Source: Mycobacterium sp. DL440 (GTDB lineage: Bacteria > Actinomycetota > Actinomycetes > Mycobacteriales > Mycobacteriaceae). Taken from it: a DNA stretch of 64,000 nt. How positions within the stretch are numbered: the first letter of the stretch is position 1; the number at the start of each line of letters is the position of its first letter. The position numbers were made by a program, and so were the translations under genes. The notes beneath the pieces are model-generated. The model made no database searches. It saw only the letters and a program-made list of their open reading frames with translations, and was not told the origin of the DNA. Positions 1 to 64,000 of this stretch are shown one piece after another. The stretch covers positions 1,205,991-1,269,990 of the forward strand of contig NZ_CP050191.1 in assembly GCF_011745145.1 (NCBI RefSeq), in the 5' to 3' direction.

Positions 1-1
1 G

Positions 2-37
2 ACCAAGACCATCGGCTGGCGGCTGCCCCGGCAGTGA
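2..37 (+). CDS. Possible 3' end of an upstream gene (partial)
   Basis: The second forward frame is open from the window edge and ends with a TGA at 35-37, giving a tail TKTIGWRLPRQ. A long hairpin of the family found elsewhere between convergent gene ends follows directly, and the next gene points the opposite way. A forward gene ending here would fit that layout. Eleven residues are too few to name a family, and the frame could be open by chance. Confidence 0.3.
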   Translation, partial: TKTIGWRLPRQ

Positions 38-48
38 CCCATCATGGC

Positions 49-107
49 GCGAGCAGACGCGAAAGTACCCGAGATCGCGCGTTTTGAGGTACCTACGCGT
101 CTGCTCG
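49..107. repeat. Hairpin repeat family A, copy A1
   Basis: GCGAGCAGACGC at 49-60 pairs with the complementary arm at 97-107; inner bases AAAGTACC and GGTACCT extend the stem. It lies at the 3' end of the leftward TetR gene, whose last codons are encoded in the right arm. Three more copies occur at 16921, 20922 and 34359. It probably acts as a bidirectional transcription terminator, since all copies sit where two genes converge. Confidence 0.75.
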
Positions 108-791
108 GCAGAGTGATGTGGCGCGATCCAGGATGCTGTCGAGGATGTGGTCGAAGTTCCCGTCATCGGCCATGCCGATGCGGTGGCCACGCCCGGGGAT
201 CGAGGCGATCAGTGGCATTGCATCGGGGTCGATCACCTGTTCCCAGTACTCGCGGGGAAACTGAACCTCGGCGGTGCGGGTCTGCAAGCGTTGCAGCACA
301 GCGGAACTACGTACGAGCACGGAGATGGCCGTGTAGGTGTCGAAGGCCTGTTTCGCGGTGAGCCCGGCCGCCACCAGTGCGGCCACCGGCTGCTCGATCT
401 TCTCGAGTGCCGTGCGCGCCGCCGGGATGCCTCGAGTGCCGCGGATCAGGATGAGGTCGCACACAATTGGATTGCTCGTGAACATCTCACGCATCCGGTG
501 CGCGTGGGCGCGCAGGGATTCTCGCCAGGTAGCGGCCTCGATGGACAGCACGCTGAGATCATAATCGCGCAGCACGCGCTCGGTCATCGCGTCGAGCAAC
601 TCGTCCTTGCGGCGGAAGTACCAGTAGATGCTGGTCACGCCGACATCGAGATGGCGGGCCAGCTGCGGCATGCTGAGGTTGTCGATCGATACCTCGTCGG
701 CGATTTCGAAAGCGCCGCGCAGAATTTCGTCGACACTGATCGACCCGCGCTCGCGGCGTTGACGACCACGGGTGCTCGCGGGTCTGACCAT
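93..791 (-). CDS. TetR/AcrR family transcriptional regulator
   Basis: A 232-residue one-component regulator. The N-terminal helix-turn-helix (about residues 20-65) contains VDEILRGAFEIADE and VGVTSIYWYFRRKDEL, the classical TetR recognition region; the rest is a helical ligand domain. The ATG at 791 follows a good ribosome site (AGGAGG). The gene starts 11 bases after the stop of the upstream P450 on the same strand, so the two are almost certainly one transcript. A 21-bp operator-like site stands in front of that P450 and recurs six more times before other genes of the cluster. This regulator is therefore the best candidate for controlling them (inference). The ligand is unknown, perhaps an acyl-CoA or oxidised intermediate. 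Confidence 0.9.
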   Translation of the reverse strand: MVRPASTRGRQRRERGSISVDEILRGAFEIADEVSIDNLSMPQLARHLDVGVTSIYWYFRRKDELLDAMTERVLRDYDLSVLSIEAATWRESLRAHAHRMREMFTSNPIVCDLILIRGTRGIPAARTALEKIEQPVAALVAAGLTAKQAFDTYTAISVLVRSSAVLQRLQTRTAEVQFPREYWEQVIDPDAMPLIASIPGRGHRIGMADDGNFDHILDSILDRATSLCRADA

Positions 792-802
792 GGCGGCGCC
801 TC

Positions 803-2035
803 CTAGCGGACCGGCTCGAAGGTGACGGGGATGTCTGTGGGGGAGCGGAACGGCTGGCCGAAGATGTGTGGGTCGTCGTCGGTGACCAGCTCGAGGTTGC
901 GCACCCGGGAAAGCAGGCTCTCCATGGCCACCCGGGTCTCCATCCGGGCCAGGTGCAACCCCATACAGGTGTGCTCGCCAGCGGCAAAGGTAATGTGCGG
1001 CAACCGCTTCCGGAAGATGTCGAACTCCTCGGGCCGTTCCCAGCGATTCTCGTCCCGGTTGGCCGACCCGATGCAGACATCGATCACCGCGCCGGCGGGC
1101 AGGGCCACCCCGTCGAGCTCGGTGTCCTGGCTGGCCGAGCGTTGCACGGTGGTCAGCGGGGTTTCGTAACGTAGCCCCTCCTCGATGGCGGCGTCGATCA
1201 GCCCATGATCGGCATGCACCGCGGCGAACTGCTCGGGATGAGTGAGCAGCAGATAGATGAGATTGCCCGAGGAGCGGTAGGTGGTCTCCAGTCCGGCGGG
1301 CAGGAGCAACCGCAGGAATGAGAAGATCGCTTCGTCCGTCAGCTTCTCGCCGTCGATCTCCGCGGTGACCAGGTCGCCGATGATGTCGTCGGTGGGCTGG
1401 GAGCGGCGTAGCTCGATCTGCCCGAGGAAATAATCCTTGAGCGCCGCGGAGGCCTCGAAAGCCCGCTTGTATTTGACGGTGTAGCTGATCAGTTCGACGG
1501 CGCGCTGACGGAACCAGGACAGGTCTTCTTCGGGCAGCCCGAGCAGCTTGGAGATCACCCGCGTGGGGAACTCGAAGGTGAAGTCGCGCACCAGATCAGC
1601 GCTGCCGGCCTCGATGAACTCATCGACGAGGGCCTCGCAGATCGGACGGACGATCTCGGGTTCCCAGCGTTGTAGCGAGCGTGACTTGAACGCGGCCGAG
1701 ACCAAGTTGCGGTGGTCACGGTGGGTCTTGCCCTCCATGGCCAGGATGGTGGGGCCGATGAACAGCCCGATCGTGTTGTCGTAGATCTTCGAGTTGAACG
1801 ACTTGCCGTCCCGGAACACTGTGTTGACCGCGTCGAAGGACACTGCTGCGAATTGATGTTCGGGCAGAAGGGATTCCGGCGTCTTGGACCAGTCCATCAC
1901 CGAGCCGCGGAACACGCCGTGCCTGGCCCGGTGCCGCGCGAAGGTCGGGTACGGATCGCGCAGCAGGGTGGCGGTGTCGACGACGGACTCGTCTGCGGTT
2001 TCGCCGGAAGCGACATCCTGCACTTGACTATCCAC
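803..2035 (-). CDS. Cytochrome P450
   Basis: A 410-residue soluble bacterial P450. The I-helix carries AGLETT (acid-alcohol pair), the K-helix EGLR supplies the ExxR motif, and the heme loop FAAGEHTCMG places the cysteine ligand near residue 357. No membrane anchor is seen, as usual for mycobacterial P450s, which take electrons from a ferredoxin. No ferredoxin gene is in this half of the window. The start is GTG at 2035. It leads an operon with the downstream TetR gene and has an operator-like palindrome at 2080-2100. The likely role is hydroxylation of the cluster's substrate. The CYP family number was not assigned. Confidence 0.92.
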   Translation of the reverse strand: MDSQVQDVASGETADESVVDTATLLRDPYPTFARHRARHGVFRGSVMDWSKTPESLLPEHQFAAVSFDAVNTVFRDGKSFNSKIYDNTIGLFIGPTILAMEGKTHRDHRNLVSAAFKSRSLQRWEPEIVRPICEALVDEFIEAGSADLVRDFTFEFPTRVISKLLGLPEEDLSWFRQRAVELISYTVKYKRAFEASAALKDYFLGQIELRRSQPTDDIIGDLVTAEIDGEKLTDEAIFSFLRLLLPAGLETTYRSSGNLIYLLLTHPEQFAAVHADHGLIDAAIEEGLRYETPLTTVQRSASQDTELDGVALPAGAVIDVCIGSANRDENRWERPEEFDIFRKRLPHITFAAGEHTCMGLHLARMETRVAMESLLSRVRNLELVTDDDPHIFGQPFRSPTDIPVTFEPVR

Positions 2036-2079
2036 AGCTCACCCCACCATTCGGAACGGACCGATCACACTGATGCATA

Positions 2080-2100
2080 TTACTGTAAAGATTACAGTAT
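2080..2100. promoter_or_regulatory. Regulon-1 operator, site A
   Basis: Two near-palindromic 9-mers, TTACTGTAA and TTACAGTAT, are separated by AGA; the core 2081-2099 is a perfect inverted repeat with 8-base arms. It lies 45 bases before the P450 start and is the most symmetric of seven related sites in the left 22 kb. It is probably the binding site of the TetR protein encoded in the same operon (inference). Confidence 0.75.
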
Positions 2101-2124
2101 CGGAATCTGCGCGGGGCTGAACGG

Positions 2125-2907
2125 TCAGAGTGGGATCGGTGCCCCATTGCTCATCGACGCGATGAAACCGGCGTCGACCTGGATATCCTGACCGTTGATC
2201 CAACGCGCCTCGGGGGAGGCCAGGAAGGCGATCAGCGGAACCACGTCGTCGACGGTGGCGTGCCGGCCGACTGTGGCACGGACCAGATCCAGCACGTCTT
2301 TGCCCATGGTTTGTTCGAAATCGGTCAGGATCGGCGTCTCGACCGGCCCTGGGCTGACGGTGTTGACCCGGACCCCGTACTTGGCCCACGCCGGGCCCGC
2401 CACCCGCTTGGCGAACAGGATCGCGGCCTGCTTGGAGGTGGTGTAGACGGGGAAATCCGGATCCTGTCCGGTCTGCCACTGCGCCACCGCATCCCCATCG
2501 GTCAGCTGGAGAAGCCCATCGAGGATGTCGATGCGTTGCTGCCAGCCCAGGGCCGCGGTCGACGCCACCGTGACGATCGAGCCGCCGTGCCGCAGGAGTG
2601 GCAGCATGCCCTCGGTCATCAGGCGCATGCCGAGGTAGTTGACCTTGAGGACGTCGGCCGCGGGTGCGGTGCCCGGAACCCCGGCGACGTGGGCGAGCAT
2701 GTCCCAGCCATCACCGATCTCGCTCAAGAATCGGGCGATGTCGGTGGCGTCCCGGAGGTCGCAGGTCGCGTGCTCCGAGGCCGGGGTGTCATTGGTGCGC
2801 ACGTCGACTGCGAGTACATGGTCGCCCTGCTCGAAGAAGTGCGTCGCGGTGGCCGCTCCGATCCCGGACCCGGCTCCGACGACGATGATTCTGCGTGCTT
2901 GCGACAT
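2125..2907 (-). CDS. Short-chain dehydrogenase/reductase (SDR)
   Basis: A 260-residue classical SDR acting on an alcohol or ketone with NAD(P). The N-terminal Rossmann motif is VVGAGSGIGAAT (about residues 8-20), and the catalytic pair is in VYTTSKQAA. Serine lies in VTVASTAAL and the C-terminal substrate loop includes SPGPVETPIL. The ATG at 2907 was chosen because GAGGGG precedes it; the frame is open further upstream but without SDR sequence. It sits between the P450 and a divergent aldehyde dehydrogenase, with a regulon-1 site at 2931-2951. It probably oxidises an alcohol made by a neighbouring oxygenase. Confidence 0.9.
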   Translation of the reverse strand: MSQARRIIVVGAGSGIGAATATHFFEQGDHVLAVDVRTNDTPASEHATCDLRDATDIARFLSEIGDGWDMLAHVAGVPGTAPAADVLKVNYLGMRLMTEGMLPLLRHGGSIVTVASTAALGWQQRIDILDGLLQLTDGDAVAQWQTGQDPDFPVYTTSKQAAILFAKRVAGPAWAKYGVRVNTVSPGPVETPILTDFEQTMGKDVLDLVRATVGRHATVDDVVPLIAFLASPEARWINGQDIQVDAGFIASMSNGAPIPL

Positions 2908-2930
2908 GAGCCGACCCCTCACTGAATGAA

Positions 2931-2951
2931 CGACAGTAAGGATGACTGTAA
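2931..2951. promoter_or_regulatory. Regulon-1 operator, site B
   Basis: On the minus strand the site reads TTACAGTCA, TCC, TTACTGTCG, again two TTACNGT half sites 12 bases apart. It lies between the divergent SDR (start 2907) and aldehyde dehydrogenase (start 3056) and can serve both promoters. Confidence 0.7.
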
Positions 2952-3055
2952 ACAATTCGGGCGGGCTGGACAATCGTCGTCGGCCTGGCCGGACAGTGCT
3001 ACCGTTAGCCCTCCGGGAGGGGCTTCCGGAACGTATCGCCAAGGAGACGGATTCG

Positions 3056-4543
3056 ATGAGTGCGATCGAGGAGCGTGCGGCGGTGCAGCCGCAGCGCGGC
3101 GGCTTGGATGAGCTGCTGGCTGCTCAGCGCCGGTCTTTCATCGCCGATGGTCCGCCCGATGTCGCGTTGCGCCGCAACCGTATTGACCGGCTGCTCGCGA
3201 TGATCCTCGACAACTCAGAGGATTTCGTCGCCGCTACCGCGGCCGACTATGGATCACGTTCCCGGTCGGCGGCGTTCTTCGCCGAGATACTCGGCATGCT
3301 TTCGGTCATCGAGCACACCAGAGCGCATGTGCCGCAATGGATGCGTGCGACGAAGTTGATGCGGGCCGCCCGATTCGCGGGCCTGCGCGCCGAAGTACTG
3401 CCGAGTCCGCTCGGCGTGATCGGCGTGATCGGTCCGTGGAACTTCCCCATCCAACTGACGGTGCTGCCCGCGGCAGCGGCATTCGCAGCAGGCAACCGGG
3501 TGATGATCAAGATGTCGGAGGTCACCCCGCGCACCGCCGAGCTGATGGCGGCGACGGCACCGAAGTACTTCGATCCGGCCGAGCTGCAGGTCGTGACCGG
3601 TGGGCCGGATGTCGCCGCCGAGTTCGCCGGCCTACCGTTCGACCACCTGTTCTTCACCGGCTCACCCTCGATCGGGGAGTTGGTGGCGCGGGCCGCCTCG
3701 CACAACCTGGTTCCGGTGACGTTGGAGCTGGGCGGTAAAAACCCCGTGGTGGTGGCGCCCGGCGCCGACATCGAACGGGCCGCGAACCGAATCGCCCAGG
3801 CGCGCATGGTCAATGGCGGTCAGGTGTGTGTATGCCCGGACTATGTCTTCGTTCCCGAGGCTGGGGTCGACCGGTTCGTCGCAGGGGCGCGCAAGACCTT
3901 GACCAATCTGTTTCCCACCATCGTGGGCAATTCCGATTACTGCTCCTCGGTGAACCAGGCCAATTTCGACCGCGTCGTCGGCCTGATCGCCGACGCGCGT
4001 GCGCACGGCGCCCGGATCGATTCCCTCGTACCGGCGGGGGAGGTGCTGCCAGATCCGGTGTCCCGCAAGATCGCTCCCACCATCGTGCGGGACGTCGATG
4101 ACCGGATGCGGATCGCGAGCGAAGAGGTGTTCGGGCCGGTGCTGGTGGTTCGCGGCTACTCCAGCCTCACCGAGGCGGTCGACCACATCAACGCCAACCC
4201 GTCACCGTTGGTGGCGTACTGGTTCGGCCCTGACGACGCCGACTTCAGGCATTTCGTCGGCCACACCCGCAGCGGTGGAGTGGCCCGCAATGATTTTGCC
4301 GCGCACATGATTCCGTCCAGTGCCCCGTTCGGCGGCGTCGGCCGCAGCGGGACCGGCGCCTACCACGGCAAGGCCGGCTTCGATGCGTTCAGCCACTACC
4401 GCACCGTGGTCGGCAGCGACCTGCCGTTCAGTGTCACGGGTCAGGCGGCCAGGCCGTTCAGCGCGTCCATGCGGGTCAGCGCGGACCTCAGTCTGCGTCG
4501 AGCCCGTAGCCGAACCGCCTCGAGGCTCAAGAAGTTTCGCTGA
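3056..4543 (+). CDS. Aldehyde dehydrogenase (coniferyl-aldehyde dehydrogenase-like)
   Basis: A 495-residue NAD(P)-dependent aldehyde dehydrogenase that turns an aldehyde into a carboxylate. The cofactor region IGPWNFPIQL is near residues 125-134, the general base lies in VTLELGGKNP (Glu224), and the catalytic Cys is in GGQVCVCPDY (about residue 258). The GQVCV-PDY pattern is typical of the coniferyl-aldehyde branch. The ATG at 3056 has an AAGGAG site; a 5' in-frame extension is probably untranslated. Its 3' end overlaps the convergent acyl-CoA ligase by 17 bases. It would feed an acid to that ligase (inference). Confidence 0.9.
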   Translation: MSAIEERAAVQPQRGGLDELLAAQRRSFIADGPPDVALRRNRIDRLLAMILDNSEDFVAATAADYGSRSRSAAFFAEILGMLSVIEHTRAHVPQWMRATKLMRAARFAGLRAEVLPSPLGVIGVIGPWNFPIQLTVLPAAAAFAAGNRVMIKMSEVTPRTAELMAATAPKYFDPAELQVVTGGPDVAAEFAGLPFDHLFFTGSPSIGELVARAASHNLVPVTLELGGKNPVVVAPGADIERAANRIAQARMVNGGQVCVCPDYVFVPEAGVDRFVAGARKTLTNLFPTIVGNSDYCSSVNQANFDRVVGLIADARAHGARIDSLVPAGEVLPDPVSRKIAPTIVRDVDDRMRIASEEVFGPVLVVRGYSSLTEAVDHINANPSPLVAYWFGPDDADFRHFVGHTRSGGVARNDFAAHMIPSSAPFGGVGRSGTGAYHGKAGFDAFSHYRTVVGSDLPFSVTGQAARPFSASMRVSADLSLRRARSRTASRLKKFR

Positions 4544-6170
4544 CCGCCTGCTCGCGGGCCCACCGGTAGTCGGCCTTACCGGCCGGGCTGCGCTCGATGA
4601 TCGGGCGGAAGACCACGGCCTTGGGCAGCTTATAGCGGGCGATCGAGGATTCCGCGTGCCGGATGAGGTCATCGGCGTCTGTAGAGGCATCCTCTTTCAA
4701 CGCAACGACAGCCACCACCTCCTGTCCCCAGCGTTCACTGGGGCGGCCGGTGACGACGACGTCCTGCACTGCCGGGTGCGAGGCGATTGCGGATTCGACC
4801 TCCTCGGCGAAGATCTTCTCGCCGCCGGAGTTGATGGTGACCGAATCGCGGCCGAGCAGTTCGATCGCCCCGCTGTCCAGGTGGCGGGCCCGGTCGCCCG
4901 GTGTCGCGTAGCGCACGCCGTCGATCACCGGGAAGGTGGCCGCGGTCTTGGCGGCGTCTCCCTTGTACCCCAGGGGCACGAACCCGCGCTGCGCCAGCCA
5001 GCCCAGCCCATCGTGACCGGCGGGCAGGACGGCGGTGAATTCCTCTGTCACCACACAGGTATCGGGTCCGGCGTTGAAGGTGCCGGTCGACACCGCGCCA
5101 GGCGCCGACATGTGGCTCATCTGGGCGCCGGTCTCCGACGAACCCACGCCGTCGATGACGATGAGGTTGGCTTTCGAGTCGATGAGTTGCTGTTTGACGT
5201 AAGGGGTCAACTGCGCGCCGCCGTTGGCCACGACCGACAGAGACGACACGTCTGCGGTGCCCCCCTTGATGGCATCCAGGAGCGGGCGCGCCATGGCGTC
5301 ACCCACCACCGTCGCCACCAGCACCTGCTCGCGTTCGATGGTGCGCACCACGTCGTCGGCGTCGAATCGGTCGACCACGCTGGGGAACACCACCGTCTGT
5401 CCCGTGGTCACGGCCGTCATCGCACCCCATTGCGCCGCACCGTGAATCAGCGGCGGCAGGATGAGCAACTTGGTGCCCGGATTCTCGACCGCACGCCCGA
5501 CGATCTCCTCGACGGACTGCGCTTTCTCACCGGTCACCATGTTGCGTCCGCCGAACGCGGTCATGAAAATGTCGTGCTGGCGCCACAGCACGCCCTTGGG
5601 CATACCGGTGGTACCGCCGGTATACAGCACGTAGAGGTCGTCGGGGCTGGGTTGCACGGGAGGTAGCGAAAGTGTCGGGGAGCCGACGATCGACTCGTAA
5701 TCCACTGCGCCGTCGAGCAGTTCATTGCCGGAATCGTCGGCGATCTGGATCAGTACCCGCAGTGCCGGCAGATCGGGGAGGATCTCGGCCACCCGCGGTG
5801 CGAACGCTGCGTGGTACACGATCGCTGAGGCACCGGAATCGGCGAGCAGGTACTGCAATTCGTTCTTGACGTAGCGGTAGTTGACGTTGAACGGGGCGAC
5901 CCGGGCCCGGAAGGAACCGAGCAGGGATTCGACGAATTCGGGACCGTTGTAGGCGTAGATGCCCAGCAGATCCTGGCCGACCTCGTGGCCGGCCAGTTCA
6001 CTGCGTTCGGTCTGTGCACCCAGTCCGCGCGAATGCAGATACGCAGCCAGCCGATTCGAGCGGTCCACGATCTGGCGGTAGGTATAGCGCCGGTCGCCCT
6101 GGACGATCAGCGGGCGGTCTCCGAGGGCGGCGGCGACGGCTTCGGCGACGGCCGGAACGGTGAACTGCAC
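4527..6170 (-). CDS. Acyl-CoA ligase, FadD19-like
   Basis: A 547-residue ANL-superfamily enzyme that activates a carboxylic acid with ATP and CoA. The phosphate loop LYTGGTTGMPKG is at residues 183-194, and the adenylate motifs IDGVGSSETG, GYKGD and INSGGEKIFAEEVE follow. The C-terminal catalytic lysine lies in RSPAGKADYRW. The overall pattern, including GDAMARPL and the ending GKADYRWA, resembles mycobacterial steroid side-chain ligase FadD19 as I recall it. It is the third gene of a leftward Rieske-isochorismatase-ligase operon, 20 bases after the previous stop. The substrate could be a steroid-like or cyclic acid; this is inference. Confidence 0.9.
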   Translation of the reverse strand: MQFTVPAVAEAVAAALGDRPLIVQGDRRYTYRQIVDRSNRLAAYLHSRGLGAQTERSELAGHEVGQDLLGIYAYNGPEFVESLLGSFRARVAPFNVNYRYVKNELQYLLADSGASAIVYHAAFAPRVAEILPDLPALRVLIQIADDSGNELLDGAVDYESIVGSPTLSLPPVQPSPDDLYVLYTGGTTGMPKGVLWRQHDIFMTAFGGRNMVTGEKAQSVEEIVGRAVENPGTKLLILPPLIHGAAQWGAMTAVTTGQTVVFPSVVDRFDADDVVRTIEREQVLVATVVGDAMARPLLDAIKGGTADVSSLSVVANGGAQLTPYVKQQLIDSKANLIVIDGVGSSETGAQMSHMSAPGAVSTGTFNAGPDTCVVTEEFTAVLPAGHDGLGWLAQRGFVPLGYKGDAAKTAATFPVIDGVRYATPGDRARHLDSGAIELLGRDSVTINSGGEKIFAEEVESAIASHPAVQDVVVTGRPSERWGQEVVAVVALKEDASTDADDLIRHAESSIARYKLPKAVVFRPIIERSPAGKADYRWAREQAVSETS

Positions 6171-6190
6171 GGGTTTCTCCTCTTGGGCGG

Positions 6191-6808
6191 TCAGCGCTGC
6201 CAGGCGTGCAGCAGGTCTTCGGTGGTGGTGACGGTGGCCAGCAGAGACAACGTATTGTCGATGACCGCGTCGGCATAGGCCGTCGGAATTCCGGCCACCG
6301 CGTCGCGGGGCAGCACCACGCGGTAGCCGGCGTTGACCGCGTCCATCACCAGATTGATGATCGCGATGTTCACCGAGACGCCCACGGCCACGATGGTGCG
6401 CACTCCGAGGTTCCGCAGGACCGCATCCAGGTCCGTGCCGCCCATCGGGCCCAGGCCGTGCCAGCGGGACAGAACGAGATCGTCAGGCTCCGGGCCGAAT
6501 TCGGGAAGCAGCGTGGCACCCGGGCTGCCGGGCAGGATGCCGACGTCATTGCGGCCGATGGCGAAGATCTTGGCGTTGTGGTTGGAGCCCAGCCCGTCCG
6601 GGCGTCGCTGCACCAGACAGTGCACCACCCGGGCCGAGGCGGCCCGGGCCGCCGGCAGCAGTTTGGCGATGTTGGGCAGCGCCTGCCGCCGGGCCTCGTC
6701 GGCCAGTGCGGCCAGCCCGGCGTCGGGACCGACTACCGCCCCTTGGCATTCCTGGGTGACGATCGCGGTGTGCTCGGGTGCGACCAGTTCGGTCAGGTTG
6801 ACCTTCAT
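6191..6808 (-). CDS. Isochorismatase-fold protein lacking the usual catalytic triad
   Basis: A 205-residue protein with the isochorismatase/cysteine-hydrolase fold: IVTQECQGAVVG at the N-terminus, GGTDLDAVLRNLGV in the middle, and GVSVNIAIINLVMDAV where the nucleophile region normally lies. By motif alignment the usual Asp-Lys-Cys triad appears as Glu, Arg and Ala, so it may not act as a thiol hydrolase. The start ATG overlaps the Rieske stop codon (ATGA), which shows tight coupling. The following gene is the acyl-CoA ligase. It may be a binding or accessory protein, or use another chemistry. Confidence 0.8.
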   Translation of the reverse strand: MKVNLTELVAPEHTAIVTQECQGAVVGPDAGLAALADEARRQALPNIAKLLPAARAASARVVHCLVQRRPDGLGSNHNAKIFAIGRNDVGILPGSPGATLLPEFGPEPDDLVLSRWHGLGPMGGTDLDAVLRNLGVRTIVAVGVSVNIAIINLVMDAVNAGYRVVLPRDAVAGIPTAYADAVIDNTLSLLATVTTTEDLLHAWQR

Positions 6809-7818
6809 GCGTGGGCGACTGTGTCGACGGGAGGGACCTCGTAGAACTGAGTAGCCCACTTTCGCATGGCCATATACGGTTTGGCGTCGATCTTGGCCAG
6901 CGGGGGATGCTCGACGTACTTCTGGTAGCGCCAGATGTCGCAGTCCTCCCATACGGTTTTGAGGAACTGCTTCTCGACCTTGGCACGCACCTGCTCGGGC
7001 GGGATGTCGGAGGTCTCACCGGGCACTTTGGGCCACCAGATCGAGTAGAACATGTCTGACACCTCGTCATCGACCGGGGTGCAGGCGAAGATCAACCGGT
7101 GGTTGGACGAACCCTCGAAGGCGCTCATGGCGAACCCGAGCCCGGAGAAGTGGCTGTGAATCCGCAGTGCCATCTCGTCCGGATCGTCACTGCGTGCGTC
7201 GGGCCAGCCCGTCAGAAACCGCCATTCCTCGTCGACGTGTTCCCAGTGCAGGCACACCGGCGTCACGGTCGCGCCGTGGACATAGCGGAAATGTGAACTG
7301 TCGGGACCATTTTCGGCCACGATCTGCGGGTGGACCGGGATCGCGTCGGCCCGGCTGGAGAACTCCGGGTAGGGCCGGTAGTACGCATCGGGGTCGGTTT
7401 CGAACTGCGGGAACTTGTGGAAGATGTCGGGCAGCTCCCACTGCGGTTCCAGGCCGGCGGGCTGGTACCACATGAAGATGCAACCGTACTGCTCCCTGAC
7501 CGGGTACGACCGCAGGCGCAGTCCGCGGTTGGGCTTGTCGGGCTGATAGGGGATGTAGGTGTTGTTGCCCTCGGGTCCCCACCGCCAACCGTGGAACGGG
7601 CACTCGACGCAGTCACCGACGACCTTGCCGCCGTGACCGATGTGCGCGCCCAAGTGCTTGCAGTGGGCTTCCAGGACGTGCAGCTCGCCTGACTCGTCGC
7701 GGTAGGCGGCGAGATCCTCGCCGAAGTACTTCAGCGCCTTCACATCGCCGACCTCGTACTCGGCTGACCAGCCGATCATGAACCAGCCGGTGACCTTCCA
7801 GGTGAACGGCACTTTCAT
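6805..7818 (-). CDS. Rieske non-heme iron oxygenase, KshA-like terminal component
   Basis: A 337-residue oxygenase. The Rieske [2Fe-2S] ligands are C53-x-H55 and C73-x2-H76 with 17 residues between them. The mononuclear iron site is in GPDSSHFRYVHG (D-x2-H-x4-H). The architecture matches 3-ketosteroid 9-alpha-hydroxylase KshA and related single-subunit oxygenases, which need a separate reductase; none is nearby. It is the first gene of a leftward operon with the isochorismatase-fold and acyl-CoA ligase genes. A regulon-1 site lies at 7855-7875. The substrate is unknown and KshA identity is not claimed. Confidence 0.9.
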   Translation of the reverse strand: MKVPFTWKVTGWFMIGWSAEYEVGDVKALKYFGEDLAAYRDESGELHVLEAHCKHLGAHIGHGGKVVGDCVECPFHGWRWGPEGNNTYIPYQPDKPNRGLRLRSYPVREQYGCIFMWYQPAGLEPQWELPDIFHKFPQFETDPDAYYRPYPEFSSRADAIPVHPQIVAENGPDSSHFRYVHGATVTPVCLHWEHVDEEWRFLTGWPDARSDDPDEMALRIHSHFSGLGFAMSAFEGSSNHRLIFACTPVDDEVSDMFYSIWWPKVPGETSDIPPEQVRAKVEKQFLKTVWEDCDIWRYQKYVEHPPLAKIDAKPYMAMRKWATQFYEVPPVDTVAHA

Positions 7819-7854
7819 GCTCGCTGCCCTCCTGTTTCACTGCTCTCGCCATAG

Positions 7855-7875
7855 GTACGGAAGACATTACAGTAG
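7855..7875. promoter_or_regulatory. Regulon-1 operator, site E
   Basis: GTACGGAAG, ACA, TTACAGTAG fits the two-half-site pattern with 12-base spacing. A third weaker repeat (TTTCTGCAT) follows at 7879. It lies 37 bases before the Rieske oxygenase start. Confidence 0.65.
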
Positions 7876-7915
7876 CGGTTTCTGCATAGAAAGCGCGCAA
7901 GGTGGGCTCGCCCGT

Positions 7916-7972
7916 CGAAACGGCATTCCAGCAGGTCTTCTCTCGCACTTCTTCTGCTGGAATACCGTTTCG
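7916..7972. repeat. Long hairpin inside a divergent promoter region
   Basis: A 19-base arm at 7916-7934 (CGAAACGG, then CATTCCAGCAG) pairs with 7954-7972 with one mismatch, leaving a 19-base loop. It lies between the divergent Rieske and SnoaL genes, flanked by two regulon-1 sites. A terminator is not expected here, so it may act in a 5' untranslated RNA or mark a small transposed element. Confidence 0.7.
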
Positions 7973-7977
7973 GCGGT

Positions 7978-7998
7978 CGACTGAAATGCCTACCGTAT
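7978..7998. promoter_or_regulatory. Regulon-1 operator, site G
   Basis: CGACTGAAA, TGC, CTACCGTAT. It closely resembles site F (ATACTGAAT, TGC, TTACTGTAG) and lies 31 bases before the SnoaL-like gene at 8030. Confidence 0.65.
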
Positions 7999-8029
7999 AG
8001 TCCACCGCAGTCGACCAGGAGGTGACCCG

Positions 8030-8464
8030 TTGTCCGACGACATCGAGGCGATCAAGCAGCTCAAGGCCCGCTACTGCCGGTTCCTGGACACCAAGGACAT
8101 CGACGCGTGGCGGGCGTTGTTCGTCGACGACGTCGTGGTGAAACTGGACATGGCCGTCTCGACCGGTGGTGCCGATCCGCAGACCGCGCCGCCGCTGAAC
8201 GGCTTCGACGAGTTCTTTCCGGTGGTCTGGGGCGGGGTGCAGAATGCGGCGACGGTGCATCATTGCCACACCCCCGAGATCATGCTGACGTCCGACACCA
8301 CCGCGACGGGCATCTGGGCCATGGAGGACATGCTGTTCTTTGAAGGTGGCAACGAGTTGCATGGGGCCGGCCACTATCACGAGACTTACGAAAAGCGTGA
8401 CGGCACATGGCAGATCACCAGCCTGCACCTGACCCGGACCCTGTTGAAGTTCAAGACCGCCTAG
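8030..8464 (+). CDS. SnoaL-like / NTF2-fold polyketide-cyclase-type protein
   Basis: A 144-residue alpha+beta barrel protein of the SnoaL-like family, typically small isomerases, dehydratases or hydrolases for bulky cyclic substrates. Visible signatures are IKQLKARYCRFLDTKDIDAW at the N-terminus, then VHHCHTPEI and GHYHETYEKRDGTWQI. The start is a TTG at 8030, supported by an excellent AGGAGGTGA site just upstream. It is transcribed away from the Rieske operon, with a regulon-1 site in its promoter. The chemical step is unknown. Confidence 0.85.
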   Translation: MSDDIEAIKQLKARYCRFLDTKDIDAWRALFVDDVVVKLDMAVSTGGADPQTAPPLNGFDEFFPVVWGGVQNAATVHHCHTPEIMLTSDTTATGIWAMEDMLFFEGGNELHGAGHYHETYEKRDGTWQITSLHLTRTLLKFKTA

Positions 8465-8554
8465 CCCGGTGAGCGGCCGCGTCGCCGGTAAACGCCAGCT
8501 CACCGGCCTTGTACCATCGACAAATGGCCAAGCCGCTCATCCCCGTCGAGGTAA

Positions 8555-9076
8555 TCCTCGAGCGGCGTCACCCAGGCCGTTCTGCCGCTGATCCGCAATG
8601 CCCGCGGACGCCTTGTGTTCATCTCCTCGACCAGTGGGCGAGTGGCCACCCCGTCACTGGGCGCGTACGGGGCTTCCAAATTCGCGTTGGAGGCCATTGC
8701 TGATTCACTGCGAAATGAACTGCGCCCCTGGGGTATAAGGGTCAGCCTGATCGAGCCTGGGCAGATCGACACCGATATGAGCAAGGGCTCGCACGAACAG
8801 CATGAAGAGAACATCGCCAAGATGAGTGCCGAGCATCAGAAGTTGTATGCCAAGCACTCCGAGGGTATGCACAAGGCAATTGACCTGATGGACGGCGTGA
8901 TCTCCTCTCCGGAGGAGATCACGGTGGCTATTGAACGCGCGTTGACCGACAGGCGCCCCCGCGCGAGGTATCTCGTCGGCAAGGGATCGCGAGCCCACGC
9001 CTACACCCGGATCCTGCCGTCGCCAATCGCCGACGCGATTTTCTCAAAAGCCACCGGCATTCCGAAACGGGTGTAG
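8555..9076 (+). pseudogene. SDR remnant lacking the cofactor-binding half
   Basis: The frame from 8555 encodes VTQAVLPLIRNARGRL, then ISSTSGRVATPSLGAYGASK with the SDR serine and YxxxK pair, then SLIEPGQIDTDM and a C-terminal tail to the stop at 9076. The N-terminal Rossmann half (GxxxGxG, NAG) is missing, because an in-frame TAA lies at 8552-8554 and no SDR sequence precedes it. This is about 173 codons against 250-300 for a full gene. An internal ATG at 8615 could still give a short protein, but without NAD binding. It reads as a 5'-deleted pseudogene. Confidence 0.75.
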
Positions 9077-9080
9077 CGCG

Positions 9081-9989
9081 CTATCCGGTCATCTCCGCCC
9101 CGAACGCCTTGATGTAGTCGAGCGCGGACTGCGGGCTGCTGCCGTCCACATGCACGACGGCCCAGGTGGCGCCGTGGCCGGCCAGTTCGGCAAGAACCTC
9201 GCGCGCGCGGCGCAGCGAGGTTTCGTCCTCCAGATCGGTGTACGGGCACACCACCTGTATGTCGATGGACAGCGGGTCACGGCCGGCGTCGGCGAGGCGC
9301 TCACGTAGTTGCTGCACGGTGGCACCGAACTGCTCGGTGTTCTCGATGGTCGCGGTACGCATCGCCGACGCCATGCCCGGGGCGGCGATGATCGGCATCC
9401 ACCCGTTGCCGTGTTCGACGACCCGGCGGATGGCGGCCTTGCCGTTCCCGCCGATCCAGATCGGTGGATGGGGTCGCTGAACTGGGGGTTGCAGAAACAC
9501 GGTCCCCACTGCGGCGAAATCGGTACCGGTAATTGGTGTTTCGGGGTCGGTCCAGATTGCGAGTAGTGATGTCAGCGCCTCGTCGAGCAGCTCGGCGCGA
9601 CGCTCGATGTCCACGCCCACCGCCGAGAACTCCGATCGCAGGTAGCCGGCGCCGACCCCGGCGATCAACCGACCGCCGGATATCAGGTCCAGACTTCCGA
9701 GTGCCTTCGCTGACAGGTACGGGTTGCGGAAGGGCAGCACGTACAGATTGGTCATCAACCGGATGTGCGTGGTAGCTGCCGCCATGAAACTCAGCGCGGC
9801 GATCGGGTCCAGCGTGTTATGACCGCCGTTGTTGCGCCACTTCACCGACGGGGCCGGATGCTCGCTCAGAGCTACCGCCGAGAAACCCGCCGCTTCGGCC
9901 TGCGTGGCGACCGCACGGATGACCTCGGGTTGCAGGAAATCGTCAGGTGCGGTGGGTAGTTCGCTGGGATACTCCAGGGTGTACTTCAC
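9081..9989 (-). CDS. LLM-class (F420-dependent type) oxidoreductase
   Basis: A 302-residue luciferase-like TIM-barrel protein. Family marks are VALSEHPAP near the N-terminus, the barrel strand GGRLIAGVGAGYLRSEF, and RPHPPIWIGGNG. Mycobacterial members usually use coenzyme F420 or FMN to reduce or oxygenate ketones and related groups. The start is GTG at 9989 behind GGGGAGATC. It is divergent from the epimerase-BVMO operon and shares the regulon-1 site at 10011-10031. Its stop lies 4 bases from the convergent SDR remnant. Confidence 0.88.
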   Translation of the reverse strand: MKYTLEYPSELPTAPDDFLQPEVIRAVATQAEAAGFSAVALSEHPAPSVKWRNNGGHNTLDPIAALSFMAAATTHIRLMTNLYVLPFRNPYLSAKALGSLDLISGGRLIAGVGAGYLRSEFSAVGVDIERRAELLDEALTSLLAIWTDPETPITGTDFAAVGTVFLQPPVQRPHPPIWIGGNGKAAIRRVVEHGNGWMPIIAAPGMASAMRTATIENTEQFGATVQQLRERLADAGRDPLSIDIQVVCPYTDLEDETSLRRAREVLAELAGHGATWAVVHVDGSSPQSALDYIKAFGAEMTG

Positions 9990-10010
9990 CGATCTCCCCG
10001 TTCTGGCGCG

Positions 10011-10031
10011 ATACTGAAACCATTACCGTAA
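10011..10031. promoter_or_regulatory. Regulon-1 operator, site C
   Basis: ATACTGAAA, CCA, TTACCGTAA, with 12-base spacing of half sites. A further inverted half (ATCGGTAAT) follows at 10036-10044. It lies between the divergent LLM gene (start 9989) and the epimerase gene (start 10066). Confidence 0.7.
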
Positions 10032-10065
10032 CATCCATCGGTAATCATCAGATGGGATGGTAGTG

Positions 10066-11085
10066 ATGGCCGGCCGGCGAAAAGTACTCGTGATGGGCGC
10101 AAGCGGAAATGTGGGCGCGTGCGTCACCCGCCAACTTGTCGAGCGGGGCGACGATGTGCGGGTACTGCTGCGTAAGAGCAGTTCGACCAAGGGCATCGAT
10201 GATGTCGAGGTCGAACGCAGCTACGGCGACATCTTCGACACCGAGGCGGTCGCGGCCGCGATGGCCGACCGGGACGTGGTCTTCTACTGCGTCGTCGACA
10301 CGCGTGCCCATCTCGCCGACCCGGCGCCACTGTTCTCCACCAATGTCGAGGGTCTGCGCAACGTCCTCGACGTCGCGGTCGACGTCGACCTGCAGCGCTT
10401 CGTGTTCCTTTCCACCATCGGAACCATCGCTATCGGTGACGACGGCGCAACCGTCGACGAGGACACCCCGTTCAACTGGGCCGGCAAGGGTGGGCCCTAC
10501 ATCGAATCGCGGCGCCAGGCCGAAGATCTGGTGCTGTCCTATGCGCGCGAACGTGGCTTGCCTGCCGTGGCGATGTGTGTGTCGAACCCGTACGGTCCGC
10601 CGGATTGGCAGCCGAGACAGGGCGCGCTCATCGCCATGGCGGCGTTCGGCACGATGCCGGTGTACATCCGTGGTGTCGGTGCCGAGGTAGTCGGAATCGA
10701 TGATGCGGCAGAGGCACTCGTTCTGGCCGCTGAGCACGGGCGGATCGGCGAACGCTATATCGTGTCCGAGAGCTATATGAGCCAGCGGGAGATGTTCACG
10801 GCGGCTGCGCACGCGGTGGGCGCGCGGCCGCCCAGATTCGGCATCCCGATGGCCCCGCTGTATGTCTTCGGGTGGCTGGCCGGCATGTCGAATCGATTGT
10901 TCGGCACTGACTTTCCGACGAACCTCACCGCCACCCGGCTGCTGTGGCTGACGTCGCCGGCCGACCACAGCAAGGCGACACGCGACCTGGGGTGGAAGCC
11001 CGCGCCGACCGTGGAATCGATCGGCCGGGCCGCCCAGTTCTACGTCGACCGCAAGAACCGCAACGAGAAGGTCATCGACTTGTGA
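10066..11085 (+). CDS. NAD-dependent epimerase/dehydratase family (extended SDR)
   Basis: A 339-residue extended SDR. The Rossmann motif is VLVMGASGNVGACV, the catalytic tyrosine lies in PYIESRRQAEDLVL (YxxxR instead of YxxxK at this spot), and SNPYGPPDW is the typical loop. Relatives include 3-beta-hydroxysteroid dehydrogenases and dihydroflavonol reductases. The ATG at 10066 was preferred over the in-frame ATG at 10057 because GGGATGG is then correctly spaced. Its TGA overlaps the GTG of the next gene, a Baeyer-Villiger-type monooxygenase. This suggests it makes or consumes the ketone handled by that enzyme. Confidence 0.85.
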   Translation: MAGRRKVLVMGASGNVGACVTRQLVERGDDVRVLLRKSSSTKGIDDVEVERSYGDIFDTEAVAAAMADRDVVFYCVVDTRAHLADPAPLFSTNVEGLRNVLDVAVDVDLQRFVFLSTIGTIAIGDDGATVDEDTPFNWAGKGGPYIESRRQAEDLVLSYARERGLPAVAMCVSNPYGPPDWQPRQGALIAMAAFGTMPVYIRGVGAEVVGIDDAAEALVLAAEHGRIGERYIVSESYMSQREMFTAAAHAVGARPPRFGIPMAPLYVFGWLAGMSNRLFGTDFPTNLTATRLLWLTSPADHSKATRDLGWKPAPTVESIGRAAQFYVDRKNRNEKVIDL

Positions 11086-12698
11086 GCAACGCCAATTTCG
11101 ATGCGATCGTCGTCGGCGCCGGATTCTCCGGCCTGTACGCACTGCACCGGCTACGGGAACAGGGCCTGCGGGTGCAGGTCCTGGAAAAGGCCGACGCCGT
11201 CGGCGGTACCTGGTTGGTCAACCGGTATCCGGGTGCGCGCTGTGACATCGAGAGCATCGAATATTCCTACAGCTTCAGCGATGCGATCCAGCAGGAGTGG
11301 GTCTGGACCGAGACGATGCCGGCCCAACCGGAGATCGAGGCGTACCTGAACTTCGTCGCCGACCGGCTCGACCTGCGTCGCGACATCTCGTTCGGTACTG
11401 ACGTCGTCTCGATGACCTTCGACGAGGGCGCTGCACAGTGGGCGGTGGAAACCGCTGTGGGGCAGACGCTGACCGCGCCATTCGTGGTGGCGGCCACCGG
11501 AATCCTGTCTGTGCCACTCGAGCCCGACATTCCCGGGATGGACCAGTTCACCGGCACCTCGCTGTTCACCAGCCGTTGGCCGCGTCAGGGTGTCGACCTC
11601 ACCGGTAAGCGGGTCGGGGTGATCGGTACCGGTTCCACCGGTGTCCAACTGATCCCGGTGGTGGCCGCGCAGGCCGAGCAGCTCACGGTGTTCCAGCGTT
11701 CACCGGCCTTCACCCTGCCCTGGCAGGTGCGCCCGTTCGAGCCCGGCGAGCTCGACGCGCTCAAGGCCGACTACCAGCAGATCCGTGCCGCGCAACGGGA
11801 ACATCCGGTCGGTGCGGCACGCCTCAGCGCGTTCTCGGTGCTGCTCGAGATGCTCGCCCGGCCGCCGGTGAAATCGGCTTCGCCCGAGGAGAAGCGACAG
11901 GCTGTCGAAGAACACGGTGTGATGGGTGCGCTGAATTGGGGCGACGTCTTCTTCGATATCGAAGCCAACCGGATGGCCACCGAGCTCTACGGCCAAGCCG
12001 TGGCCCGCGTCGTCACCGACCCGCAGACGGCGGCATCGTTGACGCCCAGTCACCCCTTCGCGTGCAAACGGCCGATCATCGACCAGGGTTACTACGAGGC
12101 GTACAACCGAGACAATGTCACCCTGGTCGATCTGCGCAAGGGGGCCATCCGTGAGGTCACTGCCACCGGGATTTCCACCGAGCAAGGCGATTTCGATCTC
12201 GACGTGATCGTGTACGCCACCGGTTTCGATGCCATGACCGGTGCGTTGAGCCGGATCGATGTGCGGGGCCGCGACGGGCTGGTGCTGGGGGAGTACTGGG
12301 CCAAGGAGGGGGCATTGTCCTACCTGGGGTTGGCCGTGGCCGGCTTCCCCAATCTGTTCACCATCCAGGGTCCGGGAAGTCCCTCGGCGGCAACGAACTT
12401 CGTGGCTGCCCTGGAGCAGCACGTGGAGTGGATCGCGGACTGCATCGCCGACCTGAGGGCCCGTGGGCACCGCAGTATCGAGGCGACGCCACTGGCGCAG
12501 GCCGAATGGGTCGAGCACACCACGGCACTGGTGGCACCCACCGTGCTGGTGCACCCCACCTGCAACTCTTGGTACAACGGCGGAAATGTGCCCGGCAAGA
12601 AGCGGATGTATCTGGGATACACCGCGGGCATCCCCGAGTACCGTCGCCGCTGTGACGAGATCGCCGCTGACGGCTATACGGGATTCATCCTTGAATAG
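11082..12698 (+). CDS. Flavin-containing Baeyer-Villiger-type monooxygenase with altered fingerprint
   Basis: A 538-residue class B flavoprotein monooxygenase. The FAD motif GAGFSG is at residues 12-17, GGTWLVNRYPGARCD follows, and the NADPH motif is GVIGTGSTGVQ. The family fingerprint FxGxxxHxxxW is present as FTGTSLFTSRWP at residues 156-167. The expected histidine (residue 162) is phenylalanine, confirmed by codon TTC at 11565-11567. The GTG at 11082 overlaps the epimerase stop. A C-terminal GPGSPSAATNF and NSWYNGGNVPGK agree with the BVMO family. It would insert oxygen next to a ketone, unless the lost histidine changes activity. The next gene is a hydrolase able to open an ester. Confidence 0.88.
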   Translation: MSNANFDAIVVGAGFSGLYALHRLREQGLRVQVLEKADAVGGTWLVNRYPGARCDIESIEYSYSFSDAIQQEWVWTETMPAQPEIEAYLNFVADRLDLRRDISFGTDVVSMTFDEGAAQWAVETAVGQTLTAPFVVAATGILSVPLEPDIPGMDQFTGTSLFTSRWPRQGVDLTGKRVGVIGTGSTGVQLIPVVAAQAEQLTVFQRSPAFTLPWQVRPFEPGELDALKADYQQIRAAQREHPVGAARLSAFSVLLEMLARPPVKSASPEEKRQAVEEHGVMGALNWGDVFFDIEANRMATELYGQAVARVVTDPQTAASLTPSHPFACKRPIIDQGYYEAYNRDNVTLVDLRKGAIREVTATGISTEQGDFDLDVIVYATGFDAMTGALSRIDVRGRDGLVLGEYWAKEGALSYLGLAVAGFPNLFTIQGPGSPSAATNFVAALEQHVEWIADCIADLRARGHRSIEATPLAQAEWVEHTTALVAPTVLVHPTCNSWYNGGNVPGKKRMYLGYTAGIPEYRRRCDEIAADGYTGFILE

Positions 12699-13776
12699 GG
12701 CGGCCCGGATCGCCTGGGAACTCGGCGGCGTGGTGCCGCGCTCGGTGAGTGCACTCGCAGGCGCTGGGGATTGGCGGGCGCTGTCAGTGACTGGTCTGCG
12801 CCAGCTCGGTGAAGTCACTCTTGACGAACTGGTGGTCACCGGCATGACCCTGACCGGTCCACCACCGCAGCTGCCGCGGCCGCTCAGTGACTACGAGTCG
12901 GCCGCCTGCGAACTTGAAGCGCTCGGGATCGACGGGGCGCATCCATGCCCAGATGCCTTGACGATCAAGCATATCCGGCCGCGCAGGTTCGGTGCGCTGA
13001 CCTTCGACGAGCTGATCTTTGACCACGAGCCCGCGCTCCCGGACGCGGTCCTGGCCGATGGGCACGGTGGTGCCGCCACGGCCAGGGTGCGGCTGTACCG
13101 CTGCGGCGACGAGGCGCGGCCCTGGCTGATCTGGGTGCACGGGGCCGGGCAGGGTGATCCGATGGATCTGCTGGTGGCCCGGGTACGGCAGTTGCGCGAA
13201 CTCGGATTCAATGTCGCGCTGCCAGTGCAGCCCGGACACGGGCCGCGGCGCGGGTCCTGGCCGGAGTATCCCGCCCGCGATCCGCTGGCCAATGTCGCCG
13301 GCATGATGCGTGCGGTGTCGGAAGTGCGGGCGCTGATCGGCTGGCTCGAGCCGCAGGCATCATCGATCGCGGTGGCCGGACTTTCGCTGGGTAGTGCTGT
13401 GGCTGCGCTGGTTTCGCATCTTGACCAGCGGGTCGGCGCGGTCGGAGTCTACACACCCATCCTCGGTCTCAACACGATGATCGGTCTGCATCTGGGTCGC
13501 TGGGGAACGGCCGGACTGGAAGCGGGCGATCTGCTGCAATCCGACATCGTGACGGCGTTGTCCTCGGTGATCAATCCGCTGGGCACCGTGCCCCGCACCG
13601 ATCATCGCCTGATCGTCGGGGCGTGGCATGATCGGATGGCGATGCGGGAATCGGCCGTTGCCCTGCACGAGCGGTGGGGCGGTGAATTGCACTGGCACGA
13701 CGGCAGTCACGTCGGGCACCTGTTCTCCGGTGCGGTACAGGATGTGACCGAGCAGTTCCTAACGACTGTAGCTTGA
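12691..13776 (+). CDS. Alpha/beta-hydrolase family protein
   Basis: About 361 residues. The oxyanion region IWVHGAGQGD, the nucleophile elbow AGLSLGS (GxSxG) and a late histidine in SHVGHLFSG form a typical alpha/beta-hydrolase set. About 150 N-terminal residues lack a recognisable motif. The TTG at 12691 overlaps the preceding stop; GTG codons at 12730 and 12733 are alternatives. It closes the epimerase-BVMO-hydrolase operon and could cleave the ester or lactone made by the BVMO (inference). Its end overlaps the convergent TetR gene by 18 bases. Confidence 0.8.
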   Translation: MNRAARIAWELGGVVPRSVSALAGAGDWRALSVTGLRQLGEVTLDELVVTGMTLTGPPPQLPRPLSDYESAACELEALGIDGAHPCPDALTIKHIRPRRFGALTFDELIFDHEPALPDAVLADGHGGAATARVRLYRCGDEARPWLIWVHGAGQGDPMDLLVARVRQLRELGFNVALPVQPGHGPRRGSWPEYPARDPLANVAGMMRAVSEVRALIGWLEPQASSIAVAGLSLGSAVAALVSHLDQRVGAVGVYTPILGLNTMIGLHLGRWGTAGLEAGDLLQSDIVTALSSVINPLGTVPRTDHRLIVGAWHDRMAMRESAVALHERWGGELHWHDGSHVGHLFSGAVQDVTEQFLTTVA

Positions 13777-14367
13777 CGTGATCCGTGCTCGGACGCAGTC
13801 GATCTCGTGGTCCAGATCGTGTTCCTCGGGCAGTACCACCCACTGGAATGCCAACCCGAAGATCGCCCCGGTGATGTCACGCAGGGCCATATCGACGTCG
13901 ATATCGGGCCGCAGCGATCCGTCGGTGATGCCGGCGCGCAGGCCGGTATCGATCTTGACCGCAGCGGCGCTCAGCTGCGTGCGCACCCCGTCGCGCAGCG
14001 GCGACGTCGTCTTGACCGCCTCGAAAGCTGATACGAACATGGCTCGGGTCACCGCCGGGTCCTCGGCGTGGATTTCTTGAACACGGTCGAAATGTGCCAG
14101 CACCTGCTGCAGTCCGGTGGCGCCCGGTTCGGCGTCCGGGTTCAGGCGTGCCACATACACATCCTGGAAGGCTTCCAGGATCGCGTCTTTGCTGCCGTAG
14201 CGGGCGTGCACCATGGCCCGGCTGTAGCCGGCGCGCCGGCCAATCTCGGCGGCCGTTGTTGCTTCCCAGCCCTTTTCGACGATCAGCTCGGCGGCGGCCT
14301 GCAACAGTCTGCGCGACGACAGCTCGACGCGCTCGGGTTGGGTCAGGCCTAGGGACGGTGACGGCAC
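13759..14367 (-). CDS. TetR/AcrR family transcriptional regulator
   Basis: A 202-residue TetR protein: RRLLQAAAELIVEKGWEAT, then AEIGRRAGYSRAMVHARYGS forms the helix-turn-helix (residues 20-65). The remainder is a helical ligand domain. It is divergent from the APH-SnoaL-LLM operon, and the shared intergenic region holds a 17-bp perfect palindrome at 14388-14404. Local auto-regulation and control of that operon is the simplest reading. The palindrome differs from the regulon-1 sites, so this is a separate regulator. Confidence 0.9.
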   Translation of the reverse strand: MPSPSLGLTQPERVELSSRRLLQAAAELIVEKGWEATTAAEIGRRAGYSRAMVHARYGSKDAILEAFQDVYVARLNPDAEPGATGLQQVLAHFDRVQEIHAEDPAVTRAMFVSAFEAVKTTSPLRDGVRTQLSAAAVKIDTGLRAGITDGSLRPDIDVDMALRDITGAIFGLAFQWVVLPEEHDLDHEIDCVRARITSSYSR

Positions 14368-14387
14368 CCTTGCATATTAGACGGTCG

Positions 14388-14404
14388 ACAACTAACTTAG
14401 TTGT
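14388..14404. promoter_or_regulatory. Palindromic TetR operator
   Basis: ACAACTAACTTAGTTGT is a perfect palindrome of 8-base arms around one base. It is centred between the divergent TetR (start 14367) and phosphotransferase (start 14437) genes, so it probably represses both. Confidence 0.75.
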
Positions 14405-14436
14405 TCGGCGTCAAATTTCCCTATCGGAGGTCAAGG

Positions 14437-15498
14437 ATGACTTCAGCCGCTGTGCCCGCCGCCAAGGCGGTGCCGTCGACGATCGACGAAGTGAGCGCGC
14501 AGTGGCTGACCGAGGCGCTCTCGGCGACGGTGACCGCGGTGCATGCCGAGCGGATCGCCGAGGACACCGGTTTCTCCGCGGCGTTGTACCGGCTGCATCT
14601 GACCGGAGAAGATGGTGTTCCGCCAACGTTGATCGTCAAGTTGCCTGCTGACTCGTTGGCCCGGGGCGGCATGGAATTGCTCGGCGGATATCAGCGCGAA
14701 CTCCATTACTACCGCCACGTCGCGGCGGCCGCTCCGCTGTCGGCTCCGCATTGCCATGTCGCACGGATGTCCGGTTCCGACTTCGTGCTGGTGCTCGAAG
14801 ACCTGCGGGACTGGGAGAACGCCGACCACCTCGCCGGATTGTCGCTACCTCGGGCGCGGTTGTGCATCGGCCAATTGGCCGGCCTGCACGCCTGGTCGCA
14901 GACGATGGATAGTGCTGTCCGGGACAGCTTTCCGGCCATCGACAACCCGCTGACGCGGGATCTTCTCCTGCCCGCGTTTGCGCCGGGCTGGCAGCTGTAC
15001 CTGGAACATACCGACCAGGAGGTGCCGTCGGCGGTGGCACAGTTCGCCGAGCAGTTCACCGAACTCGCGCCCATCGCGATGGAGGCGCTGTCGCAATGGG
15101 AGATGTTGGTGCACGGCGATATCCGGGCCGACAATATGTTCTTCCGCGGCGACGATCTGAAGGTGGTGGACTTTCAGCTGACGGTGCGGGGTGCGGGTGC
15201 CGCTGATATCGCCTATCTGGTCAGTCAGGGGCTGCCGACCGAGGTGCGCCGCGGGCACGATGAGCAGCTGGTGGGCGAGTACGTGCGGCGGATGGCCGAG
15301 CTCGGCGTCACCGACTATTCGTTCGACGAGGCGTGGCGGCACTACCGGTTCGGCGTCGCGCTGCTGATGTACATGCCGGTGATAGCCCTGCTCACCTGGG
15401 ACAGCGCCCCCGAGCGATCCCGGCGGCTGTGCCTGACGCTGATCGACCGGGCTGTGGCGACCATCGAAGACATCGATGCTCTGGGGGTATTCGCGTGA
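14437..15498 (+). CDS. Phosphotransferase (APH/ecdysteroid-kinase-like fold)
   Basis: A 353-residue kinase-like protein. The catalytic loop is LVHGDIRADNMFF (HGDxxxxN) and the metal motif is DFQ in VVDFQLTVRG. Such APH-fold proteins are common in mycobacterial lipid and steroid catabolic clusters, where they probably phosphorylate a hydroxylated substrate or CoA ester rather than antibiotics. The ATG at 14437 has a CGGAGGTCAAGG site. It leads a three-gene operon with 4-base overlaps to a SnoaL protein and an LLM enzyme. Antibiotic resistance is not suggested. Confidence 0.85.
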   Translation: MTSAAVPAAKAVPSTIDEVSAQWLTEALSATVTAVHAERIAEDTGFSAALYRLHLTGEDGVPPTLIVKLPADSLARGGMELLGGYQRELHYYRHVAAAAPLSAPHCHVARMSGSDFVLVLEDLRDWENADHLAGLSLPRARLCIGQLAGLHAWSQTMDSAVRDSFPAIDNPLTRDLLLPAFAPGWQLYLEHTDQEVPSAVAQFAEQFTELAPIAMEALSQWEMLVHGDIRADNMFFRGDDLKVVDFQLTVRGAGAADIAYLVSQGLPTEVRRGHDEQLVGEYVRRMAELGVTDYSFDEAWRHYRFGVALLMYMPVIALLTWDSAPERSRRLCLTLIDRAVATIEDIDALGVFA

Positions 15499-15872
15499 AC
15501 GCCCGCAGTGCCCGCGAAGTCGTCGACCTCTACAACTTGGTGGTGTGGAACAAGCGGGACTTCGTCCTTGCCGAAGAACTGATGGGCGACAGTGTGATTC
15601 GTCATGATGTGGGGGAGGCCCAGACGCTCACGCACGAGCAGGCCGTACAACGCATCATCGACCACTGGGCGATGTTCGAGACCGTCCGCTTCGACCTCAA
15701 TCTCGTGGTCGCCGGCGACGACGGGGAACACGTGGCGATCGTCTACGAATCGCCGATGAGCTTCCCTGATGGCAACGCCATGACGATCAGCAGCATGGAG
15801 ATCTTCCGGGTCGTCGACGGCCGGATCACCGAAGTGTGGAATTGTGGTTACAAACAAGGAGTTTGGGCATGA
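15495..15872 (+). CDS. SnoaL-like / NTF2-fold protein
   Basis: A 125-residue SnoaL-like protein: VVDLYNLVVWNKRDFVLAEE at the N-terminus, VIRHDVGEA and a C-terminal EIFRVVDGRITEVWN. The GTG at 15495 overlaps the phosphotransferase stop and its own stop overlaps the next ATG, so translation is coupled. It is likely a small isomerase or hydrolase on the same pathway. The exact step cannot be inferred. Confidence 0.85.
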   Translation: MNARSAREVVDLYNLVVWNKRDFVLAEELMGDSVIRHDVGEAQTLTHEQAVQRIIDHWAMFETVRFDLNLVVAGDDGEHVAIVYESPMSFPDGNAMTISSMEIFRVVDGRITEVWNCGYKQGVWA

Positions 15873-16915
15873 GCCAACCTGTACTCGACGAACTTGGCTA
15901 CTACCTGTTGGCTGGCGCCGGCGGTGAAGGCCCCGCCACGCTGATGGATGAGGCGCGGCGCGGTGAGGAACTCGGCTTCGGCACCGCGTTCATCTCCGAG
16001 CGCTGGAACGTCAAGGAAGCGTCGTCGCTCGTCGGAGCCGCCTGCGCGGTGACCGACCGCATGCAGATCGCTACGGCGGCAACCAATCACAACACGCGTC
16101 ATCCGCTGATCACCGGATCGTGGGCCACCACGATGCACCGGCTGTCGCGGGGCCGGTTCACGCTCGGCATCGGCCGAGGCATCGCAGCCATGTACAACGC
16201 GTTTGGGGTGCCCGCGGTGACCACCGCGCAGATGGAGGACTTCGCGCAGGTCATGCGCAAGCTGTGGCACGGCGAGGTGATCTTCAACCACGACGGGCCG
16301 TTGGGCAAGTACCAGGTGCTGTTCCTCGATCCCGACTTCGACGAGGACATCCGGATGGCGATCGTGGCCTTCGGCCCGCAGACACTGGCCCTGGGCGGGC
16401 GGGAATTCGACGACGTCATCCTGCACACCTACTTCACCCCGGAGACCCTGGCGCGCGCGGTGAAGACGGTCAAGGACGCTGCCGAGCAGGCCGGCCGCGA
16501 CCCGGCCAGCGTGCGGGTGTGGTCCTGCTTCGCGACCGTGGGCGATCACCTGCCCGAGGAGCTGCGGCTCAAGAAGACCGTGGCCCGGCTGGCCACGTAC
16601 CTGCAGGGCTACGGCGATCTGCTGGTGAGCACGAACAACTGGGATCCGGCTGTGCTGCAACGATTCCGGGAGGACTCTGTCGTGACGTCAATCCCGGGCG
16701 GCATCGACCACAAGGCCAGCGCCGAGCAGATCGAGCACATCGCGACCCTGATCCCCGCCGAATGGCTGGAACCGTCGGCTACCGGATCGGCGAGCCAGTG
16801 CGTGGACCGCATCCGCAAGGAGTTCGACTACGGCGCCGATGCGGTCATCATGCACGGGGCCACGCCCGACGAGCTCGAGCCGATCGTCACCGAGTACCGG
16901 GCCACGCGGGCCTAG
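15869..16915 (+). CDS. LLM-class (F420-dependent type) oxidoreductase
   Basis: A 348-residue luciferase-like enzyme. Marks are ELGFGTAFISERWNVKEAS, the barrel strand RGRFTLGIGRGIAAMYNAFG, and the C-terminal GADAVIMHGATPDELEP. It is the last gene of the TetR-controlled operon, with AAGGAG before its ATG, which overlaps the preceding stop. It probably uses F420, as in most mycobacterial relatives. A long hairpin repeat follows directly and separates it from the convergent carboxyltransferase. Confidence 0.88.
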   Translation: MSQPVLDELGYYLLAGAGGEGPATLMDEARRGEELGFGTAFISERWNVKEASSLVGAACAVTDRMQIATAATNHNTRHPLITGSWATTMHRLSRGRFTLGIGRGIAAMYNAFGVPAVTTAQMEDFAQVMRKLWHGEVIFNHDGPLGKYQVLFLDPDFDEDIRMAIVAFGPQTLALGGREFDDVILHTYFTPETLARAVKTVKDAAEQAGRDPASVRVWSCFATVGDHLPEELRLKKTVARLATYLQGYGDLLVSTNNWDPAVLQRFREDSVVTSIPGGIDHKASAEQIEHIATLIPAEWLEPSATGSASQCVDRIRKEFDYGADAVIMHGATPDELEPIVTEYRATRA

Positions 16916-16920
16916 ATTTG

Positions 16921-16980
16921 GCGAGCAGACGCAAAACTGCCCACTTTCGCGTGAAAATGGGCAGTTTTGCGTCTGCTCGC
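16921..16980. repeat. Hairpin repeat family A, copy A2
   Basis: A perfect 23-base stem: GCGAGCAGACGCAAAACTGC then CCA at 16921-16943 pairs with 16958-16980. The 14-base centre also pairs partly (TTTC and GAAA), so almost all 60 bases are palindromic. It lies between convergent genes ending at 16915 and 16990. It is probably a two-way terminator. Confidence 0.85.
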
Positions 16981-16989
16981 GGGAGGAAG

Positions 16990-18486
16990 TTACGGCATGA
17001 TCAGGGTGCGGGACACTGGCTCAGCCACCACCTGACGGCTGAAAATGCCGTGCTGCAGGGTGACCAGGAGCGCGTTGCGGGTCTCCTCGGGGGAGATGAG
17101 CTCGTCGAACCCGAGGTGGCCCGCTGATCGGAACGATGCCTCGAGTTCCATGCGCTTGAGCACCTCGGTGTAATCCTCGCCGGCGTGGGTGGCGGCGCTG
17201 AGTGCGGCCGCACCCATCGCGCCCATCGTCGCTCCGGGATAGGCGAACGTTGCGACCTGGTCGTCAAAACCCAGCAGCGACATGACCATCGAGCCGAATC
17301 CGAAGGCCTTACGCAGCGTGACGTGCAGCTTGAGCGTCGTCGCGGCGGTCTGAGCGGCGAACATGCGTGCCCCGCTGCGAAGCACGCCGCTGCGCTCGGA
17401 ACGGCTGCCCGGCATCATGCCCGGATTGTCGGCAAGGAACACGATCGGCAGATGGAACGAGTCCGCCACCGAGATGAAGTGTGCGGCCTTGTCGGCGGCG
17501 TCGGCGTCGATGGAACCGGCCATCACCTGCGGCTGATTGGCCACCACCGCAACCGGATAGCCGCCGAGGTGGGCGAGCGCACAGATGATCGCGCGACCGA
17601 ATTTCGGTTGCACCTCGAACCAGTCGGGCCGGTCGAAGATCTCGTCGATCACCGCGCGCATGTCGTAGATCTGGCGGTTGTCGCGGGACACGATGTCGAG
17701 AATCTCCGGGGTGAGTCTCGGGTCTGCGGTGTCGTCGGCAAGCCGGGTCGGCGGATACGACCATGCGCTGGACGGGAAGTAGGACAGGTAGCGCCGAATG
17801 TCGTCGATGACCGTCTCGTCGTCGTCGGCGTAGTTGTGTATCACGCCGCTGGCCAGCGCCACACTCGGACCGCCGAGATCCTCCTTCGAAATATCCTCTC
17901 CGGTGGACTCTTTCACCACCGGGGGACCGGCGGTGAAGATCGCCCCCTGGTCGCTCATGATGCTGAAATCGCATACCGGCGCAACCAGGGCTCCGTGGCC
18001 GGCTGACGGGCCGAGGATCGCCGATACGGTGGGCACCTTGCCCGAGCACTTCGCTTGGGCGATCAAATCGGTCGGGGTGCGTCCGTAGTGCTCGCCGCTG
18101 GGGCGAAAACCCGCGCCCTCCAACAACATCACGAGTGGGATCTTGTTGCGCAACGCCAACTCGGCCAACCGGTACCTTTTGGCGTTGCCGCCCGGGCCGA
18201 TGCTGCCGGCCAGAGTGGTGAAATCCTCGGCGCCCACCATCACCGGCGTTCCGTCGATGCGGCCCGAACCTGCTACGAGCCCATCGGCGGCGATGTCGCC
18301 GCCGACCAGGGTCCCGAACTCCTGAAAGGTGCCGGAATCCAGCAGTCGCGCGATCCGCGCACGGGCGTCGAGCTTGCCCTTGCCGTGGTGCTTGGCCAAC
18401 CGCTCGGGACCGCCCATGCCGCGGGTGTGCTCACGTCGACGCGCAAGGTCCTCGAGAGTTTCCTTCCACTCCGGGTCGTTCGTCAT
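16990..18486 (-). CDS. Acyl-CoA carboxylase carboxyltransferase (beta) subunit
   Basis: A 498-residue crotonase-fold carboxyltransferase of the AccD/PccB type. The N-terminal half has ARARIARLLDSGTFQEFG and GSIGPGGNAKRYRLAELA, the C-terminal half has FLADNPGMMPGSRSE and GATMGAMGAAALSAATHA. It moves CO2 from biotin to an acyl-CoA and needs a biotinylated alpha subunit; none is encoded nearby. The ATG at 18486 has AAGGACGG before it. It is divergent from the LLM-P450 pair, with a regulon-1 site between. A role in carboxylating a branched acyl-CoA of the pathway is inferred. Confidence 0.9.
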   Translation of the reverse strand: MTNDPEWKETLEDLARRREHTRGMGGPERLAKHHGKGKLDARARIARLLDSGTFQEFGTLVGGDIAADGLVAGSGRIDGTPVMVGAEDFTTLAGSIGPGGNAKRYRLAELALRNKIPLVMLLEGAGFRPSGEHYGRTPTDLIAQAKCSGKVPTVSAILGPSAGHGALVAPVCDFSIMSDQGAIFTAGPPVVKESTGEDISKEDLGGPSVALASGVIHNYADDDETVIDDIRRYLSYFPSSAWSYPPTRLADDTADPRLTPEILDIVSRDNRQIYDMRAVIDEIFDRPDWFEVQPKFGRAIICALAHLGGYPVAVVANQPQVMAGSIDADAADKAAHFISVADSFHLPIVFLADNPGMMPGSRSERSGVLRSGARMFAAQTAATTLKLHVTLRKAFGFGSMVMSLLGFDDQVATFAYPGATMGAMGAAALSAATHAGEDYTEVLKRMELEASFRSAGHLGFDELISPEETRNALLVTLQHGIFSRQVVAEPVSRTLIMP

Positions 18487-18544
18487 GCCGCCGTCCTTTT
18501 GTCGAGCGCTCGAGCTTGGGTGCTCCAGCCTACCGCCGTTGACC

Positions 18545-18565
18545 ATACTGAATTGCTTACTGTAG
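18545..18565. promoter_or_regulatory. Regulon-1 operator, site F
   Basis: ATACTGAAT, TGC, TTACTGTAG, two half sites 12 bases apart. It lies between the carboxyltransferase (start 18486) and the LLM gene (start 18626) and nearly repeats sites C and G. Confidence 0.7.
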
Positions 18566-18625
18566 CGTCGATCAGGTGCTCGCTTTGCGCATTGTGCAAC
18601 ACACTGGCAAAGGAATCTGTCGCCG

Positions 18626-19681
18626 ATGAGTGACCCCGTTCCGGTCGCTGTCAAAGTCGACCGCGGCATCCCGAGCCGGCTCGCCGAAGTTCCGGATGTC
18701 GCCCGTGAGCTCGAGTTGAGCGGCTACGACGGATGCTGGACCGGCGAGATCAACCACGACCCGTTCCTGCCCTTGGCGATCGCAGCCGAGCACACCGAGC
18801 GGATCCAGATCGGTACCAGCATTGCGGTGGCCTTCGCGCGCAATCCGATGACCACGGCCCAGCTGGGCTGGGATCTGCAGACCTACTCGGGCGGACGTTT
18901 CATCCTCGGACTGGGCACCCAGATCCAGCCGCACATCGAGAAACGTTTCAGCATGCCGTGGAGTCACCCGGCGCGCCGCATGCGCGAGTACATCCAAGCG
19001 CTGCACGCGATTTGGGGCTGCTGGCGTGACGGAACAAAGCTGAGGTTCGAAGGCGAGTTCTACACCCACAAGATCATGACGCCGATGTTCACCCCGGAAC
19101 CGTCGGCGCTGCCGTTCCCCAAGGTGTTCCTGGCCGCGGTGGGTGAACTGATGACCGAAGTGTGCGGTGAGGCGGCCGACGGGCTGCTGGCCCACGCGTT
19201 CACCACCCGGCGCTATCTGGACGAGGTGACCACGGTCGCGTTGCAGCGCGGCATGGACCGCAGCGGTCGTGATCGCGCCGACTTCGAGTTGTCTTGCCCC
19301 GTCTTCGTGGTCACCGGCGCCGACGAAGAGGAGATGGCCGCGGCGTCCATCGCGACCCGCAAGCAACTCGCGTTCTACGGCTCGACGCCGGCCTACCGCA
19401 AAGTCCTGGAGCTGCACGGCTGGGGTGATCTGCATACCGAACTGCACCGGCTGTCGCTGGCCGGTCAGTGGGACGCGATGGGTGAGCTCATCGACGACGA
19501 CGTGCTCGGCACCTTCGCCGTGGTCGCACCGATCCCCGAACTGGCCGCGGCGTTGCGTCGCCGCTGCGAGGGCGTCATCGACCGCGTGCTGCCAGGTTTT
19601 CCCACCGCTGTGTCCCCGGAAACCGTCAACGCGGTGCTGCAGGAGTTTCGCGAATGCCCGCCAGTGAGGAGCAACGTATGA
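18626..19681 (+). CDS. LLM-class (F420-dependent type) oxidoreductase
   Basis: A 351-residue luciferase-like enzyme with VARELELSGYDGCWTGEINH at the N-terminus, RIQIGTSIAVAFARNP, and the barrel strand GGRFILGLGTQIQPHI. The mid-region PFPKVFLAAVGELMTEVCGE is typical of the F420-binding subgroup. Its stop overlaps the ATG of a P450, so the two are translationally coupled. The pair may act on consecutive intermediates. Regulon-1 site F lies in its promoter. Confidence 0.88.
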   Translation: MSDPVPVAVKVDRGIPSRLAEVPDVARELELSGYDGCWTGEINHDPFLPLAIAAEHTERIQIGTSIAVAFARNPMTTAQLGWDLQTYSGGRFILGLGTQIQPHIEKRFSMPWSHPARRMREYIQALHAIWGCWRDGTKLRFEGEFYTHKIMTPMFTPEPSALPFPKVFLAAVGELMTEVCGEAADGLLAHAFTTRRYLDEVTTVALQRGMDRSGRDRADFELSCPVFVVTGADEEEMAAASIATRKQLAFYGSTPAYRKVLELHGWGDLHTELHRLSLAGQWDAMGELIDDDVLGTFAVVAPIPELAAALRRRCEGVIDRVLPGFPTAVSPETVNAVLQEFRECPPVRSNV

Positions 19682-20913
19682 CCGTCCGCACGATCGACGA
19701 TGTCGCCAAGATGTTCGCCAGCCCGGCGGCGTATACCGACGAAGTCACATTGCACGCGGACCTGGCCCACCTCCGGGTCAACGCCCCGGTGTCCTGGGTC
19801 GAGGTAGACGAGTATGCCCCGTTCTGGGCGATCACCAAACACGCAGACATCATGGAGATCGAGCGTGCCAACGACATCTTCACCAACTCGCCGCGCCCGG
19901 TACTCGTCACCCGCGAGGGTGACGAGCAGCAGGCCGCGATCGGAATCCGGACGTTGATCCACACGGACGACCCACTACACCGCGACCTGCGGGCCATCGG
20001 AGCCAACTGGTTTCGGCCAAAGGCCATGCGCGCGTTGAAGGATCGCGCCGATGAACTGGCCAAACGGTTCGTCGACAGAATGGTCGACGAGGGGCCGGAA
20101 TGCGATTTCGTGCAGCAGGTCGCCGTGAACTATCCGCTGTACATGATCATGACGCTGCTCGGCGTGCCCGAGTCCGACTTTGCGTTCATGCTCAAGCTCA
20201 CCCAGGAGCTGTTCGGCAGCGACGACGACGAGTTCAAGCGCGGCACCAGCATGGAAGAGCAGGGCATGGCGCTGCTGGAGATGTTCCAGTACTTCACCGA
20301 ACTGACCGCCTCGCGCCGGGCGAATCCGACCGAAGACCTGGCTTCGACGATCGCCAACGCCACCCTGGGCGGGGAGCCGCTGTCCGATATCGACACGGTT
20401 TCCTATTACGCGATCATCGCCGCTGCCGGCCACGACACCAGCAGTGCCAGCATTTCTGGCGGCATGCACGCGCTGCTGCAGAATCCCGACCAACTGGCCC
20501 GGCTGCAGAACGACATGAGTCTGATGCCGCTGGCGGTCGAGGAGATGGTCCGGTGGACCACACCGGTCAAGGAGTTCATGCGTACCGCGCAACAGGACTA
20601 CGAGATTCGCGGTGTGCGCATTGCGAAGGGCGAGTCGGTACTGCTGTCCTATGTCTCGGGTAACCGCGACGAGGACGTCTTCGTCGATCCGTTCCGCTTC
20701 GACGTCGGGCGAGATCCCAACAAACACATCGCGTTCGGCTACGGCGTGCATTTCTGTCTCGGTGCCGCACTGGCCCGGCTGGAGATCAACAGCTTCTTCT
20801 CCGAGCTGCTACCGCGGCTGCGCTCCGCAGAGCTCGCCGGCGTACCGCAGCACATGGCGACGACGTTCGTCGGAGGTCTCAAGCACCTGCCGGTGCGGTA
20901 TTCCCTGCGATAA
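19678..20913 (+). CDS. Cytochrome P450
   Basis: A 411-residue soluble P450. The I-helix has AAAGHDTSS, the K-helix EEMVR the ExxR pair, and FGYGVHFCLGAALARLE the heme loop with Cys360. It follows an LLM gene with a 4-base overlap, behind regulon-1 site F. It differs from the first P450 of this block (heme loop FAAGEHTCMG), so the cluster has two different hydroxylases. No redox partner lies nearby. A hairpin repeat follows. Confidence 0.92.
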   Translation: MTVRTIDDVAKMFASPAAYTDEVTLHADLAHLRVNAPVSWVEVDEYAPFWAITKHADIMEIERANDIFTNSPRPVLVTREGDEQQAAIGIRTLIHTDDPLHRDLRAIGANWFRPKAMRALKDRADELAKRFVDRMVDEGPECDFVQQVAVNYPLYMIMTLLGVPESDFAFMLKLTQELFGSDDDEFKRGTSMEEQGMALLEMFQYFTELTASRRANPTEDLASTIANATLGGEPLSDIDTVSYYAIIAAAGHDTSSASISGGMHALLQNPDQLARLQNDMSLMPLAVEEMVRWTTPVKEFMRTAQQDYEIRGVRIAKGESVLLSYVSGNRDEDVFVDPFRFDVGRDPNKHIAFGYGVHFCLGAALARLEINSFFSELLPRLRSAELAGVPQHMATTFVGGLKHLPVRYSLR

Positions 20914-20921
20914 CGGTTCGC

Positions 20922-20973
20922 CGAGCAGACGCAAACCTGCCCACGTGAAAAGGGGCAGGTTTGCGTCTGCTCG
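20922..20973. repeat. Hairpin repeat family A, copy A3
   Basis: A perfect 21-base stem: CGAGCAGACGCAAACCTGCC then C at 20922-20942, with its complement at 20953-20973. Compared with copy A2 the inner bases differ on both arms in a matching way, which indicates that the stem is conserved. It lies between convergent genes ending at 20913 and 20989. Confidence 0.85.
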
Positions 20974-20988
20974 CGGGGTAACGGGCCC

Positions 20989-22272
20989 CTACTCGCCCGA
21001 GTTTCCCCGCGCCGCGGCGTGCAGTGCGTCACCGCGGGTGCCCTGCTCGTGGTGGCTCAGTGCCTGGATCGAAACATCATGGCCCTCAGCCGATTTACGC
21101 AGTGCACCCACGGTGGCCTGCTCCCGCGCGATGTGGGTGAACGGATCGAACGAGTACCAGCGCATGGCGTTCTCGTGCGTCATCTTGTTGATCTCGTCGT
21201 CGGGCACGTTGTTCTCGGTCAGCACGTCCCACAGTTCCTCGGGAGCGCCCGGCCACATGGAGTCGCTGTGCGGATAGTCGGCTTCCCAACTGATGTTGTC
21301 GATTCCGATCCTGTCCCGCAGAGCCACGCCGACCGGGTCGGAGATGAAGCAGGTCAGGAAGTGCTCACGGAACACCTCGCTGGGCAGCTTGTCGCCGAAG
21401 TTCTGGTGCGTCCAGGTCGAGTGCATCTCGTAGGTGCGGTCGACGCGCTCCAGGAAATACGGAATCCACCCCGTGCCGCCCTCCGACAGCCCGATTTTCA
21501 GATCCGGATAGTCCTTGATGGGCTTGGACCACAACAGGTCCGCGGCGGCCTGCACGATGTTCATCGGCTGCAGGGTGATCATCACGTCCAGCGGCGCGTC
21601 CGGTGCGGTGATGGCCAGCTTGCCCGACGATCCGATGTGCACATTGAGCACGGTGTTGGTGTCGCACAGCGCCTTCCACAGCGGGTTCCAATAGTCGTCG
21701 TGGAAGCTGGGGTAGCCCATCGCGGCCGGGTTCTCGCTGAACGTCAGGGCGTGCACGCCCTTCTCGGACACCCGGCGCACCTCCTGGGCGCACGCCTCGG
21801 CATCCCAGATCACCGGAAGCGCCATCGGAATGAAGCGGGCCGGATAGGCACCGCACCATTCGTCGATGTGCCAGTCGTTGCAGGCCTGCACCAGAGCCAG
21901 GGAGAACTCGGGATCCTCGGTGGCGAACAGGCGGCCGGCGAAACCGGGGAACGACGGGAAGCAGATCGAGCCGAGGATGCCGCCGGCGTTCATGTCCTTG
22001 ACCCGCTCGTCGACGTTGTAACAACCCTTGCGGATCTCGTCGAGGCCCTGGGGCTCCAGGCCGTATTCCTCCTTGGGTCGGCCGGCGACCGCGTTGAGCG
22101 CGACGTTGGGGATGACGATGTCGCGGAACTGCCACGTGTCGCTGCCGTCGGGGTTGTGCACCAGGCGCGGTGCCTCGTCGGCATATTTCTTCGGAAGGTG
22201 ATTCTTGAACATCTCAGGTGGTTCGACGATGTGATCGTCCACGCTGATCAGGATCATGTCGTCTTTATTCAC
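20989..22272 (-). CDS. Amidohydrolase family protein (Amidohydro_2)
   Basis: A 427-residue TIM-barrel metal-dependent hydrolase or decarboxylase. The N-terminal SVDDHIVEPPEMF supplies the first metal motif, NVHIGSSGK the middle histidine, and SWEADYPHSDSMWP the late acidic motif typical of actinobacterial members. The start is GTG at 22272 with GGAG about ten bases upstream. Regulon-1 site D lies at 22297-22317, so it belongs to the left cluster even though it adjoins cstA. It could hydrolyse or decarboxylate a late intermediate. Confidence 0.88.
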   Translation of the reverse strand: MNKDDMILISVDDHIVEPPEMFKNHLPKKYADEAPRLVHNPDGSDTWQFRDIVIPNVALNAVAGRPKEEYGLEPQGLDEIRKGCYNVDERVKDMNAGGILGSICFPSFPGFAGRLFATEDPEFSLALVQACNDWHIDEWCGAYPARFIPMALPVIWDAEACAQEVRRVSEKGVHALTFSENPAAMGYPSFHDDYWNPLWKALCDTNTVLNVHIGSSGKLAITAPDAPLDVMITLQPMNIVQAAADLLWSKPIKDYPDLKIGLSEGGTGWIPYFLERVDRTYEMHSTWTHQNFGDKLPSEVFREHFLTCFISDPVGVALRDRIGIDNISWEADYPHSDSMWPGAPEELWDVLTENNVPDDEINKMTHENAMRWYSFDPFTHIAREQATVGALRKSAEGHDVSIQALSHHEQGTRGDALHAAARGNSGE

Positions 22273-22296
22273 GAACGCGCTCCATTCACGACGGCC

Positions 22297-22317
22297 TTAC
22301 CGTATGGACGACAGTTT
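22297..22317. promoter_or_regulatory. Regulon-1 operator, site D
   Basis: TTACCGTAT, GGA, CGACAGTTT; on the minus strand AAACTGTCG, TCC, ATACGGTAA. It lies 25 bases before the amidohydrolase GTG and marks the right end of the left regulon. Confidence 0.65.
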
Positions 22318-22364
22318 AGCTGGACGTGACGCCCCCAGGCCAGACGATCAGCAGATTCGTCGGC

Positions 22365-22568
22365 TCAGCAGCAGCGCGCGCCGGGGTTGGCCTCCGTGTT
22401 GCGGTGCCGCATCTTCCAGTAATCCCGCTCGGACAGCACCTGCTCACCGGGGTGCGTCCGCTCTCGGTGCGCGACGTAGCGCCGATAGTGGTTGTCGCCC
22501 ATCAATGTTGACCAGTACCACCCGATGTGGCGTGCGGCCCGGCGTGTGCTCCGGGCAAGGTGTCCCAC
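22365..22568 (-). CDS. ybdD: YbdD/YjiX family small protein (CstA partner)
   Basis: A 67-residue protein of the YbdD/YjiX (DUF466) family: HIGWYWSTLMGDNHYRRYV, VAHRERTHPGEQVLSERDYW and the hallmark C-terminus NPGARCC. The start is a GTG at 22568 with a strong AAGGAGGTG site, which lies inside the last codons of cstA; the genes overlap by 67 bases in different frames. Members are found next to CstA peptide/pyruvate transporters and are thought to help their function. The assignment rests on the C-terminal motif and the neighbour. Confidence 0.88.
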   Translation of the reverse strand: MGHLARSTRRAARHIGWYWSTLMGDNHYRRYVAHRERTHPGEQVLSERDYWKMRHRNTEANPGARCC

Positions 22569-24808
22569 TGCTTCTGCACCTCCTTCTCGGCCGACGAGGC
22601 GATCAATCCTGACGGTGCGAAGATGCGCGAGGGCACCTCCTCTTCCACGGCCAGCGGCCGACCGGCTCCGCGCAGCGCCTGCAGCGCCATCACCACGCCC
22701 GCGATGAACACGATCAGCACCAGCACGGCGAAGACCACCGACAGCGTGCCCTGGATGAAGGTGTTGCGGATGACAGCATCGATCTGATCGGGGTTCTTCG
22801 CTGCCCCGAAGGTCGATTTGCCGGCTTCCTGGGCCGCGACGTACTGCGAATGCTGTTTCCAGTAGCCGACTTTCGGATCGGCGGAGAAGATCTTCTGCCA
22901 GGATGCCGTCATGGTCACCGTCAGATCCCACAACAACGGAAGGCCGGGTATCCAGGCCCATTTCACCAAGCCGCGTTTGATCACCACCACCGTGACCACC
23001 GTCAATGCGATCGCGGCGAGCAGCTGATTCGCGATGCCGAACAGCGGGAACAAGGTGTTGATGCCGCCCAGCGGATCCGTCACCCCCATCAACAGGATGG
23101 AGCCCCAGGCGGCGACCACAATCACGCTGCAGACCCAGGCGCCGACCCGCCAACTCGGATCGCGCAACTTCTTGAACGGTCCGCCGAGATTCCCTAGGCC
23201 GTCGGAGAGCATGAACCGCGCCACCCGGGTGCCGGCGTCGACAGTGGTGAGGATGAACAAGGCCTCGAACATGATCGCGAAGTGGTACCAGAACGCCTTG
23301 AGGCTTTCCCCGCCGAACACCTGGTGCAGTACCTCGGACATACCGAAGGCCAGGGTGGGGGCACCGCCTGTGCGCGACACGATCGAATGCTCACCGACGC
23401 CGTCGGCGGCCGCGGTGATCTCCTGCGCAGTGATCGGCTGACCGGACAGGCCAAGGCCGTTGACGTAATCGGCCGCGGTCTGCGCGGTGGTACCGGTGGC
23501 CGCCGTCGGCGCGTTGATCGCAAAGTAGAGGTGCTGGTTGAGGATCGCCGCGGTGATCAGGGCCATGATCGCGACGAACGACTCGGTGAGCATGCCGCCG
23601 TAGCCGATCAGCCGCATCTGGCTTTCCTTCTCCAGCAGCTTGGGCGTGGTGCCCGAGGAGATCAGCGCGTGAAAGCCCGACAGTGCACCGCAGGCGATGG
23701 TGATGAACAGGAACGGGAACAATGAGCCGGCGAACACCGGGCCCGTGCCACTGGCGGCGAACTGCGAGATCGCCGGCGCCTGCATCACCGGCCGAGCGAT
23801 GAGGATGCCGATGGCCAGCAGGGCAATGGTGCCGACCTTCATGAATGTCGACAGGTAATCGCGCGGGGCCAGCAGGAACCACACCGGCAGCACCGAGGCG
23901 GCCAAGCCGTAGATGATGATGCACCACGACAGGGTGACCTTAGACAGCGTGAACCAGTCGGCGCCCCATGGTGTTTCGGCCACCCAACCGCCGGAGATGA
24001 CCGCGAGCAGCAGCAACACGACGCCGATGAGGGACACCTCGGAGACCCGGCCGGGGCGGAAGAAGCGCAGGTACAGGCCCATGAAGATGGCGATCGGGAT
24101 GGTCATCGCGATCGAGAACACGCCCCACGGGCTTTCCGCCAGTGCGTTGACCACCACCAGCGCCAGTACCGCCAGCAGAATCACCATGATGACCAGTACA
24201 CCGACGATGGCGGCGACACCGCCGACCAGGCCGAGCTCGTCGCGCGCCATCTGACCGAGAGAGCGTCCGCGCCGGCGCACCGAGATGGACAGAACCAGGT
24301 AGTCCTGGACACAGCCGGCGACGACGGCGCCGATGATGATCCAGATCGTGCCGGGCAGATAGCCCATCTGCATGGCCAGCACCGGGCCGACCAGCGGGCC
24401 CGCACCGGCGATCGCGGCGAAATGATGACCGAACAGCACCCGCCGGTCGGTCGGCATGTAGTCCGTACCGTTGTCGAAAAGCTCTGCCGGAGTGGCATTC
24501 TCGTCACGAGGCCGGACGATCTTCATCTCGATCAGCCGGGCGTAGAACCGGAAGCCGATGACGTAGGTGCAGATCGCGGCGATCACAAACCAGACCGCGT
24601 TGACGGTCTCACCGCGAAAGAAGGCGATCACCGCCCAGGCGACGGCGCCCAGCACCGCGACGGTCGCGAAGATCGCTCTGTGCTTGGCGGTGATCGGAGA
24701 GCGGTCGATGACCGCCACCGGCGGAAGGTCTTTGTCGGTACGGATATAGGTGACGTCGCCGTCGTGCTCCTCGATGCGATCCGTTGGTGGGGCATCCGGT
24801 TGTGCCAC
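22502..24808 (-). CDS. cstA: Carbon starvation protein CstA
   Basis: A 768-residue membrane transporter of the CstA family (peptide and, in E. coli, pyruvate uptake). Many hydrophobic segments are visible, with family motifs TDYMPTDRRVLFGHHFAAI, AGAGPLVGPVLA and GALSGFHALISSGTTPK. The start chosen is GTG at 24808 because GAGGAGA precedes it; upstream in-frame ATGs at 24835 and 24859 are alternatives. The gene is the ortholog of Rv3063 by order (next to ligB). It overlaps ybdD at its 3' end. Confidence 0.93.
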   Translation of the reverse strand: MAQPDAPPTDRIEEHDGDVTYIRTDKDLPPVAVIDRSPITAKHRAIFATVAVLGAVAWAVIAFFRGETVNAVWFVIAAICTYVIGFRFYARLIEMKIVRPRDENATPAELFDNGTDYMPTDRRVLFGHHFAAIAGAGPLVGPVLAMQMGYLPGTIWIIIGAVVAGCVQDYLVLSISVRRRGRSLGQMARDELGLVGGVAAIVGVLVIMVILLAVLALVVVNALAESPWGVFSIAMTIPIAIFMGLYLRFFRPGRVSEVSLIGVVLLLLAVISGGWVAETPWGADWFTLSKVTLSWCIIIYGLAASVLPVWFLLAPRDYLSTFMKVGTIALLAIGILIARPVMQAPAISQFAASGTGPVFAGSLFPFLFITIACGALSGFHALISSGTTPKLLEKESQMRLIGYGGMLTESFVAIMALITAAILNQHLYFAINAPTAATGTTAQTAADYVNGLGLSGQPITAQEITAAADGVGEHSIVSRTGGAPTLAFGMSEVLHQVFGGESLKAFWYHFAIMFEALFILTTVDAGTRVARFMLSDGLGNLGGPFKKLRDPSWRVGAWVCSVIVVAAWGSILLMGVTDPLGGINTLFPLFGIANQLLAAIALTVVTVVVIKRGLVKWAWIPGLPLLWDLTVTMTASWQKIFSADPKVGYWKQHSQYVAAQEAGKSTFGAAKNPDQIDAVIRNTFIQGTLSVVFAVLVLIVFIAGVVMALQALRGAGRPLAVEEEVPSRIFAPSGLIASSAEKEVQKQWDTLPGAHAGPHATSGGTGQH

Positions 24809-24922
24809 GGTCTCTCCTCGCTCACCCAGTGTCATAGACGTCGGGTGTGATCTTTTCATCGAGCCAAACCGCGCGGCATCGAATCCCGGTTTCAGAACCC
24901 TAACCAGACGAACGGGGTCCCG

Positions 24923-26446
24923 TCAGGCGAGGAATGCACGCACCGTGTCGATCGTGTCGGCTTCTTCCGGGGTCTTGTCGTCCCGGTAGCGAAGAACCCG
25001 GGCGAAGCGCAGCGCGACGCCGCCCGGGTAACGGCTGGACCGCTGAACGCCGTCGAAGGCGATCTCGACGACCTGCTCGGGCCGGACCGTGACCACCCAG
25101 CCGTCGTCGTCGACCTGCAGTTCGCGAAACCGCTCGGTCTGCCAGATCAGCATCGCGTCGGTCATCCCTTTGAAAGTCTTGCCCAACATCACGAATCCGC
25201 CGGTGTCCGGATCCCGGGCGCCCAGATGGATGTTGGACAACTTGCCGGTGCGTCGCCCCGACCCCCGCTCGACCGCCAGCACCACCAGGTCCAGGGTGTG
25301 CACGGGCTTGACCTTGAGCCAACCGGCGCCGCGACGGCCGGCCTCATAGGGCGCCGTCGGCGCCTTCGCCATCACGCCCTCGTGGCCGGCGGCCAGCGTG
25401 CGGTCCAGGAACTGCTGTGCGGCGGCGGCGTCGGCAGTGATGACGCGATCGACGCGCCGGTCTCGCGGTACCAGCGCGTCAAGCGACGCCAGCCGCTGAT
25501 CGGTCGGCAGATCGAGCAGATCCTGGCCATCGATGTGCAGCAGATCGAAGAAGAAGACCGACAGCGGTTCGAGATCGTTCGGAGTCTTGCGGCCGAACCG
25601 AGCCGCGGTGACCTGAAACGGGTGGGGCCGTCGATCGGGCCGCAGTGCGATGGCCTCTGCGTCGGCGATCAGATCGGTGGCCGGCAAGGCCAGCGTCGCC
25701 TCGACCACCTCGGGCAGTCGGTGGGTGACGTCGTCCAGGCTGCGCGTGAACACCGACACTTCCGATCCCTCGCGGTGGATCTGTACGCGGGCGCCGTCCA
25801 GCTTGGCCTCCAGAATCGCCGTACCGCCGAGCCGTTCGAGCGCGTCGGCGACACCGGTCGCGGTTTGCGCGAGCATGGGTCCCACAGGGCGCCCGACCTG
25901 TAACTGGAACTCGGCCAGCGCGTCGCGGCCACCGGTCAGCGCTGCGGCCGCCACCGCGGGCAGATCGCCGGCGAGCATCGCCGCGCGCCGGACCTCGGCC
26001 GCCGGGATGCCGGAGGCCCGGGCCACCGCGTCGGCCATCACCCCGGTCAGGGCGCCCTGGCGCAGTTCGCCGCCCAGGAGCCTCCGGAGGAACGTCTGCT
26101 CTGTGTCGGTGGCCGCCGCGAAAAGGTCGCGCACCGAATCGGCGCGCAGCGACTGAGAGCCTTTGCCCGCGATTCCTTTGATGTCGGTGAATGCGGTGTC
26201 GACGCCGCTGATGGTCAACGTGGGGATCTCCGCCGACGCCGGGAGTGAGCGCAGGGCGGCCCAGCCGACACCGATCTGGCGTTGGGGGAGCTCCCCGGAC
26301 AGCCAGGACACGGTGACCGCCACCGTCTGGGCGTCGCCCTCGGCGGCGGCCAGGGCCAGCAGAGTCGCGATGCGTGTGATCTTGGCCAGCCGCGCCGAGG
26401 CTCCGGCGATGTCGGCGGATGCGGCAGCGACGTCGGCGAGCAGCAT
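24923..26446 (-). CDS. ligB: ATP-dependent DNA ligase LigB
   Basis: A 507-residue ATP-dependent DNA ligase. An N-terminal helical DNA-binding domain covers about residues 1-200. The adenylated lysine is K215 in [12 protein letters not shown] (KxDG), and later nucleotidyltransferase motifs include [17 protein letters not shown] and GWLKVKP. It joins nicked DNA in repair; NAD-dependent LigA is the replicative ligase. Length and neighbour (cstA) match mycobacterial LigB, Rv3062. The ATG at 26446 was chosen to match that length. Confidence 0.93.
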
Positions 26447-26506
26447 GCGTTCAGCGTCCCACGATCTGCCGACAACGCTGTCGAGGCAGTGCAACCGGGT
26501 AGCTGC

Positions 26507-27793
26507 CTACCTCACCGCCAGCAAGACGTCGCGCGCTGCACGTTCACCGCTGCGAACGGCGCCCTCCATATTGTCCGGCCAACTGCTGCGCCCTACGCCG
26601 GCGAAATGGATGAGACCGTGCGGACGGGTGAGCAGCGGTCCGAACCCGCACACTTGCCCAGGCGCGAACACGGCGTCACACCCGCCGATGTAACGCTCGT
26701 CGGCCCAGCGGAACACTGTCGGGCAGCGCAGATCGGCGCGGGTCTTGACGCCGAATGCGTCGGCCAGATCGTCCATGAGATCCGCATCGGACACGGCCCC
26801 TGCCATCGGGGGGACAAAGCCCGTGACTCGATCGTCACGCCGCCATGCACCCCAGAGGAAGCGGCCGCCGAGCACAGTGTTGTGTTTAACCGGATGTCCG
26901 GACGGCAAGCCGGCGATCACCTTTATGCCCGCGCCGACGTTCAATTGGGACAGCTCGGCGAGTGCGGTCGGCAAAGGTGGATCGAACTCGACGTGGGCAA
27001 CCTGCGGAACCGGTGTTGCCACGATGGCGTGGCGTGCGTGCACCGTCAGCTGCCCGGCTTCGGCCACTACTACGCCACCGACCTGTTGGAGCCGATGCAC
27101 GGGCGTGTTCAATCGGATGGATTCCGGGCCCAGCTCACGTGCAATGCGGACGCTGATCTCCTGAGCGCCCTCAGCGATGCGCCACTGAAATGTGGTGTTG
27201 GCGCTGCGAAGTGGGCCGCCTGCCAAGCGGAAGAACCACAGCATCTGCAGGAGGGACATCGAATCCAAATTCTGGCAGGCGGGCGATCCGATGAGCCGCT
27301 CGATGAGGTAGCGACCCTCAATGCCCAACCGACGGTCGTCGAGCCAATCGGCGACGGACCTGGCGTCGAGCCGTTCAGCGTCGGGCGCTGCCCAGGGCGC
27401 CGTCGGGTCGATACCACGCGAATCCCGCCCTGCGCACGCGAAAACCTTGGCGATATCGACCAAGGCACGTGGCGGTGGCAGCCGCCGACAGGTGTTCCCG
27501 CTCGGCAGGCGCCAGAGGACGGGGTGCCCGATGTTCCGCGCCGGTTCGGTGTGCAACCCCAGTTCGCGGACCAGCGCGCACATCCGCCGATGAGCGCGTC
27601 CTATCCATTCACCACCGAAATCGACTGTTCTCCCGTCGATTTCACGCGTGCGGGTGCGGCCGCCAACTTCGCCACGGGCCTCAAGGACCACAATTCGCCT
27701 ACCGGCCCGCCGTAACGTACGCGCCGCGTTGAGGCCTGCAAGTCCGGCGCCGACGATCACAACGTCGACGGGATTGCGGGTATCGTCCCGCAT
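26507..27793 (-). CDS. Flavin-dependent amine oxidase family protein
   Basis: A 428-residue FAD enzyme. The dinucleotide motif VVIVGAGLAGLNAARTLRRA and the GG doublet ARGEVGGRTRT are at the N-terminus; FGGEWIGRAHRRM follows, and IHFAGVGRSSWPDNMEGAVR is the C-terminal FAD-covering motif of monoamine oxidases. It should oxidise a primary or secondary amine, giving an aldehyde and peroxide. It is divergent from a TetR gene, with a palindrome between them that probably controls both. Confidence 0.88.
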   Translation of the reverse strand: MRDDTRNPVDVVIVGAGLAGLNAARTLRRAGRRIVVLEARGEVGGRTRTREIDGRTVDFGGEWIGRAHRRMCALVRELGLHTEPARNIGHPVLWRLPSGNTCRRLPPPRALVDIAKVFACAGRDSRGIDPTAPWAAPDAERLDARSVADWLDDRRLGIEGRYLIERLIGSPACQNLDSMSLLQMLWFFRLAGGPLRSANTTFQWRIAEGAQEISVRIARELGPESIRLNTPVHRLQQVGGVVVAEAGQLTVHARHAIVATPVPQVAHVEFDPPLPTALAELSQLNVGAGIKVIAGLPSGHPVKHNTVLGGRFLWGAWRRDDRVTGFVPPMAGAVSDADLMDDLADAFGVKTRADLRCPTVFRWADERYIGGCDAVFAPGQVCGFGPLLTRPHGLIHFAGVGRSSWPDNMEGAVRSGERAARDVLLAVR

Positions 27794-27804
27794 AAGACGA
27801 ACGT

Positions 27805-27822
27805 ATCAGACAAATGTCTCAT
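27805..27822. promoter_or_regulatory. Palindromic operator between amine oxidase and TetR
   Basis: The site reads ATCAGACAAATGTCTCAT, with AGACA and TGTCT arms around AA. It lies just upstream of both divergent starts (27793 and 27840). It is probably the binding site of the TetR protein at 27840. Confidence 0.6.
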
Positions 27823-27839
27823 TCTCGAGGGGTGATTCG

Positions 27840-28406
27840 ATGGCACGTCGACGAGGTAATCGCGAAGCGTTGCTTGAGGCCGCTGTCGCCTGCATCCAGG
27901 ACCGCGGCTATGGCCGCACGACAGCGCGCGATCTCGTCGACGCCTCCGGCACCAATCTCGGTGCCATCGGCTATCACTTCGGTTCCAAAGAAGGGCTGCT
28001 CAACGAAGCGCTGGCTGAATGTGGGCGGCGCTGGCTGGAACAGATCGCAATTGTCGCCGCAGAGCCCGCGGATGGTGCGACCGACCACTGGCAGCAGGTC
28101 ATCGCAGCGAGCCACCGCGCCGTGCTGCACGGCCGGCCGGTTGCTGTCGGCTATTTGGAGGCGTGGACGCAGGCGCAGCGTTCACCGGAACTTCGTCAGC
28201 AGCTGGCGGCGCACTACCGTGAATTCCGTGCTGCGGCAGCGGCCATCGCGACACCAGGCGGCGGGGGCGGCGATCCCGAAGGGCTGGCAGCTGTACTGGT
28301 TGCCGTCGCCGACGGTCTGATTGTTCAATGGCTGCTCGACCCGGATGCGTTGCCTGACCCCGAGCGGTTGGCCCGGGTTCTGATGCCGCTGGTGTCGTCC
28401 GCGTGA
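27840..28406 (+). CDS. TetR/AcrR family transcriptional regulator
   Basis: A 188-residue regulator: NREALLEAAVACIQDRGYG, then LVDASGTNLGAIGYHFGSKE as the helix-turn-helix. The ATG at 27840 follows GAGGGGTGATTCG. It is divergent from the amine oxidase and probably controls it through the palindrome at 27805-27822. A glycine-rich linker (PGGGGGDPEG) lies in the ligand domain. It converges on the YqeY gene with 12 bases between the stops. Confidence 0.9.
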   Translation: MARRRGNREALLEAAVACIQDRGYGRTTARDLVDASGTNLGAIGYHFGSKEGLLNEALAECGRRWLEQIAIVAAEPADGATDHWQQVIAASHRAVLHGRPVAVGYLEAWTQAQRSPELRQQLAAHYREFRAAAAAIATPGGGGGDPEGLAAVLVAVADGLIVQWLLDPDALPDPERLARVLMPLVSSA

Positions 28407-28418
28407 CGGCTCAGCGCA

Positions 28419-28796
28419 CTATCGTCGATCGACGCTGCAAAGGGTCTGGCTGAGAACTGCCGCCTGCGATCGCAGATCCGATGCTCGTTCGTGATGCCCG
28501 TTGGCGTTGTATTCGTCTGCCGCCGTGAGTCGTTCATCGACCTCGGCCTGAATCAGGCCGCGAATCTCGGCATCACTGAGCGCCCGGCGGGCGACCTCGG
28601 TCGAGCCCACCCCGGACACCGCACCCGCGATCGATCCACCGATGCGGGTATCCGTTTGATCGGCCCGCGGTGTCTCGGCGTTGTCGATGGCGCTCAACGC
28701 CGACCGGATCGCGGCTGTGCTGATGGTGTCGCGGGACTTACGCGCCGACAGCAGGGACTCGCGCAGTCGGTCGCGCCAGTGCTGGGCAGGGGTCAT
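28419..28796 (-). CDS. GatB/YqeY domain protein
   Basis: A 125-residue protein resembling the YqeY family, related to the tail domain of amidotransferase subunit GatB. Family marks are WRDRLRESLLSARKSRDTIS and AAIRSALSAIDNAE at the N-terminus, and DAEIRGLIQAEVDERLTAAD with DLRSQAAVL at the C-terminus. Members may bind tRNA, but their role is poorly known. It stands alone and converges on the TetR gene. Confidence 0.8.
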   Translation of the reverse strand: MTPAQHWRDRLRESLLSARKSRDTISTAAIRSALSAIDNAETPRADQTDTRIGGSIAGAVSGVGSTEVARRALSDAEIRGLIQAEVDERLTAADEYNANGHHERASDLRSQAAVLSQTLCSVDRR

Positions 28797-29017
28797 GGCA
28801 GGCCAACCTATGCGGTCTCAGTGGCGGCGTCGAGGGATTTACGCACGCTCATCAGCGGCGAGCGTGCGCTGATTGTGGACGAAATGCGGCGTGTCGGGGG
28901 ACAGACACGCACGCGCGCGGTGCAAAGCGGTGCAAGACGAGAACCCGAAAGGCTTACCGGAAGGGTTGATGGGATAGGTTGCTTTACGATTTCGGTCATT
29001 TTTGGAAAGGAAGCTAG

Positions 29018-29785
29018 ATGGAGATCGAAGGCAAGAAGACTATCGTCGTCGGCGGCGCGTCGGGCTTCGGCCGGGCCACCGCCGAGGCCTTGGCCAAGCG
29101 CGGCGCGAGCGTGGCTGTGCTGGACCGGCCGCAATCCAAAGGGCAGGAAGTGGCCGACGCGATCGGCGGCTCGTTCTTGGCCGTTGACGTCACCGACTTC
29201 GACGGCACCGAAAAGGTGCTGGAAGAGGCCGTCGGCGCACTGGGTGGCCTGCACATCATCGTGACCACGGCCGGTGGCGGCATCGGCGAGCGCACCATCA
29301 AGAAGGACGGACCGCACAGCCTGGATTCGTTCCGCTCCACCATCGACCTCAACCTGATCGGCACGTTCAACATCAGCCGGCTCGCGGCGTGGCACATGAG
29401 CAAGAACGAGCCCGTCGACGCAGAAGCCGAGGAGCGCGGCGTCATCATCAACACCGCCTCCATCGCGGCGTTCGAGGGCCAGATCGGGCAGGTCGCCTAC
29501 ACCGCGTCCAAGGCAGCCATCGCCGGCATGTGCCTGACCATGGCGCGCGACCTGGGCAGCCTGGGCATCCGGGTGCTGGCCATCGCGCCGAGCCTGTTCG
29601 CCACCGGCCTGACCGAGGGCATTCCCGACGAGTTCGCCGCGGTGCTCACCAAGGACGCCGCGTTCCCCAAGCGTCTCGGCAAGCCCGAGGAGTACGCCAA
29701 GCTCGCCGTCGCGATCGCCGAGAACCCGATGCTCAACGGCCAGTGCCTGCGTTTGGACGCCGGCCAGCGGTTCGCCCCCAAGTAG
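29018..29785 (+). CDS. SDR family oxidoreductase, 17-beta-HSD type 10-like
   Basis: A 255-residue SDR. The cofactor motif is IVVGGASGFGRATAEALAKR, the active site IINTASIAAFEGQIGQVAYT with TASKAAIAG, and the tail IAPSLFATGLTEGIP. The pattern matches the human HSD17B10 (3-hydroxyacyl-CoA dehydrogenase) group, so it likely acts on 3-hydroxyacyl-CoA or hydroxysteroids. The ATG has AAAGGAAG upstream. A perfect 15-base hairpin follows its stop. Confidence 0.9.
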   Translation: MEIEGKKTIVVGGASGFGRATAEALAKRGASVAVLDRPQSKGQEVADAIGGSFLAVDVTDFDGTEKVLEEAVGALGGLHIIVTTAGGGIGERTIKKDGPHSLDSFRSTIDLNLIGTFNISRLAAWHMSKNEPVDAEAEERGVIINTASIAAFEGQIGQVAYTASKAAIAGMCLTMARDLGSLGIRVLAIAPSLFATGLTEGIPDEFAAVLTKDAAFPKRLGKPEEYAKLAVAIAENPMLNGQCLRLDAGQRFAPK

Positions 29786-29791
29786 TGTGAG

Positions 29792-29836
29792 TTCCGGCGT
29801 GATCGACGGCGCCCAGCGTCATCGATCACGCCGGAA
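29792..29836 (+). terminator. Hairpin terminator after SDR
   Basis: TTCCGGCGTGATCGA at 29792-29806 pairs perfectly with 29822-29836 around a 15-base loop, just after the SDR stop at 29785 and before the next ribosome site. There is no T run, as usual in mycobacteria. Confidence 0.7.
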
Positions 29837-29856
29837 TCGCATACCCGGGAGGCGTC

Positions 29857-31593
29857 ATGGCGACCATTGCAGACCACTTCATCTCCGCCCTGACGTTGAG
29901 CGGGGTAAGGCGCGTCTACGGCCTTCCGGGTGACAGCCTCAACGGATTCACCGACGCCATCCGCCGCAGCGCCGATATCGCCTGGGAGCATGTCCGTCAC
30001 GAGGAGACCGCGGCCTTCGCCGCGGCCGCCGATGCCGCCCTGACCGGTCAACTGGCCGTGTGCGCGGGCAGTTGTGGGCCGGGCAATCTGCACCTGATCA
30101 ACGGCCTGTTCGACGCGCAGCGCAGCCGTGTGCCGGTGCTGGCCATCGCCGCCCACATTCCGCGCACCGAGATCGGGTCGGAGTACTTCCAGGAGACCCA
30201 CCCGCAGGACCTGTTTCGCGAGTGCAGTGTGTATTGCGAACTGGTCAGCACCCCCGAGATGGCACCGCGCATCCTGGAGATGGCCATGCGCACGGCCGTC
30301 GAGGAAAACGGTGTGGCGGTCGTCGTGATACCGGGCGAGATCTTCCTGCAGCGCGCGGGGGAGAGCGGCTGGACGGCCCGCCCGGTGCGGCCCACCCGAT
30401 CGATCCTGCGCCCCGACGACGAGTCGGTGCGCAGGGCCGCCGACATCCTCAACGCCGCCGAGCGGGTCACCATTCTCGGCGGGGCCGGCGTCGCGGGGTC
30501 CCACGACGCCCTGATCGAACTGGCCTCAACGCTGCAGGCTCCCGTTGTCCACGCGTTGCGCGGCAAGGAATTCATCGAGTACGACAACCCGTTCGACGTC
30601 GGCATGACCGGACTGCTGGGCTTCGCGTCGGGCTACAAGGCCATCAAAGAGGCCGACACCCTGCTGATGCTGGGCACCGACTTCCCGTATCAGCAGTTCT
30701 ATCCCGAGGGCGCCACCGTTATCCAGGTGGACATCCGCGGGCGCAACCTCGGCCGGCGCACCCCGGTCGACCTGGGGCTGCGCGGCAGTGTGCGTGACAC
30801 CTTGGCCGCATTGCAGCCGCTGTTGCGGCCCAAAACCGACCGCGATCACCTCGATCGATCCCTGAAGCACTACCGCAAGACCCGCGCCACCCTCGATTCA
30901 CTGGCGGTCAACGACCGGGACAAGACCCCGATCCGGCCGGAATATGTTGCCGCGCTTGCTGACCGGCTTGCCTCCGATGATGCGGTGTTCACCTGTGATG
31001 TCGGGTCCCCGGTGGTGTGGGCGGCGCGGTATCTGACCATGAACGGCCGGCGCCGGCTGCTCGGGTCGTTCAACCACGGCACCATGGCCAATGCGCTGCC
31101 ACACGGGATCGGCGCCCAGACCGCGTTTCCCGGCCGGCAGGTGGTCGCCCTGGCCGGTGACGGCGGGCTGACCATGCTCTTCGGCGAGCTGGTGACGCTG
31201 ATCCAGAACAAGCTGCCGGTCAAGGTGATCGTGTTCAACAACTCGTCGCTGAACTTCGTCGAGCTGGAGATGAAGGCCGCGGGCATCGTCACGTTCGGCA
31301 CCGACCTGGTCAACCCCGATTTCGCCGCTGTTGCCCAGGCCATGGGCATATTCGGCAGGCGGGTCACTGAACCGGCAGACCTCGAACGCGCCATCGCCGA
31401 CGCATTCGCCCACGATGGCCCGGCCCTGATCGACGTGCACACCGCGCGTCAGGAACTGTCGATACCCCCGGCGATCACCGTCGAACAGGCAAAGGGCTTC
31501 TCGCTGTACGCGATCCGCACCATCCTGGCCGGGCGTGCCGACGAACTGCTCGACCTGGTCACCACCAACGTGGCCCGCCGCATCCTGGACTGA
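29857..31593 (+). CDS. Thiamine-diphosphate enzyme, pyruvate dehydrogenase (quinone)/PoxB-like
   Basis: A 578-residue three-domain ThDP enzyme. The N-terminal pyrimidine-binding part has RVYGLPGDSLNGF and the catalytic glutamate in WEHVRHEETAAFAAAADA. The C-terminal diphosphate site is LAGDGGLTMLFGELVTLIQN (GDG, then 30 residues, to NNSSLNF). The pattern fits pyruvate:quinone oxidoreductase, which turns pyruvate into acetate and CO2 and passes electrons to the quinone pool. The C-terminal segment would hold the membrane-binding helix. The ATG follows GGGAGG. Confidence 0.88.
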   Translation: MATIADHFISALTLSGVRRVYGLPGDSLNGFTDAIRRSADIAWEHVRHEETAAFAAAADAALTGQLAVCAGSCGPGNLHLINGLFDAQRSRVPVLAIAAHIPRTEIGSEYFQETHPQDLFRECSVYCELVSTPEMAPRILEMAMRTAVEENGVAVVVIPGEIFLQRAGESGWTARPVRPTRSILRPDDESVRRAADILNAAERVTILGGAGVAGSHDALIELASTLQAPVVHALRGKEFIEYDNPFDVGMTGLLGFASGYKAIKEADTLLMLGTDFPYQQFYPEGATVIQVDIRGRNLGRRTPVDLGLRGSVRDTLAALQPLLRPKTDRDHLDRSLKHYRKTRATLDSLAVNDRDKTPIRPEYVAALADRLASDDAVFTCDVGSPVVWAARYLTMNGRRRLLGSFNHGTMANALPHGIGAQTAFPGRQVVALAGDGGLTMLFGELVTLIQNKLPVKVIVFNNSSLNFVELEMKAAGIVTFGTDLVNPDFAAVAQAMGIFGRRVTEPADLERAIADAFAHDGPALIDVHTARQELSIPPAITVEQAKGFSLYAIRTILAGRADELLDLVTTNVARRILD

Positions 31594-31597
31594 GCGC

Positions 31598-32272
31598 TCA
31601 GGCCGGCCGGGGAATCGTGGCCGCCGTGCTCTGGCCCAGCCATTTCGGGATCGCCCGGCGGACATCGCTGGACCCCGACAGCGCCACACTCCCGTCGAGC
31701 ACCGCCCGCGCCCAGCCGGCATCGCCGCGCCAGATCTCGATCAATGTGCGCAGGCTGGTCTGCACGGTGCCGTCCACCTCGTAACCCGGATCGAAATCGC
31801 AGACGTCGGCCTGCCCGTCGCTCACTACCAGCCACCACCTCGACGCCTTGGGGTCGACACCATCGAGGACAAACGCGACCGTGGTGCGCGAGCGCGGCCA
31901 GTCCGCAAGCGGAATGGTGCGGCGCATATCCCACATCAGCAGATGCGGATCGAGGTCCTCCTCGCCGAGTTCACCGATCCACCGCACACCCCACGACCCG
32001 AGCGCGTCGACCACGCCGGCAAGTTCCTGACCGCACGGGGTCAGGGAATAGCTAGTGCGCCCATCTATCTCGGAACGCTCGATCACTCCGGCGCGGGCCA
32101 ACGACTTCAGCCGCTTCGACAACAGCGCCGGGGACATCTTCGGGACGCCGCGACGTAGATCGTTGAAATGTGCGCTGCCCCGCAGCAGTTCCCGGACCAC
32201 CAGCAAGGTCCAGCGTTCGTCGAGCAGTTCCATGGCCTTGGCCACGGGACAGAACTGGCCATACGTCGACAT
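31598..32272 (-). CDS. HxlR-type winged-helix regulator with C-terminal SCP2-like domain
   Basis: A 224-residue protein. Residues 1-100 are a clear HxlR winged helix: GQFCPVAKAMELLDERWTLL, FNDLRRGVPKMSPALLSKRL, and SYSLTPCGQEL. The remaining 120 residues resemble a sterol-carrier-protein type domain (RTTVAFVLDGV, WRGDAGWARAVLDGSVALSG), which probably senses a lipid or substrate. It is divergent from a methyltransferase, and the intergenic region holds an inverted repeat at 32336-32379. The ATG at 32272 was chosen to start at the HxlR domain. Confidence 0.85.
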   Translation of the reverse strand: MSTYGQFCPVAKAMELLDERWTLLVVRELLRGSAHFNDLRRGVPKMSPALLSKRLKSLARAGVIERSEIDGRTSYSLTPCGQELAGVVDALGSWGVRWIGELGEEDLDPHLLMWDMRRTIPLADWPRSRTTVAFVLDGVDPKASRWWLVVSDGQADVCDFDPGYEVDGTVQTSLRTLIEIWRGDAGWARAVLDGSVALSGSSDVRRAIPKWLGQSTAATIPRPA

Positions 32273-32335
32273 GGGCGGTGTACCTCCCGGGAAAGTGCGT
32301 GGCTTTCTAAGTACACCGCTGTCGGGCCTCCGAAG

Positions 32336-32379
32336 CCAGTACAGATCCAGAACCAGACCCACTACAGATCTGGTACTGG
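32336..32379. promoter_or_regulatory. Inverted repeat between HxlR-type regulator and methyltransferase
   Basis: CCAGTACAGATC at 32336-32347 and GATCTGGTACTGG at 32367-32379 are complementary apart from one extra base. They are about 30 bases apart and lie 64 bases or more from both divergent starts. This may be a double operator of the HxlR-type protein. Confidence 0.55.
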
Positions 32380-32433
32380 ATCGGGTGCGCCGCGCGGGAT
32401 GACGATGGAGCCAACCTGGAAAGGAATCCCGCC

Positions 32434-33249
32434 ATGAACGTCACGACCACCAATGATGAGCTTGAGGCCAAACACCGGGCGCTGTGGGCGTTGGGTGACT
32501 ACGCGGAGATCGCCGCGAACATTGTGCGCCCACTGGGTCCCGTACTGGTCGAGGCCAGCGGCATCGGACCCGGTGACCGCGTACTCGACGTGGCGGCCGG
32601 GACCGGTAACGTGGCCATTCCCGCTGCCGCGACGGGTGCGCAGGTGACCGCGAGCGACCTGTGTCCGGAACTGGTCGAACAGGGCCGCCGGTTGAGCGCC
32701 GAGGCCCACGTGACCATCGACTGGGCCGAGGGCAACGCCGAGGCGTTGCCCTACGCCGACGATTCCTTCGATGCGGTGCTCTCCTGCATCGGGGTAATGT
32801 TCGCTCCGCACCACCAGCAGGCCGCCGACGAACTGCTGCGCGTCACCCGCCCGGGCGGCCGGATCGGGCTGATCTCGTGGACGCCAGAGGGATTCATCGG
32901 ACAGTTGTTCGCCACCATGAAGCCGTATGCGCCCGCGCCGCCTCCCGGAGTCTCCCCACCGCCGCGGTGGGGAGACGAGCAGTATCTGCGCACCCTGCTG
33001 GGTGCCGGGCTCGGCGAGTTGACCTGTGAACGGAGGGAATTGGACGTCACCGCATACCCCGACGGTGCAGCGTTCCGTGATTATTTCAAGGCCAACTACG
33101 GCCCCACGATCTCGGCCTACCGGGCCATCGCCGCCGATGCCGATCGGGTCGCGGAACTGGACGCGGCGATCGCCGCACTGGGCGACCGGTTCCTCACCGG
33201 TTCCACGATGCGATGGGAATACCTGCTGACACTGGCGAACGTGCACTGA
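32434..33249 (+). CDS. Class I SAM-dependent methyltransferase
   Basis: A 271-residue methyltransferase. Motif I is RVLDVAAGTGNVAIPAA, followed by the acidic end of strand 2 in VTASDLCPELV and the post-I motif EALPYADDSFDAVLSCIGVM. The acceptor is unknown; small-molecule methylation of the UbiE type is likely. The ATG follows GGAAAGGAATCC. It is divergent from the HxlR-type regulator and may be controlled by it. The phosphotransferase gene follows after 29 bases. Confidence 0.88.
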   Translation: MNVTTTNDELEAKHRALWALGDYAEIAANIVRPLGPVLVEASGIGPGDRVLDVAAGTGNVAIPAAATGAQVTASDLCPELVEQGRRLSAEAHVTIDWAEGNAEALPYADDSFDAVLSCIGVMFAPHHQQAADELLRVTRPGGRIGLISWTPEGFIGQLFATMKPYAPAPPPGVSPPPRWGDEQYLRTLLGAGLGELTCERRELDVTAYPDGAAFRDYFKANYGPTISAYRAIAADADRVAELDAAIAALGDRFLTGSTMRWEYLLTLANVH

Positions 33250-33278
33250 TCCGGAAGGGCAGCTGGCACCATGGCTGC

Positions 33279-34343
33279 ATGCCCGACGACGTACCGGAAT
33301 TGCCCACGCTCAGCGCCCCCGATCAGGACGCCGTTGGACGCTGGCTGGGCGAGCAGGGGATCGGAACGACCCTGACCGACGTGGCGCCGCTGACCGGCGG
33401 GACCCAGAACATCGTCGTGGGCATGTGCGTCGACGGACGCCGAATGGTGTTGCGGCGCCCGCCTTTACATCCGCGGCCGACCAGTGACAAGACCATGCTG
33501 CGGGAGATCGCGGTGCTGCGCACGCTGGCGGGCTCGGCCGTGCCCCATCCGGGATTCATCGCCGCCTGCACCGACCTCGACGTGATCGGCGTGGTGTTCT
33601 ACCTGATGGAGGAGGTCGACGGGTTCAACCCGGGTACCGACGTGAGCCAGGCCTACCGGGACGATGCCGACCTGCGCTACCGGGTCGGGCTGTCCTATGC
33701 GGGGAGTCTCGCGGAACTGGGCAATGTCGCCTGGGAGAACAGTGAGCTCGCCGCCATCCGCCGGCCCGGATCATTTCTGGCCCGCCAGGTTCCGCAGTTT
33801 CTCGGATTGCTCGAGAGCTATCGCCACGAGCAGTATTCACCCGAGTCGTTGACGGGCGTGGGGGAGCTGGCGCAATGGCTTGAGGACAACCGCCCGCCCG
33901 ACGCCGAGCCCGGCATCATGCACGGCGACGCGCATCTCAACAATGTCCTGCTGCGCCGAGATGCCCCCGAACTGGCCGCGTTCATCGACTGGGAGATGTG
34001 CACGATCGGCGATCCGCTGCTCGATCTCGGGTGGATGCTGGTGTGCTGGCCCGACGACCCCAATCCCATCAACGCGGGGTCGGCACTGGCTGCGCTCGGC
34101 GGACTGGCCCACCGCAGTGAACTGATCGAGGCGTATCGCGCCGCCGGAGGCCGCCAGACCGACCGGCTGGATTGGTATGTGGCGCTGGCCTGCTTCAAAC
34201 TCGGCATCGTCATCGAGGGCACCTGGTCGCGATACCTGGCCGGGCGGGCCAGCCGTGATGCCGGCGAGCAACTGCACGCGTCAGCGGAGAACCTCCTCGC
34301 GCTGGGTACGCGGATTGCCAAGGGGGACAATCCCTTCGAGTGA
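33279..34343 (+). CDS. Phosphotransferase family protein (APH fold)
   Basis: A 354-residue APH-fold protein: LTGGTQNIVVGM at the nucleotide loop, GIMHGDAHLNNVLL at the catalytic loop and FIDWEMCTIGDPLLDLGW at the metal site. It resembles the kinase-like proteins linked to acyl-CoA dehydrogenases in mycobacteria (ACAD10-type), so the substrate is probably a hydroxyacyl group rather than an antibiotic. The start at 33279 is the first ATG in frame near the methyltransferase end; a small frame extension upstream overlaps that gene. A family A hairpin follows. Confidence 0.82.
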   Translation: MPDDVPELPTLSAPDQDAVGRWLGEQGIGTTLTDVAPLTGGTQNIVVGMCVDGRRMVLRRPPLHPRPTSDKTMLREIAVLRTLAGSAVPHPGFIAACTDLDVIGVVFYLMEEVDGFNPGTDVSQAYRDDADLRYRVGLSYAGSLAELGNVAWENSELAAIRRPGSFLARQVPQFLGLLESYRHEQYSPESLTGVGELAQWLEDNRPPDAEPGIMHGDAHLNNVLLRRDAPELAAFIDWEMCTIGDPLLDLGWMLVCWPDDPNPINAGSALAALGGLAHRSELIEAYRAAGGRQTDRLDWYVALACFKLGIVIEGTWSRYLAGRASRDAGEQLHASAENLLALGTRIAKGDNPFE

Positions 34344-34358
34344 CGTGCGAGCCCCCTG

Positions 34359-34418
34359 GCGAGCAGACGCTGCGGTACCCGGAAATGGACGAAATGGGGT
34401 GCATTCACGTCTGCTCGC
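34359..34418. repeat. Hairpin repeat family A, copy A4 (decayed centre)
   Basis: GCGAGCAGACG at 34359-34369 pairs with CGTCTGCTCGC at 34408-34418; the 38-base centre pairs only in part. It lies between convergent genes ending at 34343 and 34429, as do the other copies. Confidence 0.75.
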
Positions 34419-34428
34419 GCTGGATGAG

Positions 34429-35190
34429 TCAGTACGTATCGAGGGCGAGCTTGACGGCAAGCGCCACACCCGCCGCGCCGATCAGAAACCGCAACGGGGT
34501 GGCAGGCGCGTGGCGAACCACGATCGGACCCAATCGGGAGCCGATCAGGCAACCGATACCCAGCGGCACCACCGCGCCCCAGTGCACCGGAGCGAAGAAC
34601 ACGAAGATGAGCGCGGCGACGGCGTTCGCGACGCCGGAGATGACATTCTTGCCCGCATTGGCATGCGCCAGCGTTGCACCACCCGCACGGAGCAACAGCG
34701 CAAGCAGCAGCACCCCGGCCGCCGCTCCGAAATAGCCGCCGTAGATGGTGATCAGGAAGATGGCGGCGGCTTCCGATGCGGCCCGGATCCGGTGCTGATT
34801 ATGGTTGGCGATGCGGGATTCGCGGTGTTCGCGGCGCGGCAGGAGAATCGCCACGGACGCGAAACCGATCAGGATCGGCACCACCCGTTCGAACCCCTCA
34901 GCCGGGGTGGACAGCAGTAGTGCCGCCCCGGCCACTCCGCCGAGCGCGGCGACCGGAATGATCCGCTTGAGCCAGGCCCCTTGTCCGGCCAGTTCTGGCC
35001 GTGAGCCCCAGACCGAACCGACACCGTTGAACACCACAGCCACCGTGTTGGTCACGTTCGCCGTCACCGGGGGCAACCCGACCATCAGCAGCGCGGGGTA
35101 AGTGGCCACCGAGGCCAGTCCGGCGATGCTGCCGGTGAGCCCGCCGGCGATTCCGGCGAAAAAGAGCAGCGCAACGTCGGCGATACTCAT
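34429..35190 (-). CDS. TauE/SafE family sulfite/organosulfonate exporter
   Basis: A 253-residue membrane protein with seven or eight hydrophobic segments and the two TauE repeats: FAGIAGGLTGSIAGLASVAT in the first half, IYGGYFGAAAGVLLLALLLR in the second. Members export sulfite, sulfoacetate or related anions, though many are uncharacterised. It converges on the phosphotransferase and is divergent from the leucine-leader gene. The substrate is not predictable. Confidence 0.85.
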   Translation of the reverse strand: MSIADVALLFFAGIAGGLTGSIAGLASVATYPALLMVGLPPVTANVTNTVAVVFNGVGSVWGSRPELAGQGAWLKRIIPVAALGGVAGAALLLSTPAEGFERVVPILIGFASVAILLPRREHRESRIANHNQHRIRAASEAAAIFLITIYGGYFGAAAGVLLLALLLRAGGATLAHANAGKNVISGVANAVAALIFVFFAPVHWGAVVPLGIGCLIGSRLGPIVVRHAPATPLRFLIGAAGVALAVKLALDTY

Positions 35191-35230
35191 GCGGCGTCCA
35201 CTCCGCCGAGACTACGTAGCCACAAAGTGT

Positions 35231-35260
35231 TTGCGTGACCGGCCAGGCCGGGTCTAGCAT
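35231..35260 (+). promoter_or_regulatory. Promoter of the leucine-type leader
   Basis: A TTGCGT at 35231-35236 and a TAGCAT at 35255-35260 are 18 bases apart. The -10 is 7 bases before a GTG at 35268, the usual distance for a mycobacterial start site on the first base of a leaderless gene. Confidence 0.6.
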
Positions 35261-35267
35261 CGCCAAC

Positions 35268-35309
35268 GTGCCAAGGCGACTCGTAGTAGCAACCCGCAGC
35301 GGGGTCTGA
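35268..35309 (+). CDS. Leader peptide with Leu/Val codons (attenuator control)
   Basis: A 13-codon open frame MPRRLVVATRSGV ends in TGA at 35307-35309. It holds Leu-Val-Val in a row and a final Val, as expected for a branched-chain amino-acid attenuator. It appears to be leaderless. Its 3' part forms one arm of a strong hairpin, so ribosome stalling at the Leu/Val codons could change RNA folding. The downstream protein is a LeuA allosteric domain, which supports the link to leucine. Confidence 0.65.
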   Translation: MPRRLVVATRSGV

Positions 35310-35333
35310 TCAGACCGACCCCCCGCTGTGGGT
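35292..35333 (+). promoter_or_regulatory. Attenuator-like hairpins after the leader peptide
   Basis: ACCCGCAGCGGGG at 35292-35304 pairs with CCCCGCTGTGGGT at 35321-35333 (13 pairs, one wobble). Inside it, GGTCTGATCAGACC at 35303-35316 is a perfect 14-base palindrome that shares bases with the larger stem, so the two folds compete. The leader stop codon lies in the region. The layout fits transcription attenuation by translation of the leader. Confidence 0.6.
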
Positions 35334-35381
35334 CGTTCGCTACTTCGTCGGTCACTTCCTCTAATCAGAGAAGCCCGGCAC

Positions 35382-35876
35382 ATGTATCTCACTTCACCAG
35401 CACCGCAATCGGGTGATCCGATGTCATTTTCGGCCCACTTTTCCACCCCGTTGCCGCGCGGCCTGCGCGACGCGGGCGAATCGACGTCCTGGGAGCAGTT
35501 CTTGGGCGAATACGCGGCCGGCCCCGGAGCGTTGAAACTGGGCCAGTGGACCTGCACCGATACGGAGCGTTCAGCCAGCAGGCTGGGGCCGCAGGCTCGC
35601 CACTACCAGGCCACATTGGCCCTGGGCGACACCATCAGTACCTTGACCGCGGCCGCCAGCGGACCCGTCGCCGCACTGACCGAGATGCTCTACGCGCGGG
35701 GGATCACGGTCGAGACGATGTCGTTTCACCAGCTGCCCACCGGCGGTCGGACCGCGACTTTCATCGAAGGCTGCGACGGCCTGCACAGCGAGTGGGCCAT
35801 GGGGCTCGCCGATGATCCGGAGCAGTCGGCGCTGTACGCGGTGATCGCCTGCGCCAATCGGCTGATGGCGGCTTGA
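35382..35876 (+). CDS. Stand-alone LeuA allosteric (dimerisation) domain protein
   Basis: About 164 residues (151 if the ATG at 35421 is used). The sequence matches the C-terminal regulatory domain of 2-isopropylmalate synthase: WEQFLGEYAAGPGALKLG resembles the linker, HYQATLALGD and AAASGPVAALTEMLYARGIT the first beta-alpha unit, and SALYAVIACANRLM the final helix. There is no catalytic TIM barrel. In LeuA this domain binds leucine for feedback inhibition. A separate copy might sense leucine or pair with LeuA in trans (inference). It lies behind a leader peptide and attenuator and ends at a family B hairpin. Confidence 0.78.
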   Translation: MYLTSPAPQSGDPMSFSAHFSTPLPRGLRDAGESTSWEQFLGEYAAGPGALKLGQWTCTDTERSASRLGPQARHYQATLALGDTISTLTAAASGPVAALTEMLYARGITVETMSFHQLPTGGRTATFIEGCDGLHSEWAMGLADDPEQSALYAVIACANRLMAA

Positions 35877-35895
35877 CCGCGGCCTCACCGCGCCG

Positions 35896-35946
35896 AATGG
35901 CAGTTGTGGCACGCAAATTCCAGGAACGCGTGCCACAACTGGCCAC
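35896..35946. repeat. Hairpin repeat family B, copy B1
   Basis: CAGTTGTGGCACGC at 35901-35914 pairs perfectly with 35928-35941; flanking AATGG and CCA extend it. It lies between the convergent LeuA-domain gene (end 35876) and cyp136 (end 35962). Related copies are at 46031 and 47912. Confidence 0.75.
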
Positions 35947-35961
35947 TGGGCCTCGAATCGC

Positions 35962-37443
35962 TCAGTGCAGCGGGCGCAGCACGATCGGCATGCCGTCGAT
36001 CGGTACCGGCATGCCGCCGTAGTCGTAGCTCGGCTGGTAATCCGGGCTGGCGAGCTCCAGCTTGTAGCGGCGCAGCAGCCGGTGCATCACGGTCTTGATC
36101 TCCAACTGCCCGAAAACCATGCCGATGCACTTGTGCGCGCCACCACCGAACGGGGCGAACGCGTAGCGGTGACGCTTGTGCTCGCTGCGCGGCTCGGCGA
36201 AACGATCGGGGTCGAACTTGTCCGGGTCGGTCCACAATTCCGGCAGCCGGTGGTTGATCGAAGGCCACGTCACCACGCTCGTCCCGGCCGGGATGAAGTA
36301 GCCCAGCAGTTCGGTGTCGCGCACCGCTTGGCGGAAGTTGAACGGCAGCGGCGTCATCATCCGCAGTGACTCGTTGATCACCAGGTCGTAGGTTTCCAAC
36401 TTGTCCAGGGACTCGAAGTCCAGCGGGCCGTCGCCGATCCGCGCGGAGTCCTCGCGCAGCCGTTCCTGCCACTCCGGATTGGCCGCCAGGTGATAGCACA
36501 TCGTCGTCATCGTCGAGGTCGACGTGTCGTGGGCGGCCATCATCAGGAAGATCATGTGGCTGATGATCTGGTCGTCGGTGAAGGACTGCCCGTCCTCATC
36601 GGCGGAATGGCACAGCACGCTGAACATGTCGGTGCTCTCCGACTGCCGCTTCTCGCCGATGCGGCTGGCGAAGTAATCCTCGAGGGTCTTGCGGGCCTGG
36701 ATGCCCCGCCACCACTTCAGCGGCGGCACCGGAGTACGCACGATCGCGTTGCCCGCCCGCGTGGTCGTGGTGAACGCGTTGTTGACCGTGGTGACCAGTG
36801 CCCGGTCGGTGCCGGCCGGTACCCCCATGAACACCTCGGAGGCAATGTCGAGCGTGAGCTCCTTCATTGCCGGGTGCAGGAGGAAACGCGGGTCGTTGGC
36901 CACCCAGTCATTGGCCAGCACGCTCGAGGCGACCGAATCGATGTGCGAGATGTAACCGGTGAGCCGGGTGCGAGTGAACGCCTCCTGCATGATCCGCCGG
37001 TGGAACATGTGCTCGTCGAAGTCGAGCAACATCAGGCCGCCTTCGAAGAACGGGCCGATCACCGGATCCCAGGCGCGCTGCGAGAAATCCTTGTTGCGGT
37101 TGGAGAAGACCGCCTGCGTCGCGTCGGGACCCAGCGCCATCACCGACGAAAGGGCAGGGGACTGCGCGAAGTAAATCGGGCCGTGCTTGCGGTACAACTC
37201 CAGGATGAAGTCGGGGCCGCCACGGAAGATCTCGATCATGTGGCCGATGATCGGCAACCCGGAGTCGCCGCTGATCGGCTTGAGCCCGCTGCCCGCCGGA
37301 GGCTCGGCGAAGACGAACTGGTCCCAGTCCTTGGCCTTGAGACGCTTTTCCAGCGCACCCATGCCCGGCAGCGTGTTGGGCGTCGGGGTGAACCGGCGCT
37401 TGGCCTGATCGAGCAGGTACTGCGGGGTGCTGATGGTTGTCAT
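35962..37443 (-). CDS. cyp136: Cytochrome P450 CYP136 ortholog
   Basis: A 493-residue P450 of the longer eukaryote-like type. The I-helix has MMAAHDTST, the K-helix NESLRMM the ExxR pair, and FAPFGGGAHKCIG the heme loop with Cys439. Length and position next to TetR, SDR and dinB2 match M. tuberculosis CYP136 (Rv3059). Its function is unknown. The ATG at 37443 follows AGGAGCGGCCC. It is divergent from the TetR gene at 37572, with a perfect palindrome between them. Confidence 0.9.
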   Translation of the reverse strand: MTTISTPQYLLDQAKRRFTPTPNTLPGMGALEKRLKAKDWDQFVFAEPPAGSGLKPISGDSGLPIIGHMIEIFRGGPDFILELYRKHGPIYFAQSPALSSVMALGPDATQAVFSNRNKDFSQRAWDPVIGPFFEGGLMLLDFDEHMFHRRIMQEAFTRTRLTGYISHIDSVASSVLANDWVANDPRFLLHPAMKELTLDIASEVFMGVPAGTDRALVTTVNNAFTTTTRAGNAIVRTPVPPLKWWRGIQARKTLEDYFASRIGEKRQSESTDMFSVLCHSADEDGQSFTDDQIISHMIFLMMAAHDTSTSTMTTMCYHLAANPEWQERLREDSARIGDGPLDFESLDKLETYDLVINESLRMMTPLPFNFRQAVRDTELLGYFIPAGTSVVTWPSINHRLPELWTDPDKFDPDRFAEPRSEHKRHRYAFAPFGGGAHKCIGMVFGQLEIKTVMHRLLRRYKLELASPDYQPSYDYGGMPVPIDGMPIVLRPLH

Positions 37444-37515
37444 GGGCCGCTCCTGACCAACAAAGTCCGACGAAGTGTGGTCGATGTCACCACTTGAGGC
37501 CATCCTGACTGCCAG

Positions 37516-37533
37516 ACTTGACGCATGTCAAGT
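37516..37533. promoter_or_regulatory. Palindromic operator between cyp136 and TetR
   Basis: ACTTGAC, GCAT, GTCAAGT: perfect 7-base arms around four bases. It lies 39 bases before the TetR start and about 73 bases before cyp136, so it probably mediates auto-repression and P450 control. Confidence 0.75.
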
Positions 37534-37571
37534 TTTGAACTGGCGCGTCGCGAGTGCAAAGGTCTAATGCC

Positions 37572-38225
37572 ATGACAGCCGAATCGATCCCGGGGAGCAG
37601 CAATGACTCCACCGGGCGTCCGCAGGCCCGACGAAGCCGGGGTGACCGGCAACGCGACGCCATCGTGACGGCTGTGCGGGACCTGCTCGAAGAGCACTCG
37701 TTCGCCGATTTGTCGGTGAGCACCATCAGCGAGCGTGCCGGGGTAGCCCGGTCGGGCTTCTACTTCTACTTCGACTCGAAGTACGCGGTGCTGGCCGTGA
37801 TCGTGTCGGACGCGATGGAACAACTCGCCACCTTGACGCACAACTATGCGCCCCGAGTCGCCGGTGAGACCCCCGCGGCCTTCGCCAAGCGGATGGTCGG
37901 CAGTGCGGCAACCGTCTTCGCCACCAACGACCCGATCATGTCAGCCTGCACCGTCGCGCAGAACACCGACGCGCAGATCCGGGAACTGATGAACGATTAC
38001 GAGGACGCCGTGATCGGCCAGATCGTCGGCCTCGTCGAGCAGGACCAGGGCGCGCAGCCGATCAGCGATGACATACCCGCGCTGGTGCGGATGCTGGTGG
38101 CGACGACGGCGATGACGCTGTCGCACGATTCAGCTTTCGTCGGGCGGGGCACCGATCCGGCACGTGCACTCGACGTGGTGGAGCGACTGTGGCTCAACGC
38201 ACTGTGGGGTGGCCAGGCGGGGTAG
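37572..38225 (+). CDS. TetR/AcrR family transcriptional regulator (Rv3058c-like)
   Basis: A 217-residue regulator: RQRDAIVTAVRDLLEEHSFA, then ISERAGVARSGFYFYFDSK gives a clear helix-turn-helix. By length and order it is the ortholog of Rv3058c. It lies divergent from cyp136 and directly before an SDR gene (23-base gap), so it probably controls both through the palindrome at 37516-37533. The ligand is unknown. Confidence 0.9.
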   Translation: MTAESIPGSSNDSTGRPQARRSRGDRQRDAIVTAVRDLLEEHSFADLSVSTISERAGVARSGFYFYFDSKYAVLAVIVSDAMEQLATLTHNYAPRVAGETPAAFAKRMVGSAATVFATNDPIMSACTVAQNTDAQIRELMNDYEDAVIGQIVGLVEQDQGAQPISDDIPALVRMLVATTAMTLSHDSAFVGRGTDPARALDVVERLWLNALWGGQAG

Positions 38226-38247
38226 CGCCACAGGTAAGGTCACCCCC

Positions 38248-39141
38248 ATGGGGAGCGATACCGCGGGTAACGTCCGGGCGAGTCGTCGAGAGTACTTCCA
38301 GGGAAAAAAGTGCTTGATCACGGGCGCGGCCAGCGGCATCGGCCGCGCCACCGCCCTCGCGCTCGCGGCTCAAGGCGCTGAGCTGTATCTGACCGACCGG
38401 GACGAAGTGGGACTGGCCCAGACCGTCGCCGACGCCAAGGCGCTCGGCGCCGACGTGCCCGCCCACCGGACGCTCGACATCTCCGACTATGACCAGGTGG
38501 CGGCCTTCGCTGCTGACGTCCACGCGGCACATTCGTCGATGGACGTGGTGATGAACATCGCCGGGGTGTCAGCTTGGGGGACTGTCGACCAACTCACCCA
38601 TCAACACTGGCGCTCGATGATCGACGTCAACCTGATGGGCCCGATCCACGTGATCGAGACCTTCCTGCCGCCGATGGTGCAGGCCCGCCGCGGTGGGCAC
38701 CTGGTGAATGTGTCCTCGGCCGCGGGCATCGTCGCGCTGCCCTGGCATAGCGCCTACAGCGCCAGCAAGTACGGGCTGCGCGGACTGAGTGAAGTGCTGC
38801 GCTTCGACCTGGCGCGTCACCGCATCGGGGTTTCGGTAGTGGTGCCCGGCGCGGTGAAAACCGGTCTGGTGCAGACGGTTCAGATCGCCGGCGTGGATCG
38901 GGATGATCCGAACGTGCAGAAGTGGGTGGACCGGTTCGCCGGCCACGCCATCTCGGCAGAGAAGGCCGCCGACAAGATCCTGGCCGGGATGCGCCGCAAC
39001 CGATTTCTGATCTACACCTCGGTCGACATCCGTGCGCTGTATGCCTTCAAACGGGTGGCGTGGTGGCCCTACAGTGTGGCCATGCGCCAGGTCAACGTGC
39101 TGTTCAGCCGGGCGTTGCGGCCGAAAACCGCGCAGCGCTAG
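38248..39141 (+). CDS. Short-chain dehydrogenase (Rv3057c-like)
   Basis: A 297-residue SDR with ITGAASGIGRATALALAAQG, MNIAGVSAWG, and the active site VSSAAGIVALPWHSAYSASK. A C-terminal extension of about 60 residues (FLIYTSVDIRALYAFKR) resembles membrane-associated SDRs. It follows the TetR gene and is likely co-transcribed with it; gene order matches Rv3057c. Its TAG and the TAG of the convergent ATPase share the palindrome CTAG. Confidence 0.9.
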   Translation: MGSDTAGNVRASRREYFQGKKCLITGAASGIGRATALALAAQGAELYLTDRDEVGLAQTVADAKALGADVPAHRTLDISDYDQVAAFAADVHAAHSSMDVVMNIAGVSAWGTVDQLTHQHWRSMIDVNLMGPIHVIETFLPPMVQARRGGHLVNVSSAAGIVALPWHSAYSASKYGLRGLSEVLRFDLARHRIGVSVVVPGAVKTGLVQTVQIAGVDRDDPNVQKWVDRFAGHAISAEKAADKILAGMRRNRFLIYTSVDIRALYAFKRVAWWPYSVAMRQVNVLFSRALRPKTAQR

Positions 39142-40316
39142 CGTTTTCCCCAGTGCCACGACGGTGTGTTGAGCATGCCGAACCCCTCCACCTTCGTCTC
39201 GCCCCATTGCTTGTAGAGCTCCACCTCGATCGCGGTGCCGGGTTGCTCGTCGGCCGCCGGGGTGGTCTCCAGGAAGTCCAGCAGCGCACGCGAATGCGTT
39301 ACCACCAGTACCTGGGACTGCTTGGCGGCCGTGCGGATCAGGCAGGCCAGCGGCCGGACCAAATCGGGGTGTAACGAGGTCTCGGGCTCGTTGAGCACCA
39401 TGAGGGACGGCGGACGCGGGCTGGCCAGCGCCGTTGCCCAGAGTAGGAAACGCAGTGTGCCGTCGGACAATTCGGCCGCCCGCAACGGTCGCAGCATGCC
39501 GCGCTGACGCAAGTGCAGATCGAACAGACCGTCGTTGACCGCCACCGAGATGGTGGCGCCGTCAAACGCCTCGGCCACCGCGCGGGCCAGATCGTCGAAG
39601 GTCGTTTCGATGATTGTCTGCACCGCCGCAGCCAGATCGGAGCCGTCGTCGGAGAGCACCGGGGTACGGGTTCCGACATGGGGTTGCCGGGCCGGTGCAC
39701 CGGCGTCGACCCGGAACCCGTCGTAGAACCGCCAGTCGCGTAGCCGGTCGGAGACCGCGGAGAGTTCCGGAAGCGCGTCCGGGTGGGCGTACTCGGCGAG
39801 CACGCTGCGGTAGGAGGGCAGCGAACGGGTCACCTCGTCGAAACCCCGGCCGGATTGCGCGGCGACCTCGGCGTATTCGCGGGTGCGATGCACCAGCGTC
39901 GACGCTGGGCGCAACACCGGTCCGGCGAACACCACTTCCCGTTTGATCTCGGGGTCCTGGGCGAATGCCGACGGCTCACCGCCGGACCCGGCCATCTGCG
40001 GCAGGCCCAGATCCACCAGGTAACCGAAATCGTCTGCGGAGAAACCGAGTTCGAGCGATACCGGTCGGGTCCGGACCGTGCCCTGGGTCTGCCCGTTCGG
40101 CTGCTCGGGGCCCGCCCACAAGACTGACTGCAGGCCACCCTCGCGGGCCAGTGAGCCGATGACCTGGCCGCGCCCGCAGTCCGCCAGCAGCCGAAGTGCC
40201 CGGTAGATCGACGACTTGCCGGAGCCGTTGGCGCCGGTGACCACGGTGAGTTCGGCCAACGGCAGGATCACCTCCCGCAGCGAGCGGTAACCCCGGATCG
40301 CGATGGTCTGCAGCAT
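39138..40316 (-). CDS. AAA-type predicted ATPase (OLD/RecF-like)
   Basis: A 392-residue ATPase. The Walker A loop VVTGANGSGKSSIYRALRLL is near residue 25, ELSDGTLRFLLW is an ABC-type signature, and SLMVLNEPETSLHPDLV the Walker B with H-loop VVTHSRALLDFL. This single-domain architecture (COG4637-like) is seen in predicted DNA-associated ATPases. It starts 10 bases after dinB2 on the same strand, so it is the third gene of a TetR-dinB2-ATPase operon. A role in DNA damage tolerance is suggested only by position. Confidence 0.85.
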   Translation of the reverse strand: MLQTIAIRGYRSLREVILPLAELTVVTGANGSGKSSIYRALRLLADCGRGQVIGSLAREGGLQSVLWAGPEQPNGQTQGTVRTRPVSLELGFSADDFGYLVDLGLPQMAGSGGEPSAFAQDPEIKREVVFAGPVLRPASTLVHRTREYAEVAAQSGRGFDEVTRSLPSYRSVLAEYAHPDALPELSAVSDRLRDWRFYDGFRVDAGAPARQPHVGTRTPVLSDDGSDLAAAVQTIIETTFDDLARAVAEAFDGATISVAVNDGLFDLHLRQRGMLRPLRAAELSDGTLRFLLWATALASPRPPSLMVLNEPETSLHPDLVRPLACLIRTAAKQSQVLVVTHSRALLDFLETTPAADEQPGTAIEVELYKQWGETKVEGFGMLNTPSWHWGKR

Positions 40317-40326
40317 GGTGTCGAGG

Positions 40327-41403
40327 TTATTGGTGGGGCCCGACAATTGGGGCAGTCCGATGGTCGGATTTTCTGTCATCCATCGAGAGCTCCAGACGAA
40401 CCCCGAGCAGTCGGATCGGTCGATCCAGGTCGAACTGATCGAACACGGCCAGCGCGGTCTCGGTGATGACACCCGCGTCGGTGCTCGGCGAACTCAGCTT
40501 GCGGATCTTGGTGCGGGTGTAGAAGGTGCTGGTGCGCACCGTGACCGCCACCCGGGTGACGATTCGGCCCTGTTCGACCACCTCGTCGAGGGTCCGTCGG
40601 GTCAGTTCGCGGATCGCGTCGTCCATCTCGCCGCGGTCGGTGAGGTCGGTGGCGAAGGTGACGACGTGACTGCGTGAGCGCGGAATCCAGGGCTCGGAGC
40701 TCACCTCGGTGTCGCCGCCGCCCTTGGCCAGCAACAGGATCCACAGCCCGGTACTCGGCCCGAAGGCCGAAGTGAGCACGGTGGCATCGGTGGCGGCCAG
40801 ATCGGCGACCGTGGTGATGCCCAGCGTGGCAAGCTTTTTGGTGGTCTTGGGTCCGATGCCCCACAGCGCATCGGTCGGACGGTCACCCATCACCGACATC
40901 CAATTGGTCTCGGTGAGCAGGTAGACGCCCGCGGGCTTGGCCAGCCCGGTCGCGACCTTGGCGCGCTGTTTGTTGTCGCTGATGCCCACCGAGCAGGACA
41001 ACCCGGTCTCGGCGGCGATCACGGTGCGGATGCGTTCGGCCAACTCAACCGGATCGTCCACCTCCGCGCCCAGGTAGGCCTCGTCCCAGCCCCAAACCTC
41101 CAGCGGATGGCCGAGATCGCGCAGCAGACCCATCACCTGTTCGGAAGCCTGGTCGTAGGTGTCCGGGTCCGACGGCAGGAACGTGGCGTCGGGGCATTTG
41201 CGTGCGGCCGCGCGCAGTGGCATCCCGGCGTGTACCCCGAACTCACGCGCCTCGTACGACGCGCAGGTGACCACCTTGCGGGGTTCGCCTGGATCGCCGC
41301 TGCCGCCGACGATGACGGGCAGGCCCTGCAGTTCGGGGTGGCGCCGCAACTCGACCGAGGCCAGGAACTGGTCCAGGTCGACATGCAGCACCCAGGCGGT
41401 CAT
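40327..41403 (-). CDS. dinB2: Y-family DNA polymerase DinB2 (DinP)
   Basis: A 358-residue translesion polymerase. VLHVDLDQFLASVE at the N-terminus holds the first catalytic aspartate (D9), GWDEAYLGAEVD the second acidic pair, and WGIGPKTTKKLATLGI the helix-hairpin-helix. Residue 14 is Leu where most Y-polymerases have an aromatic steric gate; this fits mycobacterial DinB2, known to accept ribonucleotides. By order it is Rv3056. It lies between a TetR gene (4-base gap) and the ATPase gene, probably one operon. Confidence 0.92.
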   Translation of the reverse strand: MTAWVLHVDLDQFLASVELRRHPELQGLPVIVGGSGDPGEPRKVVTCASYEAREFGVHAGMPLRAAARKCPDATFLPSDPDTYDQASEQVMGLLRDLGHPLEVWGWDEAYLGAEVDDPVELAERIRTVIAAETGLSCSVGISDNKQRAKVATGLAKPAGVYLLTETNWMSVMGDRPTDALWGIGPKTTKKLATLGITTVADLAATDATVLTSAFGPSTGLWILLLAKGGGDTEVSSEPWIPRSRSHVVTFATDLTDRGEMDDAIRELTRRTLDEVVEQGRIVTRVAVTVRTSTFYTRTKIRKLSSPSTDAGVITETALAVFDQFDLDRPIRLLGVRLELSMDDRKSDHRTAPIVGPHQ

Positions 41404-41407
41404 GACG

Positions 41408-42013
41408 CTAGTGGCCGCACAACTTGCGGGCGGTGTCTTGCCATGCGGTGGACAGGTCATCGAGGTGTCGACCGAGGGACAGTTGGTGCGCGACGTAGTC
41501 GGGGTCGAGCAGTGCGATCAGGGCATCGGTCTGTGCGTCGAGATCGCCGGTGGTGCCGGCAGTTTGGAGCAGCATCCGGACGTGCGTGCGGTGCAGGGTG
41601 AATGGGCCGGTGTAACGCAGAGCGGGATCCCGGATGGCGTCGGACAACAGCGCCTGATGGCAGTGCACGAACCGCAGGCGGTCCGCGCCGTAGGCCAGCA
41701 GCCGGTCCAGCGGGGGCGCCCCGGGCCCCAGTGGGGGTGGGCCGAACATGAAGGAGTTCTGTTCGGCGGTCTCGTCCTCGTCGAGCAGTACCATCATCAG
41801 TCCGGCACGGCTACCAAATCGCCGGAACAAAGTTCCCTTGCCGACGCCGGCCTCAACCGCGATATCGTCGGTGCTGACCGCGTCGGGGCCGCGTTCGGCG
41901 ATGAGTCGACGTGCAGCGTCGAGGATCAAAGCGCGGTTGCGGGCGGCATCGCCGCGTTCCTGTGGCACCTGGTCGATGCCCATGAGCCGGGCCGAGCGGT
42001 CGGAGGCTGCCAC
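41408..42013 (-). CDS. TetR/AcrR family transcriptional regulator (Rv3055-like)
   Basis: A 201-residue TetR protein: ARNRALILDAARRLIAERGP, then DDIAVEAGVGKGTLFRRFGS as the helix-turn-helix. It is the first gene of the dinB2 operon and is divergent from an FMN reductase gene. A small inverted repeat at 42043-42056 lies in the shared promoter region. Gene order is as in M. tuberculosis (Rv3055-Rv3056). Confidence 0.9.
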   Translation of the reverse strand: MAASDRSARLMGIDQVPQERGDAARNRALILDAARRLIAERGPDAVSTDDIAVEAGVGKGTLFRRFGSRAGLMMVLLDEDETAEQNSFMFGPPPLGPGAPPLDRLLAYGADRLRFVHCHQALLSDAIRDPALRYTGPFTLHRTHVRMLLQTAGTTGDLDAQTDALIALLDPDYVAHQLSLGRHLDDLSTAWQDTARKLCGH

Positions 42014-42042
42014 AACTGCACTTTAACTCAGGCGGAATTAAT

Positions 42043-42056
42043 CGGACCACAGTCCG
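42043..42056. promoter_or_regulatory. Inverted repeat in the TetR-dinB2 / FMN-reductase promoter region
   Basis: CGGAC, CACA, GTCCG lies 30 bases before the TetR start and 47 before the FMN-reductase start. It is a possible TetR operator; the arms are short. Confidence 0.5.
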
Positions 42057-42102
42057 GTTGACTGTTGCGAGAATCGGGCGAGTCGAACAAGGGAGTGTGA
42101 AC

Positions 42103-42645
42103 ATGGCTGATACAAGGGTGTTGGTGTTGGTAGGGAGCTTGCGGGCGGCTTCGGTCAACCGACAGATTGCCGAACTGGCAGTGGAGCAGGCGCCCGATGG
42201 AGTCGAACTGCGCATCTTCGATCGGCTGGGGGAGCTGCCCTTCTATAACGAGGACATCGACACCGCCGAGGTGGCTGAGTCTGTGGTCGCCCTGCGGGCG
42301 GCGGCCGGTGAAGCGGACGCCGCGCTCGTCGTCACCCCCGAATACAACGGCAGCATCCCCGGTGTGTTGAAGAACGCCATCGATTGGCTGTCGCGGCCGT
42401 TCGGCAACGGCGCGCTCAAGGACAAGCCGCTGGCGGTGGTCGGGGCGGCGCTCGGGCAGTACGGCGGCGTTTGGGCACATGACGAGACTCGTAAGTCCTT
42501 CGGCATCGCCGGGCCGCGCGTGGTCGAAGATCTGAAGCTGTCGGTGCCGTCCAAGTCGCTCGACGGCAAGCACCCTAGGGAGAACGCCGAGGTGGCCGAA
42601 GCGTTACGTGACATTGTGGGCAAGCTCACAGTCGAGGTCGGCTGA
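42103..42645 (+). CDS. NADPH-dependent FMN reductase family protein (Rv3054c-like)
   Basis: A 180-residue flavodoxin-fold protein: VLVGSLRAASVNRQIAELAV is the phosphate loop, VVTPEYNGSIPGVLKNAIDW the hallmark of the NADPH-dependent FMN reductase (SsuE/ArsH-like) family. It reduces FMN or quinones. The ATG follows AAGGGAG. Gene order (next to nrdHIE) matches Rv3054c. Two hairpins follow its stop. Confidence 0.9.
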   Translation: MADTRVLVLVGSLRAASVNRQIAELAVEQAPDGVELRIFDRLGELPFYNEDIDTAEVAESVVALRAAAGEADAALVVTPEYNGSIPGVLKNAIDWLSRPFGNGALKDKPLAVVGAALGQYGGVWAHDETRKSFGIAGPRVVEDLKLSVPSKSLDGKHPRENAEVAEALRDIVGKLTVEVG

Positions 42646-42660
42646 GGGGTCGTCTTCGCG

Positions 42661-42729
42661 TTTTGCCGTTTCCGCCGATTTCCGGCAAAATCTTGCCGCC
42701 GGCTGGGTCATACCGACCCGGCCGGCGGC
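42661..42729 (+). terminator. Double hairpin terminator after the FMN reductase
   Basis: TTTTGCCG at 42661-42668 pairs with CGGCAAAA at 42683-42690. A stronger stem follows: GCCGCCGGCTGGGTC at 42695-42709 with its complement (one wobble) at 42715-42729, then a short T run. Together they isolate the nrd promoter. Confidence 0.75.
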
Positions 42730-42888
42730 TTTGCTATTGGGGGGTCGGCCGCTGTGTGTGAGGCCACCTTGTCGGTGGCTGGTGGTACATCTAGGGGCGC
42801 GGCGCGACACGGTCTGTCAAGTCGGGTACGACACGCCGCGAATGCGGTTGCTGGCAAGCTTACGACCTGGGAATTTCAGAAATGTTAT

Positions 42889-42904
42889 TCAGAACATGTT
42901 GTAT
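42889..42904. promoter_or_regulatory. NrdR box 1 upstream of nrdHIE
   Basis: The 16-mer TCAGAACATGTTGTAT is centred on the palindrome AACATGTT and matches the NrdR consensus (acaCwAtATaTwgtgt) at most informative positions. Its centre is exactly 32 bases from that of box 2, the spacing usual for NrdR. Confidence 0.65.
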
Positions 42905-42920
42905 GGCCTCGAACTGTCGG

Positions 42921-42936
42921 CCACTAGGTGTAGTGT
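42921..42936. promoter_or_regulatory. NrdR box 2 upstream of nrdHIE
   Basis: CCACTAGGTGTAGTGT has CACTA and TAGTG arms and fits the NrdR consensus closely. With box 1 it forms the paired arrangement by which NrdR represses ribonucleotide reductase genes when dATP/ATP state allows. Confidence 0.75.
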
Positions 42937-43147
42937 CTGTGAGACCGACAGGCCACCACGGTTCGGGAGCCAGCCGGAGCGTAGCGAATCCGGCCGAGTC
43001 GGTTTCAGGACCAGCCGGAGAGCGGCTTCGACCGACAGGAATTTTGGCGGCCCGAAGGTCGCTGAACTTAAGCGAAACGTAAGACCCCATCAGTTGCCAG
43101 TCACCTGTCTAGTTTTTTCACTTTCCGCAAGAGGAGCCGTACCGAAG

Positions 43148-43387
43148 ATGACCGTCACCGTGTACACCAAGCCCGCATGCGTGCAGTGCAACGCCACCTA
43201 CAAGGCGTTGGAAAAGCAGGGCATCGCGTTCGAGAAGGTCGACATCACCCTCGACAGCGAGGCCCGTGACTACGTCATGGCGCTCGGCTACCTGCAGGCC
43301 CCGGTTGTGGTGGCCGGCAACGACCACTGGTCGGGCTTTCGTCCCGATCGGATCAAGGCGCTGAGCACGGTCGCGGCGACGGCGTAA
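43148..43387 (+). CDS. nrdH: Glutaredoxin-like protein NrdH
   Basis: A 79-residue redoxin: [20 protein letters not shown] carries the CVQC redox motif, and the C-terminal [12 protein letters not shown] is the NrdH signature. It reduces class Ib ribonucleotide reductase using thioredoxin reductase. It is the first gene of nrdH-nrdI-nrdE, 38 bases before nrdI. The ATG at 43148 was chosen because the upstream in-frame extension lies in the regulatory region. Confidence 0.95.
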
Positions 43388-43425
43388 CGGAAGGCACCAC
43401 CACCACGGGAGAGGAGCCGGACACG

Positions 43426-43878
43426 ATGAGCCATCTCGTCTACTTCTCCAGCGTCTCGGAGAACACCCACCGCTTCGTCCAGAAGCTGGGGTGGCCCGAA
43501 GACCGCGTCACCAGGATCCCGCTGCACGGCCGTATCGAGGTGGACGAACCTTACGTTCTGATCCTTCCTACCTACGGCGGTGGTCGTGCCACTCCGGACA
43601 TCAACAACGGTGGCTACGTACCCAAACAGGTCATCGCGTTTCTGAACAATGAACACAATCGATCGTTGATCCGCGGCGTCATCGCCGCGGGCAACAACAA
43701 CTTCGGTGCGGAATTCGCCTACGCGGGCGATGTAATTTCGCGCAAATGCGGCGTGCCGTACCTGTACCGCTTCGAACTCATGGGGACTCCGGACGACGTC
43801 GAAGCCGTTCGCACGGGGTTGAAAGACTTTTGGAAGGACCAGACGTGCCACCAACCGTCACAGCTGCAGAGCCTGTAA
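43426..43878 (+). CDS. nrdI: Flavodoxin-like protein NrdI
   Basis: A 150-residue flavoprotein with [18 protein letters not shown] (FMN phosphate loop) and LPTYGGG. NrdI activates the di-manganese cofactor of NrdF with a superoxide-like oxidant. It lies between nrdH and nrdE and overlaps nrdE by 34 bases. A GAGGAG site precedes the ATG. Confidence 0.95.
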
Positions 43879-46013
43879 CCACCGCCGCGCACGCGCTTCC
43901 CGGCGAGACGGATTACCACGCGCTCAACGCGATGCTGAATCTGTATGACGCCGACGGCAAGATTCAGTTCGACAAGGATGTGCTCGCCGCGCGTGAGTAC
44001 TTCCTGCAGCACGTCAACCAGAACACGGTCTTCTTCCACAGTCAGGACGAGAAGCTCGATTACCTGATCGAGAAGGAGTATTACGAGCGCGAGGTGCTCG
44101 ACCAGTACAGCCGCAACTTCGTCAAGGGCCTGCTGGACCGCGCCTTCGCCAAGAAGTTCCGGTTCCCGACCTTCCTGGGCGCGTTCAAGTACTACACCTC
44201 CTACACACTCAAGACGTTCGACGGGAAGCGCTATTTGGAGCGCTTCGAGGACCGTGTCGTGATGGTGGCGCTGACCCTTGCCGCCGGCGACACCGTGCTG
44301 GCCGAGAAGCTCGTCGACGAGATCATCGACGGCCGCTTCCAGCCGGCCACTCCCACGTTCCTCAACTCGGGGAAGAAACAGCGCGGCGAGCCGGTGTCCT
44401 GCTTCCTGCTGCGCATCGAGGACAACATGGAGTCCATCGGGCGCTCGATCAACTCGGCCCTGCAGCTGTCCAAGCGCGGTGGCGGAGTTGCCTTGCTGCT
44501 GACCAACATTCGTGAGCACGGCGCCCCGATCAAGAACATCGAGAACCAGAGCTCGGGCGTCATCCCGATCATGAAGCTGCTGGAGGATTCGTTCTCCTAC
44601 GCCAACCAGCTCGGGGCGCGCCAGGGTGCCGGCGCGGTGTACCTGCACGCGCACCACCCCGACATCTACCGGTTCCTCGACACCAAGCGCGAGAACGCCG
44701 ACGAGAAGATCCGGATCAAGACGCTCTCGCTGGGCGTCGTGATCCCGGACATCACCTTCGAGCTGGCCAAGAAGAACGAGGACATGTACCTCTTCTCGCC
44801 GTACGACGTCGAGAAGGTCTACGGTGTCCCGTTCGCCGACATCTCGGTGACCGAGAAGTACCACGAGATGGTCAACGACGGCCGGATCCGCAAGACCAAG
44901 ATCAAGGCGCGTGAGTTCTTCCAGACACTGGCCGAGCTGCAGTTCGAGTCGGGCTACCCGTACATCATGTACGAGGACACGGTGAACCGGGCCAACCCGA
45001 TCGCCGGCAAGATCACCCACTCCAACCTGTGCTCGGAGATCCTGCAGGTCTCTACGCCGTCGCTGTTCAACGAGGACCTGTCCTACGCCAAAGTGGGCAA
45101 GGACATCTCGTGCAACCTCGGTTCGCTGAACATCGCCAAGGCGATGGACTCGCCGGATTTCGCACAGACCATCGAGACGTCGATCCGGGCGCTGACCGCG
45201 GTGAGCGATCAGACCCACATCTGGTCGGTGCCGTCCATCGAGCAGGGCAACAACAGCTCGCACGCGATCGGCCTGGGGCAGATGAACCTGCACGGGTATC
45301 TGGCTCGCGAGCGGATCCACTACGGCTCCGAAGAGGGCGTCGACTTCACCAACATCTACTTCTACACCGTGCTGTTCCACGCCCTGCGGGCGTCGAATCT
45401 CATTGCGATCGAACGTGGTACGCGGTTCGGCGGGTTCGAGGACTCGAAGTACGCGTCGGGCGAGTTCTTCGACAAGTACACCGAGCAGGTGTGGGAGCCG
45501 GCCACCGACAAGGTCCGGCAGATCTTCGCCGATGCGGACATCCACATCCCGACGCAGGACGACTGGAAGCAGTTGAAGGAGTCGGTGCAGAAGCACGGCA
45601 TCTACAACCAGAACCTGCAGGCTGTCCCGCCGACCGGGTCGATCTCCTACATCAACCACTCGACATCCTCGATCCACCCGGTGGCGAGCAAGATCGAGAT
45701 CCGCAAGGAAGGCAAGATCGGTCGGGTTTACTACCCGGCGCCGTACCTGACCAACGACAACCTGGACTACTACCAGGATGCGTACGAGATCGGCTACGAG
45801 AAGATCATCGACACCTACGCCGCGGCCACCCAGCATGTGGATCAAGGTCTTTCGCTGACGTTGTTCTTCAAGGACACGGCCGACACCCGTGAGGTCAACA
45901 AGGCGCAGATCTACGCCTGGCGCAAGGGAATCAAGACGCTGTACTACATCCGGCTTCGCCAAATGGCTTTGGAGGGAACCGAAGTCGAGGGTTGCGTCAG
46001 CTGCATGTTGTGA
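43845..46013 (+). CDS. nrdE: Class Ib ribonucleotide reductase alpha subunit NrdE
   Basis: A 722-residue catalytic subunit that reduces ribonucleoside diphosphates. Landmarks are [18 protein letters not shown] (first active-site Cys), SNLCSEILQ with the catalytic cysteine, ending in EGCVSCML with the CxxC pair that hands electrons from NrdH. It lacks the N-terminal ATP cone, as class Ib enzymes do. The GTG at 43845 follows GGAAGGACC inside nrdI; the first 25 residues are variable, so a later start is possible. The partner nrdF is not in the window. Confidence 0.95.
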
Positions 46014-46030
46014 ATCAGTTCTGAGCGGCT

Positions 46031-46087
46031 CGAATGGCCAGTTATGGCACGTCATACTCCAAAAGGCGTGCCACAACTGGCCATTCG
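46031..46087. repeat. Hairpin repeat family B, copy B2
   Basis: A 21-base arm beginning CGAATGGCCAGTTATGG at 46031 pairs with 46067-46087, one mismatch. It lies 18 bases after the nrdE stop and probably ends the nrdHIE transcript. Confidence 0.8.
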
Positions 46088-46345
46088 CTATTGAGGGACT
46101 GAACCAGCCACTCGATCAGATCGGCACCCAAGAAGCGTACGGGCGTTGAGGCTGACGGCCGTGGCGGTCCTTTTGAGCGTCGTGGATTGAAAGCAGCAGT
46201 AATCTACTTGAACGTGAATACTTTCTGCCGGAAAATGGTGACGATTCCTGTAGGAGATCAAGGACGCGGCTAGACCTGTTCCGGCTATGACTGCCAGGGC
46301 AGAAACTCGGTCGCATGTGTCGGGCGTGCCCGCTACCGTCCGCGC
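46088..46345. other. Intergenic region after nrdE, no gene seen
   Basis: No supported gene lies here; the long frame on the minus strand is antisense to the metallophosphoesterase and lacks a family motif. A TACCGT at 46334-46339 six bases before the next GTG looks like the -10 of a leaderless promoter. Confidence 0.5.
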
Positions 46346-46912
46346 GTGGACTTCTTCACCGCTGACCTGCACCTCGCGCACCCGAAGCTGGCGGACTTGC
46401 GTGGGTTCGACACTGTGGCAGCGCACGACGCGGCGGTGATGGCGCCGCTGTACCGGCTCGATCCGAACCGGGACACGTTGTGGGTGCTCGGCGATATCTG
46501 TGCCGGCGGTGTGGCGTCCATGGAATCGGCTCTGGCGCAGCTGAGCACGTTGCGGGTGCCGATGCACCTCGTGACCGGCAATCACGATCCGGTGCATCCG
46601 ATGTACCGGGGTGCGCAGAGGCATTTCGCCGCCTACATCGATGTGTTCGCGAGTGTGCAGCAGGTGGCGCGGACGAAGGTGGGCGGAGAGGGGGTGATGC
46701 TCAGCCACTTCCCGTACGTCGACGCCCCGGACAGGTTCTCGCGCAAGAACTTCGATCAGTATCAGTTGCCGAACCTCGGGATGTGGTTGATCCACGGACA
46801 CACACACTCCGACCAGCGACGGTCGGGGAAGCGGTCGATCTGCGTGTCGCTGGAGGCGTGGGATCGGCGGCCGGCATCGGCCGAGGAGATCGCGGTGGAG
46901 ATGCAGCGGTGA
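46346..46912 (+). CDS. Metallophosphoesterase (phage-type)
   Basis: A 188-residue calcineurin-like phosphoesterase. All metal motifs are present: FTADLHLAHPKL, WVLGDIC (GD), VTGNHDPVHP (GNHD), LSHFPY and HGHTHS. Small enzymes like this are frequent in mycobacteriophages and scattered in actinobacterial chromosomes. The GTG at 46346 has no ribosome site, but a TACCGT -10 stands 6 bases away, so the mRNA is probably leaderless. It follows the hairpin after nrdE, where the conserved gene order breaks. Confidence 0.85.
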   Translation: MDFFTADLHLAHPKLADLRGFDTVAAHDAAVMAPLYRLDPNRDTLWVLGDICAGGVASMESALAQLSTLRVPMHLVTGNHDPVHPMYRGAQRHFAAYIDVFASVQQVARTKVGGEGVMLSHFPYVDAPDRFSRKNFDQYQLPNLGMWLIHGHTHSDQRRSGKRSICVSLEAWDRRPASAEEIAVEMQR

Positions 46913-46953
46913 TGCCGAACCTGCATCGCGTCAGGGCGTAGTCGCGGGACGTC

Positions 46954-47401
46954 CTACCACTTCGAGGTGATCTGGTACCAGTGCTCGCCGATATTCAGCT
47001 GTCGCACATCAACCCCCACTGAGGTGACCAGCTCCTGGGGGGCTGACGAAGAACGCAGAACCGACCGGGGCTCCGCACACGTACCAGCGTTCGCGTCGGC
47101 CGCGCGCCGCGGCGATCTCTTCGAGACGACCGAGGACAGCGTGGACGGCGTCGAGGCAGTCGTCGTTGATGTCACGTGCCAGGATCTCCTGACCGTCGAG
47201 AGTGATGTCGGCCCTGCGCAGGGGTGTGCGGGTCGCATGGATGCCGACGTTCACCAGCACCGCGGGAGCTTCGGTCACCAACTCCTCGGCCCATTCCTGC
47301 GCCTCGTAGTCGGGGACGGAGTCAATGTCGACAGTTACTGCCCGGCACCAATATTCGTTGCTCCAGTCGCCGAAGAGCCGGTGGATTTCCATCTCATCCA
47401 T
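46954..47401 (-). pseudogene. Hypothetical protein with a frameshift in a six-base G/C run
   Basis: Reading from ATG 47401, about 120 residues (MEIHRLFGDWSNEYWCRAVT, then RRERWYVCGAPVGSAFFVSP) are followed by an unconvincing GAGHLSGG and a stop at 47009. Dropping one base in the run of six G at 47037-47042 continues as PQELVTSVGVDVRQLNIGEHWYQITSKW-like sequence (split here: PQELVTSVGVDVRQ, LNIGEHWYQITSKW) to a stop at 46954. The joined frame gives about 148 residues and reads as one protein. It may be a true frameshift, a sequencing error or phase variation. The family was not recognised. Confidence 0.6.
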
Positions 47402-47442
47402 GACTGGGTTCCTTGTAGCCGACCGTCTCGTTTAGCGCCCGG

Positions 47443-47703
47443 TCAGCTTTGTGTCAGGATTTCGCCGCGAGGCGGCAGTTGTCCTTCGCTGAGCGCTTGA
47501 TCGATTTCCGCGAGCAGCTCGCTCTCACCGAGGCCCTCCACGTCTTCCTGGTAGAGGTAACCGGCATCGATCGCGCTGCCGTCGGGGTATTTGAGGAAAA
47601 CCAAGACCGAGCCGTCGTCGAGATCGTTCAGGGTGTAGGTCGTGCCGGCGTACTCCGGGTCGTCACTGGCGACCGCGTACGTGGCTCGCACGGTATCTGG
47701 CAT
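47443..47703 (-). CDS. Small acidic hypothetical protein
   Basis: An 86-residue protein starting MPDTVRATYAVASDDPEYAG, followed by an acidic beta-rich section (TLNDLDDGSVLVFLKYPDG) and a helical tail (ESELLAEIDQALSEGQ). No domain was recognised. It lies between the frameshifted hypothetical gene and the DUF5997 gene, on the same strand as both. Its composition is coding-like and there is no competing frame. Confidence 0.6.
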   Translation of the reverse strand: MPDTVRATYAVASDDPEYAGTTYTLNDLDDGSVLVFLKYPDGSAIDAGYLYQEDVEGLGESELLAEIDQALSEGQLPPRGEILTQS

Positions 47704-47911
47704 GTATCGCAGTCTGCCCCATGCCGGCTGGTGCTCCGCACGGAACTTTCCGACGATGTCATCCCTGCGGAGTAGCGTTCCTGCTCATGCGCACAACCTC
47801 GGCCGGCGGTCTCAGGAGACCGCGGTAGCCCTGCCCCGTAGCGGATCTGCGGACTCGGTGGGCCATCACCCGCTGCACCTCTGCGATGGGGATCCCGCCG
47901 CCCGTCGAGTG

Positions 47912-47960
47912 GCCAGCTATTACACGCGGACCGCGAAAATGCGTGTGATAACTGGCCATT
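47912..47960. repeat. Hairpin repeat family B, copy B3
   Basis: TGGCCAGCTATTACACGC at 47912-47929 pairs with GCGTGTGATAACTGGCCA at 47943-47960 with two wobble pairs. It lies directly after the stop of the leftward DUF5997 gene (47967), where a terminator is expected. Confidence 0.75.
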
Positions 47961-47966
47961 CGGCAT

Positions 47967-48353
47967 TCAGGCGTCGCGATCCTGCTCCGCACGCAGGGAC
48001 TTCAGGCGTCGCTCCTCGCGCAGCACCGTCTGGTAGCTCTCACGTTCGGCGACCAGCCATTCCGGGTTCTCCTCGAGTAGCTCATTGATCTGCTCGGTGG
48101 TCAGCGCGTCCCCGACGTCGCCGCGCGCGAGACCGGCGATCGAGATGCCCAGCTTCGCTGCCACGAGATTCTTCGGGTGCGGCCCGTTCTTGCGGAGGTC
48201 CTTGAGCCACTGCGGCGGGTCGGCCTGCAGGGCGGCGAGCTCGGCGCGGGTGATCGCGTTCCCCTGGAACTCGGCGGGTGTAGCGGGCAAATACACGTCC
48301 AGCTTCTTGGCCGCCGTGGCGGGTTTCATGGACTGCGCGTTTGGCCTGCTCAT
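47967..48353 (-). CDS. DUF5997 family protein
   Basis: A 128-residue protein that matches the DUF5997 family as I recall it: SMKPATAAKKLDVYLPATPA at the N-terminus, PPQWLKDLRKNGPHPKNLVA in the middle and TEQINELLEENPEWLVAE near the end. It is probably cytoplasmic, with unknown function. It is divergent from the LysR-type effector-domain gene with only 28 bases between starts. The ATG at 48353 was chosen where conserved sequence begins. A family B hairpin follows. Confidence 0.8.
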   Translation of the reverse strand: MSRPNAQSMKPATAAKKLDVYLPATPAEFQGNAITRAELAALQADPPQWLKDLRKNGPHPKNLVAAKLGISIAGLARGDVGDALTTEQINELLEENPEWLVAERESYQTVLREERRLKSLRAEQDRDA

Positions 48354-48381
48354 GGAATCAGCGTATCGGTAGCCTGATGCC

Positions 48382-49095
48382 GTGACCCCGCAGTCCCTCA
48401 CCCTCGGCTACGTTCCTGGCGGGACGCCTGCGAAGTGGGCTCGGACCTGGGCGGAGCGCAACCCCGGGGTGCCGCTGAGATTGTGCGCCGTCGCCGCGGC
48501 AGACGCGGCCTCCGCTGTGCGAGACGGCACCGTCGACGTGGCGTTACTCCGGCCGTCCGCCGACACGTCTGGACTGGCGATCATCCCTCTCTACGAGGAG
48601 ACAACGGTGGCCGTGGTGCCGACCGACCACCTTCTGAGCGCCGTCGACGAGATCACCGCCGCGGACCTCGACGGTGAGCCGACACTGCTTCCGCTCGATG
48701 ATGTCGTCGACTGGGCGGGTGCTCCTGGCGCCCCGGTCGATCACCGACCTGAGACCACCCAGGACGCGATAGAACTCGTCGCCGCGGGGATGGGCGCGCT
48801 CATCGTTCCACAGTCGCTGGCGCGGCTGTATCACCGCAAGGACCTCACATACCGCCCCATCACCGACGCGCCCACCTGCCCCGTGGCGCTCGCCTTTCCG
48901 GAAGGGCCGCAGCCGGCACTGGTCGAGGAGTTCGTCGGGATTGTGCGGGGCCGCAAACCCGGTTCGTCGCGGGGACAGGCCCAGGCGGCACCGAAACGCA
49001 CCGCCCGGGAGAAGACCCTGGCGAAGCAGGCCGCCCGCGCCGCAGCGGGGAAGGTCGCCCGCAAGCCCGGCCGGGCCGAGCGCGGTCGACGCTGA
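48382..49095 (+). CDS. LysR-type substrate-binding domain protein without HTH
   Basis: A 237-residue protein. Residues 5-190 look like the LysR effector-binding domain (SLTLGYVPGGTPAKWARTWA, VDVALLRP, and LVAAGMGALIVPQSLARLYH), but the N-terminal DNA-binding helix-turn-helix is missing. The last 45 residues are rich in Lys, Arg and Ala (RTAREKTLAKQAARAAAGK, then VARKPGRAERGRR). The GTG at 48382 lies six bases after a TAGCCT, so the gene is probably leaderless. It is divergent from DUF5997. It may sense a small molecule and bind nucleic acid through its basic tail (inference). Confidence 0.82.
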   Translation: MTPQSLTLGYVPGGTPAKWARTWAERNPGVPLRLCAVAAADAASAVRDGTVDVALLRPSADTSGLAIIPLYEETTVAVVPTDHLLSAVDEITAADLDGEPTLLPLDDVVDWAGAPGAPVDHRPETTQDAIELVAAGMGALIVPQSLARLYHRKDLTYRPITDAPTCPVALAFPEGPQPALVEEFVGIVRGRKPGSSRGQAQAAPKRTAREKTLAKQAARAAAGKVARKPGRAERGRR

Positions 49096-49167
49096 CGCAA
49101 GACATCGGGGAGTCGGCAAGCGTGGCCGGTTGGGAATTGCGGACCAGTGCCCACGGTTCGTGCACAT

Positions 49168-49521
49168 ATGACAACCAGTGGCGATCTTGCGTCGTTCGGC
49201 CCCAATGCGGCTGGATACGTCTGGAAGTCGACGGCCGACGTCGAACCGATCGAAGTCTTTCCGGGAATCACTGTCCAGCCGCTCTGGCAGGGCGCCAACG
49301 GTGCCAAAGCGGCCGTCACCACCATCGCACCGGGTGCGGTCTGGGGTGGTGAAGACCTGCACGATCCCGGCCCCGAAGAGGTCTACGTCGTCTCCGGTGT
49401 CCTCAACGACGGCGTCAACGATTACGCCGCAGGCACATTCCTGCACGCCCCGGCCGGGTCGTGGCACGTACCGCAATCGACGGAGGGTTGCGTGCTGTTC
49501 CTTTTCTATCCGGAAGGCTAG
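49168..49521 (+). CDS. Cupin domain protein
   Basis: A 117-residue beta-barrel protein with the ChrR/cupin pattern: GAVWGGEDLHDPGPEEVYVV is the first motif and FLHAPAGSWHVPQ the second, giving His and Glu metal ligands. Small cupins act as dioxygenases, isomerases or sensors. The ATG at 49168 is used; a GTG at 49147 is an alternative. No strong ribosome site is visible. It converges on the nitroreductase gene. Confidence 0.75.
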   Translation: MTTSGDLASFGPNAAGYVWKSTADVEPIEVFPGITVQPLWQGANGAKAAVTTIAPGAVWGGEDLHDPGPEEVYVVSGVLNDGVNDYAAGTFLHAPAGSWHVPQSTEGCVLFLFYPEG

Positions 49522-49545
49522 ACATTGCCGGCGATCGCCGGCTGA

Positions 49546-50217
49546 TCAGCTTGATCGCGGCCGCGCCCCGCGCCCATAAGTGATGTCGGCGCGCTCGGAA
49601 TCCCACCGATTGCGGAAGACGACGTCACTGAGCGGTCGGCGGCGGACAGGTCCGTGCTTGCCCCGCGGCCAGCCGACCACAATGTGACCGGCAAGGAACC
49701 ATTCGTCCGGAATACCAATCGATTTGCGTAGCACCTCGTCGCCGTCGTACGAGGCCCAACTGGTGATGCATGCGCCCAGTCCCTGGGCTCGGGCGGCCAG
49801 GTAAAAGTTCTGCATGGCGGGGTAGATCGATCCGCCTTGCAGGAACTCCGAGGAGAACTCGTTCTTGAACGCGACGAACAACACCGAGGTGTACTCCCCG
49901 CCGCGGTCGTGCAGCTCGTAGGTGGCCCGGTTGTTTCGTGCAGCTCGGCTCTGATCGTCCGCCGCGGGACGGCTCATCCCATAGATGGATTCGATTGACT
50001 GCAAGGCGATCTGGGCTGCCTCGGCGACGGCGGCGCGCTGTTCTGGCGCATCGAGAACGATGAACCGCCACAGCTGGGCGTTCGCCCCGTTGGGTGCCCA
50101 GGTCGCGGCTTGTAGGCAGCGTTCGAGTGTCTCGTCGTCGACCGGCTCGTTGGTGAACCGGCGGATGGATCGAGCGGTGGACAGCACTTCCCAGACATCG
50201 GTGGTTGGATCCGGCAT
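49546..50217 (-). CDS. Nitroreductase family protein
   Basis: A 223-residue FMN enzyme. STARSIRRFTNEPVDDETLE carries the classical SxRxF start, and WAPNGANAQLWRFIVL the FMN-binding loop. The family reduces nitroaromatics, quinones or enones using NAD(P)H; some members act on flavins. The start is ATG 50217; an in-frame ATG at 50307 lies beyond the operator. It shares the operator at 50288-50305 with the divergent SDR and so belongs to regulon 2. Confidence 0.87.
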   Translation of the reverse strand: MPDPTTDVWEVLSTARSIRRFTNEPVDDETLERCLQAATWAPNGANAQLWRFIVLDAPEQRAAVAEAAQIALQSIESIYGMSRPAADDQSRAARNNRATYELHDRGGEYTSVLFVAFKNEFSSEFLQGGSIYPAMQNFYLAARAQGLGACITSWASYDGDEVLRKSIGIPDEWFLAGHIVVGWPRGKHGPVRRRPLSDVVFRNRWDSERADITYGRGARPRSS

Positions 50218-50287
50218 CTCATTGGTGTACTCGACGCGAGCGTCGGTGTCGAGTGTGTGAGGGCCGTCTCCTTTTGGATGAAAATCT

Positions 50288-50305
50288 GCTGTACAGTCGT
50301 ATTGC
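50288..50305. promoter_or_regulatory. Regulon-2 operator O1
   Basis: GCTGTACAGTCGTATTGC, one of six 18-bp sites with the form GCTGTACNNNYGTAYWGC. It lies between the divergent nitroreductase (start 50217) and SDR (start 50343). Confidence 0.75.
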
Positions 50306-50342
50306 ATCTGACACGTTATGGCAATGGATAGGAGTCGATGCT

Positions 50343-51113
50343 GTGAGCGATAGGTTCTCGATGGAGGGGAAGGTTGCCGTCATCACCGGTGGCGGAACGG
50401 GAATCGGAAGGGCATCGGCGCTGGTCCTGGCCGAGCGTGGTGCTGACGTGGTGCTGGCCGGGCGCCGTCCGGAACCGCTGAAGTCCACTGCCACCGAAAT
50501 CGAGGCGCTCGGTCGCCGGGCGCTCGCGGTACCGACCGACGTGACGAATGCCGAGGAGTGCAATGCGCTCGTCGACACGACGCTCGCCGAGTTCGGTCGG
50601 CTCGATGTGCTGATGAACAACGCCGGCGGTGGCGAGACGAAGTCCCTAATGAAGTGGACTGACGACGAGTGGCATCAGGTTTTGGATCTGAACCTCTCCA
50701 GCGCGTGGTACCTGTCCCGGGCCGCGGCCAAGCCGATGATCGCCCAGGGCAAGGGATCGATTGTCAACATCTCCTCGGGGGCCAGCTTGCTTGCCATGCC
50801 GCAGGCGCCGGTCTACGCCGCCGCCAAGGCCGGTCTGAACAACCTGACCGGGTCCATGGCGGCCGCATGGACACGAAAAGGCGTGCGGGTCAACTGCATT
50901 GCCTGCGGCGCCATCCGAACGCCAGGGCTGGAAGCGGATGCGCAGCGCCAAGGGTTTGACATCGACATGATCGGCAAGACCAACGGATCCGGCCGGATCG
51001 CCGAACCAGACGAGATCGGTTACGGCGTCCTGTTCTTCGCCTCCGATGCCTCCAGCTACTGCTCCGGGCAGACGTTGTATATGCACGGCGGCCCGGGACC
51101 TGCGGGTGTCTGA
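50343..51113 (+). CDS. Short-chain dehydrogenase/reductase
   Basis: A 256-residue SDR with ITGGGTGIGRASALVLAERG, MNNAGGGETKSLMKW and IVNISSGASLLAMPQAPVYA with AAAKAGLNN as the YxxxK site. A cysteine-rich turn (NCIACGAIRTPG) precedes the C-terminal loop. The GTG at 50343 has AGGAG upstream. It leads a two-gene operon with the VOC protein after one base and has O1 in its promoter. Confidence 0.9.
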   Translation: MSDRFSMEGKVAVITGGGTGIGRASALVLAERGADVVLAGRRPEPLKSTATEIEALGRRALAVPTDVTNAEECNALVDTTLAEFGRLDVLMNNAGGGETKSLMKWTDDEWHQVLDLNLSSAWYLSRAAAKPMIAQGKGSIVNISSGASLLAMPQAPVYAAAKAGLNNLTGSMAAAWTRKGVRVNCIACGAIRTPGLEADAQRQGFDIDMIGKTNGSGRIAEPDEIGYGVLFFASDASSYCSGQTLYMHGGPGPAGV

Positions 51114-51114
51114 G

Positions 51115-51549
51115 ATGGGAATGAACGTCAGTCACGTCGGGCTTCGGGTCCGCGATATCGATACCGTCAAGAAGTTCTACGAGGCACTCGGATTCACCGA
51201 GGTGCAGCGGATGACGGTGCCGGACAAGATGGCCGCCGGCCTGCTCGGGTTGGCCGCGCCGATCGGCTTCGAGGCGGCCTACCTGCAAAACGATGGCTTT
51301 GTTCTGCAATTGCTGACCTTCTCAGGCCATCCGGCACCCGATGAGCCCCAGCGGGATATGGTCGGCGCCGGCCTCACACACCTGTCGCTGGCGGTGGACA
51401 ACGTGGCCGATGCGCAAGCGGCAGTGCGGTCGTCCGGAGGCACCGTGGTGGCCGATCCGGGTGGCGGATTCGCCTGCATGGTCCGCGATCCCGAGGGGCA
51501 GTTGATCGAGCTGATCCACTCGAAGGTGCGGCCGGTTCCGGCTGGTTGA
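51115..51549 (+). CDS. Glyoxalase/bleomycin-resistance/dioxygenase (VOC) superfamily protein
   Basis: A 144-residue protein of two beta-alpha-beta repeats: MNVSHVGLRVRDIDTVKKFY starts the first, LTHLSLAVDNVADAQAAVRS the second, and FACMVRDPEGQLIELIH holds the last metal ligand. Members are isomerases, epimerases, lyases or dioxygenases. It follows the SDR with one base between the stop and its ATG. A 21-base hairpin ends this operon. Confidence 0.87.
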   Translation: MGMNVSHVGLRVRDIDTVKKFYEALGFTEVQRMTVPDKMAAGLLGLAAPIGFEAAYLQNDGFVLQLLTFSGHPAPDEPQRDMVGAGLTHLSLAVDNVADAQAAVRSSGGTVVADPGGGFACMVRDPEGQLIELIHSKVRPVPAG

Positions 51550-51566
51550 GAATTCAGTGGCGCGTG

Positions 51567-51611
51567 GCGCGGCGGTGGTGTGTCGTCGAGGACGGCATAC
51601 CACCGCCGCGC
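51567..51611. terminator. Hairpin terminator between convergent genes
   Basis: A 21-base arm beginning GCGCGGCGGTGGT at 51567 pairs with 51591-51611 (two wobbles) around a three-base loop. It lies between the VOC gene (end 51549) and the LLM gene (end 51617) and fits a two-way terminator. Confidence 0.8.
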
Positions 51612-51616
51612 TGGTT

Positions 51617-52468
51617 CTACCGGAGTTCGTCGACCATGTCCGCGTAGGCGTCCAGAAACTCCCACGTGGTGGACGGGTCGCCGCCCTTCTTGCGGCCGCC
51701 ACCCAGCACAGCTCGGTTGAAGCCCAGGTCGCGGTAGCCTGCCAGTTTTTCCAAAGTCGGGTTGCCCCAGGCCATGATCGTGAGATCGAGGGTGGACGGA
51801 TCGCGACCGGCGTCCTCGGCTGTCCGGCGGAAATCGGCCATGGCGGCTCCCACATCTCGGAATGCGGCATCGCCGGGGAGCCAGCCGTCGGCCCAGGCCA
51901 GGCATTCCCGAATCGCCTTGGGTCCGGTGGCGGCAGCCAGTAGCGGCGGACGCGGACGCTGGCTGGGCTTGGGATACGACCACACCGGGGCGAAGTCGTA
52001 GAACCCGCCGTGATACTCGGACTCGTCGTCATCCCACAGCGTCGTGAGCGCAGCCACCATGTCGGCCAGTGCGCGATAGCGGTCGGCCCATTTCACCGGG
52101 CTCGATGTCTCCAGTTCGGCCCGCGCGCCGACGCCCACGCCCAGCGTCACACGCCCGTTGCTCAAATGGTCAAGCGTCGCGACTTCCTTTGCAAACGTGA
52201 ATAATTCGCGCTCCAGCGGAAGTGCCACCGCTGTTCCGAGCCGGAGCGTCTCGGTTGCCTGCGCAGCGGATAGCAGCGACAGAAACGGATCCAGAATCTG
52301 CTTCTGCGCAGCGAGCAGGGCAGGGTGGAACTGGTCCGCGGCAGCCAGTGGAATCTGCGGATGCTCACCGACCCACAGTGATTCGAAACCGCGGGACTCG
52401 AGCTCGGGCCCCAGGGTGGCCGGGCCGAGGTCTCGCGGCGTGTTCATCGAGACGAATCCCAAATCCAT
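51617..52468 (-). CDS. LLM-class (F420-dependent type) oxidoreductase
   Basis: A 283-residue luciferase-like enzyme: GPELESRGFESLWVGEHPQI, then NGRVTLGVGVGARAELE as the barrel strand and RPRPPLLAAATGPKAI. It probably uses F420 or FMN. The ATG at 52468 has TAAGGAGAG before it. It is divergent from a P450 and shares operator O2 at 52495-52512. An LLM and a P450 controlled from one operator suggests consecutive oxidations. Confidence 0.88.
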   Translation of the reverse strand: MDLGFVSMNTPRDLGPATLGPELESRGFESLWVGEHPQIPLAAADQFHPALLAAQKQILDPFLSLLSAAQATETLRLGTAVALPLERELFTFAKEVATLDHLSNGRVTLGVGVGARAELETSSPVKWADRYRALADMVAALTTLWDDDESEYHGGFYDFAPVWSYPKPSQRPRPPLLAAATGPKAIRECLAWADGWLPGDAAFRDVGAAMADFRRTAEDAGRDPSTLDLTIMAWGNPTLEKLAGYRDLGFNRAVLGGGRKKGGDPSTTWEFLDAYADMVDELR

Positions 52469-52494
52469 GACTCTCCTTAGCGGCAGTTTCAAAT

Positions 52495-52512
52495 GCTGTA
52501 CGATCGTACTGC
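52495..52512. promoter_or_regulatory. Regulon-2 operator O2
   Basis: GCTGTACGATCGTACTGC, the most symmetric copy; the inner GTACGATCGTAC is a perfect palindrome. It lies 27 bases before the LLM start and 46 before the P450 start. Confidence 0.8.
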
Positions 52513-52557
52513 ACTGGCCGCCTGAGTGGCGATGGACAGATCGAGGAGCGCATCCGC

Positions 52558-53748
52558 ATGGTGGAGACCACCGAGCTCTATTACGACCCCTACGACGTCG
52601 ATATCGATGCGGACCCGTATCCGGTCTACAAACGACTTCGCAACGAAACGCCGCTGTACTACAACGAAAAGCGAGACTTCTGGTCGCTGTCGCGGATGGC
52701 AGACGTAGAGCACGCGCTGCGCGATGTCGAGAACCTCAGCTCGGCCAAGGGTGACATCCTGGAGGTGGTCAAGGCCGAGCCGGTCATGCCGCTCGGTGTC
52801 TTCATCAACGAGGATCCTCCGCTGCACACGGTGCACCGGCTCCTGGTGTCACGCGCCTTCACGCCGCGGAAGATGAAGGCCATCGAGGAACAGGTTCGTG
52901 ACTTCTGCGCGAGATGCCTGGATCCACTGACCGGTGGCGATCGCTTCGATTTCATGGGCGATCTCGGAGCCGAGATGCCGATGCGTGTCATCGGGATGTT
53001 GGTCGGAATACCCGACGAATTGCAGCGCAGTGTGCGCAAGGTGGCCGGACGTAGGTTGCGAAACAACCCCGGTGAACCGCTGCCGGTGAGCAAGAACAAC
53101 TACTTCAACGGCAACATGTTTCGTGAGTATGTCGAGTGGCGTGAAAAGAACCCGTCCGACGATCTGGTGACCGAGCTGTTGAATGTCGAATTCACCGACG
53201 CCGACGGTGCTGAGCGGAAGTTGAGCTCCGAGGAACTCCTGGTCTTTCTCGGAGTGATCGCCAACGCCGGCACCGAGACGGTGGGCCGGCTGTTCGGGTG
53301 GCTCGGAAAGCTGCTGGGGGAGCACCCCGATCAGCGACGCGAACTGGTCGAGGATCCGTCATTGATCCCGGGCGCCATCGAGGAGGTTCTGCGTTACGAG
53401 CCGCCGGTGCACGGCATTGCCCGCTATGTCGCCAAAGACGTGACGTATCACGACACGACGGTTCCAGCTGGTTCGGCGCTCCTGCTCGTTGCAGGCGCAG
53501 CCAACCGCGACGAACGTAAATTCGACGATCCCGATCGTTTCGATATCCATCGCAACGGCAACCATGTGAGCTTTGGCCGGGGTACACATTTCTGCCTGGG
53601 TGCGTCGCTGGCGCGCGTCGAGGGGCGGGTGGCACTCGAGGAGATTCTCAAACGGTGGCCGGACTGGACGATCGACGAGCAGAACGCCGAGCGTGCACCC
53701 ACGGTGGCGGTACGAGGCTGGGACACCATGCCCGCCATCCTCGGTTGA
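52558..53748 (+). CDS. Cytochrome P450 (paralogue of the one at 58068)
   Basis: A 396-residue soluble P450. It starts MVETTELYYDPYDVDIDADP, carries ANAGTETVGR in the I-helix and FGRGTHFCLGASLARVEG with Cys346 in the heme loop, and ends GWDTMPAILG. The same N- and C-terminal signatures recur in the P450 at 58068-59255, so the two are paralogues. A GAGGAGCG site precedes the ATG. It lies under operator O2. It converges on an LLM gene with only four bases between. Confidence 0.92.
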   Translation: MVETTELYYDPYDVDIDADPYPVYKRLRNETPLYYNEKRDFWSLSRMADVEHALRDVENLSSAKGDILEVVKAEPVMPLGVFINEDPPLHTVHRLLVSRAFTPRKMKAIEEQVRDFCARCLDPLTGGDRFDFMGDLGAEMPMRVIGMLVGIPDELQRSVRKVAGRRLRNNPGEPLPVSKNNYFNGNMFREYVEWREKNPSDDLVTELLNVEFTDADGAERKLSSEELLVFLGVIANAGTETVGRLFGWLGKLLGEHPDQRRELVEDPSLIPGAIEEVLRYEPPVHGIARYVAKDVTYHDTTVPAGSALLLVAGAANRDERKFDDPDRFDIHRNGNHVSFGRGTHFCLGASLARVEGRVALEEILKRWPDWTIDEQNAERAPTVAVRGWDTMPAILG

Positions 53749-53752
53749 GGAT

Positions 53753-54682
53753 TCAGCCCTCTCGCGCCAGGGCGCTCAGCAGTGCCCTGGCACGCCGCAC
53801 CGAGCCGGACCGGGTGGACCGATCGGGGCCTACGGCGACCGGTTGGGCCCACACATCGGTGGCTCCGGCGTCGAGCAACGACTGCAACTGATGTTGCACG
53901 GCGTCCTCGGAGCCGATGATGGCGACATCGGCCGCGCTGGAACCGCCACCGGCTCGAATAATTTGCTCGTAGTTGCGCATTCCTGCATAGGAGACTGCGT
54001 TTGCCGCCACCGCGTCTCTGGCTTCGTCGAGGTCGTCGTGTACCGCTACCGGTAGCCCGGCCACGATCCGGGGCCGGGACCGCCCGAATTCGGATGCTGC
54101 GGCGGTGAGAGTCGGGGTGATCCGGGACTCCAGCGCCTGACGAGAGGCCATCCACAGCACAACCCCGTCTGCGAACTGTCCGGCGATGCGCAGCATCCGG
54201 GGTGACAGTGCGGACAGCAGGAGTGGGACCGGGTGTTCGGCGCGGGCGGCGCGGCCCGCGGTGTGCGCGCTCCAGTCAGTTCCGGCGAAATTCACGTCTT
54301 CGCCGCGCAGCAGCGGGCCGATGATCCTCAGATATTCGGCGGTGTTGCGGGCCGGGTGGTCATAGGACAGGCCCAGCACATCGCGCACGATCGGCTCATG
54401 TGACGGCCCGAGGCCGAGCGTGAGCCCTGGCCGTCCCATGGCGTTGGCGGCCGCGATCACCCGGTTGCCCTGCAGCATCGGATGGCACGGATACGTCTGC
54501 AGCACAGCGGTTCCCAGCTCGATGGACTGCGTCGCGCGCCCGGCGATGGCCATCGCCACCAGAGGGTCGCCCGCGACACCACTGGCGTACCACAGGGCGG
54601 AGAACCCGTCAGCCTCGGCTTCCTGGGCCTGGGTGATCATCCGGTCAACTGACGCAGCACCGCCGGACAGTCCGATACGCAT
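53753..54682 (-). CDS. LLM-class (F420-dependent type) oxidoreductase
   Basis: A 309-residue luciferase-like protein starting MRIGLSGGAASVDRMITQAQ, with IELGTAVLQTYPCHPM and the strand GRPGLTLGLGPSHEPIV. The last gene of a five-gene leftward operon (SDR, ferredoxin, P450, SDR, LLM) that starts at operators O3/O4. AAAGGGAG precedes the ATG. The barrel motifs favour the F420 subgroup; substrate unknown. Confidence 0.87.
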   Translation of the reverse strand: MRIGLSGGAASVDRMITQAQEAEADGFSALWYASGVAGDPLVAMAIAGRATQSIELGTAVLQTYPCHPMLQGNRVIAAANAMGRPGLTLGLGPSHEPIVRDVLGLSYDHPARNTAEYLRIIGPLLRGEDVNFAGTDWSAHTAGRAARAEHPVPLLLSALSPRMLRIAGQFADGVVLWMASRQALESRITPTLTAAASEFGRSRPRIVAGLPVAVHDDLDEARDAVAANAVSYAGMRNYEQIIRAGGGSSAADVAIIGSEDAVQHQLQSLLDAGATDVWAQPVAVGPDRSTRSGSVRRARALLSALAREG

Positions 54683-54711
54683 GGGTGCGGCTCCCTTTCT
54701 GGTGGCCCCGT

Positions 54712-55575
54712 TTATCGCATGATGTGGGCGTACTGCTCGTGTGGGTGGACGTCGAACATCGTCCGATACGACGGTGGCCGGCGACCTCCCTCGTCCACAA
54801 TGCCGTACTTCCCGGCGAGTTCGGCACCGATCAGGGTACGGCCGCTGGACTCCATCAGATTCGGATCGTTGAACAACGCCCAGATCACATGGCCGGTGAG
54901 TTCAGGGGTCTCAGCGCTGTCGAGTATGTGGCCGAACTTGTCGGGCTTGGCGGCGATGATCGCCCGAACCCGTTCGGTCAGAAGCGAACCCATCCAGATC
55001 GATACCGCGGCGATATCGAACTCGCGGAAATCCACGGCCATGTCAGCGGCCATCTTGTCTACGCCGGCCTTCGGCACGCCGTAAGCCGGCCCGAAGGCGT
55101 AGTGCACCGAGCCCGAGGAAGAGGTGAATGCCACCAGACCCTTCCGCTGTGGCAGCATCAGGGGTGCGCAAAGTACCGTGGCGACATAGCTGCTGCGCAA
55201 TCCGACGTCGAAGGTGTCCAACACACTCAGCGGCTCCTCCCAGAACTTGGTGCGGCCCATCATCTCGTCGCGGATTATCGCGGCATTGTTCACCAGGATG
55301 TCCACCCGGCCCTGCTCTTCGGCGATCCGGTCGAACAGTGCCTTGACCTGATCGTCGTCACTGTGGTCGACCCGTACGGCGATGCCATGCCCCCCGGCTG
55401 CGGTCACCAGCTCGGCGGTGTGGTGGATCGTGCCGGCCAGGGCCGAATCCCCCTGGTTCTCACTGCGTCCGGTGACATACACCGTGCAGCCATGACTTCC
55501 CAGCGCATGCGCGATACCCGCCCCCGCGCCGCGGCTGGCCCCGGTGACGACGGCGACTGGTCGGTCCTCGCCCAT
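54712..55575 (-). CDS. Short-chain dehydrogenase/reductase
   Basis: A 287-residue SDR: VVTGASRGAGAGIAHALGSH, LVNNAAIIRDEMMG and FTSSSGSVHYAFGPAYGVPK with the Tyr-Lys pair. The C-terminal part is longer than usual and ends YRTMFDVHPHEQYAHIMR. It overlaps the preceding P450 stop by one base (TGATG), so translation is coupled. It probably oxidises the alcohol formed by that P450. Confidence 0.88.
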   Translation of the reverse strand: MGEDRPVAVVTGASRGAGAGIAHALGSHGCTVYVTGRSENQGDSALAGTIHHTAELVTAAGGHGIAVRVDHSDDDQVKALFDRIAEEQGRVDILVNNAAIIRDEMMGRTKFWEEPLSVLDTFDVGLRSSYVATVLCAPLMLPQRKGLVAFTSSSGSVHYAFGPAYGVPKAGVDKMAADMAVDFREFDIAAVSIWMGSLLTERVRAIIAAKPDKFGHILDSAETPELTGHVIWALFNDPNLMESSGRTLIGAELAGKYGIVDEGGRRPPSYRTMFDVHPHEQYAHIMR

Positions 55576-56924
55576 CAGGCGACGATCTCAGCCGCGGTTT
55601 TGAGCTCGGTGATCGGTCGGGCCAGCCCCTGCTCGTCGCAGATACGCTGCAGCTTGACCAACGTCTCCTCCAGGCCGGGGCCGAGGCTCCGGCCTGGAGT
55701 GAACTGTGCGGGCAGGTGCCGCATGCCTTGGATCACCCCGATGCTGTCGTAGTGCACCGTGCCTTCGGCCACGCATCGGTAGTCAGGCATCCGGTCGAGA
55801 ACCGCGGTCAGCATCGACTTGAACACCGTCCTGGCCACATTCGAGCCGATGCACCGGTGTACTCCGAGCCCGAAGCTGAAGTGGCGGTTGTTTTTCCGGT
55901 CCATCACCAGGGCATCCGGATCCTCGAACAGTGACGGATCCCGATTGGCCATCGCCCAGGACAGCCACAGCCGCTCACCTTCACGCAGCGATGTGCCGTC
56001 CAGATCGATGTCCTCGGAGACGGTTCGAGCATCCCCGGGAGCGGGCGTGAAGAAACGTAAGAACTCCTCAGTGGCTCGGTCGAGCAGTACAGCACGTTCC
56101 GCACTCAACTGGGTGCGCTTATCGGTGTGCTGTGACAACCACTCCAGGGCATGCGCGGTAAGTGCGGTCGTGGTGTCGAAGCCTCCGCCGATCAGCAGAT
56201 TCAGCATGCCGATCAACTCGATATCGGGCGGTGCCTCGCCGTTGATGCGCAGTTTGGCCAACGCGTCGATGATCCCGGGCCGTGGATTGTCCCGTACCTC
56301 AGAAAGATTGGTGAACAGGTCGATCCCCATCGTCAGGTACAGGTCGCGCACGCGGGCCGCGTCCGGGGAGTCCGGTGGCGTGTAGACCGAGGCGTGCGCC
56401 GGCTCGTTGTAGATCGTCCACTTGTCCAGCCGCACACCAAGCATGGCCAGGGTGAGCACCGCCGGCACCACATTGGCCAGGTCGTCGACGAAATCGATGT
56501 GCCCGGTCTCGATCCGGTCATCAATGCAGGCCCGCACGATCTCGTCGATGAACGGGGCCCAGCGCTTGACCGCGGCGGGGGACAGGTACGGGTTGAGTGC
56601 GGTGCGGTAGAAGCGGTGTTCCGGATCGTCCATCTCCAGCATGCCGCCACGAAACCCCTCTGCCTCCAACATCGTCGGAATGGAGATGCCCTTGTAGCCG
56701 CGGCGTTCGTTGTGTACATCGTGGTCGTTGGACACATGCGGGCAGCGGGCCAGCTCGAACACCTGGGGACCGCCTGCGGCCACCCAATGCCCGTCGTAGG
56801 TATCGGTCCAGGCGATGGGGCACTTCTGCTGCATCTCGTGGGTGATATCGAGGAAGCTCTCGCGATAGTCGGCACCGTGGCGGTCGAAGTGGTACCTGGC
56901 CGCTGGGTCGGTGGGGGCGTTCAT
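55575..56924 (-). CDS. Cytochrome P450
   Basis: A 449-residue P450. The I-helix is LIGGGFDTTT, the K-helix EEFLRF supplies ExxR, and the heme loop FGLGVHRCIGSNVARTV has Cys358. It belongs to a different branch from the two paralogues of this cluster. Its ATG overlaps the ferredoxin stop (ATGA), the only P450 of the window with its own ferredoxin, so that protein is its likely electron donor. It sits in the O3/O4 leftward operon. Confidence 0.92.
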   Translation of the reverse strand: MNAPTDPAARYHFDRHGADYRESFLDITHEMQQKCPIAWTDTYDGHWVAAGGPQVFELARCPHVSNDHDVHNERRGYKGISIPTMLEAEGFRGGMLEMDDPEHRFYRTALNPYLSPAAVKRWAPFIDEIVRACIDDRIETGHIDFVDDLANVVPAVLTLAMLGVRLDKWTIYNEPAHASVYTPPDSPDAARVRDLYLTMGIDLFTNLSEVRDNPRPGIIDALAKLRINGEAPPDIELIGMLNLLIGGGFDTTTALTAHALEWLSQHTDKRTQLSAERAVLLDRATEEFLRFFTPAPGDARTVSEDIDLDGTSLREGERLWLSWAMANRDPSLFEDPDALVMDRKNNRHFSFGLGVHRCIGSNVARTVFKSMLTAVLDRMPDYRCVAEGTVHYDSIGVIQGMRHLPAQFTPGRSLGPGLEETLVKLQRICDEQGLARPITELKTAAEIVA

Positions 56925-57130
56925 TGTTCGGTCTCCGGGGTCAGGAGGTGGATGGCCTGTTCCGGGCAGGAACGAACCGCCTCGTGCACGTGCTCGTGAT
57001 ACTCGGTTGCGACGGCGTCGACGGCCACCTGAGCGTGGCCGTCGGTGTCATCGAGTTCGAAGATTTCCGGCGCGATCATCGCGCACAGGGTGTGGCCCTG
57101 GCACCGTGACGTGTCGACTTCTGCTTTCAC
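56921..57130 (-). CDS. 3Fe-4S-type ferredoxin
   Basis: A 69-residue ferredoxin: VDTSRCQGHTLCAMIAPEIF and SCPEQAI. Cysteines at 10, 16 and 55 with His13 in place of the second cysteine give the CxxHxxC...CP pattern of mycobacterial P450 ferredoxins. It overlaps the P450 by four bases and would pass electrons to it from a ferredoxin reductase encoded elsewhere. It may also serve the other two P450s of the cluster, which lack partners. Confidence 0.92.
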   Translation of the reverse strand: MKAEVDTSRCQGHTLCAMIAPEIFELDDTDGHAQVAVDAVATEYHEHVHEAVRSCPEQAIHLLTPETEQ

Positions 57131-57187
57131 CGTTGCTCCTGGATGGAATCTGGATTGGCTGAATGTGATTGGTCCGTGTCTGCCGAA

Positions 57188-57931
57188 TCAGGTGACCGCT
57201 CCACCATTGACGCCGATGACCTGGCCTGTGATGTATCCGGCGTCTTCCGCTGCCAGGAACGAACACGCCGCCGCCACGTCCTCGGGGCGGCCCAGCGCTC
57301 CGGCCGGGATCGCCTGGTTCAGGTACTTGTCCAGCGGCAGTTTCCCGGCGGCCTGCTGCTCACGCAGCATCGGCGTTTCGATCGCAAACGGAGGCACGGT
57401 GTTGGCGGTGATGCCCTTCGACGCGTAGTCGAGTGCCACAGTTTTGGTGAGCGCGATGACACCACCCTTGGCTGCGGAATAGTGCGCCTGGCCCTGTGCA
57501 CCCTTCTGGCCGGCCGCCGAGGAGATCGTGATGATCCGCCCCCACTGCGCGGGCACCATGTCTTCCAGCGCGGTCCGAATGCACAGGAACGTCCCCGTCA
57601 AGTTGACCGCCAGATAGCGATTCCACTGATCCAGGGTGATCTTGTCGAGGCGGGTGAAACCCGAGATGGCCGCGCTGGTCACCAGAATGCCGACCGGATC
57701 CAGTTGGGTGCGGACCGAGTCGAAGACCTGCGCGACGGCATCCTCGTCCGACACATCGGCGCCGAGGGCGATGGCTCGACCGCCCGCCGCCTCGATCTCG
57801 GCCGCGACCTTGCCTGCAGCTTCGGCGTTGAGATCAAGAACAGCAACATGTTTGCCGTCGGCAGCAAGTCGGATGGCGATTGACCTGCCAAGTCCCGATC
57901 CACCCCCGGTTACTACCGCTACCCGGCTCAT
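57188..57931 (-). CDS. Short-chain dehydrogenase/reductase
   Basis: A 247-residue classical SDR: VVTGGGSGLGRSIAIRLAAD, ITISSAAGQKGAQGQAHYSA with the SAAKGG lysine, and PPFAIETPML. The pattern is close to FabG/3-oxoacyl reductase types. It is the first gene of the leftward operon from O3/O4. The ATG at 57931 lies 35 bases from O3; the in-frame ATG at 58027 would lie beyond both operators and is unlikely. Confidence 0.9.
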   Translation of the reverse strand: MSRVAVVTGGGSGLGRSIAIRLAADGKHVAVLDLNAEAAGKVAAEIEAAGGRAIALGADVSDEDAVAQVFDSVRTQLDPVGILVTSAAISGFTRLDKITLDQWNRYLAVNLTGTFLCIRTALEDMVPAQWGRIITISSAAGQKGAQGQAHYSAAKGGVIALTKTVALDYASKGITANTVPPFAIETPMLREQQAAGKLPLDKYLNQAIPAGALGRPEDVAAACSFLAAEDAGYITGQVIGVNGGAVT

Positions 57932-57965
57932 TACCCAGTTCCTCCTGTGCGCCTCGCCACATTCC

Positions 57966-57983
57966 ACTGTACAGATGTATAGC
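57966..57983. promoter_or_regulatory. Regulon-2 operator O3
   Basis: ACTGTACAGATGTATAGC, 35 bases before the SDR start at 57931. Its centre is 42 bases from that of O4, four helical turns, which may allow cooperative binding. Confidence 0.75.
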
Positions 57984-58007
57984 GGATGCCGATGTTCGAC
58001 ACAAGCC

Positions 58008-58025
58008 GCTGTACGTATGTATAGC
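58008..58025. promoter_or_regulatory. Regulon-2 operator O4
   Basis: GCTGTACGTATGTATAGC, 43 bases before the P450 start at 58068. With O3 it forms a pair in the same orientation. Confidence 0.75.
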
Positions 58026-58067
58026 ATTGCCTCTACACTCGTGCTGACTTCGAGGAGGAGAACGGCT

Positions 58068-59255
58068 GTGAGCGACCTCTATTACGACCCGTGGGATGTC
58101 GACATCGATATCGACCCCTATCCGACGTACCGCCGGCTGCGGGACGAGGCCCCGGTGTACTACAACGAACGACACGACTTCTGGGGCATCAGCCGGTACG
58201 CAGATGTAGACGCGGCCCTGAAAGACACCGTCCGGCTCAGCTCGGCCAAGGGTGACATCCTCGAGGTCGTCATGACCGACCCGGTGATGCCTCCGGGAAT
58301 CTTCATCAACGAGGACCCGCCGCTGCACACGATTCATCGCGCGATCGTGTCCAGAGCCTTCACGCCGAAGAAGATGCGCGCCATCGAAGACAAGATTCGA
58401 GCTTTCTGCGTGGCGTGCCTGGACCCGCTCGTCGGCGGAGGCAACTTCGACTTCGTCGAGGACCTCGGCGCCGAGCTTCCGATGCGCACGATCGGGATGC
58501 TGGCCGGTATCCCCGACTCCGAGCAGCCCGCGGTGCGTGAGCATGCCAACCAGGTGCTCCGCAATGAACCGGGTAAGCCGATGCAGATCAAGAAGGATCG
58601 CTACTTCACCGGAGAGATGTTCGGCGAGTACGTCAAATGGCGGGAGAAGAACCCGTCCGACGACCTGATCACCGAGCTGCTCAATGTCGAGTTCGAGGAC
58701 GAGACCGGAACCACCCGCAAGTTGGCCAAGCAGGAACTCATCGTGTTCCTTGCGGTGGTGGCCGGCGCGGGTGTGGAGACAACCGGCCGGCTGTTCGGGT
58801 GGATGGGCAAAGTGCTGGCTGAACATCCCGATCAGCGAAAGGAACTAGCCGAGAACCATGGCCTGATTCCAACGGCGATCGAGGAGTTGCTCCGCTTCGA
58901 ACCACCGGGGCCGCACGTGGCGCGCTACGTCGCCACCGACGACGTGGTGTTCCAGGGTCAGGTGGTGCCGGCGGGCAGCGCCCTGCTGATGATGCTGGCA
59001 TCGGCGAACCGGGACGAGCGCCACTTCGATGAACCCGACCGGTTTGACATCCACCGAAAGCCGGGTGGTCACTTGACATTCGGTCGCGGTGCGCATTTCT
59101 GCGTCGGATCGCCGCTGGCCCGGTTGGAGGGGCGCGTCGCACTCGAAGAAGTACTCAAGCGCTGGCCAACCTGGGAGATCGACATGTCAGGCGCACGCCG
59201 ATCACGCACCTCCACCGTGCGTGGCTGGGACACCATGCCGGCCATCGTCGGCTGA
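58068..59255 (+). CDS. Cytochrome P450 (paralogue of the one at 52558)
   Basis: A 395-residue soluble P450. It opens with VSDLYYDPWDVDIDIDPYPT, has VAGAGVETTGR in the I-helix and FGRGAHFCVGSPLARLEG (Cys345) in the heme loop, and ends GWDTMPAIVG. Many stretches equal those of the P450 at 52558. The GTG at 58068 has a strong GAGGAGGAG site. It is followed after 15 bases by a mycofactocin-type SDR, with which it forms a rightward operon from O4. Confidence 0.92.
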   Translation: MSDLYYDPWDVDIDIDPYPTYRRLRDEAPVYYNERHDFWGISRYADVDAALKDTVRLSSAKGDILEVVMTDPVMPPGIFINEDPPLHTIHRAIVSRAFTPKKMRAIEDKIRAFCVACLDPLVGGGNFDFVEDLGAELPMRTIGMLAGIPDSEQPAVREHANQVLRNEPGKPMQIKKDRYFTGEMFGEYVKWREKNPSDDLITELLNVEFEDETGTTRKLAKQELIVFLAVVAGAGVETTGRLFGWMGKVLAEHPDQRKELAENHGLIPTAIEELLRFEPPGPHVARYVATDDVVFQGQVVPAGSALLMMLASANRDERHFDEPDRFDIHRKPGGHLTFGRGAHFCVGSPLARLEGRVALEEVLKRWPTWEIDMSGARRSRTSTVRGWDTMPAIVG

Positions 59256-59270
59256 GGAGAAGGGAACATC

Positions 59271-60092
59271 GTGACACCACCAGAACGCCACGTCGTCGTC
59301 ATCACCGGGGCCGCGCGCGGTCAGGGCCGCAGCCACGCGGTGGCGCTGGCCGAGGCCGGCGCGGACATCATCGCCGTAGACCGGTGCGCCGACATCGACT
59401 CCATCCCCTACCCGTTGGCCACCAAGGAGGATCTGGCCGAAACCGCCCGCCTGGTGCGGGAGGCGGGAGGCCGAATCGAGACCGCGGTCGCCGACGTGCG
59501 GAACCTGGCCGACCTGCGTGCGGCGGTGGACGCCGGGATCGCCGCCTTCGGTGAAGTCGACACCGTGGTGGCCAATGCCGGTGTGGTCGGCATCGGGCTG
59601 GGGGAGACGCTCGACGAACAGGTCTACTCCGACATTGTCGACACCAATCTGCGCGGAGTGTGGAACACCATTGCGGCTACCGCGCCGTCGATGATCCGCC
59701 GGGGCACCGGTGGTTCGATGATCCTGATCTCCTCGATGCAGGGCCTGGTTGGTCGCGGCGGCGACGGCAGCGCCGCCACTTTCGCCTACGCCGCCTCCAA
59801 GCACGGTGTGGTGGGCCTGATGCGCTCGGCTGCGTTTGCCTACGCTCAGCACAGCATTCGGGTGAATTCGGTGCATCCGACCGGGGTGGCCACGCCGATG
59901 ATCTTCAATGAGCACATGGCCGAGCTCTTCGCGGCCAACCCCGAGGGCACCGGGATGGCGGGCAATCTGCTGCCGGTGCCCTTCGTCGAACCGCTCGATG
60001 TCACCAATGCGGTGGTGTTCCTGGCCGGTGAGAAGGCCCGCTACATCACCGGGGTGGCCCTGCCCGTCGACGCCGGTTTCGCCGTCATGTGA
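59271..60092 (+). CDS. Mycofactocin-coupled type SDR oxidoreductase
   Basis: A 273-residue SDR of the mycofactocin-associated subgroup as I recall it: VVITGAARGQGRSHAVALAE at the N-terminus, the inserted segment YPLATKEDLAETARLVREAG that buries the nicotinamide, and the active site ILISSMQGLV with FAYAASKHG. Such enzymes hold their NAD(H) tightly and pass electrons to the peptide-derived cofactor mycofactocin. The GTG has GAGGAGAAGGG. It probably oxidises the P450 product alcohol. A hairpin follows. Confidence 0.85.
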   Translation: MTPPERHVVVITGAARGQGRSHAVALAEAGADIIAVDRCADIDSIPYPLATKEDLAETARLVREAGGRIETAVADVRNLADLRAAVDAGIAAFGEVDTVVANAGVVGIGLGETLDEQVYSDIVDTNLRGVWNTIAATAPSMIRRGTGGSMILISSMQGLVGRGGDGSAATFAYAASKHGVVGLMRSAAFAYAQHSIRVNSVHPTGVATPMIFNEHMAELFAANPEGTGMAGNLLPVPFVEPLDVTNAVVFLAGEKARYITGVALPVDAGFAVM

Positions 60093-60116
60093 CGCACCGA
60101 CTTCCCCGCGATGCCA

Positions 60117-60157
60117 ATCGGCGCCGGAGCCACCATCGCGGTGGCACCGGCGCCGAT
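60117..60157. terminator. Hairpin terminator between convergent genes
   Basis: ATCGGCGCCGGAGCCACC at 60117-60134 pairs with 60140-60157 with one mismatch around a five-base loop. It lies between the SDR end (60092) and the GMC oxidoreductase end (60165). Confidence 0.78.
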
Positions 60158-60164
60158 GTAGTTG

Positions 60165-61769
60165 TCAGGAGCGGTCTTCGAGGATGAAATCGGCGGCCCG
60201 CCAGGCCATCGCCATGATCGGCCCGTTGAGGTTGCCTGCCACCATGGTCGGCATCACCGAGCAGTCGACCACACGCAGGCCGTCCGCGCCGCGCACCCGC
60301 AGCCGGCTGTCCACCACCGCGTCGTCGTCGGGACCCATCGCGCAGGTGCCCACCGCGTGATATCCGCTGAATCCACCCTCAAGTGCGGCATCGACAAGCT
60401 CCTCGTCGCTGATCGCCGCCGGGCCAGGGTAGGTCTCGGCGCTGATCCGGTCCACGATGGGCTCTTGGCCGAAGATCTCCCGCATCTTGCGCAGCAGATT
60501 GGCCGTTGTCTGCCGATCCTCGTCGGTGCCGAGGTAATTGGGATCGATCAGCAATGGCGCACTCGGGTCGGATCCGGTGATCTCGCAACGACCTTCCGCG
60601 GTCGGACGCAATGCCATTCCGAGGCAGGATGCGCCAGGGGCTCGCTCGATCTTGACCGGCTCCCCGGTGTTGTAGGCCGGGATGGTCCACGGGCCGAGCA
60701 TCAGCTGGGCGTCGACCCGCTCGGCCTCGGGCCGTGACTTGACGAATGCCACGATATCGAACGCCGGGGCGGCCAGCGGGCCCTTCCGGGTCGCCAGATA
60801 CCGTGCCCCGGTTTTCGCCTGGGCCAGGTTGCTCGACAGCTGTCGGTTATAGCCGAGGTCGGCGTTGAGCCGGAACCGCATGGCGGCGCAACGATGTTCG
60901 CGAAGACCGCGACCCACCCTGTCCCGGTCGAGATAGACCTCGACACCGGCGGAATCCAGCACCTCCCTGGGGCCGATCCCGGACAGCTGCAGCAGTTTCG
61001 GGCTGTTGAGGCTGCCCATGGAGACGATCACCTCGCGGTTGGCCCGGATTTCGGTGCGACCGTGACGGTTTCGCGTCACCACGCCGACCGCCCGGTTGTT
61101 GTCGAACAGGATCCGATCGACCGAGGTATTGGTCACCACGGTGAGATTCGGCCGCCCCATGGCCGGCTTGAGGAATGCCCGCGAGGCGCTGACCCGGCGG
61201 CCGTTCTTGATGGTCGACGTGGTGTAGCCGATCCGCTCCTCGTCGGATTCGTTGATGTCCTGTACCTCGGTCAGGCCGGCCTTGACCCCGGCGGCCAGCA
61301 TCTCCCGGCACAGCGGATCAGGATCGCGCGGAACCGAGATGTGCAGCGGCCCACCCGCTCCGCGCGTCGGTGATGACCCGAACTGATTGTCCTCGAAGGA
61401 CTTGAAGATCGGCAGGATGTCGTCCCAGCCCCAGCCCGGGTTGCCCAACCGTTCCAACTCGTCGTAGTCGGCGCGGTTTCCGCGGTTGTAGACCATTCCG
61501 TTGACCGAACTCGACCCGCCGAGCAGCTTGCCGCGCATCCAGGTCTCGACATGCGAACTCGGCCCGAAGGGGATGGTCTGATACTGCCAGGTGTACTTCT
61601 CGTTCTCGAACACCAGACCTGCGCCCTTCGGGATGCTGAACATCGGGCTGCGATCGCCGCCGCCCGCCTCGATCAGCAATACCGATACCGACGGGTCGGC
61701 AGACAGCCGGTTGGCGAGTACGCAGCCGGCGGATCCGGCGCCGGCAATGATGTAGTCGTAGCTGGTCAT
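60165..61769 (-). CDS. GMC family FAD-dependent oxidoreductase
   Basis: A 534-residue flavoprotein alcohol dehydrogenase/oxidase. The FAD motif YIIAGAGSAGCVLANRL is N-terminal, GKLLGGSSSVNGMVYNRG the GMC signature, and GYHAVGTCAMGPDDDAVVD with GNLNGP the catalytic His and Asn. Length and motifs fit the choline-dehydrogenase-like group. It would oxidise an alcohol to an aldehyde or ketone. It is the last gene of the leftward SnoaL-SDR-GMC operon and its ATG overlaps the SDR stop. Confidence 0.9.
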   Translation of the reverse strand: MTSYDYIIAGAGSAGCVLANRLSADPSVSVLLIEAGGGDRSPMFSIPKGAGLVFENEKYTWQYQTIPFGPSSHVETWMRGKLLGGSSSVNGMVYNRGNRADYDELERLGNPGWGWDDILPIFKSFEDNQFGSSPTRGAGGPLHISVPRDPDPLCREMLAAGVKAGLTEVQDINESDEERIGYTTSTIKNGRRVSASRAFLKPAMGRPNLTVVTNTSVDRILFDNNRAVGVVTRNRHGRTEIRANREVIVSMGSLNSPKLLQLSGIGPREVLDSAGVEVYLDRDRVGRGLREHRCAAMRFRLNADLGYNRQLSSNLAQAKTGARYLATRKGPLAAPAFDIVAFVKSRPEAERVDAQLMLGPWTIPAYNTGEPVKIERAPGASCLGMALRPTAEGRCEITGSDPSAPLLIDPNYLGTDEDRQTTANLLRKMREIFGQEPIVDRISAETYPGPAAISDEELVDAALEGGFSGYHAVGTCAMGPDDDAVVDSRLRVRGADGLRVVDCSVMPTMVAGNLNGPIMAMAWRAADFILEDRS

Positions 61770-62557
61770 AGCTCCCTCGATGCAACCGGAACGTTCAGTC
61801 GTAGGTCGGCGCCGGTGACTGCGGTGAAAGTCATTGGCCAGGCTGGCTTTCCGTGTTGGGCCACCCAGCACGCCCCGGTTTCCCTGATAGGTGCGGTGGC
61901 CGCCGTGAGCACCGCGTCGGCGATCGCGTCGGGCTCCATCACCGGTACCCCGATGCGCTCGACCAGCTTCCGTCTATCGCCCAGCACCCCGGTTTCGGTG
62001 ATCCCGGGGCAGATGGTGTGGACCGCGATACCCTCGGGCGCCAGGTTGGGTGCTATCGACCGCATGAACCCCACCACGCCGTGCTTGCCGAGGCTGTAGA
62101 CGGGGTCAGGATGCCAGGGCATCAGGCCGGCCAGTGAGGCCGTGGCCAAAATCGCCCGGTCCGGCACGCTCCCGCAGGATCGCATCGTCTTGACGGCCAC
62201 AGCGGCGCCATAAACCACTCCGTCCAGGTTCACGCCGACCGACTTGCGGTACTGGTCAAGGTCCAGTGCTCCGATGTCGCCCGACCAGTGAATAGTGATG
62301 CCTGCGTTGAGGAATGCCAGATCCACGCTGCCGAGTTCGTCAACACAGCGGGAGAAGGCAGCCTCGACCTGGCCGGGATCGGACACGTCGCAGGCGAACC
62401 CCAGACCATTGAACGACTGGGCCACGGTCTCGGCCGCTTTGCCGTCGATATCGACCACACAGACCCGCATGCCTTCGGCCGCCAGCCTCAGCGCCGATGC
62501 CTTGCCGATGCCCGAGGCCCCGCCGGTGACGAGCGCTACATTTCCGACGAGCTTCAT
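61766..62557 (-). CDS. Short-chain dehydrogenase/reductase
   Basis: A 263-residue SDR: LVTGGASGIGKASALRLAAE, FLNAGITIHWSG (NAG), and TASLAGLMPWHPDPVYSLGK as the active site. The C-terminal tail ends NVPVASREL. It lies between the SnoaL gene (7-base gap) and the GMC oxidoreductase (4-base overlap). Co-transcription with both is evident. Confidence 0.9.
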   Translation of the reverse strand: MKLVGNVALVTGGASGIGKASALRLAAEGMRVCVVDIDGKAAETVAQSFNGLGFACDVSDPGQVEAAFSRCVDELGSVDLAFLNAGITIHWSGDIGALDLDQYRKSVGVNLDGVVYGAAVAVKTMRSCGSVPDRAILATASLAGLMPWHPDPVYSLGKHGVVGFMRSIAPNLAPEGIAVHTICPGITETGVLGDRRKLVERIGVPVMEPDAIADAVLTAATAPIRETGACWVAQHGKPAWPMTFTAVTGADLRLNVPVASREL

Positions 62558-62564
62558 CTGATGG

Positions 62565-63119
62565 TTACCAGCGATTGACCGGTGCGCCGTCCATGGATAG
62601 CGGCCGCTGATACGACGCGTCGGTCTTGTCCCAAGTACCCTTGATGAACCCGGCGACAGCGCCGGACTTCAGCAACGAGGTATCGCCGTTCATCATCCAT
62701 TCGATGGTGCACCGGCGCAGCGCGATCTTCCAGACCCCATCACGGCGCTCCAGGCGGTCGATGTAGCGGCCGCCCATCAACGAGACGATCTTGCCGCCCT
62801 TGGCGCGCATGGCGCCGATGACATAACTCTCGGCGTGCGCGACATCGCCGTCGATCTCACAGGTGTGGGTGGTGATGTTGTGCAGGTGGTCCTCGAAGAC
62901 TGCCGTATGTGCTCCATTGGCCCATTCGCCGTACTCCGGACCGGTTTTGACGGTGGGGCCGTGCTCGTCGATGCCGTCCTCGAAGTACACGCTGCCCATG
63001 AGTTCGGCGTCGTGGCGGTCGTGGCCGCGGGATTGATTCATGATCAGGTCAATGATCGCGAACCGGTCCTCGACGTACTGCAGACGCTGACGGAGTTGAT
63101 CAAGGTCATCGGCGGGCAT
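62565..63119 (-). CDS. SnoaL-like / NTF2-fold protein
   Basis: A 184-residue SnoaL-like protein: QLRQRLQYVEDRFAIIDLIM at the N-terminus, RGHDRHDAELMGSVYFEDGI and HLHNITTHTCEIDGDVAHAE with GGRYIDRLERRDGVWKIALR. The pattern is typical of the group next to steroid and terpenoid pathways. The ATG at 63119 follows GAGGAAGGACGG. It starts the leftward operon from operators O5/O6. Confidence 0.86.
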   Translation of the reverse strand: MPADDLDQLRQRLQYVEDRFAIIDLIMNQSRGHDRHDAELMGSVYFEDGIDEHGPTVKTGPEYGEWANGAHTAVFEDHLHNITTHTCEIDGDVAHAESYVIGAMRAKGGKIVSLMGGRYIDRLERRDGVWKIALRRCTIEWMMNGDTSLLKSGAVAGFIKGTWDKTDASYQRPLSMDGAPVNRW

Positions 63120-63154
63120 GGGCCGTCCTTCCTCTGGGGGTGAATGCTGGATAA

Positions 63155-63172
63155 GTTGTACAACTGTATAGC
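63155..63172. promoter_or_regulatory. Regulon-2 operator O5
   Basis: GTTGTACAACTGTATAGC, 36 bases before the SnoaL start at 63119. Confidence 0.7.
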
Positions 63173-63226
63173 ACGGTGGTGGGGCGAGACGGCAAGTGTC
63201 AATTCGACTGCACCCCTCGGGCCGAT

Positions 63227-63244
63227 GCAATACAGTCGTACAGC
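63227..63244. promoter_or_regulatory. Regulon-2 operator O6
   Basis: On the minus strand this reads GCTGTACGACTGTATTGC, almost the O1 sequence. It lies 38 bases before the remnant monooxygenase gene at 63282. Confidence 0.72.
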
Positions 63245-63281
63245 ATCGGGGTTCTCGGTAGTCGGAGGAGATGGAGCTTTG

Positions 63282-63616
63282 ATGGATGCGCTCGGGCACA
63301 ACTTCCACGGAAGCTGGCGTCACCCCGACGCTCGCAACCGTGAGTTCAAGGGTTTCGACCTATGGATGGATCTGGCGAACAAGGCCGAACAGGCCAAGGT
63401 CGACGCGCTTTTCTGCACCGACGTGATGGGCGTGCAGGGGCAATGCCGCAGAGCTACGAGGAGTTCTTCGAGCATCTGGTGCCGGTGCTTCAGGACAAAG
63501 GCCTGATGCAGCGGGAATACCAGCCAGGAACCCTGCGGGAGAAGCTGTTTGGAACATCGTCGGGTGACATTTCCGAGCGGCACCCGGCGCACGGATACCG
63601 CGGAAAGTTCTGTTAG
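63282..63616 (+). pseudogene. Internally deleted LLM monooxygenase (NtaA/DszA-like)
   Basis: A strong GGAGGAG site precedes the ATG at 63282. The first about 50 codons (GHNFHGSWRHPDARNREFKG, then WMDLANKAEQAKVDALFCTD) match the N-terminus of NtaA/DszA-type monooxygenases. The frame then runs into noise and stops at 63506. A different frame from about 63437 gives PQSYEEFFEHLVPVLQDKGL and then LREKLFGTSSGD, the family's C-terminus, to TAG 63616. About 330 codons of the catalytic barrel are missing. The promoter, operator O6 and ribosome site look intact. Confidence 0.75.
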
Positions 63617-64000
63617 TCGGCGGTCTTCTTGGTACGACGGCGAGCCGCGGACGAACGCTTTGTTGGAGTTGTCCGCGGCTCGACGGCGTCCAGTTGATCC
63701 TCGAACGCCTTGGTCAGCTCGCCATGGGCGGTCTGGACACCGATACCCTTCTCCAGGTTCAGGAATTTCGGCAGGCTGGAGATCAGTAACTGCAACGCCG
63801 GCAGCGACAGATCGCCGACTGGCCGCGCGTCCTCACCGAATCTGGCTGTCAAAGCGTCCAATTGGACTTTCCGGGCGGACTCGGTGACAGAGGCTATCTC
63901 AGTCTGGATCGACTTGCGATGGTTGCCGAGGGCCATGAACTCGGTCATCAGCACACCGGTGGCCTCATCCCAGTTGTACTCCCACAGCGCACGCAGCGGA
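63613..64000 (-). CDS. TetR/AcrR family regulator (partial, 5' end beyond window)
   Basis: The C-terminal about 128 residues of a TetR-type protein: PLRALWEYNWDEATG, then LMTEFMALGNHRKSIQTEI and LPALQLLISSLPKFLNLEKG, ending in a basic tail (RTTPTKRSSAARRRTKKTAD). The helix-turn-helix lies outside the window. Its stop overlaps the remnant monooxygenase stop by two bases. As the only regulator near the right cluster it may bind the regulon-2 operators; this is inference. Confidence 0.8.
   Translation of the reverse strand, partial: PLRALWEYNWDEATGVLMTEFMALGNHRKSIQTEIASVTESARKVQLDALTARFGEDARPVGDLSLPALQLLISSLPKFLNLEKGIGVQTAHGELTKAFEDQLDAVEPRTTPTKRSSAARRRTKKTAD

Follow-up and report, generated by a model that had tools for sequence, protein, structure and literature searches.

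Results

Gene content of the cluster

The window, by which we mean the whole 64,000-nt stretch of Mycobacterium sp. DL440 DNA analysed here, contains a cluster whose 15 intact genes encode three P450s, five SDRs, two F420-type LLM enzymes, and one each of ferredoxin, nitroreductase, VOC, SnoaL and GMC proteins. These are the classes that a first-pass annotation of the sequence had named. The genes, together with one gene remnant, are as follows:

49546..50217, minus strand: nitroreductase-family protein (PF00881 on a longer frame; start ATG at 50217)
50343..51113, plus strand: SDR_d, a classical SDR (Pfam match to a frame that is longer by one codon)
51046..51549, plus strand: VOC/glyoxalase-fold protein (PF00903)
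51617..52468, minus strand: LLM_f, F420-dependent LLM oxidoreductase (TIGR03619, 193 bits; cut-off 166.9)
52558..53748, plus strand: P450a1 (PF00067; CYP130 among its nearest solved relatives)
53753..54682, minus strand: LLM_e, F420-dependent LLM oxidoreductase (TIGR03564, 312.8 bits; cut-off 234.25)
54712..55575, minus strand: SDR_b (Pfam)
55575..56924, minus strand: P450c (PF00067; best solved relative P450cin, 161.5 bits)
56924..57130, minus strand: small ferredoxin (translated frame; cysteine pattern by eye; no NCBIfam match)
57188..57931, minus strand: SDR (c8SDR), head of a predicted five-gene leftward operon (Pfam on a longer frame; start ATG at 57931)
58068..59255, plus strand: P450a2 (Pfam on a longer frame)
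59271..60092, plus strand: SDR_h, mycofactocin-coupled SDR (TIGR03971, 349.5 bits; cut-off 300)
60165..61769, minus strand: GMC oxidoreductase (PF00732/PF05199 on a longer frame)
61766..62557, minus strand: SDR_g (Pfam)
62565..63119, minus strand: SnoaL-like protein (PF13577 on a longer frame)
63282..63616, plus strand: decayed gene for an NtaA/DmoA-type FMN monooxygenase, the third of LLM type (tblastn pieces)

The remnant keeps both ends of the gene, with the middle gone and the frame broken; its two tblastn pieces correspond to residues 45-99 and 434-489 of a 490-aa frame in a relative (G317) and lie in differing frames. The GMC oxidoreductase scores 290.4 bits, under the MftG cut-off of 387.45. 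We tried to name a substrate from the protein families and rejected the attempt: among the window genes tried, NCBIfam matches above the curated cut-offs were only to the F420-LLM and mycofactocin-SDR classes, the NtaA assignment having come from a relative's gene (TIGR03860 on the gene in locus L082).

Six sites at four divergent promoters

An 18-bp motif had been reported at six positions in the cluster. All six coordinates are right; the fit is exact at four of them (50288, 52495 and 58008 on the plus strand, 63227 on the minus strand), and the sites at 57966 and 63155 each have one mismatch. As had also been claimed, the sites stand at four divergent promoters, two of which carry paired sites. 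Judged by gene layout, the predicted sites head all seven transcription units of the cluster:

50288..50305: predicted operator O1, between the nitroreductase gene (minus) and SDR_d (plus), 70 bp from the start of the first and 37 bp from that of the second; exact, score 30.3
52495..52512: predicted operator O2, between LLM_f (minus) and P450a1 (plus), 26 bp from the start of the first and 45 bp from that of the second; exact, score 31.0
57966..57983: predicted operator O3, 34 bp upstream of the SDR-ferredoxin-P450c-SDR-LLM operon (minus); one mismatch, score 20.9
58008..58025: predicted operator O4, 42 bp before P450a2 (plus); exact, score 30.2
63155..63172: predicted operator O5, 35 bp upstream of the SnoaL-SDR_g-GMC operon (minus); one mismatch, score 22.7
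63227..63244: predicted operator O6, 37 bp upstream of the NtaA-type monooxygenase remnant (plus); exact on the minus strand, score 30.3

With up to three mismatches allowed, the window contains 15 strand-wise matches, 12 of which are the six sites read on both strands; shuffled windows averaged 4.73 (sd 2.49), and none of 100 reached 15. Across the whole 6.38-Mb genome, all four exact and both one-mismatch sites lie inside the cluster, with none other within one mismatch; the remaining matches listed have two mismatches each, and the totals are 21+26 for the motif versus 16+17 for a reversed control pattern, the six sites counted in. A weight matrix made from other genomes gives the six sites scores of 20.9-31.0, with no other score of 8 or more in 49001-63980 and none of 13 or more in 1-49000. 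Grouping of exact inverted repeats and palindromes in the window recovered neither this motif nor one for the left cluster; GC-rich coding repeats swamped the output.

Derived from 62 sites of other genomes, the consensus tGCTRTACRNNYGTAYAGCa is a 20-bp dyad. The 18-bp motif as first given reads this dyad from one side. The dyad is kept across aligned relatives while its flanks differ, and positions -6 to -2 outside it are weakly constrained. In six genomes picked for having sites (G317, G200, G021, G346, G123 and G085), the O1 and O2 promoters each carry a site in all six, and the O3 promoter carries two sites in G317, G200, G021 and G346, three in G123 and one in G085. The off-consensus half of O5, GTTGTAC, is itself conserved: the variant TGTTGTAC precedes SnoaL in four of the six (G317, G200, G021 and G085), the alignment of this variant covering G317, G200 and G021.

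A TetR-type regulator beside the cluster

The first-pass annotation had put forward a partial TetR gene at 63613 as the nearest candidate regulator. The gene is in fact complete, and looked partial because the window ends at 64000:

63613..64000 in the window (gene to 64260), minus strand: TetR-A, proposed repressor, 215 aa

TetR-A has an N-terminal TetR DNA-binding domain (PF00440 on the identical protein P0001), and its predicted structure is an all-helical TetR fold (pLDDT 86.1). All of the model's ten best PDB matches belong to TetR-type regulators, with a probability of 1.00, a TM by query of 0.54-0.66 and an identity of 14-20%, and the best 50 contain generic TetR matches alone.

Genome comparison makes TetR-A the likely reader of the sites. 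A scan of related genomes with the motif had been suggested, and in 396 evenly drawn genomes of the genus, our own included, the operator tracks the TetR-A ortholog. The ortholog is present in 76 of them, as found with a profile (A1) built from the window TetR and ten TetR proteins from motif-picked loci; the orthologs stand apart by score, at 318 bits or above, the next scores being 213, 210 and 201 and the rest 169 or lower. At least one exact GCWRTACNNNNGTAYWGC occurs in 59 of the 76 genomes with an ortholog (the exact site is absent from 17) versus 30 of the 320 without, at least two in 43 versus one, and at least three in 18 versus none; because of common descent among the genomes, p values for these contrasts overstate independence. 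One genome lacking an ortholog (G157) carries two sites, which are widely separated.

Loci retrieved with the TetR protein agree with the evenly drawn genomes in supporting a cluster-specific operator at all promoters. The 61 such loci contain 62 exact sites, distributed over 40 loci and absent from 21, and the reversed pattern does not occur in them. By weight matrix there are 227 sites in 60 of the 61 loci versus none in 152 kb of control DNA, the exception being locus L148; since exact sites from these very loci served to train the matrix, its counts are not independent of the exact-site counts.

In these 61 loci the palindromic sites stand near the regulator and its putative targets: 207 of the 227 matrix sites are found in the 150 bp upstream of a cluster-family gene, and no site reaches further than 60 bp into such a gene. 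Together with the genome scan, this placement speaks against the motif being equally common outside catabolic promoters, which the first-pass annotation had named as a refutation. Likely operon heads have a site in most copies (SnoaL 50/54, c8SDR 35/39, P450a2 31/36, nitroreductase 16/17, P450a1 15/16, NtaA 20/26, LLM_f 15/19, SDR_d 29/41), and inner genes seldom do (P450c 1/24, SDR_g 0/22, VOC 0/17, Fdx 0/10, SDR_h 1/9), with higher counts for SDR_b (11/40) and LLM_e (4/15). SnoaL is matched in 54 of the 61 loci, and at 45% identity or more there are 41 copies of SDR_d and 36 of the widely retained P450a2. Of 62 copies of the TetR gene itself, 37 have a site no more than 150 bp away. A matrix scan of the window and 16 kb of right flank found no site before TetR-A in our genome, and therefore TetR-A is not autoregulated by this motif there. 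Mce genes lie inside the cluster in two relatives. LuxR-type regulator genes are found near the cluster in two relatives' loci.

A paralogous regulator with its own dyad

A relative of TetR-A, TetR-B, is 35-41% identical to it; in four of the five loci retrieved, as in our own genome, it lies divergent to a P450 gene. This P450 is about 30% identical to window P450a1. The TetR-B dyad, TGCTRAGCANNTGCTYAGCA, is found in 264 of the 396 genomes; it matches the TetR-A dyad in length (20 bp), ends and symmetry, and differs in its inner bases, RAGC rather than RTAC. The recognition-helix stretch reads LKPQLVHYYF in TetR-B and VTPSLVQYYF in TetR-A. In the window, the nearest approach to the TetR-B dyad TGCTNAGCANNTGCTNAGCA is a single three-mismatch match at 58544, inside P450a2, which by operator sequence places the cluster outside the TetR-B regulon. 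Relatives of TetR-B carry only generic TetR titles among the 120 matches listed. A link to Rv3057c-Rv3058c-Rv3059 was considered but is not proposed here: the P450 beside TetR-B in locus L155 is CYP150A6-like by PDB match, and window P450c is closest to P450cin in the PDB.

Discussion

We propose, with a probability of roughly 0.88, that the six sites are operators of the local repressor TetR-A, which holds the whole cluster off until a ligand binds. A TetR-A dimer, or a pair of dimers, would bind the dyad, and a bound dyad 26-45 bp before the nearest gene's start codon would block the promoter. In the two closer divergent promoter pairs a single site would serve both promoters, and in the two wider pairs each promoter would have its own, such that all seven units and the decayed NtaA-type gene would be held off together. 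Binding of a small, probably hydrophobic cyclic substrate or early product to TetR-A may then free the DNA.

TetR-A might instead act at these operators as an activator or mixed regulator, which we consider improbable. The sites precede the start codons by a median of 39 bp, and with very short leaders a site immediately ahead of a -35 box could serve in activation. Nonetheless, 64 of 89 site-to-start distances are 17-51 bp (range 17-134), and sites so placed would probably overlap the core promoters of leaderless or short-leader transcripts; moreover, TetR-family members are described as "often repressors" in PMC4482099. Slightly less probable still is that another regulator reads the operator and TetR-A is a passenger, a distinction that co-occurrence alone does not make. 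A TetR-like gene (about 65508-66425) and a LysR-type protein (48382) lie near the cluster in our genome, and the reader might also be distant. Against this, TetR-A is common to 20 of 38 stretches compared, the LysR gene to four and the 65508 gene to three, the stretches being mostly motif-picked and several from one genome; exact sites also occur in TetR-A loci from Nocardia, Williamsia and Actinomadura, and the paralog TetR-B adjoins a dyad with the same length and ends. Lastly, the partly paralogous cluster genes (two P450a-type, several SDRs) could have copied the motif by promoter duplication, but that the sites are chance repeats or shared promoter ancestry is very unlikely indeed, given a dyad that stays while its flanks change and a placement before likely operon heads that holds across gene families.

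The proposed repression by TetR-A through this dyad has known parallels. KstR and KstR2 are TetR-family regulators with palindromic operators (KstR motif TNNAACNNGTTNNA; KstR2 motif ANCAAGNNCTTGNT) at promoters of the pathway for cholesterol, a ring compound. The cluster resembles theirs in its local TetR-family regulator, putative palindromic operators, P450s and SDRs and, in two relatives, in the Mce genes within it. It differs in that the dyad consensus, compared by eye, contains neither motif, so that the sites do not qualify as KstR or KstR2 operators, and in that acyl-CoA beta-oxidation genes are absent from its 15 genes. Binding of palindromic motifs by KstR and KstR2 is described in PMC4482099. 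Among other mycobacterial regulators, Rv3058c of M. tuberculosis (PMC4482099, PMC6469627) is tabulated with other divergently oriented mycobacterial TetR genes and is assigned a weak motif (E 2.0E-12), and induction of cyp136a1 and further P450 genes is reported for the overproduction of Rv0238 and Rv3058c, which are mentioned jointly; we liken Rv3058c to TetR-A by these published descriptions.

A close parallel in gene content is a plasmid, pJCM13574 of Mycolicibacterium madagascariense (NZ_AP022611.1), with a TetR-A ortholog 73.8% identical over 91%. It shares NTF2/SnoaL-type, NtaA, two P450, ferredoxin, SDR, nitroreductase, mycofactocin-coupled SDR and GMC genes, the ferredoxin being annotated at the matching place in the gene order, and this gene set carries nine matrix sites of 15 or more. 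It differs in being a plasmid, typed as mobilizable, and in its interspersed aldehyde dehydrogenase and sulfotransferase genes. The proposed regulator-operator pair is new, and its general kind is familiar; we found no paper describing this regulon or its relatives among the open-access matches listed.

A second, parallel regulon probably exists elsewhere in the genome, with the paralogous TetR-B and its own dyad beside a P450 gene, and the difference in inner dyad bases is a possible natural specificity switch. We put at even odds a broader picture, in which TetR-A and TetR-B are sister repressors of parallel P450 pathways within one cell, acting through same-frame 20-bp dyads (TGCTRTACRNNYGTAYAGCA and TGCTRAGCANNTGCTYAGCA), with a few recognition-helix differences (T47, S49 and Q52 versus K, Q and H) separating the regulons. 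In this picture the TetR-A regulon is a self-contained module that carries its own operators, and Mce-type lipid-import genes in some relatives, for the uptake and breakdown of a sterol- or terpenoid-like compound; it moves between genera such as Mycobacterium, Nocardia and Williamsia, once on a mobilizable-typed plasmid.

Many mycobacterial TetR regulators and P450s have unassigned jobs; here a regulator, an operator and a whole gene set are proposed together. With a candidate reader of the operator named, a breakdown pathway that has gone unstudied becomes readily testable, and the TetR-A regulon, whose regulator has an ortholog in 76 of 396 sampled genomes, would give a direct handle on an oxidative pathway that is so far uncharacterized. 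In turn, the TetR-A/TetR-B pair would be a natural, pre-aligned experiment on change of DNA specificity in TetR repressors.

Operators ahead of the cluster units

By gene layout and chosen start codons, the right-hand oxidative cluster consists of seven intact units and one decayed gene.

Units of the right-hand cluster (from gene layout) and the decayed gene
minus strand, nitroreductase
plus strand, SDR_d-VOC
minus strand, LLM_f
plus strand, P450a1
minus strand, c8SDR-ferredoxin-P450c-SDR_b-LLM_e
plus strand, P450a2-SDR_h
minus strand, SnoaL-SDR_g-GMC
63282-63616, plus strand, remnant of an NtaA/DmoA-type monooxygenase gene, behind an exact operator

An operator lies ahead of every unit, 26-45 bp from the start codon (70 bp for the nitroreductase). 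The first-pass annotation had put six sites (50288, 52495, 57966, 58008, 63155 and 63227) at divergent promoters, twice as pairs, and this is how they lie: the wider promoter pairs (136 and 162 bp between starts) have two sites each, and the closer pairs (89 and 125 bp) have one each. Its places were right, but its motif is matched exactly by four of the six, including 63227 on the minus strand, with 57966 and 63155 each one base off. The 6.38-Mb genome (G000, one contig, in which the window is C1:1205991-1269990) has no other site with zero or one mismatch. Scored with a weight matrix from other genomes' sites, the six reach 20.9-31.0; nothing else scores at least 8 in 49001-63980 of the window, or at least 13 in 1-49000. 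An earlier 18-bp version of the matrix gave 21.1-29.0 for the six sites, 2.7 for the runner-up in 80 kb, and a top score of 13.2 among 20 Markov decoys of equal length.

Gene families were assigned by Pfam and NCBIfam. LLM_f and LLM_e (F420-type LLM enzymes) and SDR_h (a mycofactocin-coupled SDR) score above the curated NCBIfam cut-offs, and GMC scores under the NCBIfam cut-off for MftG. The NtaA-type remnant keeps its two ends in different frames and has lost its middle; the compared genome G317 has a full-length NtaA frame at this place.

Linkage of the operator to TetR-A

The candidate regulator offered by the first-pass annotation, a partial TetR at the right edge, is a complete gene (63613-64260, 215 aa), and this protein, TetR-A, is indeed linked to the operator across genomes. 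A profile (A1) made from the window's TetR together with ten others, taken from loci that the motif had picked, splits 396 genomes, own genome included, sharply: 76 score at least 318 bits, three places score 201-213, and the remainder score at most 169. We counted the exact operator, GCWRTACNNNNGTAYWGC, in the same 396 genomes. At least one exact site occurs in 59 of the 76 genomes with TetR-A versus 30 of the 320 without (Fisher p = 2.5e-32), at least two in 43 versus one (p = 1.8e-35), and at least three in 18 versus none; these p values overstate independence because the sampled genomes share ancestry. The TetR-A-negative genomes hold 31 exact sites over 320 genomes, and the reversed pattern (the motif read backwards, as a control) occurs 37 times on one strand over all 396 by our count, and therefore both run at about 0.1 per genome. 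Seventeen of the 76 TetR-A genomes have no exact site, which counts against regulation by TetR-A. The sole genome of the 320 with two exact operators, G157 (C1:4265522 and 5704467), has them far apart from each other, and the locus around the first (L072) contains none of the shared cluster families.

Across 1.166 Mb, the 61 loci fetched by TetR profile instead of by motif (all from named genomes) contain 62 exact sites, spread over 40 of the loci, and no match to the reversed pattern; the 21 loci without an exact site count against the proposed regulation. A cluster-family gene starts within 250 bp of 57 of the 62 sites, and exact site-to-gene-start distances have a median of 41 bp (n = 89). 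With the matrix, which was trained on exact sites from these same 61 loci, 227 sites in 60 loci score at least 15 (at least two sites in 53), and in 152 kb of mycobacterial DNA from elsewhere none does; because of that training, the matrix counts extend the exact-site protein test rather than repeat it. Most of the matrix sites (207/227) lie within 150 bp ahead of a listed gene, and none lies more than 60 bp inside one. They mark likely operon heads and are seldom found at inner genes, with SDR_b (11/40) and LLM_e (4/15) intermediate. Beyond Mycobacteriaceae, there are exact sites in loci of Nocardia, Williamsia (two of the records being flagged as unverified contamination) and Actinomadura, and matrix sites without exact ones in loci of Rhodococcus, Frankia and an Acidimicrobiales bin; a Blastococcus locus (L148) has neither.

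Aligned with their reverse complements, the 62 exact sites give the consensus tGCTRTACRNNYGTAYAGCa, an 18-bp dyad that carries weaker T/A ends (T 69% at -1) and has R/Y preferences on both sides of its two-base centre. Most inner letters were fixed by the selection pattern; the T/A at the ends and the R..Y at the centre were left free, so these preferences are findings, not assumptions.

Conservation and gene neighbourhood

Corresponding promoters bear sites in all six genomes of a synteny set picked for having sites (G317, G200, G021, G346, G123 and G085). At 63155 the operator is an odd TGTTGTAC variant, which also stands ahead of SnoaL in four of them (G317, G200, G021 and G085) and thus seems to have been retained rather than to be decaying. 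G317 has the window's order of SnoaL, two operators, NtaA and TetR. In G346, G200 and G021, SnoaL and NtaA are separated by a module that includes Rieske, alkyl-sulfatase-type and E1-type genes. In G346 (L079, 2339-18339) and G200 (L092) there are Mce-type transporter genes as well; the cut-off applied gave no Mce match in G021. The relatives' Rieske gene has no close counterpart in the window's own genome (best 43%). These Rieske- and Mce-bearing relatives hint that the substrate may be a sterol- or terpenoid-like lipid. A 228-kb plasmid typed as mobilizable, from Mycolicibacterium madagascariense (L172, NZ_AP022611.1, 92881-133465), also bears the regulon, with nine sites scoring at least 15; sulfotransferase and aldehyde dehydrogenase genes are interspersed.

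Right of the cluster, outside the window (L024, 64355-69085), are genes of 422, 305, 513 and 324 aa, which by their look we take to be reductase, TetR, monooxygenase and nrdF. They also flank the cluster in G193, and three of them follow in G317; they may be the older neighbourhood that received the cluster.

Proposed regulation and a paralogous pair

The operator sites, their symmetry, their positions and their linkage to TetR-A are read directly from sequence. As to operons, binding, sign of regulation, inducer and substrate, we infer that TetR-A most likely sits on the promoters, repressing all units, and that a pathway compound would bind TetR-A and cause it to leave the DNA. The window's genome has no site ahead of TetR-A itself, which counts against this regulation. 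TetR repressors that govern a local palindromic regulon are well known as a kind; in the portions of the literature searched, PMC4482099 and PMC6469627 included, we found no description of the TetR-A/operator pair.

The next TetR clade, TetR-B, is 38-41% identical to TetR-A in five fetched loci and 35% in the window's own genome. In four of these loci, and in the own genome (L164, G000:C1:3268106), its gene diverges from that of a P450; the fifth (L154) has neither P450 nor such a dyad. The four loci with the divergent P450 (L155-L158) have their own 20-bp dyad, and the P450 of L155 is CYP150A6-like (735 bits). This dyad, TGCTRAGCANNTGCTYAGCA, sits between TetR-B and the P450, and is like that of TetR-A in length, ends and symmetry but differs in its inner bases. 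Counted by pattern alone, TGCTNAGCANNTGCTNAGCA is present in 264 of the 396 genomes, and its reversed control in 2; among the matches listed, the TetR-B-to-dyad distance is 76-130 bp in all 17 genomes with both places. The own genome has one exact dyad at TetR-B and its P450, and a second (L165) with no searched family within its 3 kb. Two more dyads, with two mismatches each, lie 19 kb apart (L166 and L167, G000:C1:3329630 and 3348945), one ahead of a P450 that shares 54% identity with the window's P450s and the other ahead of an SDR that shares 48% with SDR_h; they perhaps mark another catabolic cluster under TetR-B. The recognition helices of TetR-A and TetR-B differ at a few residues. That TetR-B has a like-framed dyad and a slightly different helix supports the view that TetR-A reads the operator dyad of the cluster, and the two proteins with their dyads offer a possible specificity switch open to test.
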